Shown: positions 1 through 64,000 of the stretch, one piece after another
Layout of the letters: every line of letters begins with the position of its first letter
How positions within the stretch are numbered: the stretch's first letter is position 1
Assembly (NCBI RefSeq): GCF_964355755.1
Contig: NC_092673.1
Location: 8,871,001 to 8,935,000 of the forward strand
Source: Antedon mediterranea
Taxonomy: Eukaryota > Echinodermata > Crinoidea > Comatulida > Antedonidae
Length of the DNA: 64,000 nucleotides
Direction of reading: 5' to 3'
The notes under the pieces: generated by a model
What the model was told of the DNA's origin: nothing
Databases searched by the model: none
What the model saw: only the letters and a program-made list of their open reading frames with translations
Program-made: the position numbers and the translations under genes

Positions 1-277
1 TCACTCTTGTTGTGGTGGCCCTTTCTGGAATTTAGAAACAAACACATTCACAGCCAAACAAATGTAAAACCAACCACACACTTAAAAAGGTAAATAAAGA
101 ACACAGTCGGTTTTTGCCTAATAAAGTTTCATCAGTGCTTGTGTTGCATGATTAAATACAATCTAACTGATAGAAGTTTGTGAATGCAAATAAATTGAAC
201 AAATACATGAATGCAATTTTACTGTTTCCATTCTTCGGCATACGACTGATTTTATTCCGTTTACTCTTATTTCTCAG

Positions 278-3200
278 GTTTTGTTCGTTTGATTGGCGGT
301 TCGTCAACACATGAGGGTACCGTTGAAATATTTTACGATTTGACGTGGGGTACAATATGCGATAATGGATGGGATATTGAAGACGCACACGTTGTATGTC
401 GCCAACTTGGATACCCAGGAGCAAAACGAGCTTATTTGCAGTGAGTATAAAGAATACATGTGGAACACAGTCCCAGTGTTTTATAGTCAATTAATTGACA
501 GATTGGTTATATCACATGGTAACATGAATTATACATTGCACTTTTTATTCATCATTGATTTTTATCAATCACATTTTTAATTACCTCCTAGGGCATATTT
601 TGGCGAACCACAAGAGGACAGCGAATATCATCTTGATCGAGTAAATTGTTTAGGAACTGAACGTTCTTTGGAGCAGTGTGATAAAGGAGATTGGGGTGTG
701 CATACGTGTTTACCATTTGAACAAGCCGGTGTTTCTTGTAATTTACATTCCAGCGTTCAGGCGCAAAGTATGAATTTTAATAATATTACATAGGGTTTTA
801 ACAACGTGATATAATTTAAGGTTACAAATTTCTACCACAATTTATCATTATCTTGTATATGTCTATTTTTGTTGTTGCTATTGTTTCAACAAGGGTACCG
901 CGAACGGATCCCTTAAGCTCTGTAGTTTACGCTTGTGTACGCAGACATAGATGTTTCAATTTTTAATATTTACAATCATTCATAATTTAAATTACGTAAA
1001 CTCACTCGAATCTATGGTTATAACCATAGCGCAAATTATTATGATATAAAGGCAGACTTGCGTCATAATAATCTGATAATAATCAGAGTGCGTCATTGTT
1101 TAAAGTGAGACAGAATGTTCAAATTTATTTATTTATTATTATTTATAATTTTATAAATTCATTACACAACAAATGTGTATTGAATTTCTTGCATTCTCCT
1201 GTAAGAATATCAACCGAAGAACTTTTTAAACTTCTAATTAAAAATGTTCTATTGCAATATATAATTATTACAACATTATTGAAATGACTAAATTTGCAAA
1301 CACAAAGTCAGAAGAAGTAGTTTTCCCGGGAGAAGTTAAACATAATGAATTTAACCTAAGGTATACACTAAAGTCAAATTCACCGTCCATATAAATGAGA
1401 CTGAGTAGGTCTACTAATACTATATTATATTTCACAGTTCACTATTACTAACACATAGCATTACATTCTCACAGATATATTACGACTTGTAGATGGTACT
1501 TCCGAAAACCAAGGGAGAATTGAAATATTTCATGACGGCGAATGGGGGACGGTGTGTGACGATAACTTCTCATTAGAAGACGGTGCAGTTGTTTGCAGAC
1601 AGCTTGGATATCCCGGTGTTTTAGGTGTATTTACACAGTACGGACTATCAAACTTATCATGTCAATGTCATTTCACAGTCGTCAATTTATCTCTTCGTGC
1701 AATTTTATTGTATTTTCTGTATTCATAATCAATTTTAAATGTTAATGATTTCTGCCTAATCATCAATTTATTTATGAATGTGTGTATAGAGGAGTTGCTG
1801 ATGCTAACTCAATTATTTTATCATTTCCATAACAGAGCATTTTTTGGTGCAGGAGAAGGTTTGATTCTGCTTGACGATGTGTTCTGTTCAGGACTTGAGT
1901 ATAGATTAGATGAATGTCAATTCCCAGGCTGGGGGGTACACGATTGCTCCAGACTCGAAGACGTTGGTGTCGAATGCGAACCTGCACCAGATGGTTATTT
2001 TGGTAGGTTATATTTTGAGGAAGGTCACATAAATGTATGTTAAAAAACAAACAAAACTACCAAAATGTACAAGTGGTGTACATTAAACGGAATGAGTCAG
2101 AGCATGTATATTGCATTTCAGATAATTAAGGATTGCAGTGGATGCTCGCCACCTATTGAAAATTCCAGAACCAGAAAGATTTATGATGGGGCCTGGGTGC
2201 ATTTTTATTCCTTTTTTTATTTTGTCTTATTTTATGAATAAACCTGAACAAATTGAGTAGTAGCTAAATTGATCATTCTTTTTATGCAGCATACAATAGT
2301 AATTTTGCTGTTGACTGCCAGGAGCTTCATCATCATGGTAACCCATTGAGCGGCGTCTACACAATTCATCCAGCATCTTTGACACAGTCCATTAATGTGT
2401 ATTGCGATATGGAAATAGATGGAGGTGGATGGACAGTAATTCAACGACGTATAGATGGAACTGAGAACTTCAACCGCGGATGGCAAGAATATAGGGTAAG
2501 AATGTATTTCTGTGATTAAATTATTATTTAATACAGTATATAACACTAGCGATTATACCGGCCCCGAGGCGGGTTTCAAAATTAGTTTAAAACCTTCTGA
2601 GTACATAACACCCGACGCCAATATCTCCCTATACTCACCAACCTCCACCTCTCAAATGTGTGTTTTCCTAGTACAATTCCAATCATATTATACTTCATTA
2701 CGCCAGTGTTTTCGCCCTCCTCCTCCCTCCCAACATACCCCAGATACTGAGTAATGTGTTGAAGAAGTTTCCAATACAAATTACAAACTCCCAACCCATA
2801 ATCCTTCAGTGGCAGTTTTCAAATGTAGTACAGTTTCGGTCCTACATACCCACCCCAAGCTCGCATGCTCCTTCCCATGGATAATTAAAATACTTGAACA
2901 ATTTCCTACCCATCCCATCCTCTCTTCCACCAAATCCTCGGAATTTTTTTAATTTATTTTAAAACCTTCCTGGTACAATTGCGGTCATTTTGATACCCCA
3001 TATGTATGGTTACGTGCAGAAACAGAAATTTGGAGAACGAACAAACATCGAAAATGGGGAAAAGTGGGCCATTTTGACCCCATTTTGGCCCTAACTTGAT
3101 GTTCAAATATAGTTAAGAACTTTACCGGTACTATTGCGGTCATGTTGATACCCCATAACAATTTGTATAACGAACAAACAAACACACAAACGTACAAACT

Positions 3201-4187
3201 CGGTGATTATTTTTTTAATTTAGTTGTTTCGATCAGTGGTCTACGTAACATAGTAAAGTATTTTTTTATTATTCTTAAATCCCAAAGACGAGGATTCGGG
3301 GAATCAATATACCAAGGTTAATTACTTTCTCAACTGAATATTTTATCTTGATTTCACAGGCTGGATTTGGGATTCCAGAAAAAGAATACTGGCTTGGGAA
3401 CGAGGCTATTCATGCTATCACAAAAGAAGGACGATACGCACTTAGAATTGATTTCGAAGATTTCGAGGACAACAGCAGAGCGCATGCGCTGTACGAGACT
3501 TTTGAGGTGGGATCTGAAATTGAAGAATACCGTCTTACTATAGGGGATTTCCTTGGTGGAGCTGCTGGCGATTCAATGAAAGGACCGGCGGATGTGGACG
3601 GTTTACTTGGCGGAACTAATCAGAAGCAACCATTCAGCACTATTGTAAGTGGATCAAAACACTATACATTATGAAGTTTAGCTCGTGAAATAAATAAATC
3701 ATTCACCTTATTTTAAAATTGAATTAGTACAGAGAAAATAAAGCTAAAACCAACCAGAAACATAAATTACCAACAATAATTAATAAGAGTGTTTTGCTAT
3801 ATCCTAGGACACATTGAAATGAAAACTAGCAAAGAAAAAAACAATGTGCAGTGTAGGCCTAATGAGTATTATATATAATGTATATTTCCCAATCGTGGCT
3901 GAAGGCTGTGTAATTTCATTTGATTCGTAACTAACACATACCGTACTAATTGTGTTTAACAGGACAAGAAGAACCCTCCAACTCAAGTCGACCACTGTGT
4001 TGAGAGTAAGCATGGCGGTTGGTGGTTTAACACAATGTGCGGTCTTTCAAATCTAAATGGTGTATATTATGACGATAGTGAGTCATTGCCGTCTGATGCC
4101 ATGTACTGGAAAACATGGAAGTTTTCTAAACACGCCATTAAGAGAGTCTCTATGAAGATTAAAATTATGGCACCGAGTGTATTTTAA
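278..4187 (+). CDS. Gene A: SRCR-SRCR-fibrinogen-related lectin, 3' part (5' end outside window)
   Basis: Seven exons join in frame: 278-440, 592-767, 1475-1637, 1836-2002, 2290-2495, 3360-3644, 3963-4187 (TAA). The first starts in phase 1, so upstream exons lie outside the window. Exons 1-2 and 3-4 each encode one SRCR domain of about 105 residues, with [22 protein letters not shown] and six cysteines each. Six cysteines and two exons per domain are group-A features. Exons 5-7 encode a fibrinogen-related domain with [31 protein letters not shown] and [15 protein letters not shown]. The family is secreted or cell-surface and binds glycans or acetylated ligands; ligand and tissue are unknown here. 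Gene B has the same domain order and phases, so the two are tandem paralogues. The FReD lacks the usual DRDND calcium-site run (it reads DKKNPP), so calcium dependence is doubtful. Domain calls are firm; the full N-terminus is unseen. Confidence 0.88.
2965..3165 (+). repeat. Short duplicated segment in gene A FReD intron
   Basis: Two related stretches of about 40 bp, near 2970-3010 and 3124-3165, share GGTA.(A/T)ATTGCGGTCAT.TTGATACCCCATA at a spacing of about 154 bp. They look like two units of a decayed dispersed repeat. The intron 2496-3359 otherwise holds nothing recognisable. Confidence 0.45.
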
Positions 4188-4494
4188 TTTACATATTTAT
4201 CGTCAAACGAAAATAATGTAATAAACAGGAACGTTAGTTAGGCACTTCCGTTGTTTCATTAATGAAAACATTTCGCAGTCAGTAACTATAAGACATATCG
4301 TTTTTCTTTTATTGGTTTGCTAAATGTCTGGCTAAATGGGATTAAACAGTTGTAATGGTTTAATTAAACTACTTCAACAATCCAACCTTAATCAGCGTTG
4401 GTGCGAATTCATATTTTAGGTTGTGTTGCAGTAAATGTTCTGGTTAATCTTGTAAAATGTTTTCTTTGTGTTGTTATATGAATGTACCATCCGA

Positions 4495-4500
4495 AATAAA
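4495..4500 (+). promoter_or_regulatory. Candidate poly(A) signal of gene A
   Basis: AATAAA about 310 bp after the gene A stop codon. A second AATAAA at 4220-4225, only 33 bp after the stop, is an alternative. I cannot tell which is used. Confidence 0.4.
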
Positions 4501-4929
4501 ATATATGAATGAATGAATTAACGCGTATTGATCTTTCAATTATGAATGAATTATACAGTAGGCCTATAAACAATGTATTATTTCATTTATTTTCGTGATT
4601 TAGGTCAAATTTTAGCAAGTGTCAAATAATACATTGTACATTATAATCTAACATAGGCGACCACAATGTACTTTTGTAAGATCTCCGCCTTGGATACCTA
4701 CCTTATCTATTTCAGATGTACCGCAAAACGTAGATTTGATAACATAAGTGTTCACTTGTTCACGTGTTCTCTCTTAGTAAGATATTATAAAGGGTTTTAA
4801 AACAACATTTCTGATTTCATCGGTAGATTTGTAGATTTTCAACCGTCCGATGTATAAAGTGATTTCCGGGTTGACGTAATCGCTTTGCGACTTCCGGCTT
4901 TTTGAGTCGTCGTATCAGAGGAATCGTAC

Positions 4930-5398
4930 TTGATTGGTTTAAAAATTATCTTTCTAATAGAAAATTATGTTGCAAAAAGGGCCCTTAGAATTATATGTAA
5001 AGTTCACTCTCGGCATCCACCTCTATATTTGCTTACACCAAAATATATTTCAGATCTCTACAAAAAGAATGTTGCTATTCTAATGTACCAATTCCAAAAC
5101 AATCAGCTGCGTCATACTTTTGATACATTCTTCAATATTAATAGCTCAAAGCATAATTATAATACAAGAATTAAAAACGATATATAGGCCTATGTATATC
5201 ATTAAAAAGAACATTAATCAGCAAACAAAGAAATTTAAAGAGAAACTATTTAGATATATTTAACAAAACTTAACTTGCGTTTAAAGTTATAAATACGCCA
5301 GAAATTAATTACAGCATAAACATTATTATGTTGTGTTGGTTGGTTTATTTTGGCCACATTGCCTAAAGACATAACATTAAATAAAATAAATAAAAATT
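4930..5398 (+). mobile_element. 3' end of a non-LTR retrotransposon (LINE), RT C-terminal fragment plus tail
   Basis: An open stretch at 4930-5187 encodes about 85 aa with the typical end of a LINE reverse transcriptase ORF: AKRALRIICKVHSRHPPLYL, then VAILMYQFQNNQL and a terminal NYNTRIKND. It is followed by a 3' tail ending TTGGCCACATTGCCTAAAGA and an ATAAAATAAATAAAA run (to about 5398). The same tail motif ends the tRNA-derived SINE at 27,965-28,319, suggesting this LINE family supplies the SINE's retrotransposition machinery. Everything 5' of the RT C-terminus is missing, so this is a 5'-truncated dead copy between genes A and B. The flank at 4790-4870 resembles 26,805-26,885 (shared GATTTCATCGGTAGATTT) and may be another repeat. 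Confidence 0.7.
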
Positions 5399-6008
5399 GT
5401 AAGTATATAGCCAATACAATTGTTAAATTATTCTGAATGTCTTAGTAAAGAATATGAAATACAATGGATATAGCTTTGACTGGGATAGTAAAAGATAAAA
5501 TACAATCATTTGTATATTTCCTTTTCAACTTTTTAAAATGAATTAAAATTCTCACCTCACTATTTATTGACATGTAATAATATCTGTATTTCATTTATTT
5601 GAATTAAGTAGAATAAAATATGAAACATAAATTAGAAAAACGATATATTTCAAGTGTCGATAACAGTATTTTCAGTGCTGTTCCGAATGTTTTATCACAG
5701 AGCTAGCTTTATTTTAACAGGTTGTGTAAAAGTGCTTATTAGTAATTATTGTTATACTGAGGTGTTACTATATTTCAATCGCAGTTGTTCCAAGGGCAGT
5801 ATGATAAGCATGGAACCCTAATTAAGGAAACACCGACTTTAGGGCTGCTAACCTGGGAGCACAATGTTAAGCCTTTGAGCTAATATAGGTTTAGTACGGA
5901 AATACTGTTTGAGCCATCCGATTTATTGTTTTCACAGAAGTCAACTCTCAGGATTTCGTCGGATAGCTGTGTAATGAACGGTGTGAAAACTGAAAGTAGG
6001 AACCGAAA

Positions 6009-9000
6009 ATGACGTTTAAGGAGCTGATATGTTTAATATTAGTTATTTTGTCTTCTTTTATTTCTTCAACAAATGGAAATGATGCGTATCGCCAAGTCTT
6101 TGCAAACGTGATAGATATATTTAAACATGCTTCCAATATTGAACAAATGGAAACGGGATTTACGGTTTTTATTCTGATGAGCCCATATGACAAATCAATA
6201 TGGTCACGTGATGACTACCTCTACAACTATCTCCAACCTCAGAAACTAGGAGGAGGCGTATATCTGCCAGATTCCATAAGTTACTCACCAACAGAAACTG
6301 AAGGTATTGGTAATTACTTAGTTGCTGTACCTCCTGATCTGGGAACATCAACAGAAAGTTTAATACACAAAAATGGCATATTTGACAAGATGTGGGACAG
6401 CTACATGGCAGATGGTGGTGGAGCTAGTCCAGAAATCTTTATGTACACCTGGACTTACTTGTGTGTCTCTTGTACGGCTCATGTTATAAACGTATTTGGA
6501 CACACAGGTCGCTATTCATCAATTCCATTTACTATTGGTTTCACAGATTGGGGCTATAATATTGCTAACGTTAACTCATTTAGAAGTGAACAAGGGTTTA
6601 TTAATGAGAATAAGAAACGATTAGCTCCAATTGAACGTTTGCGTATTCGTTATACACGCGAAGAGGTACTTTTCTTCAATTTATTCAAATACACGGCTTT
6701 TCCTAAATTCTACGCAACGGCCAATCCCAGTGACCCGTATCATGATTTTGCAGTATTGATGGTCCTGCATCCAGCTACTAGACCGTATTTAGATGAAGAT
6801 TTGTTCGCAGAGTATTATCTAAAACCCTTAGATGATCATAGACAACCAAAGGTTCCAGGATATATCAGTAACGACATTATTAAACCACACTTTGCAGACG
6901 CATTTAATTACTTTGCTGCCAGAGGTTTAGATTCTGGTACAGGAACAAATGCTGCAGTGTTTAAAATATTGGACGTGTCTGCGTCGGGTGCTGGTACCTC
7001 ACAAACGTTGAAACTATTGCTTGAAAAATACGAGGAACGTTATGGCAAAGATGCACCATCTCCCGATATAGTGTTGTACACTTATGTTTACCCAAATACG
7101 TTTATTGTTAACTCGGTGGCAAATTGTTTATCAGAAGCAAAGGGTGATGGTAGTGCCTATCTAGGTTATTCAACTATTGGCAGTGGGCTTTTTATCAACC
7201 CAGCCAGTGATGATGCCGTATTTAAAGTGAAAGGTATCAAGGCATTGAATGTTTCTGTTGATAGTTTACCCCCACATAAATGGCAAGAATATGTTGCACC
7301 TGTTGACAAACATGAGGACGCTCCTGGTAACGAAGAAGTTCCAGACCAGGCTGACGCACAAGATGGTGAAGAACCGGATGAAGCAGATGATCAAGATGGA
7401 AAGGCGCTTGCTACAGTAACTCCAGGTGGAGGAGACGCACCACAAGCAGCGGGAGGGGATGATGATATCACTGGTGAGTTTGGAGTTGAATCGCCAGAGG
7501 AGGATATAGTTGCTGTTAAACCAGAGGACGTACATGAGGACACAAGTTTAATTGAGAGACGACCCCGCATATGTACGTCTGATATTATTGGTGTTGACGC
7601 GGTAGCAAACACATCATCAATTGCTGACTGTCATTCAATACAGTCTTGTACATTTGATTGTCTGAATGCTGCATTCGAGTGTGGCAAACTTTGCTGTTGT
7701 TGTGACGTCAATTCGGGTCCAGCCATGATGGCTTATCTTATAAATAGCGTAATGCAGGACTGTAGGTAAGTTTTAATTTTCTGTAAGTTTTTTCTGAACA
7801 TTGTATGTGTATATAACAACAATTTTTATAAAAAATCTTTTTATTTAAGGATTTCTTAGGTTGAATACCTTAACAATAGAATATTTATAATTGGGTTTTT
7901 TTCAAGCAAAACATGTTTGTTTTTCTTAGATATCTTACTTTTGATGAGGATGTTGAAAGCTGCTGGAAAACCTGGATAGCATGGAATGTGCAAACTGATT
8001 GTGAATGTCGTAATAATGACGCTCCTACAGTCATTTACAGCTGCCTAATAGGTGCATCAAGGGTAATTTCTTTTTCTTTCTACTTCTCCTATCAGCGAAA
8101 AATGTACGCATGTTATTCTCCCATGCCTAACTTCCAAATACGTTTTATTACTCCCACAAAAAAATAATTGTATGGGTTTTTTTCAAATTATTATTGTATT
8201 AGGCTTGGTTCCCATTCTAGGAACGAAAACAAGTTGACCAATGACAAGTGACCCTTCATGATCGGTCAAATTGCTTGCGTTGCGCCTACGTCATTGTGTC
8301 GCATCCAAAGTGTGAACAAAGCATTAGGAATACATTATTTTCGGAGTCATCTTGACATTATCTCGACTGTAAATATGCATCGTTCGAGAAAGGATTGGGG
8401 CGCTGTGTGAAAGCAGGCAGGGTATCATTTTACCGTCTCCTTGCCGTAAAATTATTGTATACTACATCGTATTTGTCCTTATTAAAACAATGCTATACAC
8501 TTTCAACACCAGTTAGGTCAAACATTTAGTAAACCAATAGATGTGAGCCAGCCATGGAAATTACAACCTCCGATGTTTCGTTTCGATGATCTGGAATCTC
8601 ACACTGTTGTGCAGTCAACATGTTACCCAGAAGGCATGTATTCTGGTTTCATATGTGCTGCGCCTGGTGCAGGTCCAGATAGTGGATTTAGACCTGGTAT
8701 AACTGGACAGATAGGACCAACAGACCCACCTACAAATAGTAAGACTGTAGTATAAAATGTCATTTGTTTATCAATCATTAGTAACTAAGTGAATTGCTAA
8801 TATAATGTATTTTACTCTCTATAAATATTGTAAACCTTGAATAGTAGGCCTATATACATATAAGTTGCCTGTAACCTATTCGTTTTAATTGCCTATAGCT
8901 TCAATTCGACTTGTTGGTGCTAACTCAACATTTGAAGGTACTGTTGAAATATATCACAGTGGTGTTTGGGGAGTTATCTGTGACGATGAATGGGATTTAC

Positions 9001-12000
9001 TAGATGCGCAAGTTGTTTGTCATCAATTAGGATTTCCCGGAGCAGACGTGGCTTTCTCACAGTGAGTACATTTTGTTATGTTACTTAATGGCCTAAAATG
9101 TTTTATCCAAAAACACATCGTATTTCAAGAGGAAGTAAAATAAAAATACGTTTACGTAAAATGTTTTACTTGAGTTAAAAATAATCGAACAAATATTTTT
9201 TCAATTTGAAGATTACCAACCTGATTACCTTGAATGCTCGTAGAAAAGGGCATATTAGGCCTACAATTCATCCATATGATGTCATGAGTTTCATCCTATC
9301 TATAGTATATTATAAGCAATCTATTTTATTGGATTTCGTGTGGCTAATAATATACTACGTATCAAAATTGTGGCCGAATTAATATAACAAGCTTATCTAA
9401 GAACAGTTTCGTTTCCCTTTGACAACATTTATTTGCCTCCCCAACAGGGCGTATTATGGTCAGTCTCCTGGTCAATTTTGGTTAGATGACGTCGACTGTT
9501 CAGGTACAGAAAAGAATATTGACGACTGTGCACATAGGTCATGGGGTGAACATGACTGCTACCCCTTTGAAGAGGCTGGTGTCAAATGTACACAGGTTGT
9601 TGGCCCTCTACCTGAGAGTAAGAGCACATTCATTGTATCGAGTTTCAGATCTTTTAAAAATTTGTCAAAATCCTGGAAAGTCAAGATTATTCGTGCACTG
9701 ATTTTTAACTTGCATATCTGCCAACAAAAACATTGTTAAACGCTAATAAACAAATTAATTTGTTGATGATGCACTCCTCATTGTATCTTTATCTTTAATA
9801 TTACACTAATATTACCATATTAACCAATTAGGCAACATGTTCGAGGTTTTGTTTAGAACCTTATTTTTCGTCGTTATCAGACAAGCTTGCCTTCATAAAT
9901 GGTGTTATAGTCTAATACAGAATAATGTACTGAACCAACCCCGGATTCAATTTCTTATAATCAATTGTATGTTTAGTAGCCCTAGATTTGTCGGTTTACA
10001 CTACCAAAATGAAATACACTGAAGTTTCTACTTGGCTGACGAATGTTTGTTTTTTTAGATCAAATTCGTTTGGTTGATGGGCGAACTGAGAATGAGGGTC
10101 GTGTTGAAGTCTATCATGATAATCTTTGGGGAACAATCTGTGATGACAAGTTTGATATTAAAGATGGTATCGTTATTTGCCAACAACTTGGCTACCCATC
10201 AGTAGAACGAGTCTATTCAAGGTTTTTTCTTAGTTTTCTTATTAAACAAAGACATCATATTTAAACAGGATGCAGTAACAATCGACTTGCAGGGGAGCCG
10301 GGGAGATAGAGCATAGTGTGGTGTTTTGCGGACATACGCCTCACCCTCCCACTCTTAATTTCGTGGTCATGCTTTCAAATCCAAAACATTGTTTCTAAAA
10401 CTTTTATGATGTATTTTCATGTATTTTAGAGCATACTTTGGACCAGGATCTGGTAGAATTTTTATGGATAATTTGGACTGTAGTGGCAGTGAAAGTCGTG
10501 TTGATGAATGTATTTTCCCAGGTTGGGGCGACAATGATTGTTCATCATCAGAGGACGCCGGTGTCAGATGTGAAGAAAAGAATGGTCAGTTTGGCTACCA
10601 TGTACATGTCAGCCCATAAGAAGTCCTTGTTTATTTTGTAACATCCGCGCGCTGTCCGCAAGAGACATGGAACATTGATCTCAGACTGATTCAAGTCCTT
10701 AAGTTCCTCTGTCCCTGTTTAAACTAAACTTTCTAACATACATACTTTAAACATGACATCGTATATCATTATCATACTATTGAGATACTGTAAAATATGA
10801 TTAAGTAGGGTAGGCGTACACTATTCAATTGCGTTAAATATTGTGCATCCACCCTTTTTAACAATTTTAACAATTGCACTACACATCTGTAGAGTGTCTT
10901 TTAACATTTTTTACTGGTTTTATAGGAGATACAGACGCAGGAACAAGCGGTGTTGCACGCGACTGTGGTGATATTCTAAGGTCGCTTCAGACAACAAGTG
11001 GTGTTTACACAATCAAACCAGATAGCTTACAATTTACAATTGATGTCTACTGTGATATGGACACAGATGGTGGAGGGTGGACGGTAATTCAGAAGCGAGA
11101 TGATGGTATAGTGGACTTTTACCAAAACTGGAACGATTACAAGGTTATTATTTCAGGGGTTTTGACAATGGGATATCAACATTTTTAGTCGCGTGGAAGC
11201 GACTCTATAGTTCACTATGTCGGTCGGTCGGTCGGTCTGTCTGTCTGTCTGTCTGTCGGTCTGTCTGTCGGTCTGTCTGTCGGTCTGTCTGTCTGTCTGT
11301 CGGTCCGGTATCACTATGCGTTTTATCGCTTTATGACCTTATCTTGATATCAGTTTAATCTAGCTAAATCAATTTTTCACAAAATATTCCTTATGGCCAG
11401 GAATCGATGTGGTTATGATTTCACGGTGCGCAATAAAAAATTACGCGGTCTACGCACGATTTAACGAAATCACGTTTGTAATCATATCTTAACAACCATG
11501 AATCACAATTAAATAAAATTTGGTACTCATAAATTTCAGGGCATGAATCATCATATGGCAATACAATTACGTGCGTAGCGCATGTAACGCATGCGTACGC
11601 GCGCCTAAAGTTTTCAAAATTTATTTTCGATAAAATAAGAGTACGTTTCAGGCAATTTTAAGCGTTTACAAAATTGCCATGAGTTTTCTTGACTTACTTT
11701 TCAACTCGAAATTACGTTATACGAGCACGTCAAAAGTGACAGGCTACGCACGTGTAAATTAAAAAAATATAAATGTTTTTAAACATTTCAACATTTTTAA
11801 ACATGTTCAGTAATTTCGGTCAGTATAGTTCACTATGTCGGTCGGTCCGTCTGTCTGTCGGTCTGTCTGTCTGTCGGTCTGTTTTTCTGTCGGTCCGGTA
11901 TCACTATGCATTGTAGCACGCGACTTAATGGCTGTTGGCCTTGTTAATCATAAACTCAATAGCCAATCAAAAAATTGCACCGAAGTGCGGCATATATTGT

Positions 12001-12866
12001 TGTCTGAGATACAGTACATGTCACTTGTGTGGAAGGAAACACTCATAAACTGGCACTGACCATTACTCTACATACGTTAATGTAAAATTGTTACTGTTAA
12101 TAATATCTCTTTGTTTAGACTGGATTTGGTGACATTAACGACGAATTTTGGCTCGGTAATGAAGTGATTCATCGATTAACCAATCAGGGGCATTATGCTC
12201 TTAGAATTGATCTTGAAGACTTTGTAGGCAATAGTGCATACGCCCTCTATGATAGCATTGTTGTTCTGGATGAGAACCAAGATTACCAGATATTGCTTGG
12301 CAACTTCTTAGATGGAGATGCTAAGGATTCGATGGTAGGATCATCGCCATTCACAACATCAGGTGGTGAAAACAATAGAATGCCATTTAGTACCTACGTA
12401 AGTATTTCTTGTTAATTTGCTACCATTAGAAACCAAATCAGAGTTCAATTTGTATTTAGTCGTACATGCCGTGAGATGATAATTAATTAACGATAATTGT
12501 GCATACAAGTAGCCTGTACTCTAAGAACTTGGAACACGAGGTGATGCATCGGTCATTCTCCTTTAACCTCTTCGTAATGTTCATCGTTTAATGTTTGCAT
12601 TGATCTTCTTGTTCCTTTTAATTTAGGATCGTAAAAACCCGGATAGTAGTCAAAGTGAAAATTGTGTCGAGTCTCGTCACAGTGGATGGTGGTTCAATGT
12701 AGAATGTGGTTCATCAAACTTAAATGGTGTCTATTATGATTTTGATGACGAGTATTTAAATCCACCACACAATTCAATCCATTGGTATTCATGGACATAT
12801 AGCCACATGGCCCTCAACAAAGCCTCCATGAAAATCAAGATATTGGAAAACTACAACCGCAAATAA
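6009..12866 (+). CDS. Gene B: secreted protein with two deaminase-like (degenerate) domains, two SRCR domains and a fibrinogen-related domain
   Basis: Ten exons join in frame to about 1162 aa: 6009-7765, 7930-8051, 8517-8738, 8899-9061, 9448-9617, 10059-10221, 10430-10584, 10926-11143, 12119-12397, 12627-12866 (TAA). Residues 1-23 are a signal peptide. Residues about 45-215 and 245-395 are two related repeats: [16 protein letters not shown] (140-155) lines up with [17 protein letters not shown] (351-367). The first resembles secreted AID/APOBEC-like deaminases, with TSTES (E116) in place of HxE and LCVSC (C152, C155) in place of PCxxC. The second has lost these residues. An acidic linker (about 430-545) and a Cys-rich segment (CGKLCCCC) follow. 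Exons 4-5 and 6-7 encode six-Cys group-A SRCR domains; exons 8-10 encode a FReD with [16 protein letters not shown] and [21 protein letters not shown] and FReD calls are firm; the deaminase fold is my inference. The donor at 8052 (GTGCAT) is the only one keeping phase to exon 3. Confidence 0.85.
11188..11924. mobile_element. Candidate MITE with GTCGCGTG terminal inverted repeats and GTCGGTCTGTC arrays
   Basis: In the gene B intron 11144-12118, GTCGCGTG (11188-11195) and its inverse CACGCGAC (11917-11924) bound a 737-bp segment, each flanked outside by TTA. A 3-bp TTA duplication would fit a PIF/Harbinger-type MITE, but 8-bp termini are short. Inside are two tetranucleotide arrays (about 11,217-11,305 and 11,836-11,896), both introduced by AGTTCACTATGTCGGTCGGT and both followed by GGTCCGGTATCACTATGC. 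The internal unit is therefore duplicated directly near both ends. No transposase is present. Confidence 0.4.
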
Positions 12867-13733
12867 GATTTTGTTATATAGAAAAGAAGCTGATTTTGTA
12901 TATGCATTCAAAGTATAAGGTTTGATAATGTTGTGAAAACGAAAACACACAAACCCACAAGACTAAAATACCTTTGTTTAAGGAAGAGCTTTCAGTATAA
13001 TAAATAGTAACTTTAGACGCATTACAGTGTGTTACAAACATGGTGTAGTATATTGTTTATTTTAATTTGTAAAACGTATTGGTCTCGTTACGCATGTTAT
13101 TGCGGTTATTACCGCCCATTACCATCCATAAATATAATATTTTGGTTGGCTTTTGGTAAGAAATGTATTGATACACCCTCGATGTATAAAGTACGTAATT
13201 TATAATGGACTTTATTACATTTTACTCATGCTATTATTACGCAGCTAATTAATCATGCATCGGTTCTATACATAAATGAAAGAAAAGAAATAAATTTTAA
13301 AAAAATAATTTACAAAGGAGAGAGAAGAGAGAGAACCCAAGAGATGGTTCATTCGTTTCAAGGGAATACGGGTGTTTTGGAAGAAAGGTAGGCCTATACT
13401 GTACAAATAATCTCAATACCAACACAAATAATAATTGAGAACTTTTACATTTAAATTGAATAAATTGCGTGTAATGTAAAAATTCGATTGCAGTGTCGTA
13501 GTTATAAAAGTAATTCAGACAGGTCGGCAGGACACTCACTTCTCGCGCAGCTTTCAGGGTCAGCGTCTGTTAATTAATTGATTAATTGAAATTGTTTTAT
13601 TTCTAGCCTAATATGGATTATATTTATCCACAAAATACTTAATGAAGTTTAAGTTGAAGTTGAATTTATCCGTCACGACTAACTTCATTAAATAATTCAA
13701 TAGTAAATACTTCATCCTATTCAATAACTCTAC
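12867..13733. other. Convergent intergenic region between genes B and C
   Basis: This holds the 3' flanks of gene B (+) and gene C (-). The gene C side has TTTATT at 13596-13601 (AATAAA on the minus strand), about 133 bp past its stop, as a plausible poly(A) signal. I see no further gene here. Confidence 0.45.
12999..13004 (+). promoter_or_regulatory. Candidate poly(A) signal of gene B
   Basis: AATAAA 133 bp downstream of the gene B stop at 12866. It is the first such hexamer in the 3' flank that I see. Confidence 0.45.
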
Positions 13734-15990
13734 TTAATAGGCAATAGGCCGTACCTTCATTTCAGTGGCTTTCAATGAATAAAAAATTCGACCACTAGAA
13801 GAGGCACTGCTTCCACCCTTCCATTCAATGCCATCATCTCTAAGGGAAGTGTATCTATCCGTTTGATAATATTTTCCGTTAAGATTACATTCATCACAAG
13901 CCCTAAACCACCAACCACCACTATGTAAAACAGCACAATTTGCTGATGAACTTATGTCGTTGTCCCTGTCGTAGGTTGTAAATTTCTGGTTTTTATGGTA
14001 TGATAATCTATCGGGTGCAGTCCCACTAAGATATAGGTCATAGTTTAACCTATAAAAATCATCTTCACTATGGACATTGAAGTTTGAGTACTTGGCAAAG
14101 CTTTTCGAGTCATGCCAGTCCTCCATATCGATGCGTAGTGTGTAAAGACCCTGTCTTGTCAAGTAATGCATGTAGTCGTTTCCAAGCCAATGTTCTCCCG
14201 TCGTGGCTCCAAAGCCTTCTTTGTAGTTTTGCCAAGTTCGATTGAAGCCAATGGTACCATCCATGCGACGTTGAAATACGGTCCAACCACCACCATCAGA
14301 AAACATATCGCAGTAAACTCGGAACTGACTGTGGTAACCTCTAGGTTGGATCTTGTAGGGTCCGCTTGTTGCTTTAGAATTACGTCGTTTGACATCAGCA
14401 CAGTCGACAGGGATTGGTTCGGAGCACTCTATGATAGGCAATCAAAAATTAGGTTTTAGGATAAATAATAGGCTAAATCTTTTCTATTTTTTATGCAACT
14501 TGTTTGTTGGCCTATTATTTTAACATAGCGTTAGCATGCCGGTGTGCTGAAATACTGAAATCATTTTAATGTCATAATTATATTGTATTGTTATTCTTCG
14601 TACACAAACAAAGTATGCTAATTGCATGATATAGAGTTTCCAACTTCAAAAAACGAAATATAAGAATAATTTATTTTGTTTTGTCAAAAAGGAGAGTGAG
14701 TATAAACTACTTATATAAATATTAAAAGGGCGCTATTTTAAAATATTATATTATAAAATAAAAATATACTAATGGCATTTCCTGAAAATGTAAACCTCAT
14801 CTACTTAACGATATTAAAAATAATCGTTAAATTAACCACAAATAATTTTAAGACATTTTCGGTCAAGCACAGTGTTGTTATTTTTCTAGGAAATAACCTC
14901 GTTGTAATAATAGGGGGACTTCTAATGGGTTTCTAGTTTAATTGATGATAAAGACGTTTTTATTATGATGTTTTCTCTATTGTAGAAGAAAGGTTAATAG
15001 CGACACAATAAGCACGAATTCGGTCACGAACCTGATCCTCAAACGGTGCAATTGATATGTCTTAAAAGGGAAATAACAAGTGATTAACATGTTTAAGCAG
15101 GAAAACAGATCGCAATAAAAATGATAAAACAATGATCAGATACAATTTAGTTTATTTCTGAAAAAGTAATTTACTTTTTTTTGTTCACTTCATTGTGCTG
15201 AAATAAGCTAAAAACAGTTTCAAATCCAAGACATTCGTCATAAAAAAAATGACGAGAAACAACAAGAAAAAGGAAAGAGTAGATATATTAATTTTACATT
15301 TTTGTTTTTCCAAAAGTGAAAACAAAAATAACTAATAGGCCTAACTAAATAAATAATACCTGATACCTGTGGGCGATATGTTATAAAATTATGGTAAAAA
15401 GTGAACATTTTTGGCATCCAGTTGTTATAAAATTATGGTAAAAAGTGAACATTTTTGGCATCCAGTTGTTATAAAATTATGGTAAAAAGTGAACATTTTT
15501 GGCATCCAGTTCACAGCTCATTCACAACCGATCATTCCAAGTCTAGACTTTTCCCGAGAAGTCTGAATTTAATTTTTCTTCTTCTGTTAGTCTGCCAGCC
15601 GGCGTTTCAATTTTTATCTTGAAAATATTCTAGATTCGAGCTCAAGTATTATTAAGTCTAGAACTTAAAACTACATCTACTACTACATATCAACTTTGCT
15701 TATTGTTTCTGAAATCACGGTAAAATAAGATAATGTGGGGCCTACTTACCGTTAACACTTTGCAAACTGTCATGTGTGACGATTTTTTGCGCATCGCTAA
15801 GTATGCCACAATCGCAGGCTTTTTCTGATGCTGTTAGCAACGTACGTACAGATTCTAATTCTTTTAGCATTGCGTCACAAGACCCGTCAACAGTAGCACA
15901 TTCTGCAGCGGTTGGTTTATCTTGATTTACAACATTTGCAATAGCATATCCAACAACAGCAAAAAATAACAATGCACTTGTATATGCCAT
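13734..15990 (-). CDS. Gene C: secreted fibrinogen-related protein (ficolin/FREP-like)
   Basis: Two exons on the minus strand: 15990-15750 (start ATG at 15990) and 14428-13734 (stop 13736-13734), joined in phase 1 with a GTAAGT donor and a CATAG acceptor. The product is 311 aa. The N-terminal exon gives a signal peptide (MAYTSALLFFAVVGYAIA) and a short region with several Cys and a possible short helix (LKELESVRTLLTASEKAC) that may oligomerise. The FReD is encoded without introns and looks intact: YCDMFSDGGGWTVFQRR, GEHWLGNDYMHYLT, the calcium-site run YDRDND and GGWWFRACDECNLNGKYY. The calcium site distinguishes it from genes A and B. It probably binds acetylated sugars outside the cell, as ficolins and tachylectins do; this is inferred from family. 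An in-frame ATG at 16008 could add six residues; I prefer 15990 because the signal peptide then starts cleanly. Confidence 0.85.
15381..15512 (+). repeat. Tandem triplication of a 44-bp unit
   Basis: Three essentially identical 44-bp copies start at 15381, 15425 and 15469, each beginning TTATAAAATTATGG and ending GGCATCCAGTTG or a close variant. They lie in the gene C intron. The near-identity implies a recent origin. Confidence 0.9.
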
Positions 15991-18900
15991 AGTGCTATAT
16001 AAAGTCAATTATCTTAACGATATGATTATAACTTATGACTTAAAACGTTGGCAGTTTCACTTGAACTATTTAAAAATGCATGCTCACCAACACGTATACA
16101 TTAAATGTCTCCACGGAAAGTTTGTGAATATTTATGTACGTCATTAGTGACTGACGTTTACTTGGACTTACGCCAGGTAAGTTTGCGGAAAGTAATACAA
16201 ATGTCAAGATCCACAGTACAAAAAATAATAGTTTGTTAATCTTTCGATATAACACAAAAGTGGGTTAGATTGACACCAATACAAACTAGCCAATTTGCAA
16301 ATGAATGTTATATACAAACGATAAATTATGTGCAATTAAGTGATTTGTTAATTTTATCATAGGCTTTTAATTCTCTATTAAATAATATAGGCCCTATATG
16401 TAAAGTTTCTATGTTTCATAATAGACCTACCTGAACTTGAACTTATCTTTATAATATAGCAATTCATTATCATTATAAATAAATAGAAGTTGAACATAAA
16501 AACATCGCTTATAAAAAATACGAAACATTGCACTCAAAAGTTATACTCAAAAGTTAGCAAGGTAAATAAAGTTCATGAAAACACAATGGTTTGTAATAAA
16601 TGATTTTGATCTTTTAGTTTTATATATTATTGGTAAAAACAAAACATTACTGTGTTGGAGATAAAATTAAAATAAAATCTAAGCCTACTTTGCGCATTGG
16701 TCTAAGAAAAAATTATCTGATGTATTAGCCTATATAAACATGGTCAATTTTTGAGATCCATGAGGGGTCATTAGAAATCGTGACTCGTTCATAATCGTTA
16801 ATAATTCAGTTTTATTTACACATTTTTGATCGGCTTAATATTTACTTTTATTACTTTAGATGCTGTTGAGGTTGTAGACAGAGGATATTATAAAAGGTAT
16901 TTTCTATAAAAAAAAACCTGCAATTTCTTAATCTTTCATAATAAATTCACCAAATAATTGTTTTTGTTTTCTTTATAGCACAAATTCAATAGGCCATTAA
17001 TTGTTCCAGTTAAAACTCGTTTGTACAACCCGCTATAGAACAATTTTTTTAACTGTTATTGGTGCCTTTAAAACAACAAGTTTCAAACATTGGACTGTTT
17101 CCAATGTTACAACTTCTAACTACTTCAATTTTTTTTACCACATCCTCTGTTGATATGCATGTTGCTTGAATAATCTTGTTATTAACTTTTGTTTATTTTT
17201 TTTTGTAGATTACTAAGAATACGCTGTCTATTTTTTTTTTAAGATGACAGTACTAAACTTATTAATCTGAATCCAGTACATTATATTAATTGAAGGAGTA
17301 CACAAGTTACATAAAAAGCAGAAAGGTGCTAACTAAACGAATGGCAAAAATAATAGATCATCAAAGTCGGACCTTATTTCGGTGTGTCTTGTATATAAGC
17401 TGCATCTTTGCCTCACTGCAGTTAGATTAGCCTGATAATATATTTGATCATAATGATTTGATATAGGCCTAGTATTTATAGGAACTTATTTGCCAAACTA
17501 AGTATTGCGAAAAACATTCCTTGTGATTGCTGTCGGTATTGATATTGTTTATGTAAAAAACACATTTATTCAAATACTATACCAACACAAATAACAATGT
17601 TGCTGTTTGTTGCTTTGTTTTTAATCATTTCTTTTCTTCTTAAAAATATTTAATGTATCAATCATGTGCATGCCAACAAATCATTGTTTTTTTTGCAGGA
17701 CTAATAATAATGAAGATCATTTTTTCCTTCTTAAATGTGTGTTAAAATTTTAATTAATTTGTAACAAATTTCTACGTTCTACTTTTAAAATAAATCTTTG
17801 TTTATTATCTACGCCACTACACTGACAATTGTACTTAACAATCGTCAACAAGGACAATAAACCCGATTATAACAATAACGTCTAGTGTTTGTGTTTCGTT
17901 ATGGTTTAAGAGGTCAATCGGTCAGTCTGTATTTTGTTCTTTTTAAATTAGGATATGATTCATCCACTGAGATCAAGTTCAGGGGTTTCATTTATAAAAC
18001 CTAAACGAATAAAACTATAATTACTGTTATGTTGATTTGGCAATTTAATAATGACCGTTAAAACCTATCACTACAATCGATAATTATGAAAATAGGGGAG
18101 AAAATTAAGAATAAATTACGAAACAATGTCGGCAATATTTTCGAGACTGTGAAACAGGATGTCACCTAATTTATTTTATTCATTAAAAAATTAAAATACA
18201 AAAGATTTATAATTAATTTGAATCCAATAATTACCGTTTTGCTTCTGTTTTTATTTATTTTGTTGTTTTTTACGTTTTTATTCAATAATGTACTGTAATT
18301 GATTTAATGCTAATTAAAACACTCACACGCTATATATCTTAATGATTACATTATGAATATTTATTTTACACAAGTTCATACTTTGGAACTGATAAAATCA
18401 CAAATAGTTAGGCCTATGGTTTTAAAAATTAAGTGTTGAAAACAAGTTAAATGGAGTGGGGGTGGGGGTGTAATCATTTGGAATGTTTACATTAATGAAC
18501 AAGAAAGCCACTCCGAGGGTACATACCTCCGCCTACTGTGAAATGCTGTGTACGATTTATTATTATTATTATGTAACCAGCCTTTCAACTAACAATAGAA
18601 CAGTAACGCTAAAAACAAACGGGTGAATTTTAAAAGAAATAGGTTTTTCAAAACTACTCGTATTAAAAAACTTGTAAATTAAATCAAATTATGTTTAAAA
18701 ATTACAAATCACAAATTGCAACTCTTGCCTCTTGTACTAAAATGAAGTTTTTTGGACGAGTAGTTATCGAAAAAATGCAATTTCAGTATAGCCGGCTTTT
18801 GAAAATTCTGTCTTATCTTTTAACACTAGCAGGTCTGAAAATTATACTAAAAAGTTGCCTCCAACAATTAATGGAGTGGTCCTCACAATGTAATGCTGTA

Positions 18901-19196
18901 GCGTTAGGCTAAGGTTTGAAACTCGTTTCTGGTATTTTTTTTTGTTTGTTTGTTATTTGTTATTGGAATTTGAACTCGTTTTAAATTAAGAAATTGCGTA
19001 CTTAATACGTCGTGTGAAAGAGAAATTGTTTTTGTTTGCTGCCATCTATTGACAATAAACTTTTTTCTTTTAAAAATTGGGTTTTTTTCGCCACCGAGGG
19101 CGCACGTGTATTTGATCACCAAGAAGAGCGCGCACAGCTTATATTAATTCAAAAGAAATAAATTAATTAATTAATAAATATTAACTAACTAGAAAA
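15991..19196. other. Divergent intergenic region between gene C and CATSPERB
   Basis: About 3.2 kb of AT-rich sequence with poly-T runs and scattered TAGGCCTA motifs. It must contain both promoters, but I see no convincing TATA box or initiator. No exon-like open frame with splice sites was found. Confidence 0.5.
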
Positions 19197-22100
19197 ATGT
19201 TGTTAAATATATTGCATATAATTTGTGTTTGGTGGTGTATAGGAACATTTTTATTGACAAAATCAGGTTTGTTTTCACAAACAATAGGCCTACCTAGCTA
19301 GGCTAGAGTAGAGTAGGTAGGCCTAGGCCAGGCCTAGCTAGGTAGGCCTAGCTAGGTAGGCCTAGCCTAGGCGGGATCCAGTAAAGTCGCCCCATCGCAA
19401 AGTCGCCCCGACAGTCACTCCAACTCAAAGTTGCCCCATCGTAAAGTCGCCCCAACGCAAAGTCGCCCCATCCCATTATCGATTATAATGTTTATCCTTG
19501 CCTAGGCCTACTAGCTAGGTAGGGAGGCCGGCGCTAATGCCATATGCACATTTTTGTTTTGATTTTTATTTTACAGGTTTTAATGGAGTAATGTGCTTTT
19601 TGAAAATCATTGAAAAATATAGTTCCTTGTTTGAAAGTTTCTAAAAAAGTTTTGAAAATGTTAATTTAATTTGATTTTAAAATTACAGTAGGCCTAGTTA
19701 CCAGAGCCACAATTACGAATCTTCCTTCAACCTACAAATGGATACCAGCTCATTTTTTAGGATAATAAAATAATCAATGTATAAATGTGATATAGTAGGC
19801 CTATTGTATAGATTAGTTAAAATAAACAGCGTTATGTAAGACAATGAGTGTTATAGGCTACTTAATGATCATTTGCATTTAGTGACAAGTATATGTCTAT
19901 TGTTATTTAATATTACAGTATTTTTATGGTTATGATTTTTCAAAATGAAGAAATAAAAAATATTCAAAAAAAAAATCTCATCGCCGATATGATTGTTTTA
20001 CAATTTTACATGGAGGTATTTTAGTAAAATTAGACGCTATATTTTGACCATGGAAAAACCATCGTACAGTATCGTGTGTGTATTTTTTAAAAAGGGGAAT
20101 CCCCGGTCAGCAGAAACATGTAGAAGCCATGGAAGGCGCATCTCCTATTGGTTTTAGAAATTGTGAGTCGCCTTTCAATCAGTGCACAATGAACAAGAAT
20201 ATCGACGCTTCGGAACCATTATGGAACCATTTTCAAGATCAAGTTATCGAAATATACAAAAACAATGGGTGACAGGAAATACTAATTAATTGGTTAATTA
20301 ACATTAAGAGGGCATACAATACTAAGAACTTAAAGATGTATTGTTCCTTGAAACACAAAAAAATGAAGGTCAAAATATTTTAAATTGGCCATACCAAAGT
20401 CACCATAATATTGAGAAAGTTGGTTTTTAGTCGCAATTGTGAGTAGATCAATAAGACCTTGTTTGTCAATTGACAAGTCATATTGCACGTTAAACAAGTC
20501 ATTCTAAAAAAGCTTTCTCAGCGAGGATCTTGATAGTCTCATCCAAGGGAACATTTGTAAATAGTGAGACAACATCATAAGAAACTAGCAGATCATTGGT
20601 ACCAATGGATGCTGAGTGATTGTCCTTAGACAAATCTAAAAAGTCAGGGATTTTAAAGTCATTGCTTGCTAGTGGTTTTAGTTTGTCATCCAACCATTTT
20701 GCTAGTTTATACTTAGAAGACCGACTAAGCCTAGCTGAATATATTTTATAGAAATTTAGGATATTGGCAAAAAGAAAGTTGTGCATCCTGTTACCAACTG
20801 GTGGTAGCTAGGCTGGGGCGGTTCCAACGACATCATCATTTTAGCGGTCACTGAAACACGATGGAAAAATAGTTCTGCGCAAAGGAATTACTTCATTGAT
20901 TATGAAACCGAAGACATTGTCGCGCGTTGTAATGTTTGATGTAAGGTTCGTGAGGCTTCCATGTAATTTCACTTTTCCCAGGTATAACAAATCAATTTTA
21001 AATGGCAATAGACTACTTTACACATTATTTTTCTTTTATTCAATAAACTTACCATTGCAATGTGTTTTTTTTTTCTCTTGTTGCAATGTTGATAGAAACA
21101 TAGTTTTCTTATATACTTAAATTTCATAGATCATAGGATCAAATGGTTAGGCTTCATCGACCATTGAAATACTGTTTTCTATTGTTTTTTAGAATACATC
21201 ATGCGTGTTGGTTCTGTTAGATCACAGGATTGGAGTCTGACCAACAAACTTTATTTAGATGGCTTGTTCCTGGTTAGTACAAAGCTTAATTGGTTTTATC
21301 AATACTGTCTTACAATGTAGTTAGATGGCTCAGTTTGATCTATTAGTCCTGCTGCTATCAATGATTTTAACAAACATTATTATTGTTGTTTAATTAAAGG
21401 TTTGCATGATGAATAAAAATTATGCGAATAAGAATGTTTCTACATTTCGGTTGTTACTACTACTACTGTACTACTACTACTACTACAACCATCGTTTGGA
21501 GATAAACTTGATTTTTGATTTAGACGGCTTATTAGTACGGGTCTAACCTAATGTCCTTATTAAAGATTTTAACCAGCTTTATTTAGATGGCTCAATCTTT
21601 ATAAGCACGGAGCTAACCTATTTGTGTTATCAAAGATTCTAACAGACTTTATTTAGATGACACTTTTCTGATATCCCATACAGAGGTTGTTGAGTTGTGG
21701 CTCATTTGCAGTAATTAACTTTAAATTATCAGTATATCTATCTCTAACATGCTTTATATTATTACATAATGCAGAACATAATTTGTGATGCAGTAGATGA
21801 AGATGACGACAGTGTGATAGGAAACCATGCATTAAGTGAGAGTTTATTTCGCCGTGGACATACACCCACCCTACATATCTTTAATTCAACTTGGTCTAGC
21901 TATTTTCACTTTCCGAGAATAAAGGCAAGAAAATTATCATTGAATATCAAAAACTTAATAAACAAACCTAAATTTTATTTATCATGACAGTTCTTGTAAA
22001 ATATAGTTGAGGTTCACTATAATATCTCTATGGTTGGACCTCCTAATTAATATGGACACCTTAGAAACTATATTTGCTCTTTTCCTATGCACTAATTATT

Positions 22101-25100
22101 TTGTTATCTTACTGTATTGTTTTAGGATCAGTTCAATTGGTTCAGTAAGATTGTAATATTATCTATTCATTAAGTACACATTTTGTATAGAATGGTAAAA
22201 GTTAATTAACTGTACATGCTAAAATATAGTGATATAAATAATAATATTATTACAACTTCTTTGTCATAATTTAAATATTATAATGTTCCATTTTGTTATT
22301 ATCTACAGAGAAATGTTAGCAATGAGACTTGGATGATGACCATTCCCAGAAGCCTTCTTAGCAATTTAAAAGAGGGTAATTTGTATTCTATCAAAATTCC
22401 TTAATAATATGTATTGTAGTCCTACACAGAAAATGTTCATATTATTTGAAATCAAAGATTAAGTTGATTCCAAATATGAATTATACACAATTGGTTTTAT
22501 TTTAAATAACTGAGGAGAAGCATGTGCTGTTTTTATATTTTTCTTACAGATTTTTATGAAGAATTTAATGTTCATGCTATGTTGGACTACAAAATGGAGG
22601 TATTTACAACTAAAGCATCTCTTTTAGACTTGAATAAAGGTAAAAATTACCAATAAATCATTTCATTTACTATATTTTATTTTATAACACACCTGATTGT
22701 ATACTTGCAATTTGATTGGTCAATTATGCATCACGTGTCATTTGGAATTAGTTAAAAAAGTGATATCTAATGGCGATAATTAACACGCTCTAGGGGCGTG
22801 TTGATACAACACGCTATTACACGCATATTCAACACGCCTACATATTCACGCGCATAGCTGAGCGGCACACAACAGTCTAGGGTACAGGTGATGATAGTGC
22901 TGGTTCCGGTTCAGTGAGTAGGCCTACTGGTAGTTTGTTACAAAATATTCAACAACTGCTATGTGAAGACAAACAGTTGATCAGTACTGTCTCAACTACG
23001 ATTAGAAAACATATATTAGCTTCACTGGAGCTGATGCAATCTATTATTTCTGCTGTGTGCAAAAGTGGCAGTAAGTGAGGCCATATTGATCGGGTTACCC
23101 AAGATGTTTATGAAAGTGTTTCCTTTGACAACACTAAAATGGCGGGTGACATACTGTAACTCAAATTAAAACAAAAAATGACCAACTTATAACCGAAAAC
23201 AGTATCTTAAATGATAAACTTGATGATGTGGGAAAATAAAGTAGGCGAAATTGCCTATTATTGCATTGGGTTCCTGAAAACAACCGATAAAACACCCATA
23301 CACTTCCGCTCGAAGTAATCACTTCGTGTATTAGAGAGAAAATAGACCTGAGTGATGTCGACAGAACAACAGATTAAAAAACAAAATCTAAACCGCGACC
23401 AATAATCATAACGTTCACTTCATATATCGAGCTCGATCCGAGGTGTTTCGTAAAAAAAGAGCCCTTAAACAATGTGGTTACTCCATCACAGAAAACTTAA
23501 CCCTTCGCATATAGTAGCGTTGAGGCTGCTTGGTCTATCGATAGTGGTATTATTTGCCTATTATCAAACAAAAAAAAGTCGTCAGGTCTGAACATGATTT
23601 CCAACACCTCAAACACAACTCTTTCTAGCTAAGTACATTTACGTTTTATTTTCAACTAATAAAATTAGTATTATTTTAGATTCATTGATGGTCCAGGAAG
23701 CTAAGAGATACAACTGTTGTTTATTTATTATATCCGTAGTAGTTTAAATTTTGTTAAAGTATTCTGGATGCAGTAATGTTCTACATCCATTTGGATGTAT
23801 ACGTGACTTTTCTCAAACTTAATTGAACTCTTGGACTATCCAAACTCTAATCCATTTACTTTTATTGTTATATTTATTAATCAGTATCATATCAATCTTT
23901 TTATCTATTATTAACAAATTGTTCAACATTGACTATTGTATAATCACAAATGTTTACATTACATCATAATATTTTTTTCAGCACAAGGAATTACCTCTTC
24001 TGTATTATTATTTTATTTCACTTGAAATCAGTTATATATATAGTATTTTACCAGATTTATTACCATACTATTATAGCATTTCTAAGTAGTGACTATTACT
24101 ATCATTGTACCACTGCTTTTACATCATTTTTTATTTGTATTACCTTTTGCAATGTGTGTGTTTATTAGGTTGGGCAGCCAAACCAATCTCTGCAGCTCTT
24201 AAGATAAAGTTTGCTCAAATTTGTTTTTGTATTATACAGTATATATATTTATCTGTTTGTGTATCCTGTTCTATGTCAAATTTTGTACCTCGAGTGAACA
24301 TTCCGACCGACTAGCCGATTAAATATTTTTCCATTCAAGGATATGCTGATGCTTTCACAGCTAATCATAATTCTCATTTTTTAACCAACAAACCTAACAT
24401 TTCCAAATAATATCATCCTGATGAGTTTGCATGTCTCATTAACTGCTAAAAACCCTTAACTTTAAATTTATAAGCTGTTAACATCTCTTTCTTTTCCGTT
24501 TTGATTTAATTTTGATCAATTAGCGAAACTTGGCTAAAATATGACCATCCTCTTGTCCAACTTCCCAACTATCAAGTTGTTTCAATTCTTTATAAGAGAA
24601 GATCTCAATTCTGAATTATCTACCTGTGAATCCATCTTTGTAGAAATGATTAAACCCAACACAAACAATATCATCATTGGAACCATATATAGAGCACCAT
24701 CTCTTGATCCCTTACAATTCATTGATTCATCATTCATTGACTCTATTATATCCAATTTGTCCAAAAAAAAAAACTAGCTCACAATAGAAATAGGCCCTTA
24801 GAAGAACATGTGTTTGCAGTGATTAATTTCAAAAAATTGTCTTTCAATGTTTGTAGAAGCAATACTGCAATGGCATCTTGGAGAAGTATTAGATACATCA
24901 CAACTCTTAGTTACATCTATAAATGACATCAAGTTGATAACAGTTGTTAGTTCCTGTGCTCCTGATGTTGTGCTAGTTGCCGTTGCTGGCATACCATCAG
25001 GTATGTTCTTTTGAAAAACATAGAATTCATCCTTTTTATATTTTTTATAATATTTAAAATTTTTATTATGGTAATGTAAATTTGGCCATTTTTATATAAA

Positions 25101-28100
25101 CCTGATTTGAATTGAATCATGACTAAAAATGACACAGAAATGGTGGATGTAGATATATGATAGATGTTTTATATTATTTATTTATCTTCTGTTCTGTCCT
25201 TTATTGTTTATTAATTTATTTATTATTAACATTTCAGATACAATTTTTTTGGTATTTCAGTTTTACAGTTTTAGAAAACCTTTGGTATTAGTGCATTGTA
25301 TTACAATTTATCAATTTCAAATGTATCAAAAAACAAATCATCAACAACTTCTCAGCTCCGCAACCAAAAGCAGATTGTCACCTTTTTGTCTGGCCCATCA
25401 AATTCAAGGTGGAAACAACAATTTACATTATACAAGTCTAGAAACTACTATGATGTTTTGTGTTCATTGAATAGAAAGTATATTTTCATTTGTTGACTTT
25501 GACTTTGTCTCAACAACTGATCATTCACTATTTCTATACATCAATATCTGTATGCTTATTGCAAATTGATAAAGTTGAGACTTTTATACAAAGGTGATGG
25601 TTGAGGTACTACTGTAACACTCTGACCATCAGGTCAACAACCCCTTATCACTATTTCTCCCTACTCAATCTATTAACATTCCTAGTGGTTTCTTTCTGTG
25701 TCCCTATTTACTCTTTATTCACTTTCCTATTACCCACATCCTTTATCAATTACTGTTTCCTCATCATTAAGGAATGTTCCCTTTTCCAAATATTCCCTTC
25801 CCAGTACATGCATATTAATTAGGACCGTTCTTTAAATATGGATGTACTGGAAAGGAGAATAAGAAAAGTTGAAGGAAAATTAGAGAATAGATTACAGATA
25901 ACATCTTTGATATAGATTGGAACTTTGTAGAAGGTAGAATTTTTAGTATTGACGTGTTATATTGAATAAAAATTGTTCTGGACAAACCATATTTGCTGGT
26001 TGTATATTGAATTTAGATTCTGTGACTGTGTGACATCCTGCCACAACAGACTATTTCGGAACAAGTAACGTACAACAACAACAACCTCACACAAACACCA
26101 TATTATACTACAGTAAATCATCACTGCCTTTGTACCATATATTTGTTTTATGTTTGTAAAAATGATTCTATTTCATATTTTAGTGTTACCTATTTGCGTG
26201 TCATATGCTAATTTTATGGATCTATCAGATACATCTTGTTATGATTTGAGCCAAGCAATTTGCCCAGGTAAGTTTTTATAATTGAAGATAAAGTTTCAAT
26301 ACTTGTTCAATAACACCAAAATGCTGTTTGAACAAACTTTGATGAAAGTTTTATGTACAGTAGGTTTATTTTCAATGATGTTGATTAAAACAGTCACATA
26401 TTAAACAATATGTTCCGAAAATTTCCTCAAAACATATAATTAAAAATCATTATACTTCAGTAGATTCATTTGATTGGAGGATGTGGTGCATGATATTCAA
26501 TAAATTCTATTGAACTCTTAATTACATCATGCAATGTTATATGGTTGTTCCTTCATTTTTGTTACACTGTGAGCAACCACATGCACGGCCTAAATAGGTC
26601 TGTTATAAAACAAATAATGTTTTATATTCGCGCCACAGAATAAATAATGTCATTAAACATTCATTATCTATATATAAATTATGCTTATTTTTGGAATAGG
26701 TAGACTCAGTTACTCACCCCAGCTGTTCCATGTGTACTGCGATAGCTATATTTTATTACATTTTAGCAGGTCTTTACAATATTGTTCCTTTTTAGGAAGA
26801 TATCATGAATGGTATTTAAAACAAAATTTTGGATTTCATCGGTAGATTTTTAACCGTCGGCGGTAAAGTTAGTTCCAAGGTAACTGTTTGTTATCTGTGT
26901 CCCATTAGGACCCTGGGATATTTCTGCCCATGTTGCAAGTCGTCTAAAACATCTTCCTTAGGCCAAAATGGCCCACTTTGTTGCGAAAGTTAGTTTCACA
27001 GGATGTTTAAGTATTAATTATACCAATTAGGCCTAAGGTATTTATTTATTCCCACACCTCCCCAATAAAACATCATTTGGAATAATAATCGCCGCCCTGC
27101 GCACTCAAAGCAATATAATAAATGCTCCCATCCACATACATTTATACACACAAAATTATTGTATTATATTTATAACACCATTTTGCTATTTGTAGTAGAA
27201 TTCATCGGACTGTTATCTACACTTTATTCTTTTTTACCACGTTTCATATCTAGGGGAATTTATTTGATTATAAATGTTACAATATTATTGCTAACTAAAA
27301 AATGAAATGTTTCCCTTGAAAAAGCGCCTCCCTCAAATGAACTCCACCTCACCACCTCCATCCTAAAAAATCCTACCAAACAATCACAAAAACAGTACTT
27401 TAATGTTATTTATCATCTTAGACACTGTGAAACAGGTTTAGTTTTACGATTCATTTCAATAATGTCAACCACACTCCGAAAACGTCCAGGCCAGAACATC
27501 CTTCTACAACCTTTTTACCCGAGTCATTATTTAACATTCCGAGAACCATTGTCTACACTTCCTAGAGGTGGGACGAGCAAAGCAAGCTCACCCTCTAGTT
27601 TGAATAATACAGTATTATTATTAATATGACCAAAGAATGAAAAAATGGAATTGTTCATTTAATCGTGTCAAAACCTATGTTTTCTCAACAACGGTACAGT
27701 ACTTCTCATAATATTATTATGCAGATTGTTCCAACTTGATTCTATTGGATATGGAACTTACATCTACTTATCTGGTTGTCTTTACGAATTATGGAGTGTT
27801 TGTCAGTAAAGAAATTACTGATTTCTACAAAGGTTATAAATTGCAGGTATTGGAATACGTAGGCCTATTTTTTTGTAAAGAACACATTGAGTCCCATTGG
27901 TATTACTATTAAACAATGGAGTAAAATGCACAATGTCTAGCTTTGTATGCATATTATATATATTATCGAGTCATATGGCCGAGCGGTTAAGGCAGGGGCG
28001 CCGTTTATCGTACCTAAAGAGCCAACAACAACATCGGCAAGGGTTCGAGGCCGACTCGCTCCTAGTTCTGGTGGTGGAACAAGTCTTCTCGGATAAGGAC

Positions 28101-31100
28101 TATAAACCGTAGGTCCAGTGTACACAGTTATAACCTGTGTGTACTTTAAAGAACCCAGTTCATTATTCGAAAAAGAGTAGGGGGTTACCCCGGTGAACTG
28201 GTTCACACAATAGCCTCTGTATCAGGGGGATTACCACCTATCTGATAGGACAGTGATTAATTTACTATTGGTAATCCTTGGCCACAGTGCCTAAAGACAT
28301 AAAATAAAATAAATAAAATCTCTTAACCTGGTTTTACAACTCAGTGAAGCCAACTGCTACCCTTTGTGGCCAAGATATGGCATACAAACATAAATCTAAC
28401 TAAAAATATGCAGGTTTGTTCATTTTGACCTAATGAAACATATTTAAAAAGCCTATCTGTGTTTTTTTATCTAGTTAATGTTTAATTACATTCACATCAA
28501 TGACATAGAACAAGAAAGCTGGATTAACTATGAATTGATGCACACGTCAGAGTGTCAGTCTGCCCTCAGTGTTGGACTGGTGTCATATGGTGAGTAATGA
28601 TACAAACTTAGGTGTCTGGGCAGCTGTCTAGATACAGTAGCTAATTGTTTATAACCACATAGAATAACGGTGTCCAAAACAAAACCAATAACCATCCTCC
28701 GATCGCATAAAATCACCACCTAGTGCTGAGTATTAAGTGATTGAAGGATCTATTTTTGTTTTGTAATGTAAATGTTATGCTTATTTTCTTGTTATGCAAA
28801 AAATATTTATTTATGTGAATATGTTGGATCTTTCTGTCAAGTGAATAATTATTTTGTTGTTTCATTTTACTCCATGTGTTTACCTCCTTAGTCATAAAAT
28901 ATTTAGTTGGGCCATAAAAATGTGTATATGGAGGTGTTTATACCTCCATGCTTCATGTGTATCTGTATACATATAAAATGTCATTTTTCTGTGACAGTTA
29001 AGCCGGTATTCCTAGTACCTAGTGCATCTGATATATCAAAGGTAAACAAAAGGATAAACCCTTACGCTTGGATTATTTATGATGTATTGTTTGTTGCATT
29101 TTAAAACATGACTACGTTGTTCTTGTTATTATTAATGTTTTTATATATTTTTCCTTCAATATTAGGTTGTTTTATAAAGTAATCTTTTAAAGTTTTGCAT
29201 AATTTGTACTAACCTGTTAATATTTATTTTAAAACTTTACACTAAAATTAATGTTGATTTTGAAGGCTTGAGTAGTCAATGAAATAGAAAAAATACTAGA
29301 ACATACTGTAAATCTGATTTTGGCCTAAGGCTATAGTTTGCAGAACGTTGCTATAAAATGATCTGATGATAAAAGCCTGACTGTTAAATATAGTCCTATG
29401 CCTAAATTCATGAGGAAAAAAATTAAATCGTTTAGAAAATTTAGATTTTTATATTTATTAAAAAAAACAAATACATGAAACAATTTACATATAAAAAAAG
29501 TGATTAAAGATTTTAATAAACACCCATATGAAAGTTAGTTTACAATTTTACATTAATTGATAACATTGATATTTGAGTGATAGTCCAGTCCAGTGGGGAT
29601 TTAAAAGGGATAACGAGTGGTATAGAAATGATTCAATATAGCAGTTTAATAGAGATGTTATGTAGTTGCCAAAACAAAGTTACTGGAAATCTGATGTTAT
29701 ACTTCTAGTATCATATTTATTCAAATATAAAATTAACAATAATAATGAATAATGTCATTTTTTCAGTAATTTGCCTTTGGATTTTTGATAATAATGAATA
29801 AATAAAAAAGTATTGTTGTTCATATCAATTTGTTTGAAAGTTACTTTTGCTTGCTGAATTCACAGAAACTGAATTTATTAATATTTCATGTTTACCTATT
29901 TACAGAATGCGTTAATGAGCGTAGCACCTTACACATCTTGGATTGAAATACAATTTCCTGGATTGTATAATGTTAGCCAAACAATAGCTGTTGTTATGGA
30001 TATTGATAGATATATCATCATGGTTCTTCAAAGACTCAGAGTGAGTTTCTTACTTTTGACCTCGTCTCCTGCTAAAGGCGCAATTTTTTCTGATTATTTT
30101 GGATATACAAAAGGACATCCCAATATAAATAGGGGATAAGTGAATAAGTCAGTTTAATTTATTTTTAAATTTACAACATCAAAACACGTTACATTTTAAA
30201 AAGTGATGAAAGATTATAATCCATACAATAATTACAAAACTAACATATTTTTTTTCGCATTGCCGGTTTTCATTGTTTTGAACAGGGGTGTTTAGTATTC
30301 GAGTACATACAATATTTATTTTGTGTCATTTTATCAGGAAAGATTAGATGCACCCAAACAAGATTATTAACTGGTTTAATAAAGTATTAAATTGAAAATA
30401 ATTTTGAATATAAACCGACATTCTGTAACAATGAATATTAATGATCTTCAAACTTCTTTTGTTTTATTAGACATCTTACCAGGTGGTAACATTTGCCATT
30501 GAAGACCATAACTTGACCTTAAACTCGCGTCCAGTTGTACCCCCATTCATCATTCCTAATATTGATAATTCTACAAATTTGTTCAGTCTTTGTTTAACTC
30601 CCAGAACACATATTGTCTATGCAGTTGGTTCTCAGGTATGAAATGTTCATATGTTTTTCTCTAAAGCACATTTAAATTTTCTCAATAGGAATACCCAAAT
30701 TAGTTAAACTCACTATTGTGATACAATACTCCTGAACAAAATGTACAACAAGACACTTTTAAATTCATAAATATTGCTTACATACAAATATAATAGATTT
30801 ATTTATGACTATTTATTTAGTTAAGCTTGAGGACTAAGATAATTTACCTTTTTTTTTTACCTTTATTTACAGATATGGGTTTCTGATGATGCTGCAAATT
30901 CATTTACTCTGATTTTGGACCTTGTTGATGATTATGTGACACAGTGTTATTTTGATAACCAAGGCCATGATGCATACTTTGTTACTAATCAATTGTCCAT
31001 ATATTTCTCTTCAATTGGTATGGAACTTTTGTTTGCACTTTTTAGAAATGAGTAGGTCTAGTAAGATTTATATTATAGTTGTATCTTTTATTAATAAAAT

Positions 31101-34100
31101 TAAATGAAACTTAACTGAACTCGACTAATTATGCAACTTAATCTCCTTGCTGAAACTTAAAGACCCCTTACCTACGTTTTTTAGATCTAATTTAAGATCA
31201 TAAACTATATTTAATGTAAAAATAATTCTATATGGTCCTATTGCGATAACTTAAAAATGTGAAAAATAAGTCGATTCTAATAATTATAGCGACCCGCTAT
31301 AATTTCCAAAATGCATTGCGGGCGGATTAATATTTTTGTTTTTCTTCTGTAATTCACCCCACTTTTCGATCGATCGTAAGGGCAAAACAAATGTAAGACT
31401 CCTAACTTTTCAGCGAAAATACCAGGTTTTCCCCAATTTGTATCAATGTTTAAAAAAAAAATAGAAAGACAATTAATGCAGCAACTATACAATGTCAGGC
31501 TAGGTATATAGCTAGCGTACGATGTTTTTACGTTACCGATGTTTACCAGCTACTAGGCCTACAAAACTAAGCTTAGCTGGGCTAGGCCTAAAGATCGTCC
31601 ACGAGAGGTCATTCGCCGCAAGCTACTTAGGTAGTGCATTGTTTCTCACTTTTTATCATAATTTACGACAAGGAATGACCTGGTTTAATGTTTTTAAAGT
31701 AATATATATGTATTATTTGTACAAAACGTCACAAATTGTAGGGTAGGGATCTTTAAAGATGACCTGAAGTGAAAATAAACCTAATCTTCTTTGCTAATTA
31801 AATGATAACTGGTTAATTAATTAATGAAAGCTCATTTTGTAATTGAAAACAAGGTGTAATCTTTAATGTTATACATGTTTACTAATGGAGCTCTAAAATT
31901 TATCAGTTCAGGTCACCTTTAAAATCTGAAAATAACTTATATTAATGTAATTCTGTTACCAGGGGGGGTCACATTAGACAAGTTTTTTGTTTTAAGTCAA
32001 TGTTTTTATTTTAAAATAATAAATATGTGTTGTGCCATTTTTCCCTATAAAGTTGATGACTATAAAATGATCAACTAAACCTAACCTGAGCCTAACTGTT
32101 AAATAGTCCTATGCCCAAATTCATGAGGACAAAATAAAGTCGTTCATTGAGATACAGTTTTTCCCTTAAACATTTTAAAGGAATATGACTTTATTTTTCA
32201 TGAGATATATAGTTTTAGTGTTTTTAAGAACTTCATTTCATTATTTTGATTTAAAATCCAGATGGTTTTAAACTTTAAAAACATGCGTAGTTACTCAATG
32301 TTTTTTTGTCATTGCCAGTTGTTTGTGTATTTCCTAATTAAAGCATTTTTAAAATATTGACTTGCAGGTGTGAAGAGATCAGTTTCGCTTATAACCAATG
32401 TCCAGGCACCAATGAGTCTATATATATCACACCTAAATGAAATTTACATTATACAAATTAGCAATGCTACACATGGATTTATTACTACAACAAAACTTGA
32501 TGTAAAGAAACAGATAAAGGTGACTCAAAATTATCACAGTACATTTTGATGTTTATTTTCGTTTTTGAGATTGCACTCACGGTCACTTAACCTTGCCCTA
32601 ATGTTGATCAAGATTACTTTTTAGATTTTTTTTTCTGTACTGACAACAACATATGTCATTATTGATATAATAGTTAACATTTATTTTATGATTGATATTA
32701 TTGTTTGTGATTTTTTTGGCTTTATTTTGTTTCTCTGTGATTTCCAGTCATAATCTTAATTTGATGTTGTGTATGTAATATTATATATAGGTTAGTGAAG
32801 AAAAGATTAACTGTTCCTTATCTGCCCAATACATGACAGCTAAAAGAATTCTTCTCTTTGAGCATCAGAGTGTAATACCGTGTAACAGAAAGCTGTGCAA
32901 GTCAGACATAGGAACAATATTAACAATAAGGTACTTGCTGCTGTTCAATTTTTACAATTGCTTAATTGTAAGCCTACACATTCGGTTAGATTCCATAAGT
33001 CATCCGACTCAAATAGAAGCATAGTGTTGTTCGTGATTGAGTTATGTGAATTTGTAATTAAGGCCTCTTATTTTATTTTAACCAAACGCGTTGAATGTTG
33101 ATAGAAAGTTGATAAGCCAACGTAAGCAATGACATTCTACCGACGTTGCCCCAACACACTGTGCCAACGTCTGACGAACATGTTGGACCAACTAAGTGCG
33201 ATGAAAAAAATTAAGTCGCAAAAAGTTTATAATCCAATAGAAAAAATGACGTTTTACCGACGTTGCCCTAACACATTGTGCCAATGTCTGACCAACACGT
33301 TGGGCCCACTAAGGGGTCGATGTCGCATAAAGGTGTTAGGCCGACGTAACTTTTGAACATAAACCAATGTTGGCCCAACGTTTCATTGTTAGCTGGAACT
33401 CTCTTTTTTCTGAATGACCATTAGTGAAAGTGCTAGTAAATAGGCCTAACTCAGTAAGCTAGTCCATAGTGCTTGTTTACACTAATACCCACTTATGTCT
33501 TTTTTCTTCTCTTTTTTTTAGTGATGGACAAACACGCATAACTGACATTACGCACTTAAATAGGTCAGATGGATTCAGTTTCATGGCAACAGCAGATATC
33601 ATTACACCTTTGTCCTTTGAAAAACTTTCTTCTGAGCCAGCACAGAAGTATAACATTTGTGAGTTTACGAAAAAAACACATTTACAGCAGTCCACCACAT
33701 AGATAGCAAGTTTCTGATTATTTAAAAAAAAAAACATTATTCAAAAAATCAAGGTTAGTTTTCTTTGGGCCTGTTTCTGCTGCAACTACTCAAAATATGG
33801 TATAAAAATTATACCGTATTTTTTAGTACCCCGTTTCTGCTAACAATACTTCTTGGGTGGTCGTGTTAAAATTCATCCTTTTTACTCAAATTGCCATTAA
33901 TTTATTTGTTTGATAATTAAAAGTCGCAATACACAAAGTTTTACGCCTCACTTTCAAAAGCCTAGTGATAGAGATGTTGTGAGAGCACAGCTACAGTATT
34001 GCCCGATGTCCCAATATCCGGGCCAAAACATTGTAATGGGGGACAAGTAATTCGTTCCCTCCCCGAGTTGCAATGTTGTACTGCTTTCGCAGGCTCTTTA

Positions 34101-37100
34101 GCTTTGAGTTTGCTTGCTTTGGAGTCTATTCTGTACTCCTGCGCAATTTTTTTAGAAATATCTTTATAAATGTGGTTGTCCTTTTTATTACCTTTTAGTT
34201 GGCCGGACATTTTCCCTCCCCACACAGAATTATATAGTAAATACCGTAAAATCTTTGCTCCACATTTTCGCCGAATATATCTATACACGTGTGTAATATA
34301 GCTGACAGCGACAAAAAATAAAAACATGATGTTGACCTCATGTCGAAGTTTTTTTTTTAAATACGGTATTTTTTATTGGCACAGAAATGGTTACAGAAAA
34401 TACGGTATAAATTTGTAAATACCGTATTTTATCCACAAATTTTGTGGGGAAAATACGGTATACATAATACGGTATTTTTTTTTATGAGCGAAGTTTCTAC
34501 TGCCAAAAAAATACGGCAAAAAATATTTTCTTGGCAGCAGAAACAGAGCCCTAGAAACTCTGGTTTCCATAGATTGTTTATAAACAAGAGCCTTGCACAA
34601 GGTTTACCATAATATAATGGTTTCTTGAGTTTGGTTATTCTTAATTAATTCATTGTATCTACAAGGTAATCAAATATTTGCTTTTCATTCTACAAAAACG
34701 TTTTTTTGAAATGGTTGAATTGTTTGGAATTTTATCCTTTTTGTGAGGACAATTTTTAACCAGGAAAAAAAACATCTTTTTTTAATATTCTTGATAGAAA
34801 CAGGCCCTAACACCTCACTGATCAACCCCGCCCAACCCAACACCACACAATGGGGCTCACACACACAAAACAATGTTGACACACCAGTGTGTATATTCTT
34901 GAGAATTGTATTATTTTGCTTGTAGCTGTATCAGGTGATGGCTCACAACTTCAACTACAACTTCAAGGAGTAATAGGTAAATATTGGATGATTAATGATA
35001 TCAATTCTTATATTGCTCTTGGCACCAAATGTATGTTGTACATTGATCGAAAGTGAGTGCATCATATCACAATATGAAAATATCAATGGTATTTATAGAG
35101 GGCCACTTAAATTATTAGAATCGACTTGTTTTTCAAATTTTTAACCGTTTAAAAATGACAAAAATATTGCAATAGGTCCATATAGTATTTATTTGTAGTG
35201 TGTGAACTTAAATTATTGCATTGCATAAGTCATTAGTGGCTTTTTTAAGAAATAAGAGATAGCAGTGAAATTGTAACGATTGTAATGCAAACTAATCACT
35301 GCAGAACGAGCTACTGTAATTAAAATTGCATAGCTTTTGTAATTAATACTGCCTGCATGTATGTATGGAATTATTATCTATTCAAGATTGAATTGTTGAG
35401 TCATGACTTCCCTCGCATTACAGTAATTGGCAAAGTTTTATCCTATATTATTTACATCAGATGATATAATGCTTTTGTAAACAGGGGCACTTAATTATTG
35501 ATTAGCATTATGCAGATTTTCTCCTAAAGGTTTCTTTCTGATATTTGATTCCAGATCAATCAGATGGGTGGCAGCAAGGAAGCGTGGGTAAAACTATCAT
35601 CCAGCCAGGACTTTCCAGCATTCTCATCTTATCAGTAGAGAATGAAGCAGTGGCTTTTGGTACATCTGTACTGCCCTCACTTGTTCATTCAGATTATCAT
35701 GCTGGTCAATGGTTTATGCACAATTCACCAGGTAACATTTGTAAAGATAAGCTAGTTTTTCTCTAATGGGATGTGTTTTAAGTTTAGACAAAAGTTAAAC
35801 TGTGAAAGAAATATCAATTATGATTTCCTTATAGTTGGAAGGTCAAGCAGTATATCTGAAGAGTTATGTCACCATCAGTTGATACTTGATGACACCATTG
35901 CTAAAAATAGACTCATCTACCTTGATATAGGAGACAGCTATAAGTTTACTATTACTGCTATCAGTTTTAAAAAAGGTACCTTTACGAACAATCAGTAATT
36001 TTGGTTTTTATGTTTTTCTACACAAACATAACATTCTAAACTAAATTCTAACAACTAAAAATCAAAATTACACTAGTAAAAAATGTGAAGGAGGAGGCCA
36101 AAATAAGTGACAAGAGAGAGAGACAAACTTTAAGTAATTAAATAAAGGTTGTATGTTTAGCTTAGAACAACCTGCGACAAATGCTACATTTCATTTGTTT
36201 ATATTATTGTTGTTTTTTTTCAAATATTTCACATTGTATGTAAACTGTTTCATACTACATGCCAAAGGGAGGCTACCAAATCAAGTGGGCTGCCGATTTT
36301 TTACTTTTCCTACCACCAACCGATTTAGTCCCTTGTTTCTACTGCTTTCTTTAAAAAAGTTATATTTTCATACAGATTTTCAATTTAAAATTGAAAATAT
36401 AATGTCAGTGCTTTTATATAATTAAATTTCTGAATTAACATGATCCAGGTCCTATTTATTTATAGGCCTGTCTTCGTCATCATTTTTGTAATCATTTTGT
36501 AATAAATAGCAACACAAATATTTTTTAGTTTTTGTACCTTCAGACTCTTTCTAAAGGCTTGTTTTAATAAAAGATTGGTGAGAGGCTGGCTGTGTGGAAA
36601 CCAAAATGTTTTTATTCTTAAATGTTAGCAAGTATCATGCTGTTTCTGTTCACAATCCTTCAGTGGGACAACACAACCTTTAAACTGTTTTTTTATTTTT
36701 TCAGGGTATATACAAAAATCTGATAAACGTCTAATGAAGTTGACTATAAGTAACCATTATATAATTTATGTTGTGCCAGAGTATCAAAGAAGTAGCCTTG
36801 GAATAGAGACACTCACAGTCAATGTACGCAATCATATAAACCAACAGGTAGGCCTATGTATTAATATTCAACTTTTCATGTTTATTCATTATAAAAAGAT
36901 TGCTAAGTATATCATTTGATATTTTAAGATATTTTGTGTTCAATCAACTCTGAATTGAGAATTACACCACATTACAAGTTTGGTAAAAACGTGCAGAGTT
37001 AATCTGGATTCATGTCACCATGTAATGTTGTGTAATCATACCCAAGATGCAGAAATGCAAAAGGTGCATATTAAGAGCCATTGTCTGTAAAAATCAAAGA

Positions 37101-40100
37101 TTTGGTGGCAGATGTAAAAAAATGGATTTCTCTCAAATTTTTACCATGAATAGACATTTCAATAAAAAGCATATCTACAACATTCATTTTATTTTTTAGC
37201 CTCCGTTGCCATGACAACGGTCAATTATCCAAATTTTGATGTTTTTGCCATTTTTCACAGATTTTCTATAGTGAAAAAGTACAAACTTGTATACTTATTT
37301 TAACCAAAAATACTTACAGTATACAGTTTTTGTTTATAGCAGTGTAAACAACATGTATTGAGTTCCATTTAATGTAGAAAAAAAATAAATTACAAAATGG
37401 AGTTTGGTTGATACCATAATTTTAAAAAGGGGTGTTTTTAAAAAATATTTTTTTTATAAAAGTATACCTCATAAACGTACCTATAACTTCCAAAGTGGTG
37501 TTTTTAAATCAATGAGGTTTTTTAATTTGATAGTCAATAGGTTTGTCAACAATAATCACGAAAAAAACACTGGGGTAAATTTCGTACATAGGTTTTGTGT
37601 TGCCAGGAAAATACGAAAAAGACAAAAAATATAACAAAATATCAACAAACAAAACACATGAAACACAATTTAAATATGGCTAATCCAATAATAAAATTTA
37701 TATGTGGCTTGTCATAATGCTACTAGAGTCATACGAATAGTTTAGATAAAATAGGAGAATGTGTTGCCAGGTTTATTTCAATTAATTGCCAGAAAAACAG
37801 TATTTTGCATTGAAATATTTAGTTGATGGAAAATAATGTTAAACTTGGAAATAATTGCGTCAATGGTTTTTATAAATTTTAAAATCTATTTTGTGTAAAG
37901 AGATACAGAAAGACCTCCCAAAAAATCTGACCTTGTAAATAGGTCATTTGAGGTCAAAAGGGGTCAGAATGCAAAACAGGACAGGTCCCCACTTTACTAC
38001 AACTATTAATGTTTTATCAAAATTTACAAGATAGTTCATAACAATTCTCAACAATTTTCATATTTTACCTATAGTGTTACCTTAGCAACCATTTCTATGT
38101 GTAACTAAGGAAAGTAATTTAAAAAAAACGTAAAAAATGGCGTTTTTATAAATACAAAGAATTGATTGCATTTGTAATTTTTCTCAATTTTACTTCTACT
38201 GCATTCCATTAATGACAAACCTGACCTTGTAAATTCATTCATTTTGAGGTCAACATTTTACCATAGTAACTGTTTCTATGCCAAAATTTCAAAAAAAATA
38301 AGGGGTTTTTCATAAATACAAAACATTTTTTCTACATAGTTTTCCATTTCTACTTATTGCCAAATTTACTTTAGATACTGAATCCTAATAATCTCAGAAA
38401 GAAAGTCTTGACGAATCTGAATAAAGGTAAAAAAAATGACCTTTAGTGTTATCTTAAACCTGTTTACGTAACAAATGATATTAAAAAAAAAAAAATTAAA
38501 TATGGAGTTTCATGAAAAAAAAAAATTTTTACATATTGAGGTCAAATGACATCAACATTTTACCTATAGTGTATTGTAGCAACTGTTTCTATACTAACTA
38601 AGTACAATATTTTTAATTTGGGGTTTCATGACTACAAACAATTGATTACATAGCTTTACTACCTTTTCCCAAATTTACTTATCTACTGAATCCCAGAAAA
38701 TGTCTGACCTTGTGAAAGGGTCATTTGTTGGGTCAAGTTATGTCAAAATGTATTATTTATGTTATCTTAGAACCTGTTTCTATGCATAACTAAGGATAAT
38801 TGTTTTTTTAAATACAGTAAGTGGCCACCCTCGGGACCTGGAAAAGTGGCCGCTTACGGGCGGTGACCCCTTACGGGAGGTTCTGCCGATAAAGGGCCAA
38901 AATCACTTATTATGGCTATATACGATATTCTTAACGAAACGAGCCTCTCAATTTTCCAGCTAATTGTAGGCCTATTATTATTTATAATCATGTGGTTTAG
39001 TATTTTTTAGCATTTTCAGACAAATTTTAAAAACTTTTATCATATGAAAAATTCGGTCAAAATCTGTGTAGTTTTCTCATCTCTTCACAGTAATGTTTTT
39101 AAAACCTCTTCAAAATAAAGCTAATATATAAAGAAATACAATAAACATGCACCTCTAATTCATAGGTCCATGCAATAAGTATCACATTTTTCGATTGGCC
39201 GCTTACAAAAAATCTCATTTTTAGTTTAAAAAGGTGCCCGCAGCTGCTTACGGTAAGCACAAAATGCACTAATTAGATAGGAAGAACAAACAGGCTTTTC
39301 AAAGTGCATCCGTTAAGGGAGGTGGCCGCTGTAAATAAAATATGGGGTTTTCATGAATAAAAATAATCACAGAAGAAAGTGCTTACGAATATGACCTTGT
39401 GAAACGGTAATTTGAAAATGCAAATAAGGCATGCCTGCTAATAATCTACAAATTTAAATTTGTATGAGATAAATATGCAAAATCTAAAGAATATCTCATT
39501 TTTAGTTACCATAGTAACTGTTGCTATGTATAACTAAGGGAAATTAAATAATTATCAGATAATTATTAATTAATAATTAATACTGAATCCAACCATCACA
39601 GTAAAAAAATATAGAATTTAAAACCAATTTTTAATAATAACGTGTGATATTTTACATGCTGACCTTAAATGAAATGTCAATATTTGTTATGTAGCATTAA
39701 CATACCTGAGTATATCATTGACTTTTGATTGGTTCTATTTTGGGGAGGGGAAAGTGGTGGATCCAGGACTTTTAAATAGTTAGGGGGTTGAAGGCGAGGG
39801 TCTAAAAACTTAACTTTATGTCCTATCTTTTGCATTGCCATTTTTAACTTGGGGCGGATGGGGGCTTGGAGAAAGGGGGAGGGGGTGGGATGGAGGAGTT
39901 TGAATCCGTTTATTTGTTGGGGCGATGGTAGCGGCAGTTTGGGTGGTGCTTGAATGCATGCATTTGACACTCTATAGTGGATGATCGACCAAAGTGTTGC
40001 AGTTTATCTTTTTGTGGTTATAGTCGGGGGGGGGGGGGGGGGGGGGTGGTAGTCGAAAGTGGTGGTGGATGGGCATGTGGGATCTGCTTAGGTTAGCAAA

Positions 40101-43100
40101 TAAAAGAAGTAAACAAATGAAAGAGGAGCTTCAAAATAAGAGAGGAGTAATCTGTTGCAAAGATTAAAATTCACAACGATCTGATAATTTATTCAAATTT
40201 CCAGAGGATATAATCTATAAAACGACATTAAAACTGGGAATTACAGAATCTATAATTAAAAATTAATTTTTTTTTCTCACAACACAACTAGAACTATATA
40301 AAACATTAAGAATTTTTCTGACCAATGAGTTTCAAATCAAATAATCAAAGAAAATAAAATGTTTTTACTAATATACCATGTTTTTTTTAAATAAAAATGC
40401 CTCTGTTTCTCGCAACACTGCTTGTAGATTTTAAATTTACCCCAGTATTTTATTTTAGAAATCAATTATTAAACATTAGAACTACCTATTTGTAATAAAT
40501 CAGCTAAAAAAATACACCACTTTGGGCGTTATGGTGAAGTAAAGTTTAGTTGCATTGAACAATTTAAAAAAAGTGAAAAACACCCCTTTTTAAATAAATG
40601 GTATCTCCCAAAGTATGAAATAAAAAAAAATAAAAAATTTGAAACAGGTACACAATGCATTGTTATTATGCATACACTAATTTTTTTTTTTAATTAAATG
40701 AACAACACAAAAATATCGTTCATCAAAGTAGTACCAATATCCATTTTAAAAAACCTTAAAAAGGGACAAAATTTGTCAAAAACACAAATTTGGCCGTTGC
40801 CATGGAAATATACGTGTGAAATAAAAAATACTTCATATTTGATTTCTCTCAACACATATATAGCCATGTGCAAAATTTGAAAGAAATCCATTTTTTTGAG
40901 TCTGCCACTCTTTTTGATATTTCTTTGATTCTTACAGACAATGGCTCTTAAATAGTCATTAAACCACTCTGGGTAACTATGCATAAAATGCCGGTAATAT
41001 TAATATGGATTAACATTATATTAAGCAGTGTAATTAAATGCAACCAATGTCAGTCCCATGTTACTGAATAGGGAGCTCCTGATTGTGATGAACTTACCAG
41101 GTTAGTTCAATTGATTTGTCATTTGTCATTGCCTGGACCTAGAAACTATGAAAACTGTGAACAATGAATTCCATGATGTTGGTCGTCACAAATCAAAAGA
41201 GCAGTAATAACAGATAAAGAAGAAATTATCCGTAACACGGAAATGGATTGCTTTAAGCTTTGCAGTTTAAAAGTGTTGTGTATTGTACATTTTTATAATA
41301 ATTTAATTGATGTGTTAAGTGACAAGTACTTGATTAAAGACTGTTACATTTGTTTACTAATATTATTATAGTAGTAGTATTAATAGTACCATCGATTTAT
41401 CTTTTTAAGGGCTCATCCACAATTCTCATCCAGCTTCCAGATTCTTCACTCAATTGTCCTCTAAACTCATTCTCAGTTCATTTCATTTGTGGTTGCCCAG
41501 CAACAAAACATCTTCATTACCTGCAAACACCAGAGTTGACAATAAGAGAGTTTATACAGGGTGACAAAAGAGATGATAAAGATCTTCCAATCTTACAAAG
41601 TCTCCCGGTAAAAACCATCATTCTATATTATTAAAGCAAATATCCACATTTAGATAGAATTGTCTTTAACACTTTGACTGCCAAACACGAAGATCTTCGT
41701 GTTTGGAAACACAACGCTTGACTGCCAAACACGAAGATCTTCGTGTTCCGGTAGATAGGTTAATTATTGGTATATACTATAAATATGGACACTGTGTTCG
41801 GTCTGGACCGTCAATATTTTACTATTTGACAGTAACTAATCTGATTACGAACGACTGTCAAAATGGTACCTGTCGAAATAACATACACCGCGCATCACAG
41901 TAGCGCGTAGAGCGATTGCTTGGCGCATTGTGTATCGGTCGCGCGCTAGCTATGCCGCCGAAGCATTACAAATAGTCAGGTGGCTTAGCAACAACTTTCA
42001 GGATTAACGTTACCGGTTTTTGTGGATTGGCATGTTTGTTTGCTATCTGAATAAAAAATAATGGAGTCATTTTCAATATGAAGTAATGAATTTTATTATT
42101 GTATGTATACCCTAATTGTTTTGGTGTTTCACTGTAAGTGACCGAGTTTCACGCAACAAACTTGTTTAGAAATGGTATGAATATTATCATCAGTTTACTA
42201 GATTTATGATTTATAAAATGTAATACATTTTTCGATAGTGATAACTTGTTTTTATAGGCCTATCGGTGCCGTGTAAGTAACTTTTTGTTGTTTGTTGATC
42301 TCACCGGGCGATATTTTCATATTGTGATGTCTTGCACAAAATCGCGAATATCTTGACTTTTTGCGCGAAACTACGAAAAACTCAAAAAGTGGGTTACCAT
42401 TATTTTACTATTACGATTTACATATTGCGATTTGAAAATCGTTCTTGGTACCATTGTAAAGCTAAAATCTTTATGATTATTTTAGTCTAAATTACATATA
42501 AATCAGATCACATACATAGTTTCAATCGGCTTTAATAAAAACATCAAATTGGTCTAAAAACGCTGGCGGTGGCAGTTTCTAACTGGAAAAACCTCTGGCA
42601 GTCAAAGTGTTAAGTGACATCATCTTACTATTTAATGACCATGCTGTAAACAAGTTATTTTACAGGTTATCCTTGTATTCTGTAATTGTAAACAATCTTC
42701 AATACAGTCAAATACTAGTGTTTACTTATATTTTTATTCTAATAGTAACTTTAATACTATTATAATAATTTTCAGGCTAATTACCGTCCACCATCTGTCA
42801 AAGGTGTTGCAATTCCATTGAGTGACAACATATACAATGCTGACCCATCACTCCCTATAAAAAGATCCAAGTACCAGATCTCTAAGGTAATTATGACTGT
42901 CACTAAAAGTTTATGAATTTATACAGATATGAATTTTATTTACTGTATTAACACTTTCTAAATCCTGAATTTGTGAGTGAACACAGACTTAAATCACATT
43001 TATTCACAGTAACATCACCAGTGATATATATAACTACTTTTTCCTCAGAACTAGATAAATAAATAATATTTTGACATAATTATATGAAATGGCAGTTAAA

Positions 43101-44735
43101 ACAATTACAAACTATTAGCTTTACTACAATAATGAATATGGTTTTCTACAAGTTTGTTTATGATTGTAGGAATCTGGTTCATTTAAGCAATGTACCAATG
43201 CTAGAGACCATGCTGACTGTAACTGTACTGATGAGTTGAAGTTTTCATCATTGGTTCGAAATTCTGATTGTAAAGATAAGGTACTTAATAATAATCATTC
43301 TCGGTTTGATTGCCAGGTCTATATATAGAGCAATAGTTCTTTTAATTCATCATATCTTTTAAGTGTTGTTTGCACAATCGAAATGTTTTGTTCTGTGATG
43401 AAATTTAATCAAACATGATATAAATCTGGCAGTGATCTGACATCGTCAAGATCATTGTGGTTTAGTGATTAATTCGCAGACTCCACAATCTATTCATAGA
43501 ACTATAATATAATTGTACACTGTTACTTTTTATTTAGTCGTCTCCTTTAAATCTGAAGCAGGTTTTAATGCACTGAGTTCAGTTTGTTTACATGATGGCT
43601 TTGATGTTTCACCTTTAAACCCAATCTATTTTGGTGCACCATGCAAAAAGCATAATTGAATAAATATCTCACTTCACAAATGATATTTTCTTAAGGTGTA
43701 TCGATTGCTATATCCAGGTCGTTTAGAACCAAGATTTGTTATCCGACAGAATGATCAGGATGATATTGCTTTGAATGGCTCATATGCTGTCTCCCTTACA
43801 GAGATCAATAACAGAAACGATTTCACATTTAAAAGTGAGTAATACATTTTACTAATAATAATAACTACTGCTGAAATTAAGTATAATATTTTATTTAGTG
43901 AATGTTGTGGCTTCATAGGAGCATTATTTAGCAATTATTAATACAAACTTTGAATGTCTGAATTATATTTTATCATCATAGATGTACCTACTCCAAGTTT
44001 GAAAGCCATGAAAGTTGACCCCAATATTCAAGATAGTGAAACTTTTCTCACACCAGATACAATAAAAATTACATTACTGGTATGAATATACAATTTTTCA
44101 TACATTTTATGACTGGCTCTATATTTTTGATAAATTGTTTGCAGCGTACCATAGTCTTCCTGATTGTAGTGGCTAAACATTATTTTGTATGATTCGTTTT
44201 TTTAAAGGGTTCTGAGCTATATCATTTCAAGGTAACTGTCGTTCATGGCTTCTCGTACTGCCCTCTAGAGGATGAATTTCAGGTACTATACACTGGTTTG
44301 TTCATTGATGAATTTGTATTATATTTTCGGTAAATGTTTTAACATCTCAACATAATATTTATACATAAAATATTTGTAGAGCATAAAATATATGTTTGAC
44401 CAAAAAACAATGCTAACGTTGAACAATCGGCCAATTAATAGTAAAAAACTTCAATTCCCCTCTGATATTATTTTAAACCAGTTTAGTTTAATACTCGGAT
44501 TAGTTTTTGGAAATGGAAAATTATTATTATATTGTGTATTTTATTTTAGGTGTATGTTGATATGGCACCACTGCCTAATCCTATATCACTTGTCATCATT
44601 GTTATGACAAGCATTCTCATTGGTGGAATCATGTTTGCTGTTTACCTTGTTTACCTAAAACATCATTTTACGTATCGACCACGTAAACATGGTTCACAGT
44701 GCTGGCATCCTCACCAAGTAACAAGTACCCATTAA
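19197..44735 (+). CDS. CATSPERB: CatSper sperm calcium-channel auxiliary subunit beta
   Basis: I traced 26 exons joining in phase to 1039 aa: 19197-19266, 21193-21272, 22309-22375, 22550-22639, 24857-25000, 26184-26267, 27725-27846, 28475-28589, 28998-29041, 29906-30040, 30471-30635, 30873-31017, 32368-32519, 32791-32930, 33522-33658, 34926-34976, 35555-35731, 35835-35975, 36705-36847, 41410-41607, 42776-42886, 43170-43280, 43696-43834, 43982-44079, 44208-44282, 44550-44735. Exon 1 is a signal peptide. Family landmarks include EAILQWHLGEVL, a Cys-rich head, NYRPPSVKGVAIPLSDNIYN, CNCTDELKFSS, GSELYHFKVTVVHGFSYC and YVDMAPLP just before the single transmembrane helix (LVIIVMTSILIGGIMFAVYLVY). 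In vertebrates this large extracellular subunit caps the flagellar CatSper channel. Vertebrate orthologues are somewhat longer; the gap lies between exons 1 and 2, where an exon near 20845-20940 may be missing. The last 20 or so residues come from a satellite unit. Confidence 0.92.
19285..19530 (+). repeat. TAGGCCTA cluster and AAAGTCGCCCCA minisatellite in CATSPERB intron 1
   Basis: 19285-19378 is dense in TAGGCCTA/CTAGCTAGG palindromes. 19382-19472 holds several copies of a unit of about 16 bp, roughly (T/C)(G/A)(C/T)AAAGTCGCCCCA, one variant reading AAAGTTGCCCCA. Both are low-complexity repeats without coding potential. Confidence 0.7.
20499..20800 (-). mobile_element. Penelope-like retroelement RT fragment
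   Basis: An open minus-strand stretch of about 95 aa contains SYDVVSLFTNVPLDETI, the hallmark motif of Penelope-like element reverse transcriptases, preceded by KLAKWLDDKLKPL and FLDLSKDNHS. It is truncated at both ends, with no endonuclease or catalytic YADD segment visible, so it is a dead fragment in CATSPERB intron 1. Confidence 0.8.
20845..20940 (+). other. Candidate extra N-terminal exon of CATSPERB
   Basis: An acceptor-like ATTTTAG precedes an open stretch ending GAT before a good donor, GTAAGG (20941). In the frame continuing from exon 1 it reads ETRWKNSSAQRNYFIDYETE and DIVARCNV, mildly like the family's N-terminal strand, but it hits TGA just before the donor. In another frame it is open to the donor but does not match the flanking phases. 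Either an additional exon is involved or this is not an exon. Confidence 0.25.
21250..21670 (+). repeat. Degenerate tandem repeat with CTTTATTTAGATGGCT units overlapping CATSPERB exon 2
   Basis: Units related to CTTTATTTAGATGGCT, then AGTACGG, CTAACCTA, TTATCAAAGATTTTAAC recur near 21250, 21321, 21515, 21577 and 21645; the best-preserved neighbours are about 65-70 bp apart. The first copy overlaps the 3' end of the coding exon 21193-21272 (TNKLYLDGLFL). Either the exon end seeded the array or the exon recruited a repeat. Confidence 0.55.
22860..24777 (+). mobile_element. Decayed LINE: ORF1-like then endonuclease fragment
   Basis: Between CATSPERB exons at 22,639 and 24,857 there is a dead non-LTR element. 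Around 23,380-23,505 the plus strand reads RPIIITFTSYIELDPRCF then VKKRALKQCGYSITENLT, typical of LINE ORF1 proteins. Around 24,515-24,777 it reads ISETWLKYDHP and then, after a frame break, ESIFVEMIKPNTN and IIIGTIYRAPSLDP, typical of an apurinic-type endonuclease. The order ORF1 then EN matches a LINE on the plus strand. Many stops and frameshifts separate the pieces, and no reverse transcriptase remains. Confidence 0.65.
27965..28319 (+). mobile_element. tRNA-derived SINE, near full length
   Basis: A tRNA-like head contains an A box TGGCCGAGCGGT (27976-27987) and a B box GGTTCGAGGCC (28042-28052), resembling a Leu/Ser-type tRNA. A unique body follows (GTAGGGGGTTACCCCGGTGA and TCAGGGGGATTACCACCTAT). 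The element ends TTGGCCACAGTGCCTAAAGA with an (AAAATAAA)n tail. It sits in a CATSPERB intron in sense orientation. Another copy of the body and tail is at 52,771-52,915 (minus). The 3' tail matches the LINE end at 5350-5398. The head cannot fold as a normal tRNA over its full length, so it is not a tRNA gene. Confidence 0.88.
29350..29440 (+). repeat. Dispersed repeat, copy 1 (partner 32,050-32,145)
   Basis: Shares CTATAAAATGATC, CCTGACTGTTAAATA-like sequence, AGTCCTATGCC and AAATTCATGAGGA in the same order with 32,050-32,145. Both are in CATSPERB introns. The family is not recognised. Confidence 0.6.
31199..31290 (-). repeat. Dispersed repeat in inverted orientation to 35,107-35,195
   Basis: Reverse complement reads ATTATTAGAATCGACTTATT, then GCAATAGGACCATATAG, matching ATTATTAGAATCGACTTGTT and GCAATAGGTCCATATAG at 35,107-35,195. 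The copies lie 3.9 kb apart in different CATSPERB introns. Confidence 0.6.
31750..31926. mobile_element. Small MITE-like inverted-repeat element
   Basis: TTTAAAGATGACCTGAAGTG at the left and the inverse of TTTTAAAGGTGACCTGAACT at the right bound about 175 bp of AT-rich sequence. The terminal repeats are about 17 bp with one or two mismatches. It lies in the CATSPERB intron 31,018-32,367 and has no coding content. Confidence 0.5.
32050..32145 (+). repeat. Dispersed repeat, copy 2 (partner 29,350-29,440)
   Basis: Second copy of the sequence described at 29,350-29,440, with ACTGTTAAATAGTCCTATGC and AAATTCATGAGGACAAAAT. Same orientation. Confidence 0.6.
33129..33400 (+). repeat. 117-bp tandem dimer of a CCAACGTTGG-type repeat
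   Basis: A unit starting ATGAC(A/G)TT(C/T)TACCGACGTTGC begins at 33129 and again at 33246 (period 117 bp). The following segment ends with CCAATGTTGGCCCAACGTTT. GTTGGCCCAACGT-type palindromes recur in the unit, so the open frame across it is an artefact of the repeat. Confidence 0.6.
33767..34553. mobile_element. Inverted-repeat element with GGGCCTGTTTCTGCTGC ends
   Basis: GGGCCTGTTTCTGCTGC at the left (33767) is mirrored by GCAGCAGAAACAGAGCCC at the right (to about 34553). The subterminal regions are full of TACGGTATTTT and its inverse AAAATACGGTA. This gives a non-autonomous element of about 787 bp able to fold back, in the CATSPERB intron 33,659-34,925. Related fragments AGCAGCAGAAACACAGC (49,718) and ATAGAAACAGGCCCTA (34,795) occur elsewhere. 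It carries a minus-strand open frame, listed separately. Confidence 0.6.
33962..34327 (-). pseudogene. ORF fragment resembling a transposon-associated Myb/SANT-like DNA-binding protein
   Basis: A 121-aa minus-strand frame inside the inverted-repeat element at 33,767-34,553. The part KMSGQLKGNKKDNHIYKDIS KKIAQEYRID resembles the helix-turn-helix of Myb/SANT-like proteins encoded by Harbinger-type transposons, and a Ser/Gly-rich turn (NSGRERITCPP) follows. No transposase is present. It may be captured or residual coding sequence of the parent transposon. The assignment is weak. Confidence 0.3.
37890..39545 (+). repeat. Diverged tandem array inside the long-arm element
   Basis: A unit with TGACCTTGTGAAA.GGTCATTTG, GAGGTCAA, and (TTACC)ATAGTAACTGTTTCTATG..TAACTAAGG recurs near 37,915, 38,220, 38,540, 38,700 and 39,390, about 160-310 bp apart. 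Copies are clearly diverged. The array is interrupted by the small element at 38,815-39,340. Confidence 0.5.
38815..39340. mobile_element. MITE-like element with TA-CAGT...GGCCACC ends
   Basis: The left end TACAGTAAGTGGCCACC and the right end GGTGGCCGCTGTA form imperfect inverted termini around about 525 bp. The interior repeats GTGGCCGCTTACGGG, GGCCGCTTAC and GCTTACGGTAAGC. TA at both borders and a CAG start fit a Tc1/mariner-pogo type MITE. It is nested in the array at 37,890-39,545. Confidence 0.45.
40026..40046 (+). repeat. Homopolymer run of 21 G
   Basis: An uninterrupted run of 21 G within an otherwise AT-rich window. The flanks 39,735-40,080 are also G-rich on this strand (GGGGGAGGGGGTGGGATGGA and similar). 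This could form G-quadruplexes and may be a source of assembly error. Confidence 0.95.
41670..42609. mobile_element. piggyBac-type MITE flanked by TTAA
   Basis: CACTTTGACTGCCA at the left (41,670) and its exact inverse TGGCAGTCAAAGTG at the right (ending 42,609) are immediately flanked by TTAA on both sides (41,666-41,669 and 42,610-42,613), the piggyBac target-site signature. The element is 940 bp, lies in the CATSPERB intron 41,608-42,775 and encodes no transposase. Near its left end ACTGCCAAACACGAAGATCT is duplicated, and AACACGAAGATCTTCGTGTT is a perfect palindrome. Confidence 0.85.
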
Positions 44736-47004
44736 CTAGTATCGACCACGTAAACATGGTTCACAGTGCTGGCATCCTCATCAAGTAACAAGTACCCATT
44801 AACTAGTATCGACCACGTAAACATGGTTCACAGTGCTGGCATCCTCATCAAGTAACAAGTACCCATTAACTAGTATCGACCACGTAAACATGGTTCACAG
44901 TGCTGGAATCCTCATCAAGTAACAAGTACCCATTAACTAGTATCGACCACGTAAACATGGTTTACAGTGCTGGCATCCTCATCAAGTAACAAGTACCCAT
45001 TAACTAGTATCGACCACGTAAACATGGTTCACAGTGCTGGCATCCTCATCAAGTAACAAGTACCCATTAACTAGTATCGACCAAATGGTTCACAGTGCTG
45101 GCATCCTCATCAAGTAACAAGTACCCATTAACTAGTATCGACCACGTAAACATGGTTCACAGTGCGGGCATCCTCACCAAGTAACAAGTACCCATTAACT
45201 AGTATCGACCACGTAAACATGGTTCACAGTGCTGGCATCCTCATCAAGTAACAAGTACCCATTAACTAGTATCGACCACGTAAACATGGTTCACAGTGCT
45301 GGCATCCTCATCAAGTAACAAGTACCCATTAACTAGTATCGACCACGTAAACATGGTTCACAGTGCTGGCATCCTCATCAAGTAACAAGTACCCATTAAC
45401 TAGTATCGACCACGTAAACATGGTTCACAGTGCTGGAATCCTCATCAAGTAACAAGTACCCATTAACTAGTATCGACCACGTAAACATGGTTTACAGTGC
45501 TGGCATCCTCATCAAGTAACAAGTACCCATTAACTAGTATCGACCACGTAAACATGGTTCACAGTGCTGGCATCCTCATCAAGTAACAAGTACCCATTAA
45601 CTAGTATCGACCAAATGGTTCACAGTGCTGGCATCCTCATCAAGTAACAAGTACCCATTAACTAGTATCGACCACGTAAACATGGTTCACAGTGCTGGCA
45701 TCCTCATCAAGTAACAAGTACCCATTAACTAGTATCGACCACGTAAACATGGTTCACAGTGCTGGCATCCTCATCAAGTAACAAGTACCTATTAACTAGT
45801 ATCGACCACGTAAACATGGTTCACAGTGCTGGCATCCTCATTAAGTAACAAGTACCCATTAACTAGTATCGACCACGTAAACATGGTTCACAGTGCTGGC
45901 ATCCTCATCAAGTAACAAGTACCCATTAACTAGTATCGACCACGTAAACATGGTTCACAGTGCTGGCATCCTCACCAAGTAACAAGTACCCATTAACTAG
46001 TATCGACCACGTAAACATGGTTCACAGTGCTGGCATCCTCATCAAGTAACAAGTACCCATTAACTAGTATCGACCACGTAAACATGGTTCACAGTGCTGG
46101 CATCCTCACCAAGTAACAAGTACCCATTAACTAGTATCGACCACGTAAACATGGTTCACAGTGCTGGCATCCTTATCAAGTAACAAGTACCCATTAACTA
46201 GTATCGACCACGTAAACATGGTTCACAGTGCTGGCATCCTCATCAAGTAACAAGTACCCATTAACTAGTATCGACCACGTAAACATGGTTCACAGTGCGG
46301 GCATCCTCACCAAGTAACAAGTACCCATTAACTAGTATCGACCACGTAAACATGGTTCACAGTGCTGGCATCCTCATTAAGTAACAAGTACCCATTAACT
46401 AGTATCAACCACGTAAACATGGTTCACAGTGCTGGCATCCTCATCAAGTAACAAGTACCCATTAACTAGTATCGACCACGTAAACATGGTTCACAGTGCT
46501 GGCATCCTCATCAAGTAACAAGTACCCATTAACTAGTATCGACCACGTAAACATGGTTCACAGTGCTGGAATCCTCATCAAGTAACAAGTACCCATTAAC
46601 TAGTATCGACCACCTAAACATGGTTCACAGTGCTGGCATCCTCATCAAGTAACAAGTACCCATTAACTAGTATCGACCACGTAAACATGGTTCACAGTGC
46701 TGGCATCCTCATCAAGTAACAAGTACCTATTAACTAGTATCGACCACGTAAACATGGTTCACAGTGCTGGCATCCTCATCAAGTAACAAGTACCCATTAA
46801 CTAGTATCGACCACATAAACATGGTTCACAGTGCTGGCATCCTCATCAAGTAACAAGTACCCATTAACTAGTATCGACCACGTAAACATGGTTCACAGTG
46901 CTGGCATCCTTATCAAGTAACAAGTACCCATTAACTAGTATCGACCACGTAAACATGGTTCACAGTGCTGGCATCCTCATCAAGTAACAAGTACCTATTA
47001 ACTA
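44673..47004 (+). repeat. 67-bp satellite, about 35 tandem copies, starting inside the last CATSPERB exon
   Basis: The unit begins TATCGACCACGTAAACATGG and continues through TTCACAGTGCTGGCATCCTC to AAGTACCCATTAACTAG. Copies are more than 95% alike over 2.3 kb. Two copies carry the same 6-bp deletion (ATCGACCAAATGG, at about 45,078 and 45,608). The variant series GGAATCC, GTTTACAG, standard, deleted appears twice, 530 bp apart (44,905 and 45,435), which indicates an eight-unit higher-order repeat. The first unit is translated as the CATSPERB C-terminus (YRPRKHGSQCWHPHQVTSTH), and the stop codon lies within it. Confidence 0.95.
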
Positions 47005-47011
47005 AATCTAG

Positions 47012-47296
47012 TTTGACATTCTTAAATTAAATTGTTTGACAAGCATTCTTATTAGTGAAATCATGTTTGCTGTTCACCTGGTTTACCTTAAAGCCTGTTT
47101 TCCACGGCGTATTCGTTCGCACGAATCAAAACCATCAGCTTATATGCATGTGTGTTCCTATTTCCATCCCCAGAAAATAAATTCGCAACCAAATCATAAC
47201 TCAAGAAGCATGCTTTACTTCAGGAGACCTGCTAACATCCTTTACAAATACCCAGTGAATGCCATGCCATGTTTTGTATTTGAACCAAAAAAATAA
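47012..47296 (+). pseudogene. Duplicate CATSPERB terminal exon beyond the satellite (transmembrane segment plus different tail)
   Basis: 47,033-47,103 is a copy of 44,602-44,672: TTGACAAGCATTCTTATTAG against ATGACAAGCATTCTCATTGG, and so on through the transmembrane-helix codons (TSILISEIMFAVHLVYLK). The frame is open from a TCTAG acceptor-like site at 47,008-47,011 to TAA at 47,296 (94 aa). It is phase 0, so it could join the exon ending at 44,282. After the helix the tail is not the satellite-encoded one: it reads CFPRRIRSHESKPSAYMHV and ends MPCFVFEPKK. There is no pyrimidine tract before the acceptor-like site. It may be a relic of the ancestral terminal exon or an alternative last exon. 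Confidence 0.6.
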
Positions 47297-47297
47297 A
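47292..47297 (+). promoter_or_regulatory. Candidate poly(A) signal overlapping the duplicate terminal exon stop
   Basis: AATAAA overlaps the TAA at 47,294-47,296. I see no closer hexamer after the CATSPERB stop at 44,735 within the satellite, so transcripts may read through the array to this site. Confidence 0.45.
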
Positions 47298-47299
47298 GA

Positions 47300-49745
47300 T
47301 TCATATTCTGTCTATAAGGTGAACATCTAGACAAATCTTGTATATAAATAACATATTTAACTTCCTGATTCCTGTTAAAAATGTTAATGTTGATTAAAAT
47401 ATTTGTCGATATAAATATATATATATATATATATATATGCACTTGATGTGCATACAATTGTTAATAGTTTGATTGTTGAGCTATTATTAGCCATTGTTGT
47501 TTTATATACTATACTGTACTGTAAGTTATACTGTGCATAGTACTAGTACAGTAGGTGGTCTATTCAACTGATCTATCTACCATTTACCCATTGTAAATAC
47601 TTCTATTACTAGATTAAGCTAGTTTTAAATAAACTCATAGAAAATGTTAATAACAAATTGTAAAAATCCAATTATTTTCTAAAACTAAATAGTATTACAA
47701 AAATCTATGTTTTTATATCAGAGTATTCTTGGCTTTCTCATGAGCATCTGTCACAATTGCTACTGACTCTAATTTATGAACTGGTGTTTCATCTCTAATA
47801 ACCGAAAGTCTGTCAGATTAAGCATATTTTTTTCTAGGTCTGATAAAGACTGACAGATAAGCCATGGTTGGAGGAAGATCAGCTTTAATCCAAAACGATG
47901 GTAGAAGGCTATTATCAAAAAAACAAAGAAATCAAACATTTAAACACTTATCAACATTGAGGCTCGAAAATTACACAAAAAACAGGTTGTTGGTTAATGA
48001 ATCCAAGCAATCTCAAGAAAGAAGGAACAAACTTTCTTTCAAATTAAGAGAAGACTTATTTATTGCAATCGAACAAAAATCTATGAAAAAAACATTGTTG
48101 GTACTAATCCCTTTGGATTCTTATACTTTTTAGGAAAACATACAATAGCAAAATTACATTACAGTAGATTCAGGACGACCAAATTAATCCTTCCACAGCT
48201 CATGTCATATTTAAAAGAAGCACGGGAAATTGAATATTTGCATTTCATCAATATTACAGTGAACTTGGAATAAGTTTTACTGGTCTCCACCAAAAGCAAT
48301 TTTGTGTCCAAAATCACATTGCCATTATATTGATAAGTTTTTAGTCTTTTTGCCATTCTCTACTGGTTGAGTTAAAAAAAGAAAAGGCGAAGAAGCTTTT
48401 TATACATCTAACATCTCTTTATTATTATGATTTTAGTTATTCCAATATAAATTATTTGATAGTGGTAGTAGAATAATTCATCAAACTATACATATGACCC
48501 AAATGGCGTATTCCTAAACATTGTAAATTTTTGAAGGCAAAACACCTGTATCGAACTAAACAACAACTCTGAAAAGTGAGCAAAAATTTAAAAAAACATA
48601 ATTTAATTCGATTGAGTCACGTTATGTGTATCAATAACAATGACTACCATAGCCACAATCAAGGCAAGACCATGTTTGAAAAAACAACATATGAACCACT
48701 CATGGGAAAATAGACCTGTTAAAAAATGTATGTGATTGAAAAACTATGACAAAGAACAGAGGAAAGTCGGACACAATTGGTAAAACTGTATTCGGAATTT
48801 TAAAAAAAGTTATCCAACGATACCAAACAGTATGGTATTTGGTCTTTATTGGTCACGTGACTTGTTTTATTGCTAAATAACTATGACTTTTTTATATTGG
48901 TGTAATGGAATAATATGATCAGTATCAAATTTTCTTTCTTTTTCAGTGTAGGCTACAATATGGCTGCTTTACTCTGACCAAATTTTGTGCAACCCTTTCA
49001 TTCTGTTTTTGATACCCTAATGAACAACTGTTCAGGTTTCAGAATGTTATCACAATTTGAAGGATTGGTTTCCTTAACACACCTACTATTATTTAGTAAC
49101 TCCTATTAGGCCTCTTATCCATAGCCCAATCGGAATTACACTACGTCTTTTACTGCAACTTGGCTGAATAACAATATTACCAATCTAACCAACGTATACT
49201 TTATAGTGATGCCTCTGATTCTAAACACTGCTTACAATTATATTGAATCAATTTAAAAATCTTAATGAAAAACACTTTATTTTCCTCTCGTACACCTAGG
49301 CTTCCAGTGAGCAATGGTCTTTTGATATTCACTAATAACGCAAACTTGCGCTAAATATTTACATAATCCATCTGAAAAGGCTAATCACTTCAAAAAATCG
49401 TTTTCCCAACATAAAAAATGATACCAACTGCACATGGAAAATATATATCGTTGAGCTTGTGCACATTTTGTGTTCATAATCAGTGTACCATATCCCGCAT
49501 AAATGGCTCAGCCTATCGGTCATTCAATCTAAATTTTTTGGATTGCATATCGGAGATTAGCTACTTAAATATTTTACAGTCATACCACCTTCAGAGATTC
49601 AGCTTTTTTTCCACTAAATAGATTCAGTATTTTTAGAACTAGAAACGGAACATAAAATTGAAATTATGGGAAAGAATAGGGTTTATAAAATTACGTTATT
49701 TTGAGTGTATGCATTAGCAGCAGAAACACAGCATATCACATGCTT
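47300..49745. other. Gene-poor stretch downstream of CATSPERB
   Basis: AT-rich sequence. The only notable open frame is 47,864-48,133 (+, 89 aa, starting MVGGRSALIQNDGRRLLSKK). It is basic and Gln/Lys-rich and starts at GCCATGG, a good initiation context. I recognise no family. A possible donor (TTG|GTACTA) lies near its end but no following exon was found. It could be a lone exon or chance. Confidence 0.3.
47417..47439 (+). repeat. (TA)n microsatellite
   Basis: About eleven to twelve uninterrupted TA dinucleotides. Confidence 0.9.
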
Positions 49746-49749
49746 TATA

Positions 49750-52530
49750 GCAATTGTTTTATTTTATTTATTTCTTTATTCTGATACAAAATCAATAGGA
49801 TAAAAACACAAAAAGTACCGAGACGGCAAACTTATTTCCATTGTGGTCCTAAACAAATATAACAGAATAAACAAGGAAAACCACAATAACTTAAACATAA
49901 TACACAAACAAATAGCAAATTAAATTTCTCTTAATCTAAGAATTTCACAAAAATAACTTTTTGATCTCTGTTTAAATAATTGTAATGAAGAGGAGCTTTG
50001 AACAAAATAGGGGAGTGAATTCCATAACTGAATGCTTGTTATTAAGAAAGTTGACCTGTTGTGAGTTCCTATGACTGGAATTTGGATCGAAATGCTGTCT
50101 CTAGCAAATCTTGTATTGTGATTGTGACGTTGTCTCGTCAGGGTAATTGTATCCAGGTAAGTTGGAGCACTTTTGTTAATTATTTTATACATAATACATA
50201 GTTTCCTCACTTGTACTCTTAGGTCAACTGGCAACCAATTTAAGTTTACAAACTCATGTATACCTATATGAGATCGTGGTCCTAGGTTCGAAATGCACCT
50301 AATAATTTTGTTTTGAGACGTCTGTAGCCTATTTTTAATATATTTATTTGTACACGAGTACCATACACAGCACCCATAGTCATAATGACATTGTGTCAGA
50401 GAAGATGCAATTAATTTAAGAGCATATTTAGTAATATATTTTTTATTTCTATTAAGAAATTTAAGTATACAATGAATTTTATTGATTACTTTCATACCTG
50501 TAGCTGTACCAGTCAGGTTCTGGTCAAGATCAATTCCAAGGTATGTGATTGAAGATTTAGCAGTTATGTTTTTATTATTACAGGTAATTTTCATTTCTGA
50601 CTGTTTTCTACACATGGTTTTTGTACCAAATAAAATTGACTCCGTCTTACCAAAATGAAGGGATAATCTATTGTCAGAAAGCCACAGATTCAACGCTTGC
50701 AATTCATTACTTAGTCTGTTTTCAATATACTCTCGGTCTTTATTTGTGACCAAAAGGGCTGCATCGTCTGCATATAGCAACAACTCACAACCAACGGCCG
50801 ATTCCATGTCGTTGACATATAGCAAAAATAGTAAGGGACCCAGAATAGATCCCTGGGGTACTCCACATTTGACGTCAAGAAATGTTGATTTAGTACCTTT
50901 TATGTCAACAACCTGGGATCTACCGTGGAGGTATGATTGCATCCATGACAGAGATAGACTAGTAAAACCCATGGCCTTTAATTTATACAATAATATGTCG
51001 TGGTCTACTGTGTCGAACGCCTTTTGAAGGTCAATTATTATCATACCAGTCATTTTCCCTTTATCCCATCCATTTCTAACAGAATCCGATAGATGTATTA
51101 GACATGTTTCTGTAGAAAATGAAGGTCTAAAACCTGATTGATAGGTATAAAGAAGTGATTGGTCGTTTAAGTAACTCATTAATTGATTATACATAATACG
51201 TTCTATAATTTTAGACACTGCAGATAGAATTGAAACGGGTCTATAGTTTCCAGCATATAATCGATCTTTCTTTTTGTAAATAGGCACTACCTTAGCAGAT
51301 TTCCAATCAGAAGGGATATAACCGGTTGAAATAGATATATTTATAATATGGCTCAGTGGATGTAAGATAGCCAGAGCCCCATCTTTGAAAAATCTGGCAG
51401 GTACGGAATCTAAACCCGCACCTTTCTTACTATTTAAGTTGTTTATTATCGTTAGTACGGTTTGTTCATTTACTTCTTTAAAGGCAAATACACCTTTTTT
51501 ATCTGCATAGTAATGTTTAACGTGGTTTTCATTGTAAGTATTAGATGAAGGAGGGAGTTTGTTGACTAAATTTTTAGGAGTATTAATGAAAAAGGAATTT
51601 AAATAGTCAGCAATCGAGCTTTTGTCATAAATTATTTTATCTTCACATTTTAGAGCAATGTTTTCAGATTTATTTTCTGTTCCGGTACCTAAACTTGTTA
51701 AAACATTCCATAATTTTTTGGGGTTATTTTTATTTTCATTTAGTTTGTCCGAAAAATAAGATGACTTAGCTCTTTTTATTTTATATTTTACAGAATTTCT
51801 TAACTTTTTAAAGACAGTAAATATGTGCTCATTACGAGTTCTCTTAAATTTAGCTAAGCATTTATCACGTTTAATGATCAGATCTCTAATTTCTGATGTG
51901 AACCATGGTTTGGAACGTTGTTTAATTCTTATTTCTTTTAAAGGAGCAACTTGGTTGATGGCATTCATCATTTTTAGTTTGAACCAGTCCCATGCAGTGC
52001 AGACATTTGTGCAATTTGTGATATCGGACCAATCTAATTCATTTAATTTAGAAGTAAGTAGTTCTGATGAGTATGATTTCATAGATCGTATTTTAATCGT
52101 CTTATGCCTCTTAATCGGGATTTTAACTATCTTTCTGGTGCAGTAAGTTATAAAATGATCACTGACACCGTAAGGGATAACTCCGTATTGGAAAATGTTA
52201 AGAGGTTCGGATGAGAAAATAAGATCTATGATGGTAGAGGTAGTGCAAGTAATACGTGTTGGGTCCTTAATAAGTTGGATGAGATTAAACATATTACAAA
52301 ATTGGGACACCCATTTATTTTTACTTAAATTATTAGATGATACATCTACATTAAAGTCACCTAAAATAATAACTTCTTGACCTTGTAAAATATCTCCACA
52401 GATTGTCTCAAGTGAGGTAAAAAACGATCGCTGCTTTTCAGGTCGGTAACAGGTTCCGATTAGAATAGGTTTGGTTTTAGGTAATAATATATTTATCCAT
52501 AAAGATTCAATATCATTTATGTGCTACAAA
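49750..52530 (-). mobile_element. CR1/L2-like LINE, 5'-truncated, with a long intact ORF2 segment
   Basis: The minus strand carries an uninterrupted frame from about 52,525 to 49,920. It contains the end of the endonuclease (IESLWINILLPK, ILIGTCYRPEKQ, VIILGDFNVDVSSNN), then reverse transcriptase blocks: WKSAKVVPIYKKKD, NYRPVSILSAVSKIIERIM, IIDLQKAFDTVDHDILL, GVPQGSILGPLLFLLYVND and the catalytic LLYADDAALL (about residue 512 counted from the ATG at 52,310). It ends with the LINE C-terminal region (NRLQTSQNKIIRCI, NHNTRFARDS). The 3' tail runs to about 49,750 and ends in ATAAAGAAATAAATAAAATA-type repeats. The first part of the endonuclease and any ORF1 are missing. The absence of stops over 2.6 kb indicates a young copy. 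No target-site duplication was found. Confidence 0.92.
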
Positions 52531-52770
52531 ACGTGTAAACTGAACTTGACGTATTGGACATACACAGATTTTTATTTTCTTAATTTATAGGAAATAGAGC
52601 GGCAGTTTAGAGCATTTTGGTCAAACAAACAAGATACCAATATCTGAATATAGGAACAGTTGGTATGAAACATAACACATTCAGATATGGATGTCTACCG
52701 GGTCTCCCTGTTGCATGTGGCCCTTGGAACCAAAAAGAAGGGGGATATAACATTTATTTATTATTGTTTT

Positions 52771-52915
52771 TATTTTATCTTTAGGCAATGTGGGCAAAGG
52801 TTACCAATAGTAAATTAATCACTGTCCTATCAGATAGGTGGTAATCCCCCTGATACAGGTGCTATTTTGTGAACCAGTTCAGCAGGGTAACCCCCTACTC
52901 TTCTCGAACAATGAC
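52771..52915 (-). mobile_element. 5'-truncated copy of the tRNA-derived SINE
   Basis: Reverse complement matches the body and tail of the SINE at 27,965-28,319: GAGTAGGGGGTTACCC, AACTGGTTCAC, TCAGGGGGATTACCACCTAT, CTGATAGGACAGTGATTAAT, and GCCCACATTGCCTAAAGATA with an A-rich end. The tRNA-like head is absent. Confidence 0.85.
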
Positions 52916-52954
52916 TCTAGATTGTGCATTTGACTCTAGATGTGCTAGATTAAA

Positions 52955-53130
52955 CATTTTTTTTTTTTTTATTTTTTATTTTATTCAATTAAAACCAACA
53001 GCGATAAATACCGCCACTAACAGGTTTGAAACATAAAACAATACAACATCAAAAACGGTTAACAATAAAATACAGATAAAATATATAAATATATATATAA
53101 AACATAGATTGGCATGCCATAAAAAATTTC
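52955..53130 (-). repeat. Retroelement-like A-rich 3' end (minus strand)
   Basis: A T-run at 52,958-52,985 is followed by TTATTCAATTAAAACCAACA and GCGATAAATACCGCCACTAA. Read on the minus strand this is a unique 3' end followed by poly(A)-like AAAATAAAAAATAAA. The family is not recognised. Confidence 0.35.
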
Positions 53131-53699
53131 AATTAAAACAGGTTATGCAGACTGTTCAAGAAGTGAACACATCATCGTCCTCTTAAAATAACCAAGTCAT
53201 TGGGGTACCACATTAAACCAAATTTAAAAGATCCGGCAAACCATTAAATCGTCACTGCCAAACAAATTGTCCTCTGCATATGTCCGCCAAACACCCCCAA
53301 ATATTGACTCCTATGGCCAGATCAAATGTTCAAATTACCACATTATAACAAAGTATAATTGAATTGAATCAGCATATCTCGCTGATTACTAAATCAGACA
53401 AATTGTTTTTCTGTATGTGGCCCGTCGAACCTCACCAACATTGGTGATTGTGATTGTTTCGTTTTTGCGTACAAAAAAGACATTGCAAAACACCAAGGTA
53501 TCTTGAGTAATAGAAACCATTGATTAAAGTATTATTTTTCATAGTTTTATTATTGTCGGCAATGTGGGTTGTCCGTGTGCCGACTAGGCTATTTCATAAC
53601 CCATTCACATAGCCATAGCTAGTCTATAGTAAACAACACATGTTACTAATACCATTGATAAAACTGTTGATAATGACGTAATAGTTATACAGTAATACA

Positions 53700-54345
53700 A
53701 TTAGTAACTATAACGATAAACAATACAACAATAATAAAGTTAATAATGATTATATCAACATTGATAATAGTAATGAAAATCAAGAAAACAATAATAGTAC
53801 TGACGATACAATTAATAATGGTCTTGATATTGATAACGATAACATAAACACCGACTTAATTAATGGCAATAACAACGTAAATAATTAAAATACAAATGCT
53901 AATGTTACAAATAATGAGAATAAGATATAAGTAAAACTATTTACACCCATTTAAACACCATTTTGTGGAATATAAATAGCTTAAAAAGTAATTTCAGTGA
54001 TTGTAAATGTATTACATTTATTTTGTGATTTTAATAATATGTTTGGTTGTAACTTGGACAACCTCTACAACTACTACTATATTTAGGGATAAGATTGTAT
54101 AAGTAAATCGCCGCACAAGAATTATCTAGCTTACTATCTAAATACATTATATGGTTACGAATCAAAACGGAGAGCGATTCGATAATAATAATTGCTGTAG
54201 TTTATAGACCACCACAAAATTAACCATATATGCTATTGATAATAATTTATATGAAATACTTAATACTAAAATGAATACGCTGAATATTTGTATAAAAATA
54301 ATAACAAAATATTTATTTACTGGAGATGTTAATGGTAGAAAAACG
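53700..54345 (+). mobile_element. Decayed LINE with Asn-rich leader and endonuclease remnants
   Basis: The plus strand of 53,700-53,930 translates to an Asn/Asp-rich low-complexity stretch. It is followed in broken frames by ILWNINSLKSNFSDCKCI (about 53,970), AVVYRPPQN (about 54,200) and KYLFTGDVNGR (about 54,310). These are endonuclease motifs of non-LTR elements (the last corresponds to the GDFN block). Stops and frameshifts are numerous and no reverse transcriptase follows. Confidence 0.55.
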
Positions 54346-56288
54346 ACTAGGCCCTATAATTCGTTTTTATGTAATTAGAAGATATATTACAACTATATTT
54401 AAACTCATCACTTTGACGAGTTCGGGTTATCCGCGCAAGCGCAACATGCACGTACGTTAAGATAATAAACACCAAACATTATTATGACATCCTATGACAT
54501 GAAGTAAATATGTTTACAATTACGAATTGTACCCATTTTTCATACAGCAAATTACGGTATTTACAGAATATAGCCTATATTATATAGTACAGATAGATGA
54601 AAATACGAGACCCATTTTTTAATCCAGTTTTTGACGCATGAAGATGATTGTCTGAGCCAGATCATATTAAACTCGAAAGATACTCGTACACATAGGAAAG
54701 AAATGCGCGCTATGTTAAACGCGGTAATGCAAATAAGACTTTTTAAATTCAACTGACCAAAGATGACGTCACGATATCCGATATACAACATTTTTATATG
54801 AATTCATCTATATATAAATTTACGTAAGGGCAAAATTCGGTAAATCGCGCGTTATTTCTAGAATGTTTACTCGATGGTATATAAAGTTGGTTCGTACTTT
54901 CGGTACTGATTTTAACCACCAGATGTAACCCTGTTTACTAATTAAATTGAGTTCGATAATTAGTTATTGACGATTAAAACGAATTTAGGTTCAACGATTT
55001 GCCCCAAATAGGGGTGTTTTTCTAATGGATGTCCGTCTTGAAAAATACCCGCAGACAATAATACGAGGATGCTTCGCATTTTCGTATCTCCTCCTACGAT
55101 AATTGTTTTTAATGGCTGAAAACCGGTTGAACAGCTCGAGTACAGCATCGTAATGTTGAAGACAGGCCGATTTTTTTTTTAAATACTATTTTGATAGATT
55201 TAATATACGTTTATACAAATGTATTGATTTGCGATGAATGGAACATTCCAATCTCTGTTCCACAAGTGTCTATTCCCTCAGGCGTCGTAAAGGAAAGTAC
55301 TGTATAGGCCAACTCATAACAGAAATTCGATTCATTTTTTTTTTCAACCAACCCAACCATTTCAATCTGTGCTGCAGAGGTTGGATATACATTTTTTTAA
55401 ACAGATAATGAGCTAGCGCTTTCACTCGCCGTATATTATGTACACATCTTTATTATTGCAGTTAAACCACCCACATCACCACCCTTCCCTCACTGGCATG
55501 AGTAGCGTTGTAAAACCAGTAGAGGATGGGCCTACGGTAGGCCTACATCACATGCCCTAAACGCAGAACAACTTTGGAGGGTAGGGTAGGAACCAACTTA
55601 AGTATGAATTGGCTCTAAGAAACAATTGAAAACCATTATGCCTACTAATTAAGTTTTTGCCCGAATTTATGATTTTGCCCGAATAGAGGTGGTTTTCACA
55701 AATTGTTTTTTTTGTTAATTATATAAACATATACACGTCATAGTGATGTATCGTTACATGTACTATACTATTTCAATCGACGGTGATAGTTTCAACAAAG
55801 TATTAAATCGCAATGTTTTACTGTGTATAGTGGTATATTATTTGTAAAAAAAAAAACTTTGTCCTTTTGTAAAAAAGTTATGTTCACAAACATTAGGTGA
55901 TATGCTGTCCACAAAAATCGTGGAAAAAAGAAAGAATAAAGAAAATGAAAACAAATCCAGACAATCACAAGGACAGTGTACAACAAAAGTTACGTCAACA
56001 AGCGAGATGAGTTTTTTTGTAAGAAATATTTCTTATTTAGCATTGTGTTCTATAGTTCCAAATTTGCACCCATGGAACACATTAGAAAATGATTTACAGT
56101 TTGCCCTTACCTTTTCCCGAATTATGGCCATAATAGCCGCCCATACGGGAGGGCGCTATATTTTGAAAACAAATGTTGTGGTTCTCTGTGTGTGATTGAT
56201 TGTATTTCACGTCTAGCCTAGCCTTGGTGGTAGACCTATAAAGTACTGTAGGCCTAGATATATTGTTTATGTTGTTGTTTCATTTCAA
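54346..56288. other. Upstream flank of ANAPC5
   Basis: AT-rich with scattered CpG-containing patches (54,425-54,460; 56,130-56,160, including GCCCATACGGGAGGGCGC). It presumably contains the ANAPC5 promoter immediately upstream of 56,289, but no TATA box is evident. Open frames here have no support from splice sites or family motifs. Confidence 0.4.
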
Positions 56289-59200
56289 ATGGAGTTGTTT
56301 AAGTCAGGTTTTTCGGGAGCAGGTAAACCTAAGGAGTTAGTAACTTCTCATAAAGTATCGCTATTAGTTCTTATTAATGCGTATTCTGAAAGTGATCAAG
56401 AAGGGCTGGAAGCCAGTCAGTCATTACTTGCAACTGATTCTTCAGAGTGTAAAAAGAAATGGAATATTCAAACAAGCAGAGAATTTGCAAAGTGCATGTT
56501 AAAATGGATTCAGGTTTGCCATTTGTTTGTAGATACTGTATATAATATAGAACTAGGCCTAGCCTAGCTACAGTAGCCTCTAAGAGCCCAGAGGCCTGGG
56601 CTAGCCTAGGTAGGCCCTACTACATAAAAATAAAACTCATTTTGATTTATTTTAAATGTTTGTTTTTCAATTCATGTATTTCTTCAATCCAACCTAGCCT
56701 AGGGTAGGCCTTGGCAATGGCTAAAATAGGCCTATAGTATAGGTCATGATGGTCTTTATATGCATTGTTAGTAGGTGTTATAAAATACATAATATATAGG
56801 CCTAGGCCTAAGCTATTTATAATAAATTTATTACATAGGCCTACTACAATTTTGGAAAGTTATGGAAGGAAAGTAGTTTATCGAAATAATAATACAGTAA
56901 GAAAATGATCTAAACTAAAGTTCAGTGCATTCCATTACATTTTTCGTGCGTGTATCGAGTGAAGTCAAATTGTCTCGGGACAAATAAAATATTGAAATTC
57001 TTAAAAGAGGTTTAATAGATAAGCATTATTTTTTATTTACTAATTTTTTATTCTATTCAACAATATTTTACGAGGGTGGTCCATCCAGTCTAAACATGTA
57101 ATTGTAACAATATAAATCAAATTAAAATAACTTTCATTGATAAAGATAAAATAAAGCACAACATTTTTAAGAATAAAAAATAAATGAATCTCAGAAGAAA
57201 AGATAGAAAAAAGGAAGCAACTATAACAAGAAGATGTTTCTTGAGCAAATATTTAAAGGAAGAGTAAGATGAAGCAAGTAAGATATCTAAAGGAAGAAAA
57301 TTCACTTTCTTACGACTGGTAATTTTAAGTAGTTGGTAATATTAATAAAATATGCAATTTTTATATTTGAATTATTATTTGCCTGCCATCTTCTGTCATT
57401 AAAAATTGCGTTAATCTATAGAATATTAAATTATGCATTTGATGTATGTTGTTAGCGTGGCCGGTGTTCACCCATACAACAATCGTGTTTTTAATATATG
57501 GCTAAGCAGTGGTTTCTTCATAAATCTCCTTAATTATCGAGGTGATTATATTTAAATTGTAGTGCCTGGTGATTGGCTAGTGGTTATGTCATCCACATCA
57601 CATCCAATCACCGGGTCTAATTGAATGAAAACAGCAATCCCTGATCCGGGATTGGCTGGCTATGTATAGTTGCGATTCGTTACCTAGCGGTCGTTTTGAA
57701 AAGTACACGCAGGGCAAACTTAATCACGAACAAACGAAGTACCTATTATTTTTAATATATGGCTAAGCAGTGGTTTCTTCATAAATCTCCTTAATTATCG
57801 AGGTGATTATATTTAAATTGTAGTGCCTGGTGATTGGCTAGTGGTTATGTCATCCACATCACATCCAATCACCGGGTCTAATTGAATGAAAACAGCGATC
57901 CCTGATCCGGGATTGGCTGGCTATGTATAGTTGCGATTCGTTACCTAGCGGTCGTTTTGAAAAGTACACGCAGGGCAAACTTAATCACGAACAAACGAAG
58001 TACCTATTATTATTCACACAAGAAGTAAGACAACGGTGAGTATATAGATCATGATTACACGTTGTATCTACTACACTTAAGATTAGCCTAGGCCTACCTA
58101 GGCAGTATCAATGTCGGCAAATCATATGGTTTACTAGTAATCCTAGAAGGCCTAGGCCTAGTATCCTTGCTGATTTTGTAATTTTACATGTATGTAGGCT
58201 GAGACAACAAATAAATAGTTATTGTCTCAGATGTAGGGCTACTACAGGTCATAAAATGCTACTTTAATGTCATAAAAACATTAGCGTAGATCAATCGCGG
58301 CAGAAACCTATACTAGTTCTAATTATAGCATCTACAATTCTAAGCCAATAACAAAATAGTATTGTTTTTATCTGGTATATTGATGAAGTAGGCCTACACT
58401 AGGGTCTTCACAATAACATACAATGTAATTTAATAACTAGTGGCGTGAGGCAGAGGCCTGAAGCCACTTGTTTAGGAAACCTAAGTGGCCCTCCAAGTTT
58501 CAAAGATCGAGGCCTCGGACGTTTTTAACATTTTCACATTTTATGCCTGTTCCTCTGGGCACTGCTCATGGGCCCCAAGCTTCGGTTTAGCCAGTGAGCG
58601 CACATAGCTGTTACGCCTCTGATTATATACTGTTCAAATATGTATGAATACATACAGTGCAACAAAGAACGCGCGAAAGAAACGTAGTCAACAAGTTTAA
58701 AATGTCGTTTCTCATGTGCAGTAAACAATATATTAGGCACGCAACCGTTTCGTTGTTACCATGCGGTTAATTAAACTGTAACATTGTGGGCGGTCCGCGG
58801 TCTGTCGGCGAGAGTCAAGGAACCCTTGATCTCACGTCGATGCATATCCTTCTATTCTTTAATCCATGGTTGAATGTGTTAGTGTAATAGATGATGGTAT
58901 GATCATCATACATATCAACATTAATACATTGATCAAAAGAGGTAAGGCAGAAGGGAGGTCATTAATGTAGATAGAGAAGAGAAGGGGTCCTAGGGTAGAT
59001 CCTTGAGGAACACCGGTAGAGCAAAAAAGATAGAGTCTGACCAAAGAGGACTTGTTGGGAGCGACCAGTAAGATAAGAATGAAGCCAAGCGATACTTGAA
59101 GGAGAAAAGCCATAGTTAGTAATAGTAGGGTAGTTATCAAGTAAAATGTTGTGGTTAATTGTGTCGATAGCTTTCTTAAGATCGATGAAAAGCGTGCCAG

Positions 59201-62200
59201 TAAGTAAGTCAAATACCAGATTGAGAATTAGAAATCAAATTAGAAGAATCAAGGTAGGAGTAGATTTGAGAAGAAACAGATTTCTCAATGATTTTAGAAC
59301 AAAGAGGAAAAATGAAAATAGGATGATAGTTGATTGAAAACAGAGAAGTGCCAAGACTAAGATAAGAAGTACAATTATAAGGATCAATCACAGAAGAAAG
59401 GGTAACAGCATTAATTATTAGCAAAGAAGGAGTTAAAAGAGTTAGCAATGGTTTGAACATCAGAGATGTCAATGTCAATGAAAAAAAAAGAAAGCAGGAA
59501 GAGGGTTGGATTTTTTAGAAGGGACAAGTGTATAAAATATGTTTAAATTTCATTCAAGAAAAGCTAATTTGTGTGGGGCGAGATAAACATTTTGTTTTCG
59601 GTACTTTTTAGGAGCTAGATTATTTTTTTTTTTTTGTGCGGATATTTTTTATAAATTTAACAATTTAAAATTTTTTTAGTTTTTTACAGGTCTCGGAAGG
59701 ATGTGTGCCTTTCATAATGGCAATTTTTAAACATTGTTTATTTTTAATATTATTATTAGGAATAACACTATTTATATACATGTACTGTACTGAGTGTAAT
59801 AATATATTCTATAGAAATATACGTCAGTGTCATTTACAGTAATATACAACAAACTACGTAAGAGAAAAATTTATTTTAAAAACAATAATTTTTACAATGT
59901 ACTATTACAATAAAAATTTGATCCAGCCCGTAAAGCCAACGTATCCATTTTTATACTTACCACCTATTTTCCCCCGATTGCATACTGCAGATATTTCAAA
60001 TTTACATATTATTCAATCTAATTTTTATTTCTATTGAATTTATTTCCGTTAAAAAACTTGCACTTTAGTGTGTCACATCTTTGTGTCGTCTTTATTATTG
60101 TGGTATCGCTAAATTATTTCTGAGGTAAACCCAAACACATTCCACCATGAGTTTTCTAGATCTAGTTAGAAAACTCAGATATCTGACTTTTCTAGATCTA
60201 GTTAGAAAACTCAGATATCAAGATCTGAGTTTTCTAGTTCCAAAATGGAACTAGAAAACACAGATCATCAAATGGATCGTTCCATTATTATTAGAGGGTA
60301 GCATATTTGAAATACTACACAGTATAATACGTTTTCTTACTAAATAATAATAATTATTTTAACTTGTAGTAGCAACCTACGACTTAAATCATAAAGAAAT
60401 ACTGTACAGTACACTTTACACCTTTTAAAATGTAGGCTTAGCATTTAGGTCTAGCCTAGCAAAGCAAACTCAATTCAAGGCTCAACGTGTGGGTGGAATC
60501 GCGATGTTTCGCGAAGAGTAGGCCTGGTCCTACTAGAGGTACTAGGTTAGAAGTGGTCAACTCGTACCCAAAATAACTCATACCTATTCTTAACTTGGCT
60601 AACTCGTACCCCAACCAACTCGTACATACATTTTTAAGCCTACATTTTAACGGTAACATGCACTGTATTTTCTTTATGATTTAAGCTGTAGGCCGCTTCT
60701 ACATCTTACAATATTAGTAAGAAAACGTACACAGTAATCAGTTTTAATAATACTCTAGTAGGCCTACTTCAAATGACCTACCTTCTGATTAATAATGGCA
60801 AATGACCTACCAACCAATCATAATGATGATCTGAGTTTTCTAGTTCCATTTTGGAACTAGAAAACCCAGATATTGATATCTGAGTTTTCTAGATCTAGAA
60901 AAGTCAGATCTGAGTTTTCTAGATCTAGAAAACTCAGATATATCTGAGATCTGAGTTTTCTAGATCTGAGTTTTCTAGACACCCTTGTAAAAATCATAGC
61001 CTAGGCTAGTTTGGGACCCAGAAAGGATTTACCTGCACCCTCTAGCAAACTATTTGAACAATGTTTTTTTGCTTCCTTGTATTTGTCGTATTCGATTTAG
61101 ACTTTCACCGTTGAGTACTTCTTTAACGGAGTATTTCTTTAACGGAGTATTTTAAGCATTGAGATTGTTCTTAACAAAAAAGCTTTCGTTGTCAACATTT
61201 TCTATTCGAATGACTTTCTGTTGAGCACAAATTTACAATTCGAATACAAAAAGTACTCAACGAATCTTTACGTTGACAACGAAAGTTCCCAATCGAATAC
61301 AACAATTGATACAATCAATTTTTTGCTGTTGGCAAAAATTGGGATGCTTGGTCAATACAGGGGCCAAAAGGTCAATATGGTAAAAGTTAAAGACTGTTTA
61401 GCTTGGTAACTACTACTGGGTGTATTGGAATATTTTTTGTGACTCAGAAGACCCATATTCTTGCCGCGGAAGCCTGTTGAAGGCGGCATTTCGCGAGTTT
61501 ATGTAATTGGAGATAAACATTTATATTTAAATAATACCGATCTCAATTGTATTATTATAATATCTATATTCAGACGAAGTTAAATTAACTGAAATCAAAA
61601 TGAAACGGCAATGAAAATGGCAAAAATGTATCTAGTGCACCCCATACAAATTAGTGCGACCAAAATAAAGTGTGATAGATATCCAACGTAACCGATATGA
61701 TGAAAAGCATATCTAGTGGCGCTCCATACAAAATACCGAATGTTGATTTTATTGCGACTAAAATTAGTCTCAAACTAAATTAAAACAAATTCCAGGTGCA
61801 TGAAGTTATTTCATCCATTTCAGTGAATTTTTATGAAATTTCTATGCTCGTTCCACAGAGAAATCTCGGTATCTCTTTTTAGCATTAAAATTTGTATTGA
61901 AATTAAATAGTAAACGTCTTTAATTCATAAAACCACCTACAGTAGTATAATAAATTATTTTTCAGAGTTCTGATGTAGATTTGGAAATATTTGTACCTAA
62001 AGTTCAGAGTATTCATGCAGACCTGGCAAATGCTTTATTTAAAAGGTAATTGCACAGTACACCCATTCAGGATAGTTTTTAGGAAGGGAGAGGGAGGGGT
62101 GTTTATTTGTGGAGGTGTTTATTTAGTGGGGAGGGAGAAGGGCACATTTATTTTTTGGGTTTAACATGGTATTGGTAACATGTGTAATCAAATAAATATC

Positions 62201-63637
62201 CCATATATATATTTTCTTCATTTAGTTGGGAGAAATTGGTAATTGAAGGTGTTTCATCAATGGCAGATGTGTTTGTATCTGCTGGTAAACTACTTGAAGC
62301 CTCAGAAACTGAGCCAATTGTACATCGCAACTGTATCATTGGTAAGTATTTCAACTATAGCATTATCAGTCAAATGTTTAATGTTTTGAAAAATGCTTAG
62401 AAATTAAGATGTAGGATTTTTGCCATGGCTTGATATATTTTTTTTCTTTTTACACGAAAAAAATTATATTTTTAACTAAATAAATATTTATCAATAGATA
62501 TCACATGATAATTGGTTGATCATCAACTTTTTTTTTCTGTATTATTCTTCTTTCCACCCTATTTTTGTGCGTCGCGTTTCTCTAAAACGTGTAAACATAA
62601 CATTCCGTAATGTCTTTGTCAACATATCGACATTTATGTGAAGTTGTGCACCTCCTATTTTTAAAACGTCAGAGTTGCACAACGTGACTTGTGCGCGATT
62701 TATGAATTTAAATGATTGATCATAGACTGAAAATCCAAAGTCATTTTGTATTGACACTTTAATTCATATCAAGAGTCAACTTTCTGGTCAAATGGAATGT
62801 TTAACACAAACACGCATATTTAAAATGTTTAAATGCGCAAAATTAATTTCTGATCAATTTTCTATAAGTTTCAGGATATTTTAAGCATTTAAAAAATTTT
62901 TTTTTTTTTTGGCGTGGTATTTTTTGCATGGTTGCTCATTTGTAAACAAGATTGAATTTACATAACTATCCTCCAATCAAATGACAAGAATCTTCTCAGA
63001 TGTGTTATGAAATATAGTAATGTACGGTATCCACTCTACCAATTGCAGGGCTCTTCATAAGACGAATGATTTTAGCTTTTGATCAATTGTCCTTTGACAC
63101 TGTGTGTAAACTATATAAAAACCTCAAGAAATACTGTATAAAAGGCAAACAGCTATTTATTGCTGAGCGAACATTAGCCAAGAGTTTAAATAACATGGAT
63201 TTGGATGACAGCTGCCTGACCAAAGAAGACCTAGAAACTGCATGTGTCTCAAAAGAGTAAGATAATAGTTGAGTTACTTTTAATTTATTGCAGGATGGCC
63301 ATACTGATGGTAGAGAATATCATTTCATGAGTAAATAGATTAACCGCATATAATAGGAATATCAATTTTTAATTTGATAATTTAGCATAAATCCTATTAC
63401 TACCAATTAATACCAGTCAAAGTTTAATTCTAATTCTTTTTACATTCTTTTTTTATTACATTTATATCTAGCCATGATTTATCATTAAGTGGTATTTTCT
63501 CACATCGTCAAGCTGAGTTTTTTATGTCAGAGCAGGCTGCCCTCCTTCAGAATGAGGAATGCAAAGCAATGCCTCCAAATGAACTCCATGAACACATCAG
63601 TGATCTTTCAAAAAACAATCCTGAATTACCAGCCACT
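56289..63637 (+). CDS. ANAPC5: Anaphase-promoting complex subunit 5, N-terminal third (continues past window)
   Basis: Five exons: 56289-56513, 61966-62045, 62226-62341, 63049-63256, 63472-63637, joined in phase to 265 aa, with a GTAAGT donor at 63,638. Vertebrate APC5 has about 755 aa, so roughly the first third is here. Landmarks are KPKELVTSHKVSLLVLINAY near the start, IIGLFIRRMILAFDQLSFD with VCKLYKNLKKYC, and SHRQAEFFMSEQAALLQNEE then KNNPELPA, just before the TPR repeats would begin. APC5 is a TPR scaffold subunit of the anaphase-promoting complex, the nuclear/cytoplasmic E3 ubiquitin ligase that targets cyclins and securin. The start ATG at 56,289 opens exon 1. The first intron is 5.4 kb and rich in repeats; the other introns are short. 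Confidence 0.93.
57488..58009 (+). repeat. Two nearly identical 261-bp tandem copies in ANAPC5 intron 1
   Basis: Copies at 57,488-57,748 and 57,749-58,009 differ at essentially one position (AGCAATCCC against AGCGATCCC). Each contains several ATTGG/CCAAT motifs (GTGATTGGCTAG, CATCCAATCACC, GGGATTGGCTGG) and a more CpG-rich end (CTAGCGGTCGTTTTG, CACGCAGGGC). The second copy is followed by AAGACAACG and a strong donor-like GTGAGT at 58,036. A duplicated alternative promoter with a noncoding first exon is possible but unproven. Confidence 0.9.
58860..59500 (-). mobile_element. Decayed LINE reverse transcriptase fragment
   Basis: The minus strand encodes, in shifted frames, FIFPLCSKIIEKSVSSQIYS with SNLISNSQSG (about 59,230-59,330) and STGVPQGSTLGPLLFSIYIN with DLPSALP (about 58,945-59,025). 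These are RT blocks of a non-LTR element different in sequence from the 49,750-52,530 copy. Frame breaks separate the blocks and the catalytic YADD region is not intact. It is a dead fragment in ANAPC5 intron 1. Confidence 0.8.
60150..60985. mobile_element. Foldback element with arms of TCTAGA-centred palindromes
   Basis: The left arm (60,150-60,265) and right arm (60,828-60,985) are inverted copies. The inverse of the left arm gives GATGATCTG.GTTTTCTAG, TTCCATTTTGGAACTAGAAAA, and repeated CTCAGAT/ATCTGAGTTTTCTA, all present in the same order on the right. Each arm is itself built of short palindromes such as GAGTTTTCTAGATCTAGAAA ACTC. The 560-bp centre has no coding sequence. Confidence 0.75.
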
Positions 63638-64000
63638 GTAAGTGCTTCAAAGTAAAAAGAAATCAAGAGAGCGTACAGGAGGCAAACAAATATTTAGCAT
63701 TGTAATATTTTCTGCATCTACCTAAATTCCAAGTTAAGCTGAATAGGTTTTTGATACCAGAGCTCAGCTTCTGACATCAATTTTAATCTTTCTCCAATCA
63801 ATTTTACTTGCTTTTACATAAATAAAAAATATAATAAATTGTTATATGGTATTTGTGTGTACTGTGAACTTATTAGGCCCATCTGCTATGTAGAACTTAT
63901 TAAAATATGCATGTTGCATCTGATTGTGCATGATCTAGGGAGCTGGGTCTAGAAAACTTGCCAGCAATTTTGTGAATAACAACCATGTTCCACACCCATC

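Follow-up and report, generated by a model that had tools for sequence, protein, structure and literature searches.

A single-locus 67-bp minisatellite that probably grew from the end of a CATSPERB exon in Antedon mediterranea

In Antedon mediterranea, the last exon of a gene for a sperm-channel subunit runs into a tandem array, beyond which part of the same exon reappears with another tail. Did the array replace the ancestral C-terminus of the protein, as a preliminary description of the locus had proposed, or did it grow from the end of the gene itself? The question was examined in a window of 64,000 nucleotides (contig NC_092673.1, positions 8,871,001–8,935,000), the coordinates of which are used throughout (Table 1). 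The preferred reading, with a probability of about two in three, is a single-locus minisatellite that grew from the end of the CATSPERB exon into the 3′ UTR, together with a MITE-like insertion by a copy of the transmembrane segment.

Table 1. Features of the CATSPERB locus, in window coordinates
Feature	Position	Strand	Remarks
Five upstream CATSPERB exons	42776..44282	+	42776-42886, 43170-43280, 43696-43834, 43982-44079, 44208-44282
Terminal CATSPERB exon, coding part	44550..44735	+	Extracellular end, transmembrane helix, short basic tail, TAA
67-bp minisatellite, 35 units	44672..47004	+	Unit 1 (44672-44738) holds the last 20 residues and stop
Partial duplicate of the transmembrane-coding segment	47031..47092	+	Lacks the extracellular portion of the exon
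Dispersed MITE-like element fragment, left end and adjoining part	47091..47168	+	Starts the longer basic tail
Possible further piece of the MITE-like element, after internal deletion	47177..47207	+	nhmmer E 5.4
AATAAA, candidate poly(A) signal	47292..47297	+	For a 3′ UTR that would include the array

By sequence comparison, the gene is CATSPERB. The six joined exons match chain 7eeb_E, which is presumably mouse CATSPERB, with an E-value of 3.6e-53, and the Pfam model CATSPERB_C with an E-value of 6.4e-75 and 252.3 bits, above the curated cut-off of 27; the related model CATSPERD-E_C remained under its own cut-off (21.6 vs 27.4 bits). The introns are GT-AG and preserve the frame, and the joined translation is open to the terminal stop. 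A single CATSPERB_C locus was detected in the assembly, with five exon matches, all within this gene, four of which exceed the cut-off. The terminal exon (VYVDMAPLPNP...YLKHHFTYRPRKHGSQCWHPHQVTSTH-stop) scores 26 bits by itself against the cut-off of 27, and well over it once joined to the others. The C-terminal domain, the single helix and the short tail are common to CatSper beta and match 7eeb_E, but here the tail sequence is unaligned to mouse and an array lies 3′ of the stop. The alignment to mouse stops at residue 217 of 239, just past the helix; 22 residues follow the last aligned one, compared with 24 in the mouse chain, an ordinary tail length.

It had been stated that the last exon encodes the transmembrane helix and then enters a 67-bp satellite of about 35 units, which proved accurate: the array has a period of 67 and 35.0 copies at 44672–47004, with 97% matches, and its first unit encodes the C-terminal 20 residues and the stop, the tail residues being HHFTYRPRKHGSQCWHPHQVTSTH-like. 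Cut at unit starts, the array consists of 33 units of 67 bp and two of 61 bp, with 12 distinct sequences in a non-trivial order. Full units differ pairwise at 1.26 positions on average and at three at most per 67 bp, and a 396-bp block is repeated exactly 530 bp further on. The low divergence and the repeated block are what is expected of unequal exchange. The borders with both flanks are clean. The array starts within the last coding exon and lies almost entirely past the stop, with units 2–35 all 3′ of it; because the stop codon is part of the unit, coding ends in unit 1.

This arrangement bears directly on the proposed replacement of the tail. Alleles with one unit and with 35 units translate into an identical CATSPERB protein. 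Since the stop codon sits in unit 1, expansion of the array cannot have replaced the CATSPERB tail. A founder that carries its own stop would thus let the gene tolerate expansion with the protein unaltered. A hypothetical allele without any unit would end with YLKHHFTI-stop, which leaves room for a founder that arrived later.

Recurrence of the transmembrane segment had been reported at 47,033–47,103 with about 80% identity. The copy is real, and in a whole-assembly search 47031–47092 matched 44598–44660 at 89% (E 1.4e-13), but the earlier range was 11 bases too long and extended into a dispersed repeat. The two copies share 50 of 57 bases; the seven differences cause three synonymous and four replacement codon changes, one of which turns a Gly of the helix into Glu. 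The copy has no Pfam match, and the homology sought to its left was equalled by 1558 of 2000 shuffles; a gapped extension to 47002 was given no weight. The array units resemble one another much more closely than the two transmembrane copies do (seven differences per 57 bp), so that the array is either younger or homogenised. Of the proposed course of events, duplication of the terminal exon followed by satellite expansion, the copying of the transmembrane segment and the greater likeness of the units are retained, but the array may be younger or may have been homogenised.

A MITE-like repeat begins where the transmembrane homology stops, indicating that the downstream tail is not an intact ancestral tail. 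With a profile of the MITE-like family, nhmmer found 47082–47168 in the window (E 2.6e-11), and the sequence 47091–47168 has 19 matches elsewhere in the assembly, at 18 other loci. A search with a related member of the family, with 40 of 525 first-look candidates scored, yielded at least 54 matches. Among 38 loci (L007–L044), 14 inverted end pairs were recognised, half of which (7/14) span 160–161 bp, and TA is present on both sides in 5/14. The family, which is assumed to be Tc1/mariner-like, shares short length, many copies and inverted ends with MITEs that have TA target sites; the piece in the window differs from these, being a degraded left portion whose right end can no longer be recognised. 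The possible further piece is at noise level alone, yet it is colinear and lies 9 bases beyond 47168. A DNA search of the assembly with 47165–47420 retrieved no other locus. An open frame of 94 amino acids runs through the downstream tail (47093–47293) and probably arose by chance; it is one of 31 stop-to-stop frames of at least 94 amino acids on both strands of the window.

Duplication of the entire exon end would predict a leftover of the unit after the MITE-like stretch. At 47193–47259, a single unit scored no better than 108/3000 and 97/3000 shuffles, and higher-scoring places exist elsewhere in the window. With the tail and a unit combined, the score under five scoring schemes was equalled by 59–253 of 2000 shuffles and by 61–310 of 2978 segments from elsewhere in the window. 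This candidate remnant, non-significant against both shuffles and window segments, was rejected as unproven. That no significant remnant was found there counts against the account of a native tail. Hints of a relation between the two tails came from another comparison. Aligned in register beyond the helix, the tails agree at 5 of 13 residues, a value matched by 240 and 451 of 20000 shuffles, and at 17 of 42 bases, matched by 601 of 19100 random 42-mers of the window; the comparison was picked post hoc. Of 51 MITE-like copies, the best two score 12, against 16 observed, and a separate alignment of the two copies also reached into the tails (E 0.0037). This weak likeness hints that the tails could be related, as opposed to a purely MITE-like origin of the downstream one.

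The origin of the unit was sought across the 354-Mb assembly. All 35 matches to the unit lie inside the array, all 16 matches to the tail with two units lie at the CATSPERB locus (up to E 10), and so do 35 of the 36 matches to the tail peptide, the remaining one having an E-value of 1.93, in searches that pass over very common words and masked stretches. Dispersed satellite DNA was considered and rejected, as no copies or arrays were found at other loci up to E 10. The absence of the unit elsewhere in the searched assembly favours a local founder. The score of the tail with unit 1 against the MITE-like family was equalled by 156 of 300 shuffles, which gives no visible sign that the unit comes from this family, and a profile scan of the window with the family listed no hit up to E 10 within the array. 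As the mouse alignment ends at 217/239, the founder may stem from elsewhere.

In the preferred reading, the founder would be the 67 bp at the 3′ end of the terminal exon, which takes in the final 20 codons and the stop codon along with 3 bases of 3′ UTR, and it is presumed to be the gene's own tail. Tandem duplication and unequal exchange would have extended it, placing units 2–35 in the presumptive 3′ UTR and leaving the protein equal for one or 35 units. It is presumed that, earlier, the partial transmembrane-coding copy arose downstream, and that the MITE-like element then inserted at its end. Transcription would run through the array to a signal near 47026–47292, and array length may differ between individuals.

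A foreign origin of the founder is unlikely; in that scenario a filler insertion, or the end of a transposon that has since disappeared, would have provided CATSPERB with a new tail, and the array would have grown afterwards. The end of the mouse alignment just past the helix, the short tail that a zero-unit allele would carry and the MITE-like insertion already taken up nearby would agree with such an origin, but no second copy of the unit was found in 354 Mb up to E 10, the unit does not resemble the local MITE-like family and the tail is about as long as that of mouse. Slightly less likely again is the full course in which the arrival of a non-ancestral founder rewrote the cytoplasmic tail and the new tail DNA then seeded a satellite extending the 3′ UTR; the sperm-channel mRNA would in that case carry a 2.3-kb variable array. 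An assembly artefact, or a wrong array length, is improbable: near-identical units and an exact 396-bp repeat are what sequence assemblers collapse or stretch, whereas the 12 unit types in non-trivial order, the two 61-bp units and the clean flank junctions speak for a genuine array.

An isoform with a transposon-derived tail could also arise if the downstream copy were used as an alternative last exon, through a phase-0 acceptor near 47012. A TAG ends at 47011, the frame that is open from 47012 to 47296 continues that of the previous exon, whose last base completes a codon, and the pyrimidine content before the acceptor is 56%, equal to three of six real acceptors. This use is nevertheless very improbable, given a T content of 38% compared with 44–69% in the six real acceptors, a pyrimidine rank of 35th among the 150 AGs between 44736 and 47400, the loss of the extracellular part, the gain of Glu and His in the helix and the lack of a Pfam match. 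Hardly tenable, finally, is the survival at 47093–47293 of an ancestral tail replaced by satellite expansion. Duplication of the transmembrane segment, the 94-residue frame that crosses the downstream tail and the agreement between both tails (5/13 residues in register, alignment E 0.0037) can be cited for it; against it stand the MITE-like start of that tail, an expansion 3′ of the unit-1 stop that leaves the protein unaltered, and the 31 frames of at least that length in the window, this one included.

In genic minisatellites, or VNTRs, units tens of bases long are repeated tens of times with little divergence, and the repeats overlap coding and following non-coding sequence. With those on a terminal exon and 3′ UTR, the present array shares tens of near-identical units at one locus, the coding/non-coding overlap and a duplicated block; in the one assembly examined, it differs in having the stop codon inside the repeat unit, so that coding is confined to unit 1. 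In kind the locus is ordinary: a genic minisatellite lies next to a fragment of an exon into which a transposon has inserted. With a founder that takes in the close of an open reading frame, it suggests how coding sequence can turn into satellite DNA. The array, lying in the presumptive 3′ UTR of a sperm gene, would make a convenient VNTR candidate. The locus also calls for caution: an open frame past an array needs checking against dispersed repeats before it is called an ancestral tail. Literature searches on the coding-exon origin of minisatellites and on CATSPERB tails gave titles and abstract openings that contained nothing on this case.

As RNA, the 67-bp unit does not fold better than shuffled sequence (z 0.83 for a single unit and 0.61 for a pair). 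Between 44736 and 47700, AATAAA or ATTAAA hexamers occur at 47026, 47176, 47292, 47393 and 47628, none of them inside the array. The one at 47292 is a candidate poly(A) signal; such a signal had been noted with the tail of the downstream copy.

The terminal exon of CATSPERB runs into unit 1, the first repeat of a 67-bp minisatellite, which holds the last 20 codons and the stop codon. The array, and the partial duplicate of the transmembrane-coding segment on its 3' side, were both confirmed (see table). The exon encodes an identical 61 residues with one unit or with 35, the array being shortened by script, and replacement of the protein tail by tandem growth is therefore impossible. Only the arrival of the founder, the original 67-bp sequence, could have replaced the tail, if it was foreign; a hypothetical exon with zero units would encode a protein ending after YLKHHFTI. 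The tail extends 22 residues beyond the last residue aligned to the mouse chain, which has 24 there, so that the lengths are alike although the sequences do not align.

Features of the window
Feature	Position	Strand	Characteristics
CATSPERB, six exons	42776-44735		single open frame, GT-AG introns
Transmembrane-coding segment	44598-44660		
67-bp minisatellite	44672-47004		period 67, 35.0 copies, 97% matches (Tandem Repeats Finder)
Stop codon in unit 1	44733-44735		
Block repeated inside array	44739-45134, 45269-45664		no difference
Downstream helix copy	47031-47092		89% to 44598-44660, E 1.4e-13 (whole assembly)
MITE-like profile match	47082-47168		E 2.6e-11
Second profile match	47177-47207		E 5.4, noise level alone; colinear with first
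LINE-type retrotransposon	49920-52523	-	867-aa open frame; RVT_1, Exo_endo_phos_2 (reverse transcriptase, endonuclease)
Short frame	58862-59227	-	weak reverse-transcriptase match, E 6.9e-5, under curated cut-off
Fibrinogen C-terminal domain	13737-14441	-	235-aa frame, E 1.3e-68
Open frame	6000-7769	+	589 aa
Tandem repeat	57488-58011		261-bp unit x2
Tandem repeat	15379-15511		44-bp unit x3, 100% matches
Small tandem repeats	60148-60979		

The gene, mapped from 42776 on by splicing and translating the window, is identified by similarity as CATSPERB. The joined exons match 7eeb_E, which we take to be the mouse CATSPERB chain, with E 3.6e-53, and Pfam CATSPERB_C with 252 bits. When this model was run against the whole assembly (354 Mb, 18 contigs, of which the window is 64 kb), all five matches, four of them above cut-off, fell in this gene, and thus no second copy was found.

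Cutting the array at unit starts gave 35 units, with 12 distinct sequences among them. Of these units, 33 are full-length and differ by a mean of 1.26 bases and at most 3; the other two are 61 bp long. Unit 1 departs from the consensus by one base, silent, in a His codon. The exact block recurrence is what recent unequal exchange or block duplication would leave. In the assembly, all 35 matches of the unit (E up to 0.001) and all 16 of a query of tail plus two units (E up to 10) lie inside the array; of the 36 matches obtained with the tail peptide, 35 are at this locus and a weak one lies elsewhere (E 1.93). The case that the unit is confined to the array is strong but not absolute, as the search tool passes over very common words and masked stretches. 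Since no other source of the unit was found, and tail plus unit 1 did not resemble the local MITE-like family of dispersed short repeats (156 of 300 shuffles were equally good), the gene's own exon end is favoured as the founder.

The preliminary description held that an earlier tail, surviving downstream, had been replaced by one that the satellite supplied; this is contradicted at its main points by the constancy of the protein and by the MITE-like start of the downstream tail. When 396 bp of downstream sequence served as query, the matches were the query itself, the upstream helix and, spread over 18 other loci, 19 stretches, every one of them within query positions 65-182. The profile was built from 17 related copies, leaving out that of the window. 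Inverted ends could be paired 14 times among the 38 loci fetched; seven of these pairs span 160-161 bp and five have TA on both sides. For a related family member, 525 candidate matches appeared at first look, 40 of which were scored. The sequence from 47091 to 47168, perhaps to 47207, is thus assigned to the dispersed family, and the copies, profile match and inverted ends show that the downstream tail has its basic start in MITE-like DNA. The element probably inserted at a TA directly after the copied helix, where exon homology ends. Query 47165-47420 had no match elsewhere in the assembly at E up to 1. The resemblance of 47208-47293 to a remnant 67-bp unit failed controls.

A relation between the two tails is conceivable, and would cut against a purely MITE-like downstream tail: they share 5 of 13 in-register residues, and a protein search of the assembly carries the alignment of the downstream frame with the upstream exon past the helix, as far as residue 40 (E 0.0037). 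The shared residues were matched by 240 and 451 of 20000 shuffles, the DNA likeness was equalled by 601 of 19100 random window 42-mers, and among 51 MITE-like copies read in the same register the highest score, reached by two of them, is 12 against the observed 16. We take the likeness to be chance, noticed after the fact. The downstream frame of 94 aa is no evidence of coding, because 31 stop-to-stop frames in the window, itself included, are at least as long.

The helix copy carries three synonymous and four replacement differences over 19 codons, too few to separate neutral decay from weak constraint. Decay is favoured by a charge placed in the helix (Gly to Glu) and by the absence of the extracellular part; homology left of 47031, tested alone, was no better than chance (1558 of 2000 shuffles as good). 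The copy differs from the upstream helix at 7 of 57 positions, against a mean of 1.26 per 67 among array units. The helix copy and the MITE-like insertion would be older than the array, itself young or recently homogenised. Most likely, what remains is a minisatellite born locally where a conserved sperm gene ends, a modest finding.

No AATAAA or ATTAAA occurs within the array; after the stop codon such hexamers first occur at 47026, 47176 and 47292, and if one of these is used, the array would be carried as 3' UTR of the mRNA. A candidate alternative exon starting at 47012 would be in phase. Its acceptor, 56% pyrimidine (equal to three of six real acceptors), only 38% T and 35th of 150 AGs, is unremarkable.

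The LINE-type element lies downstream of CATSPERB. Pfam gave the 589-aa frame no match up to E 1; a stretch at its N-terminus is hydrophobic. The 261-bp copies, with 99% matches, are a recent tandem duplication. The small tandem repeats have GAGTTTTCT in common, and the unit of the one at 60878-60939 contains the palindrome GAGTTTTCTAGATCTAGAAAACTC.
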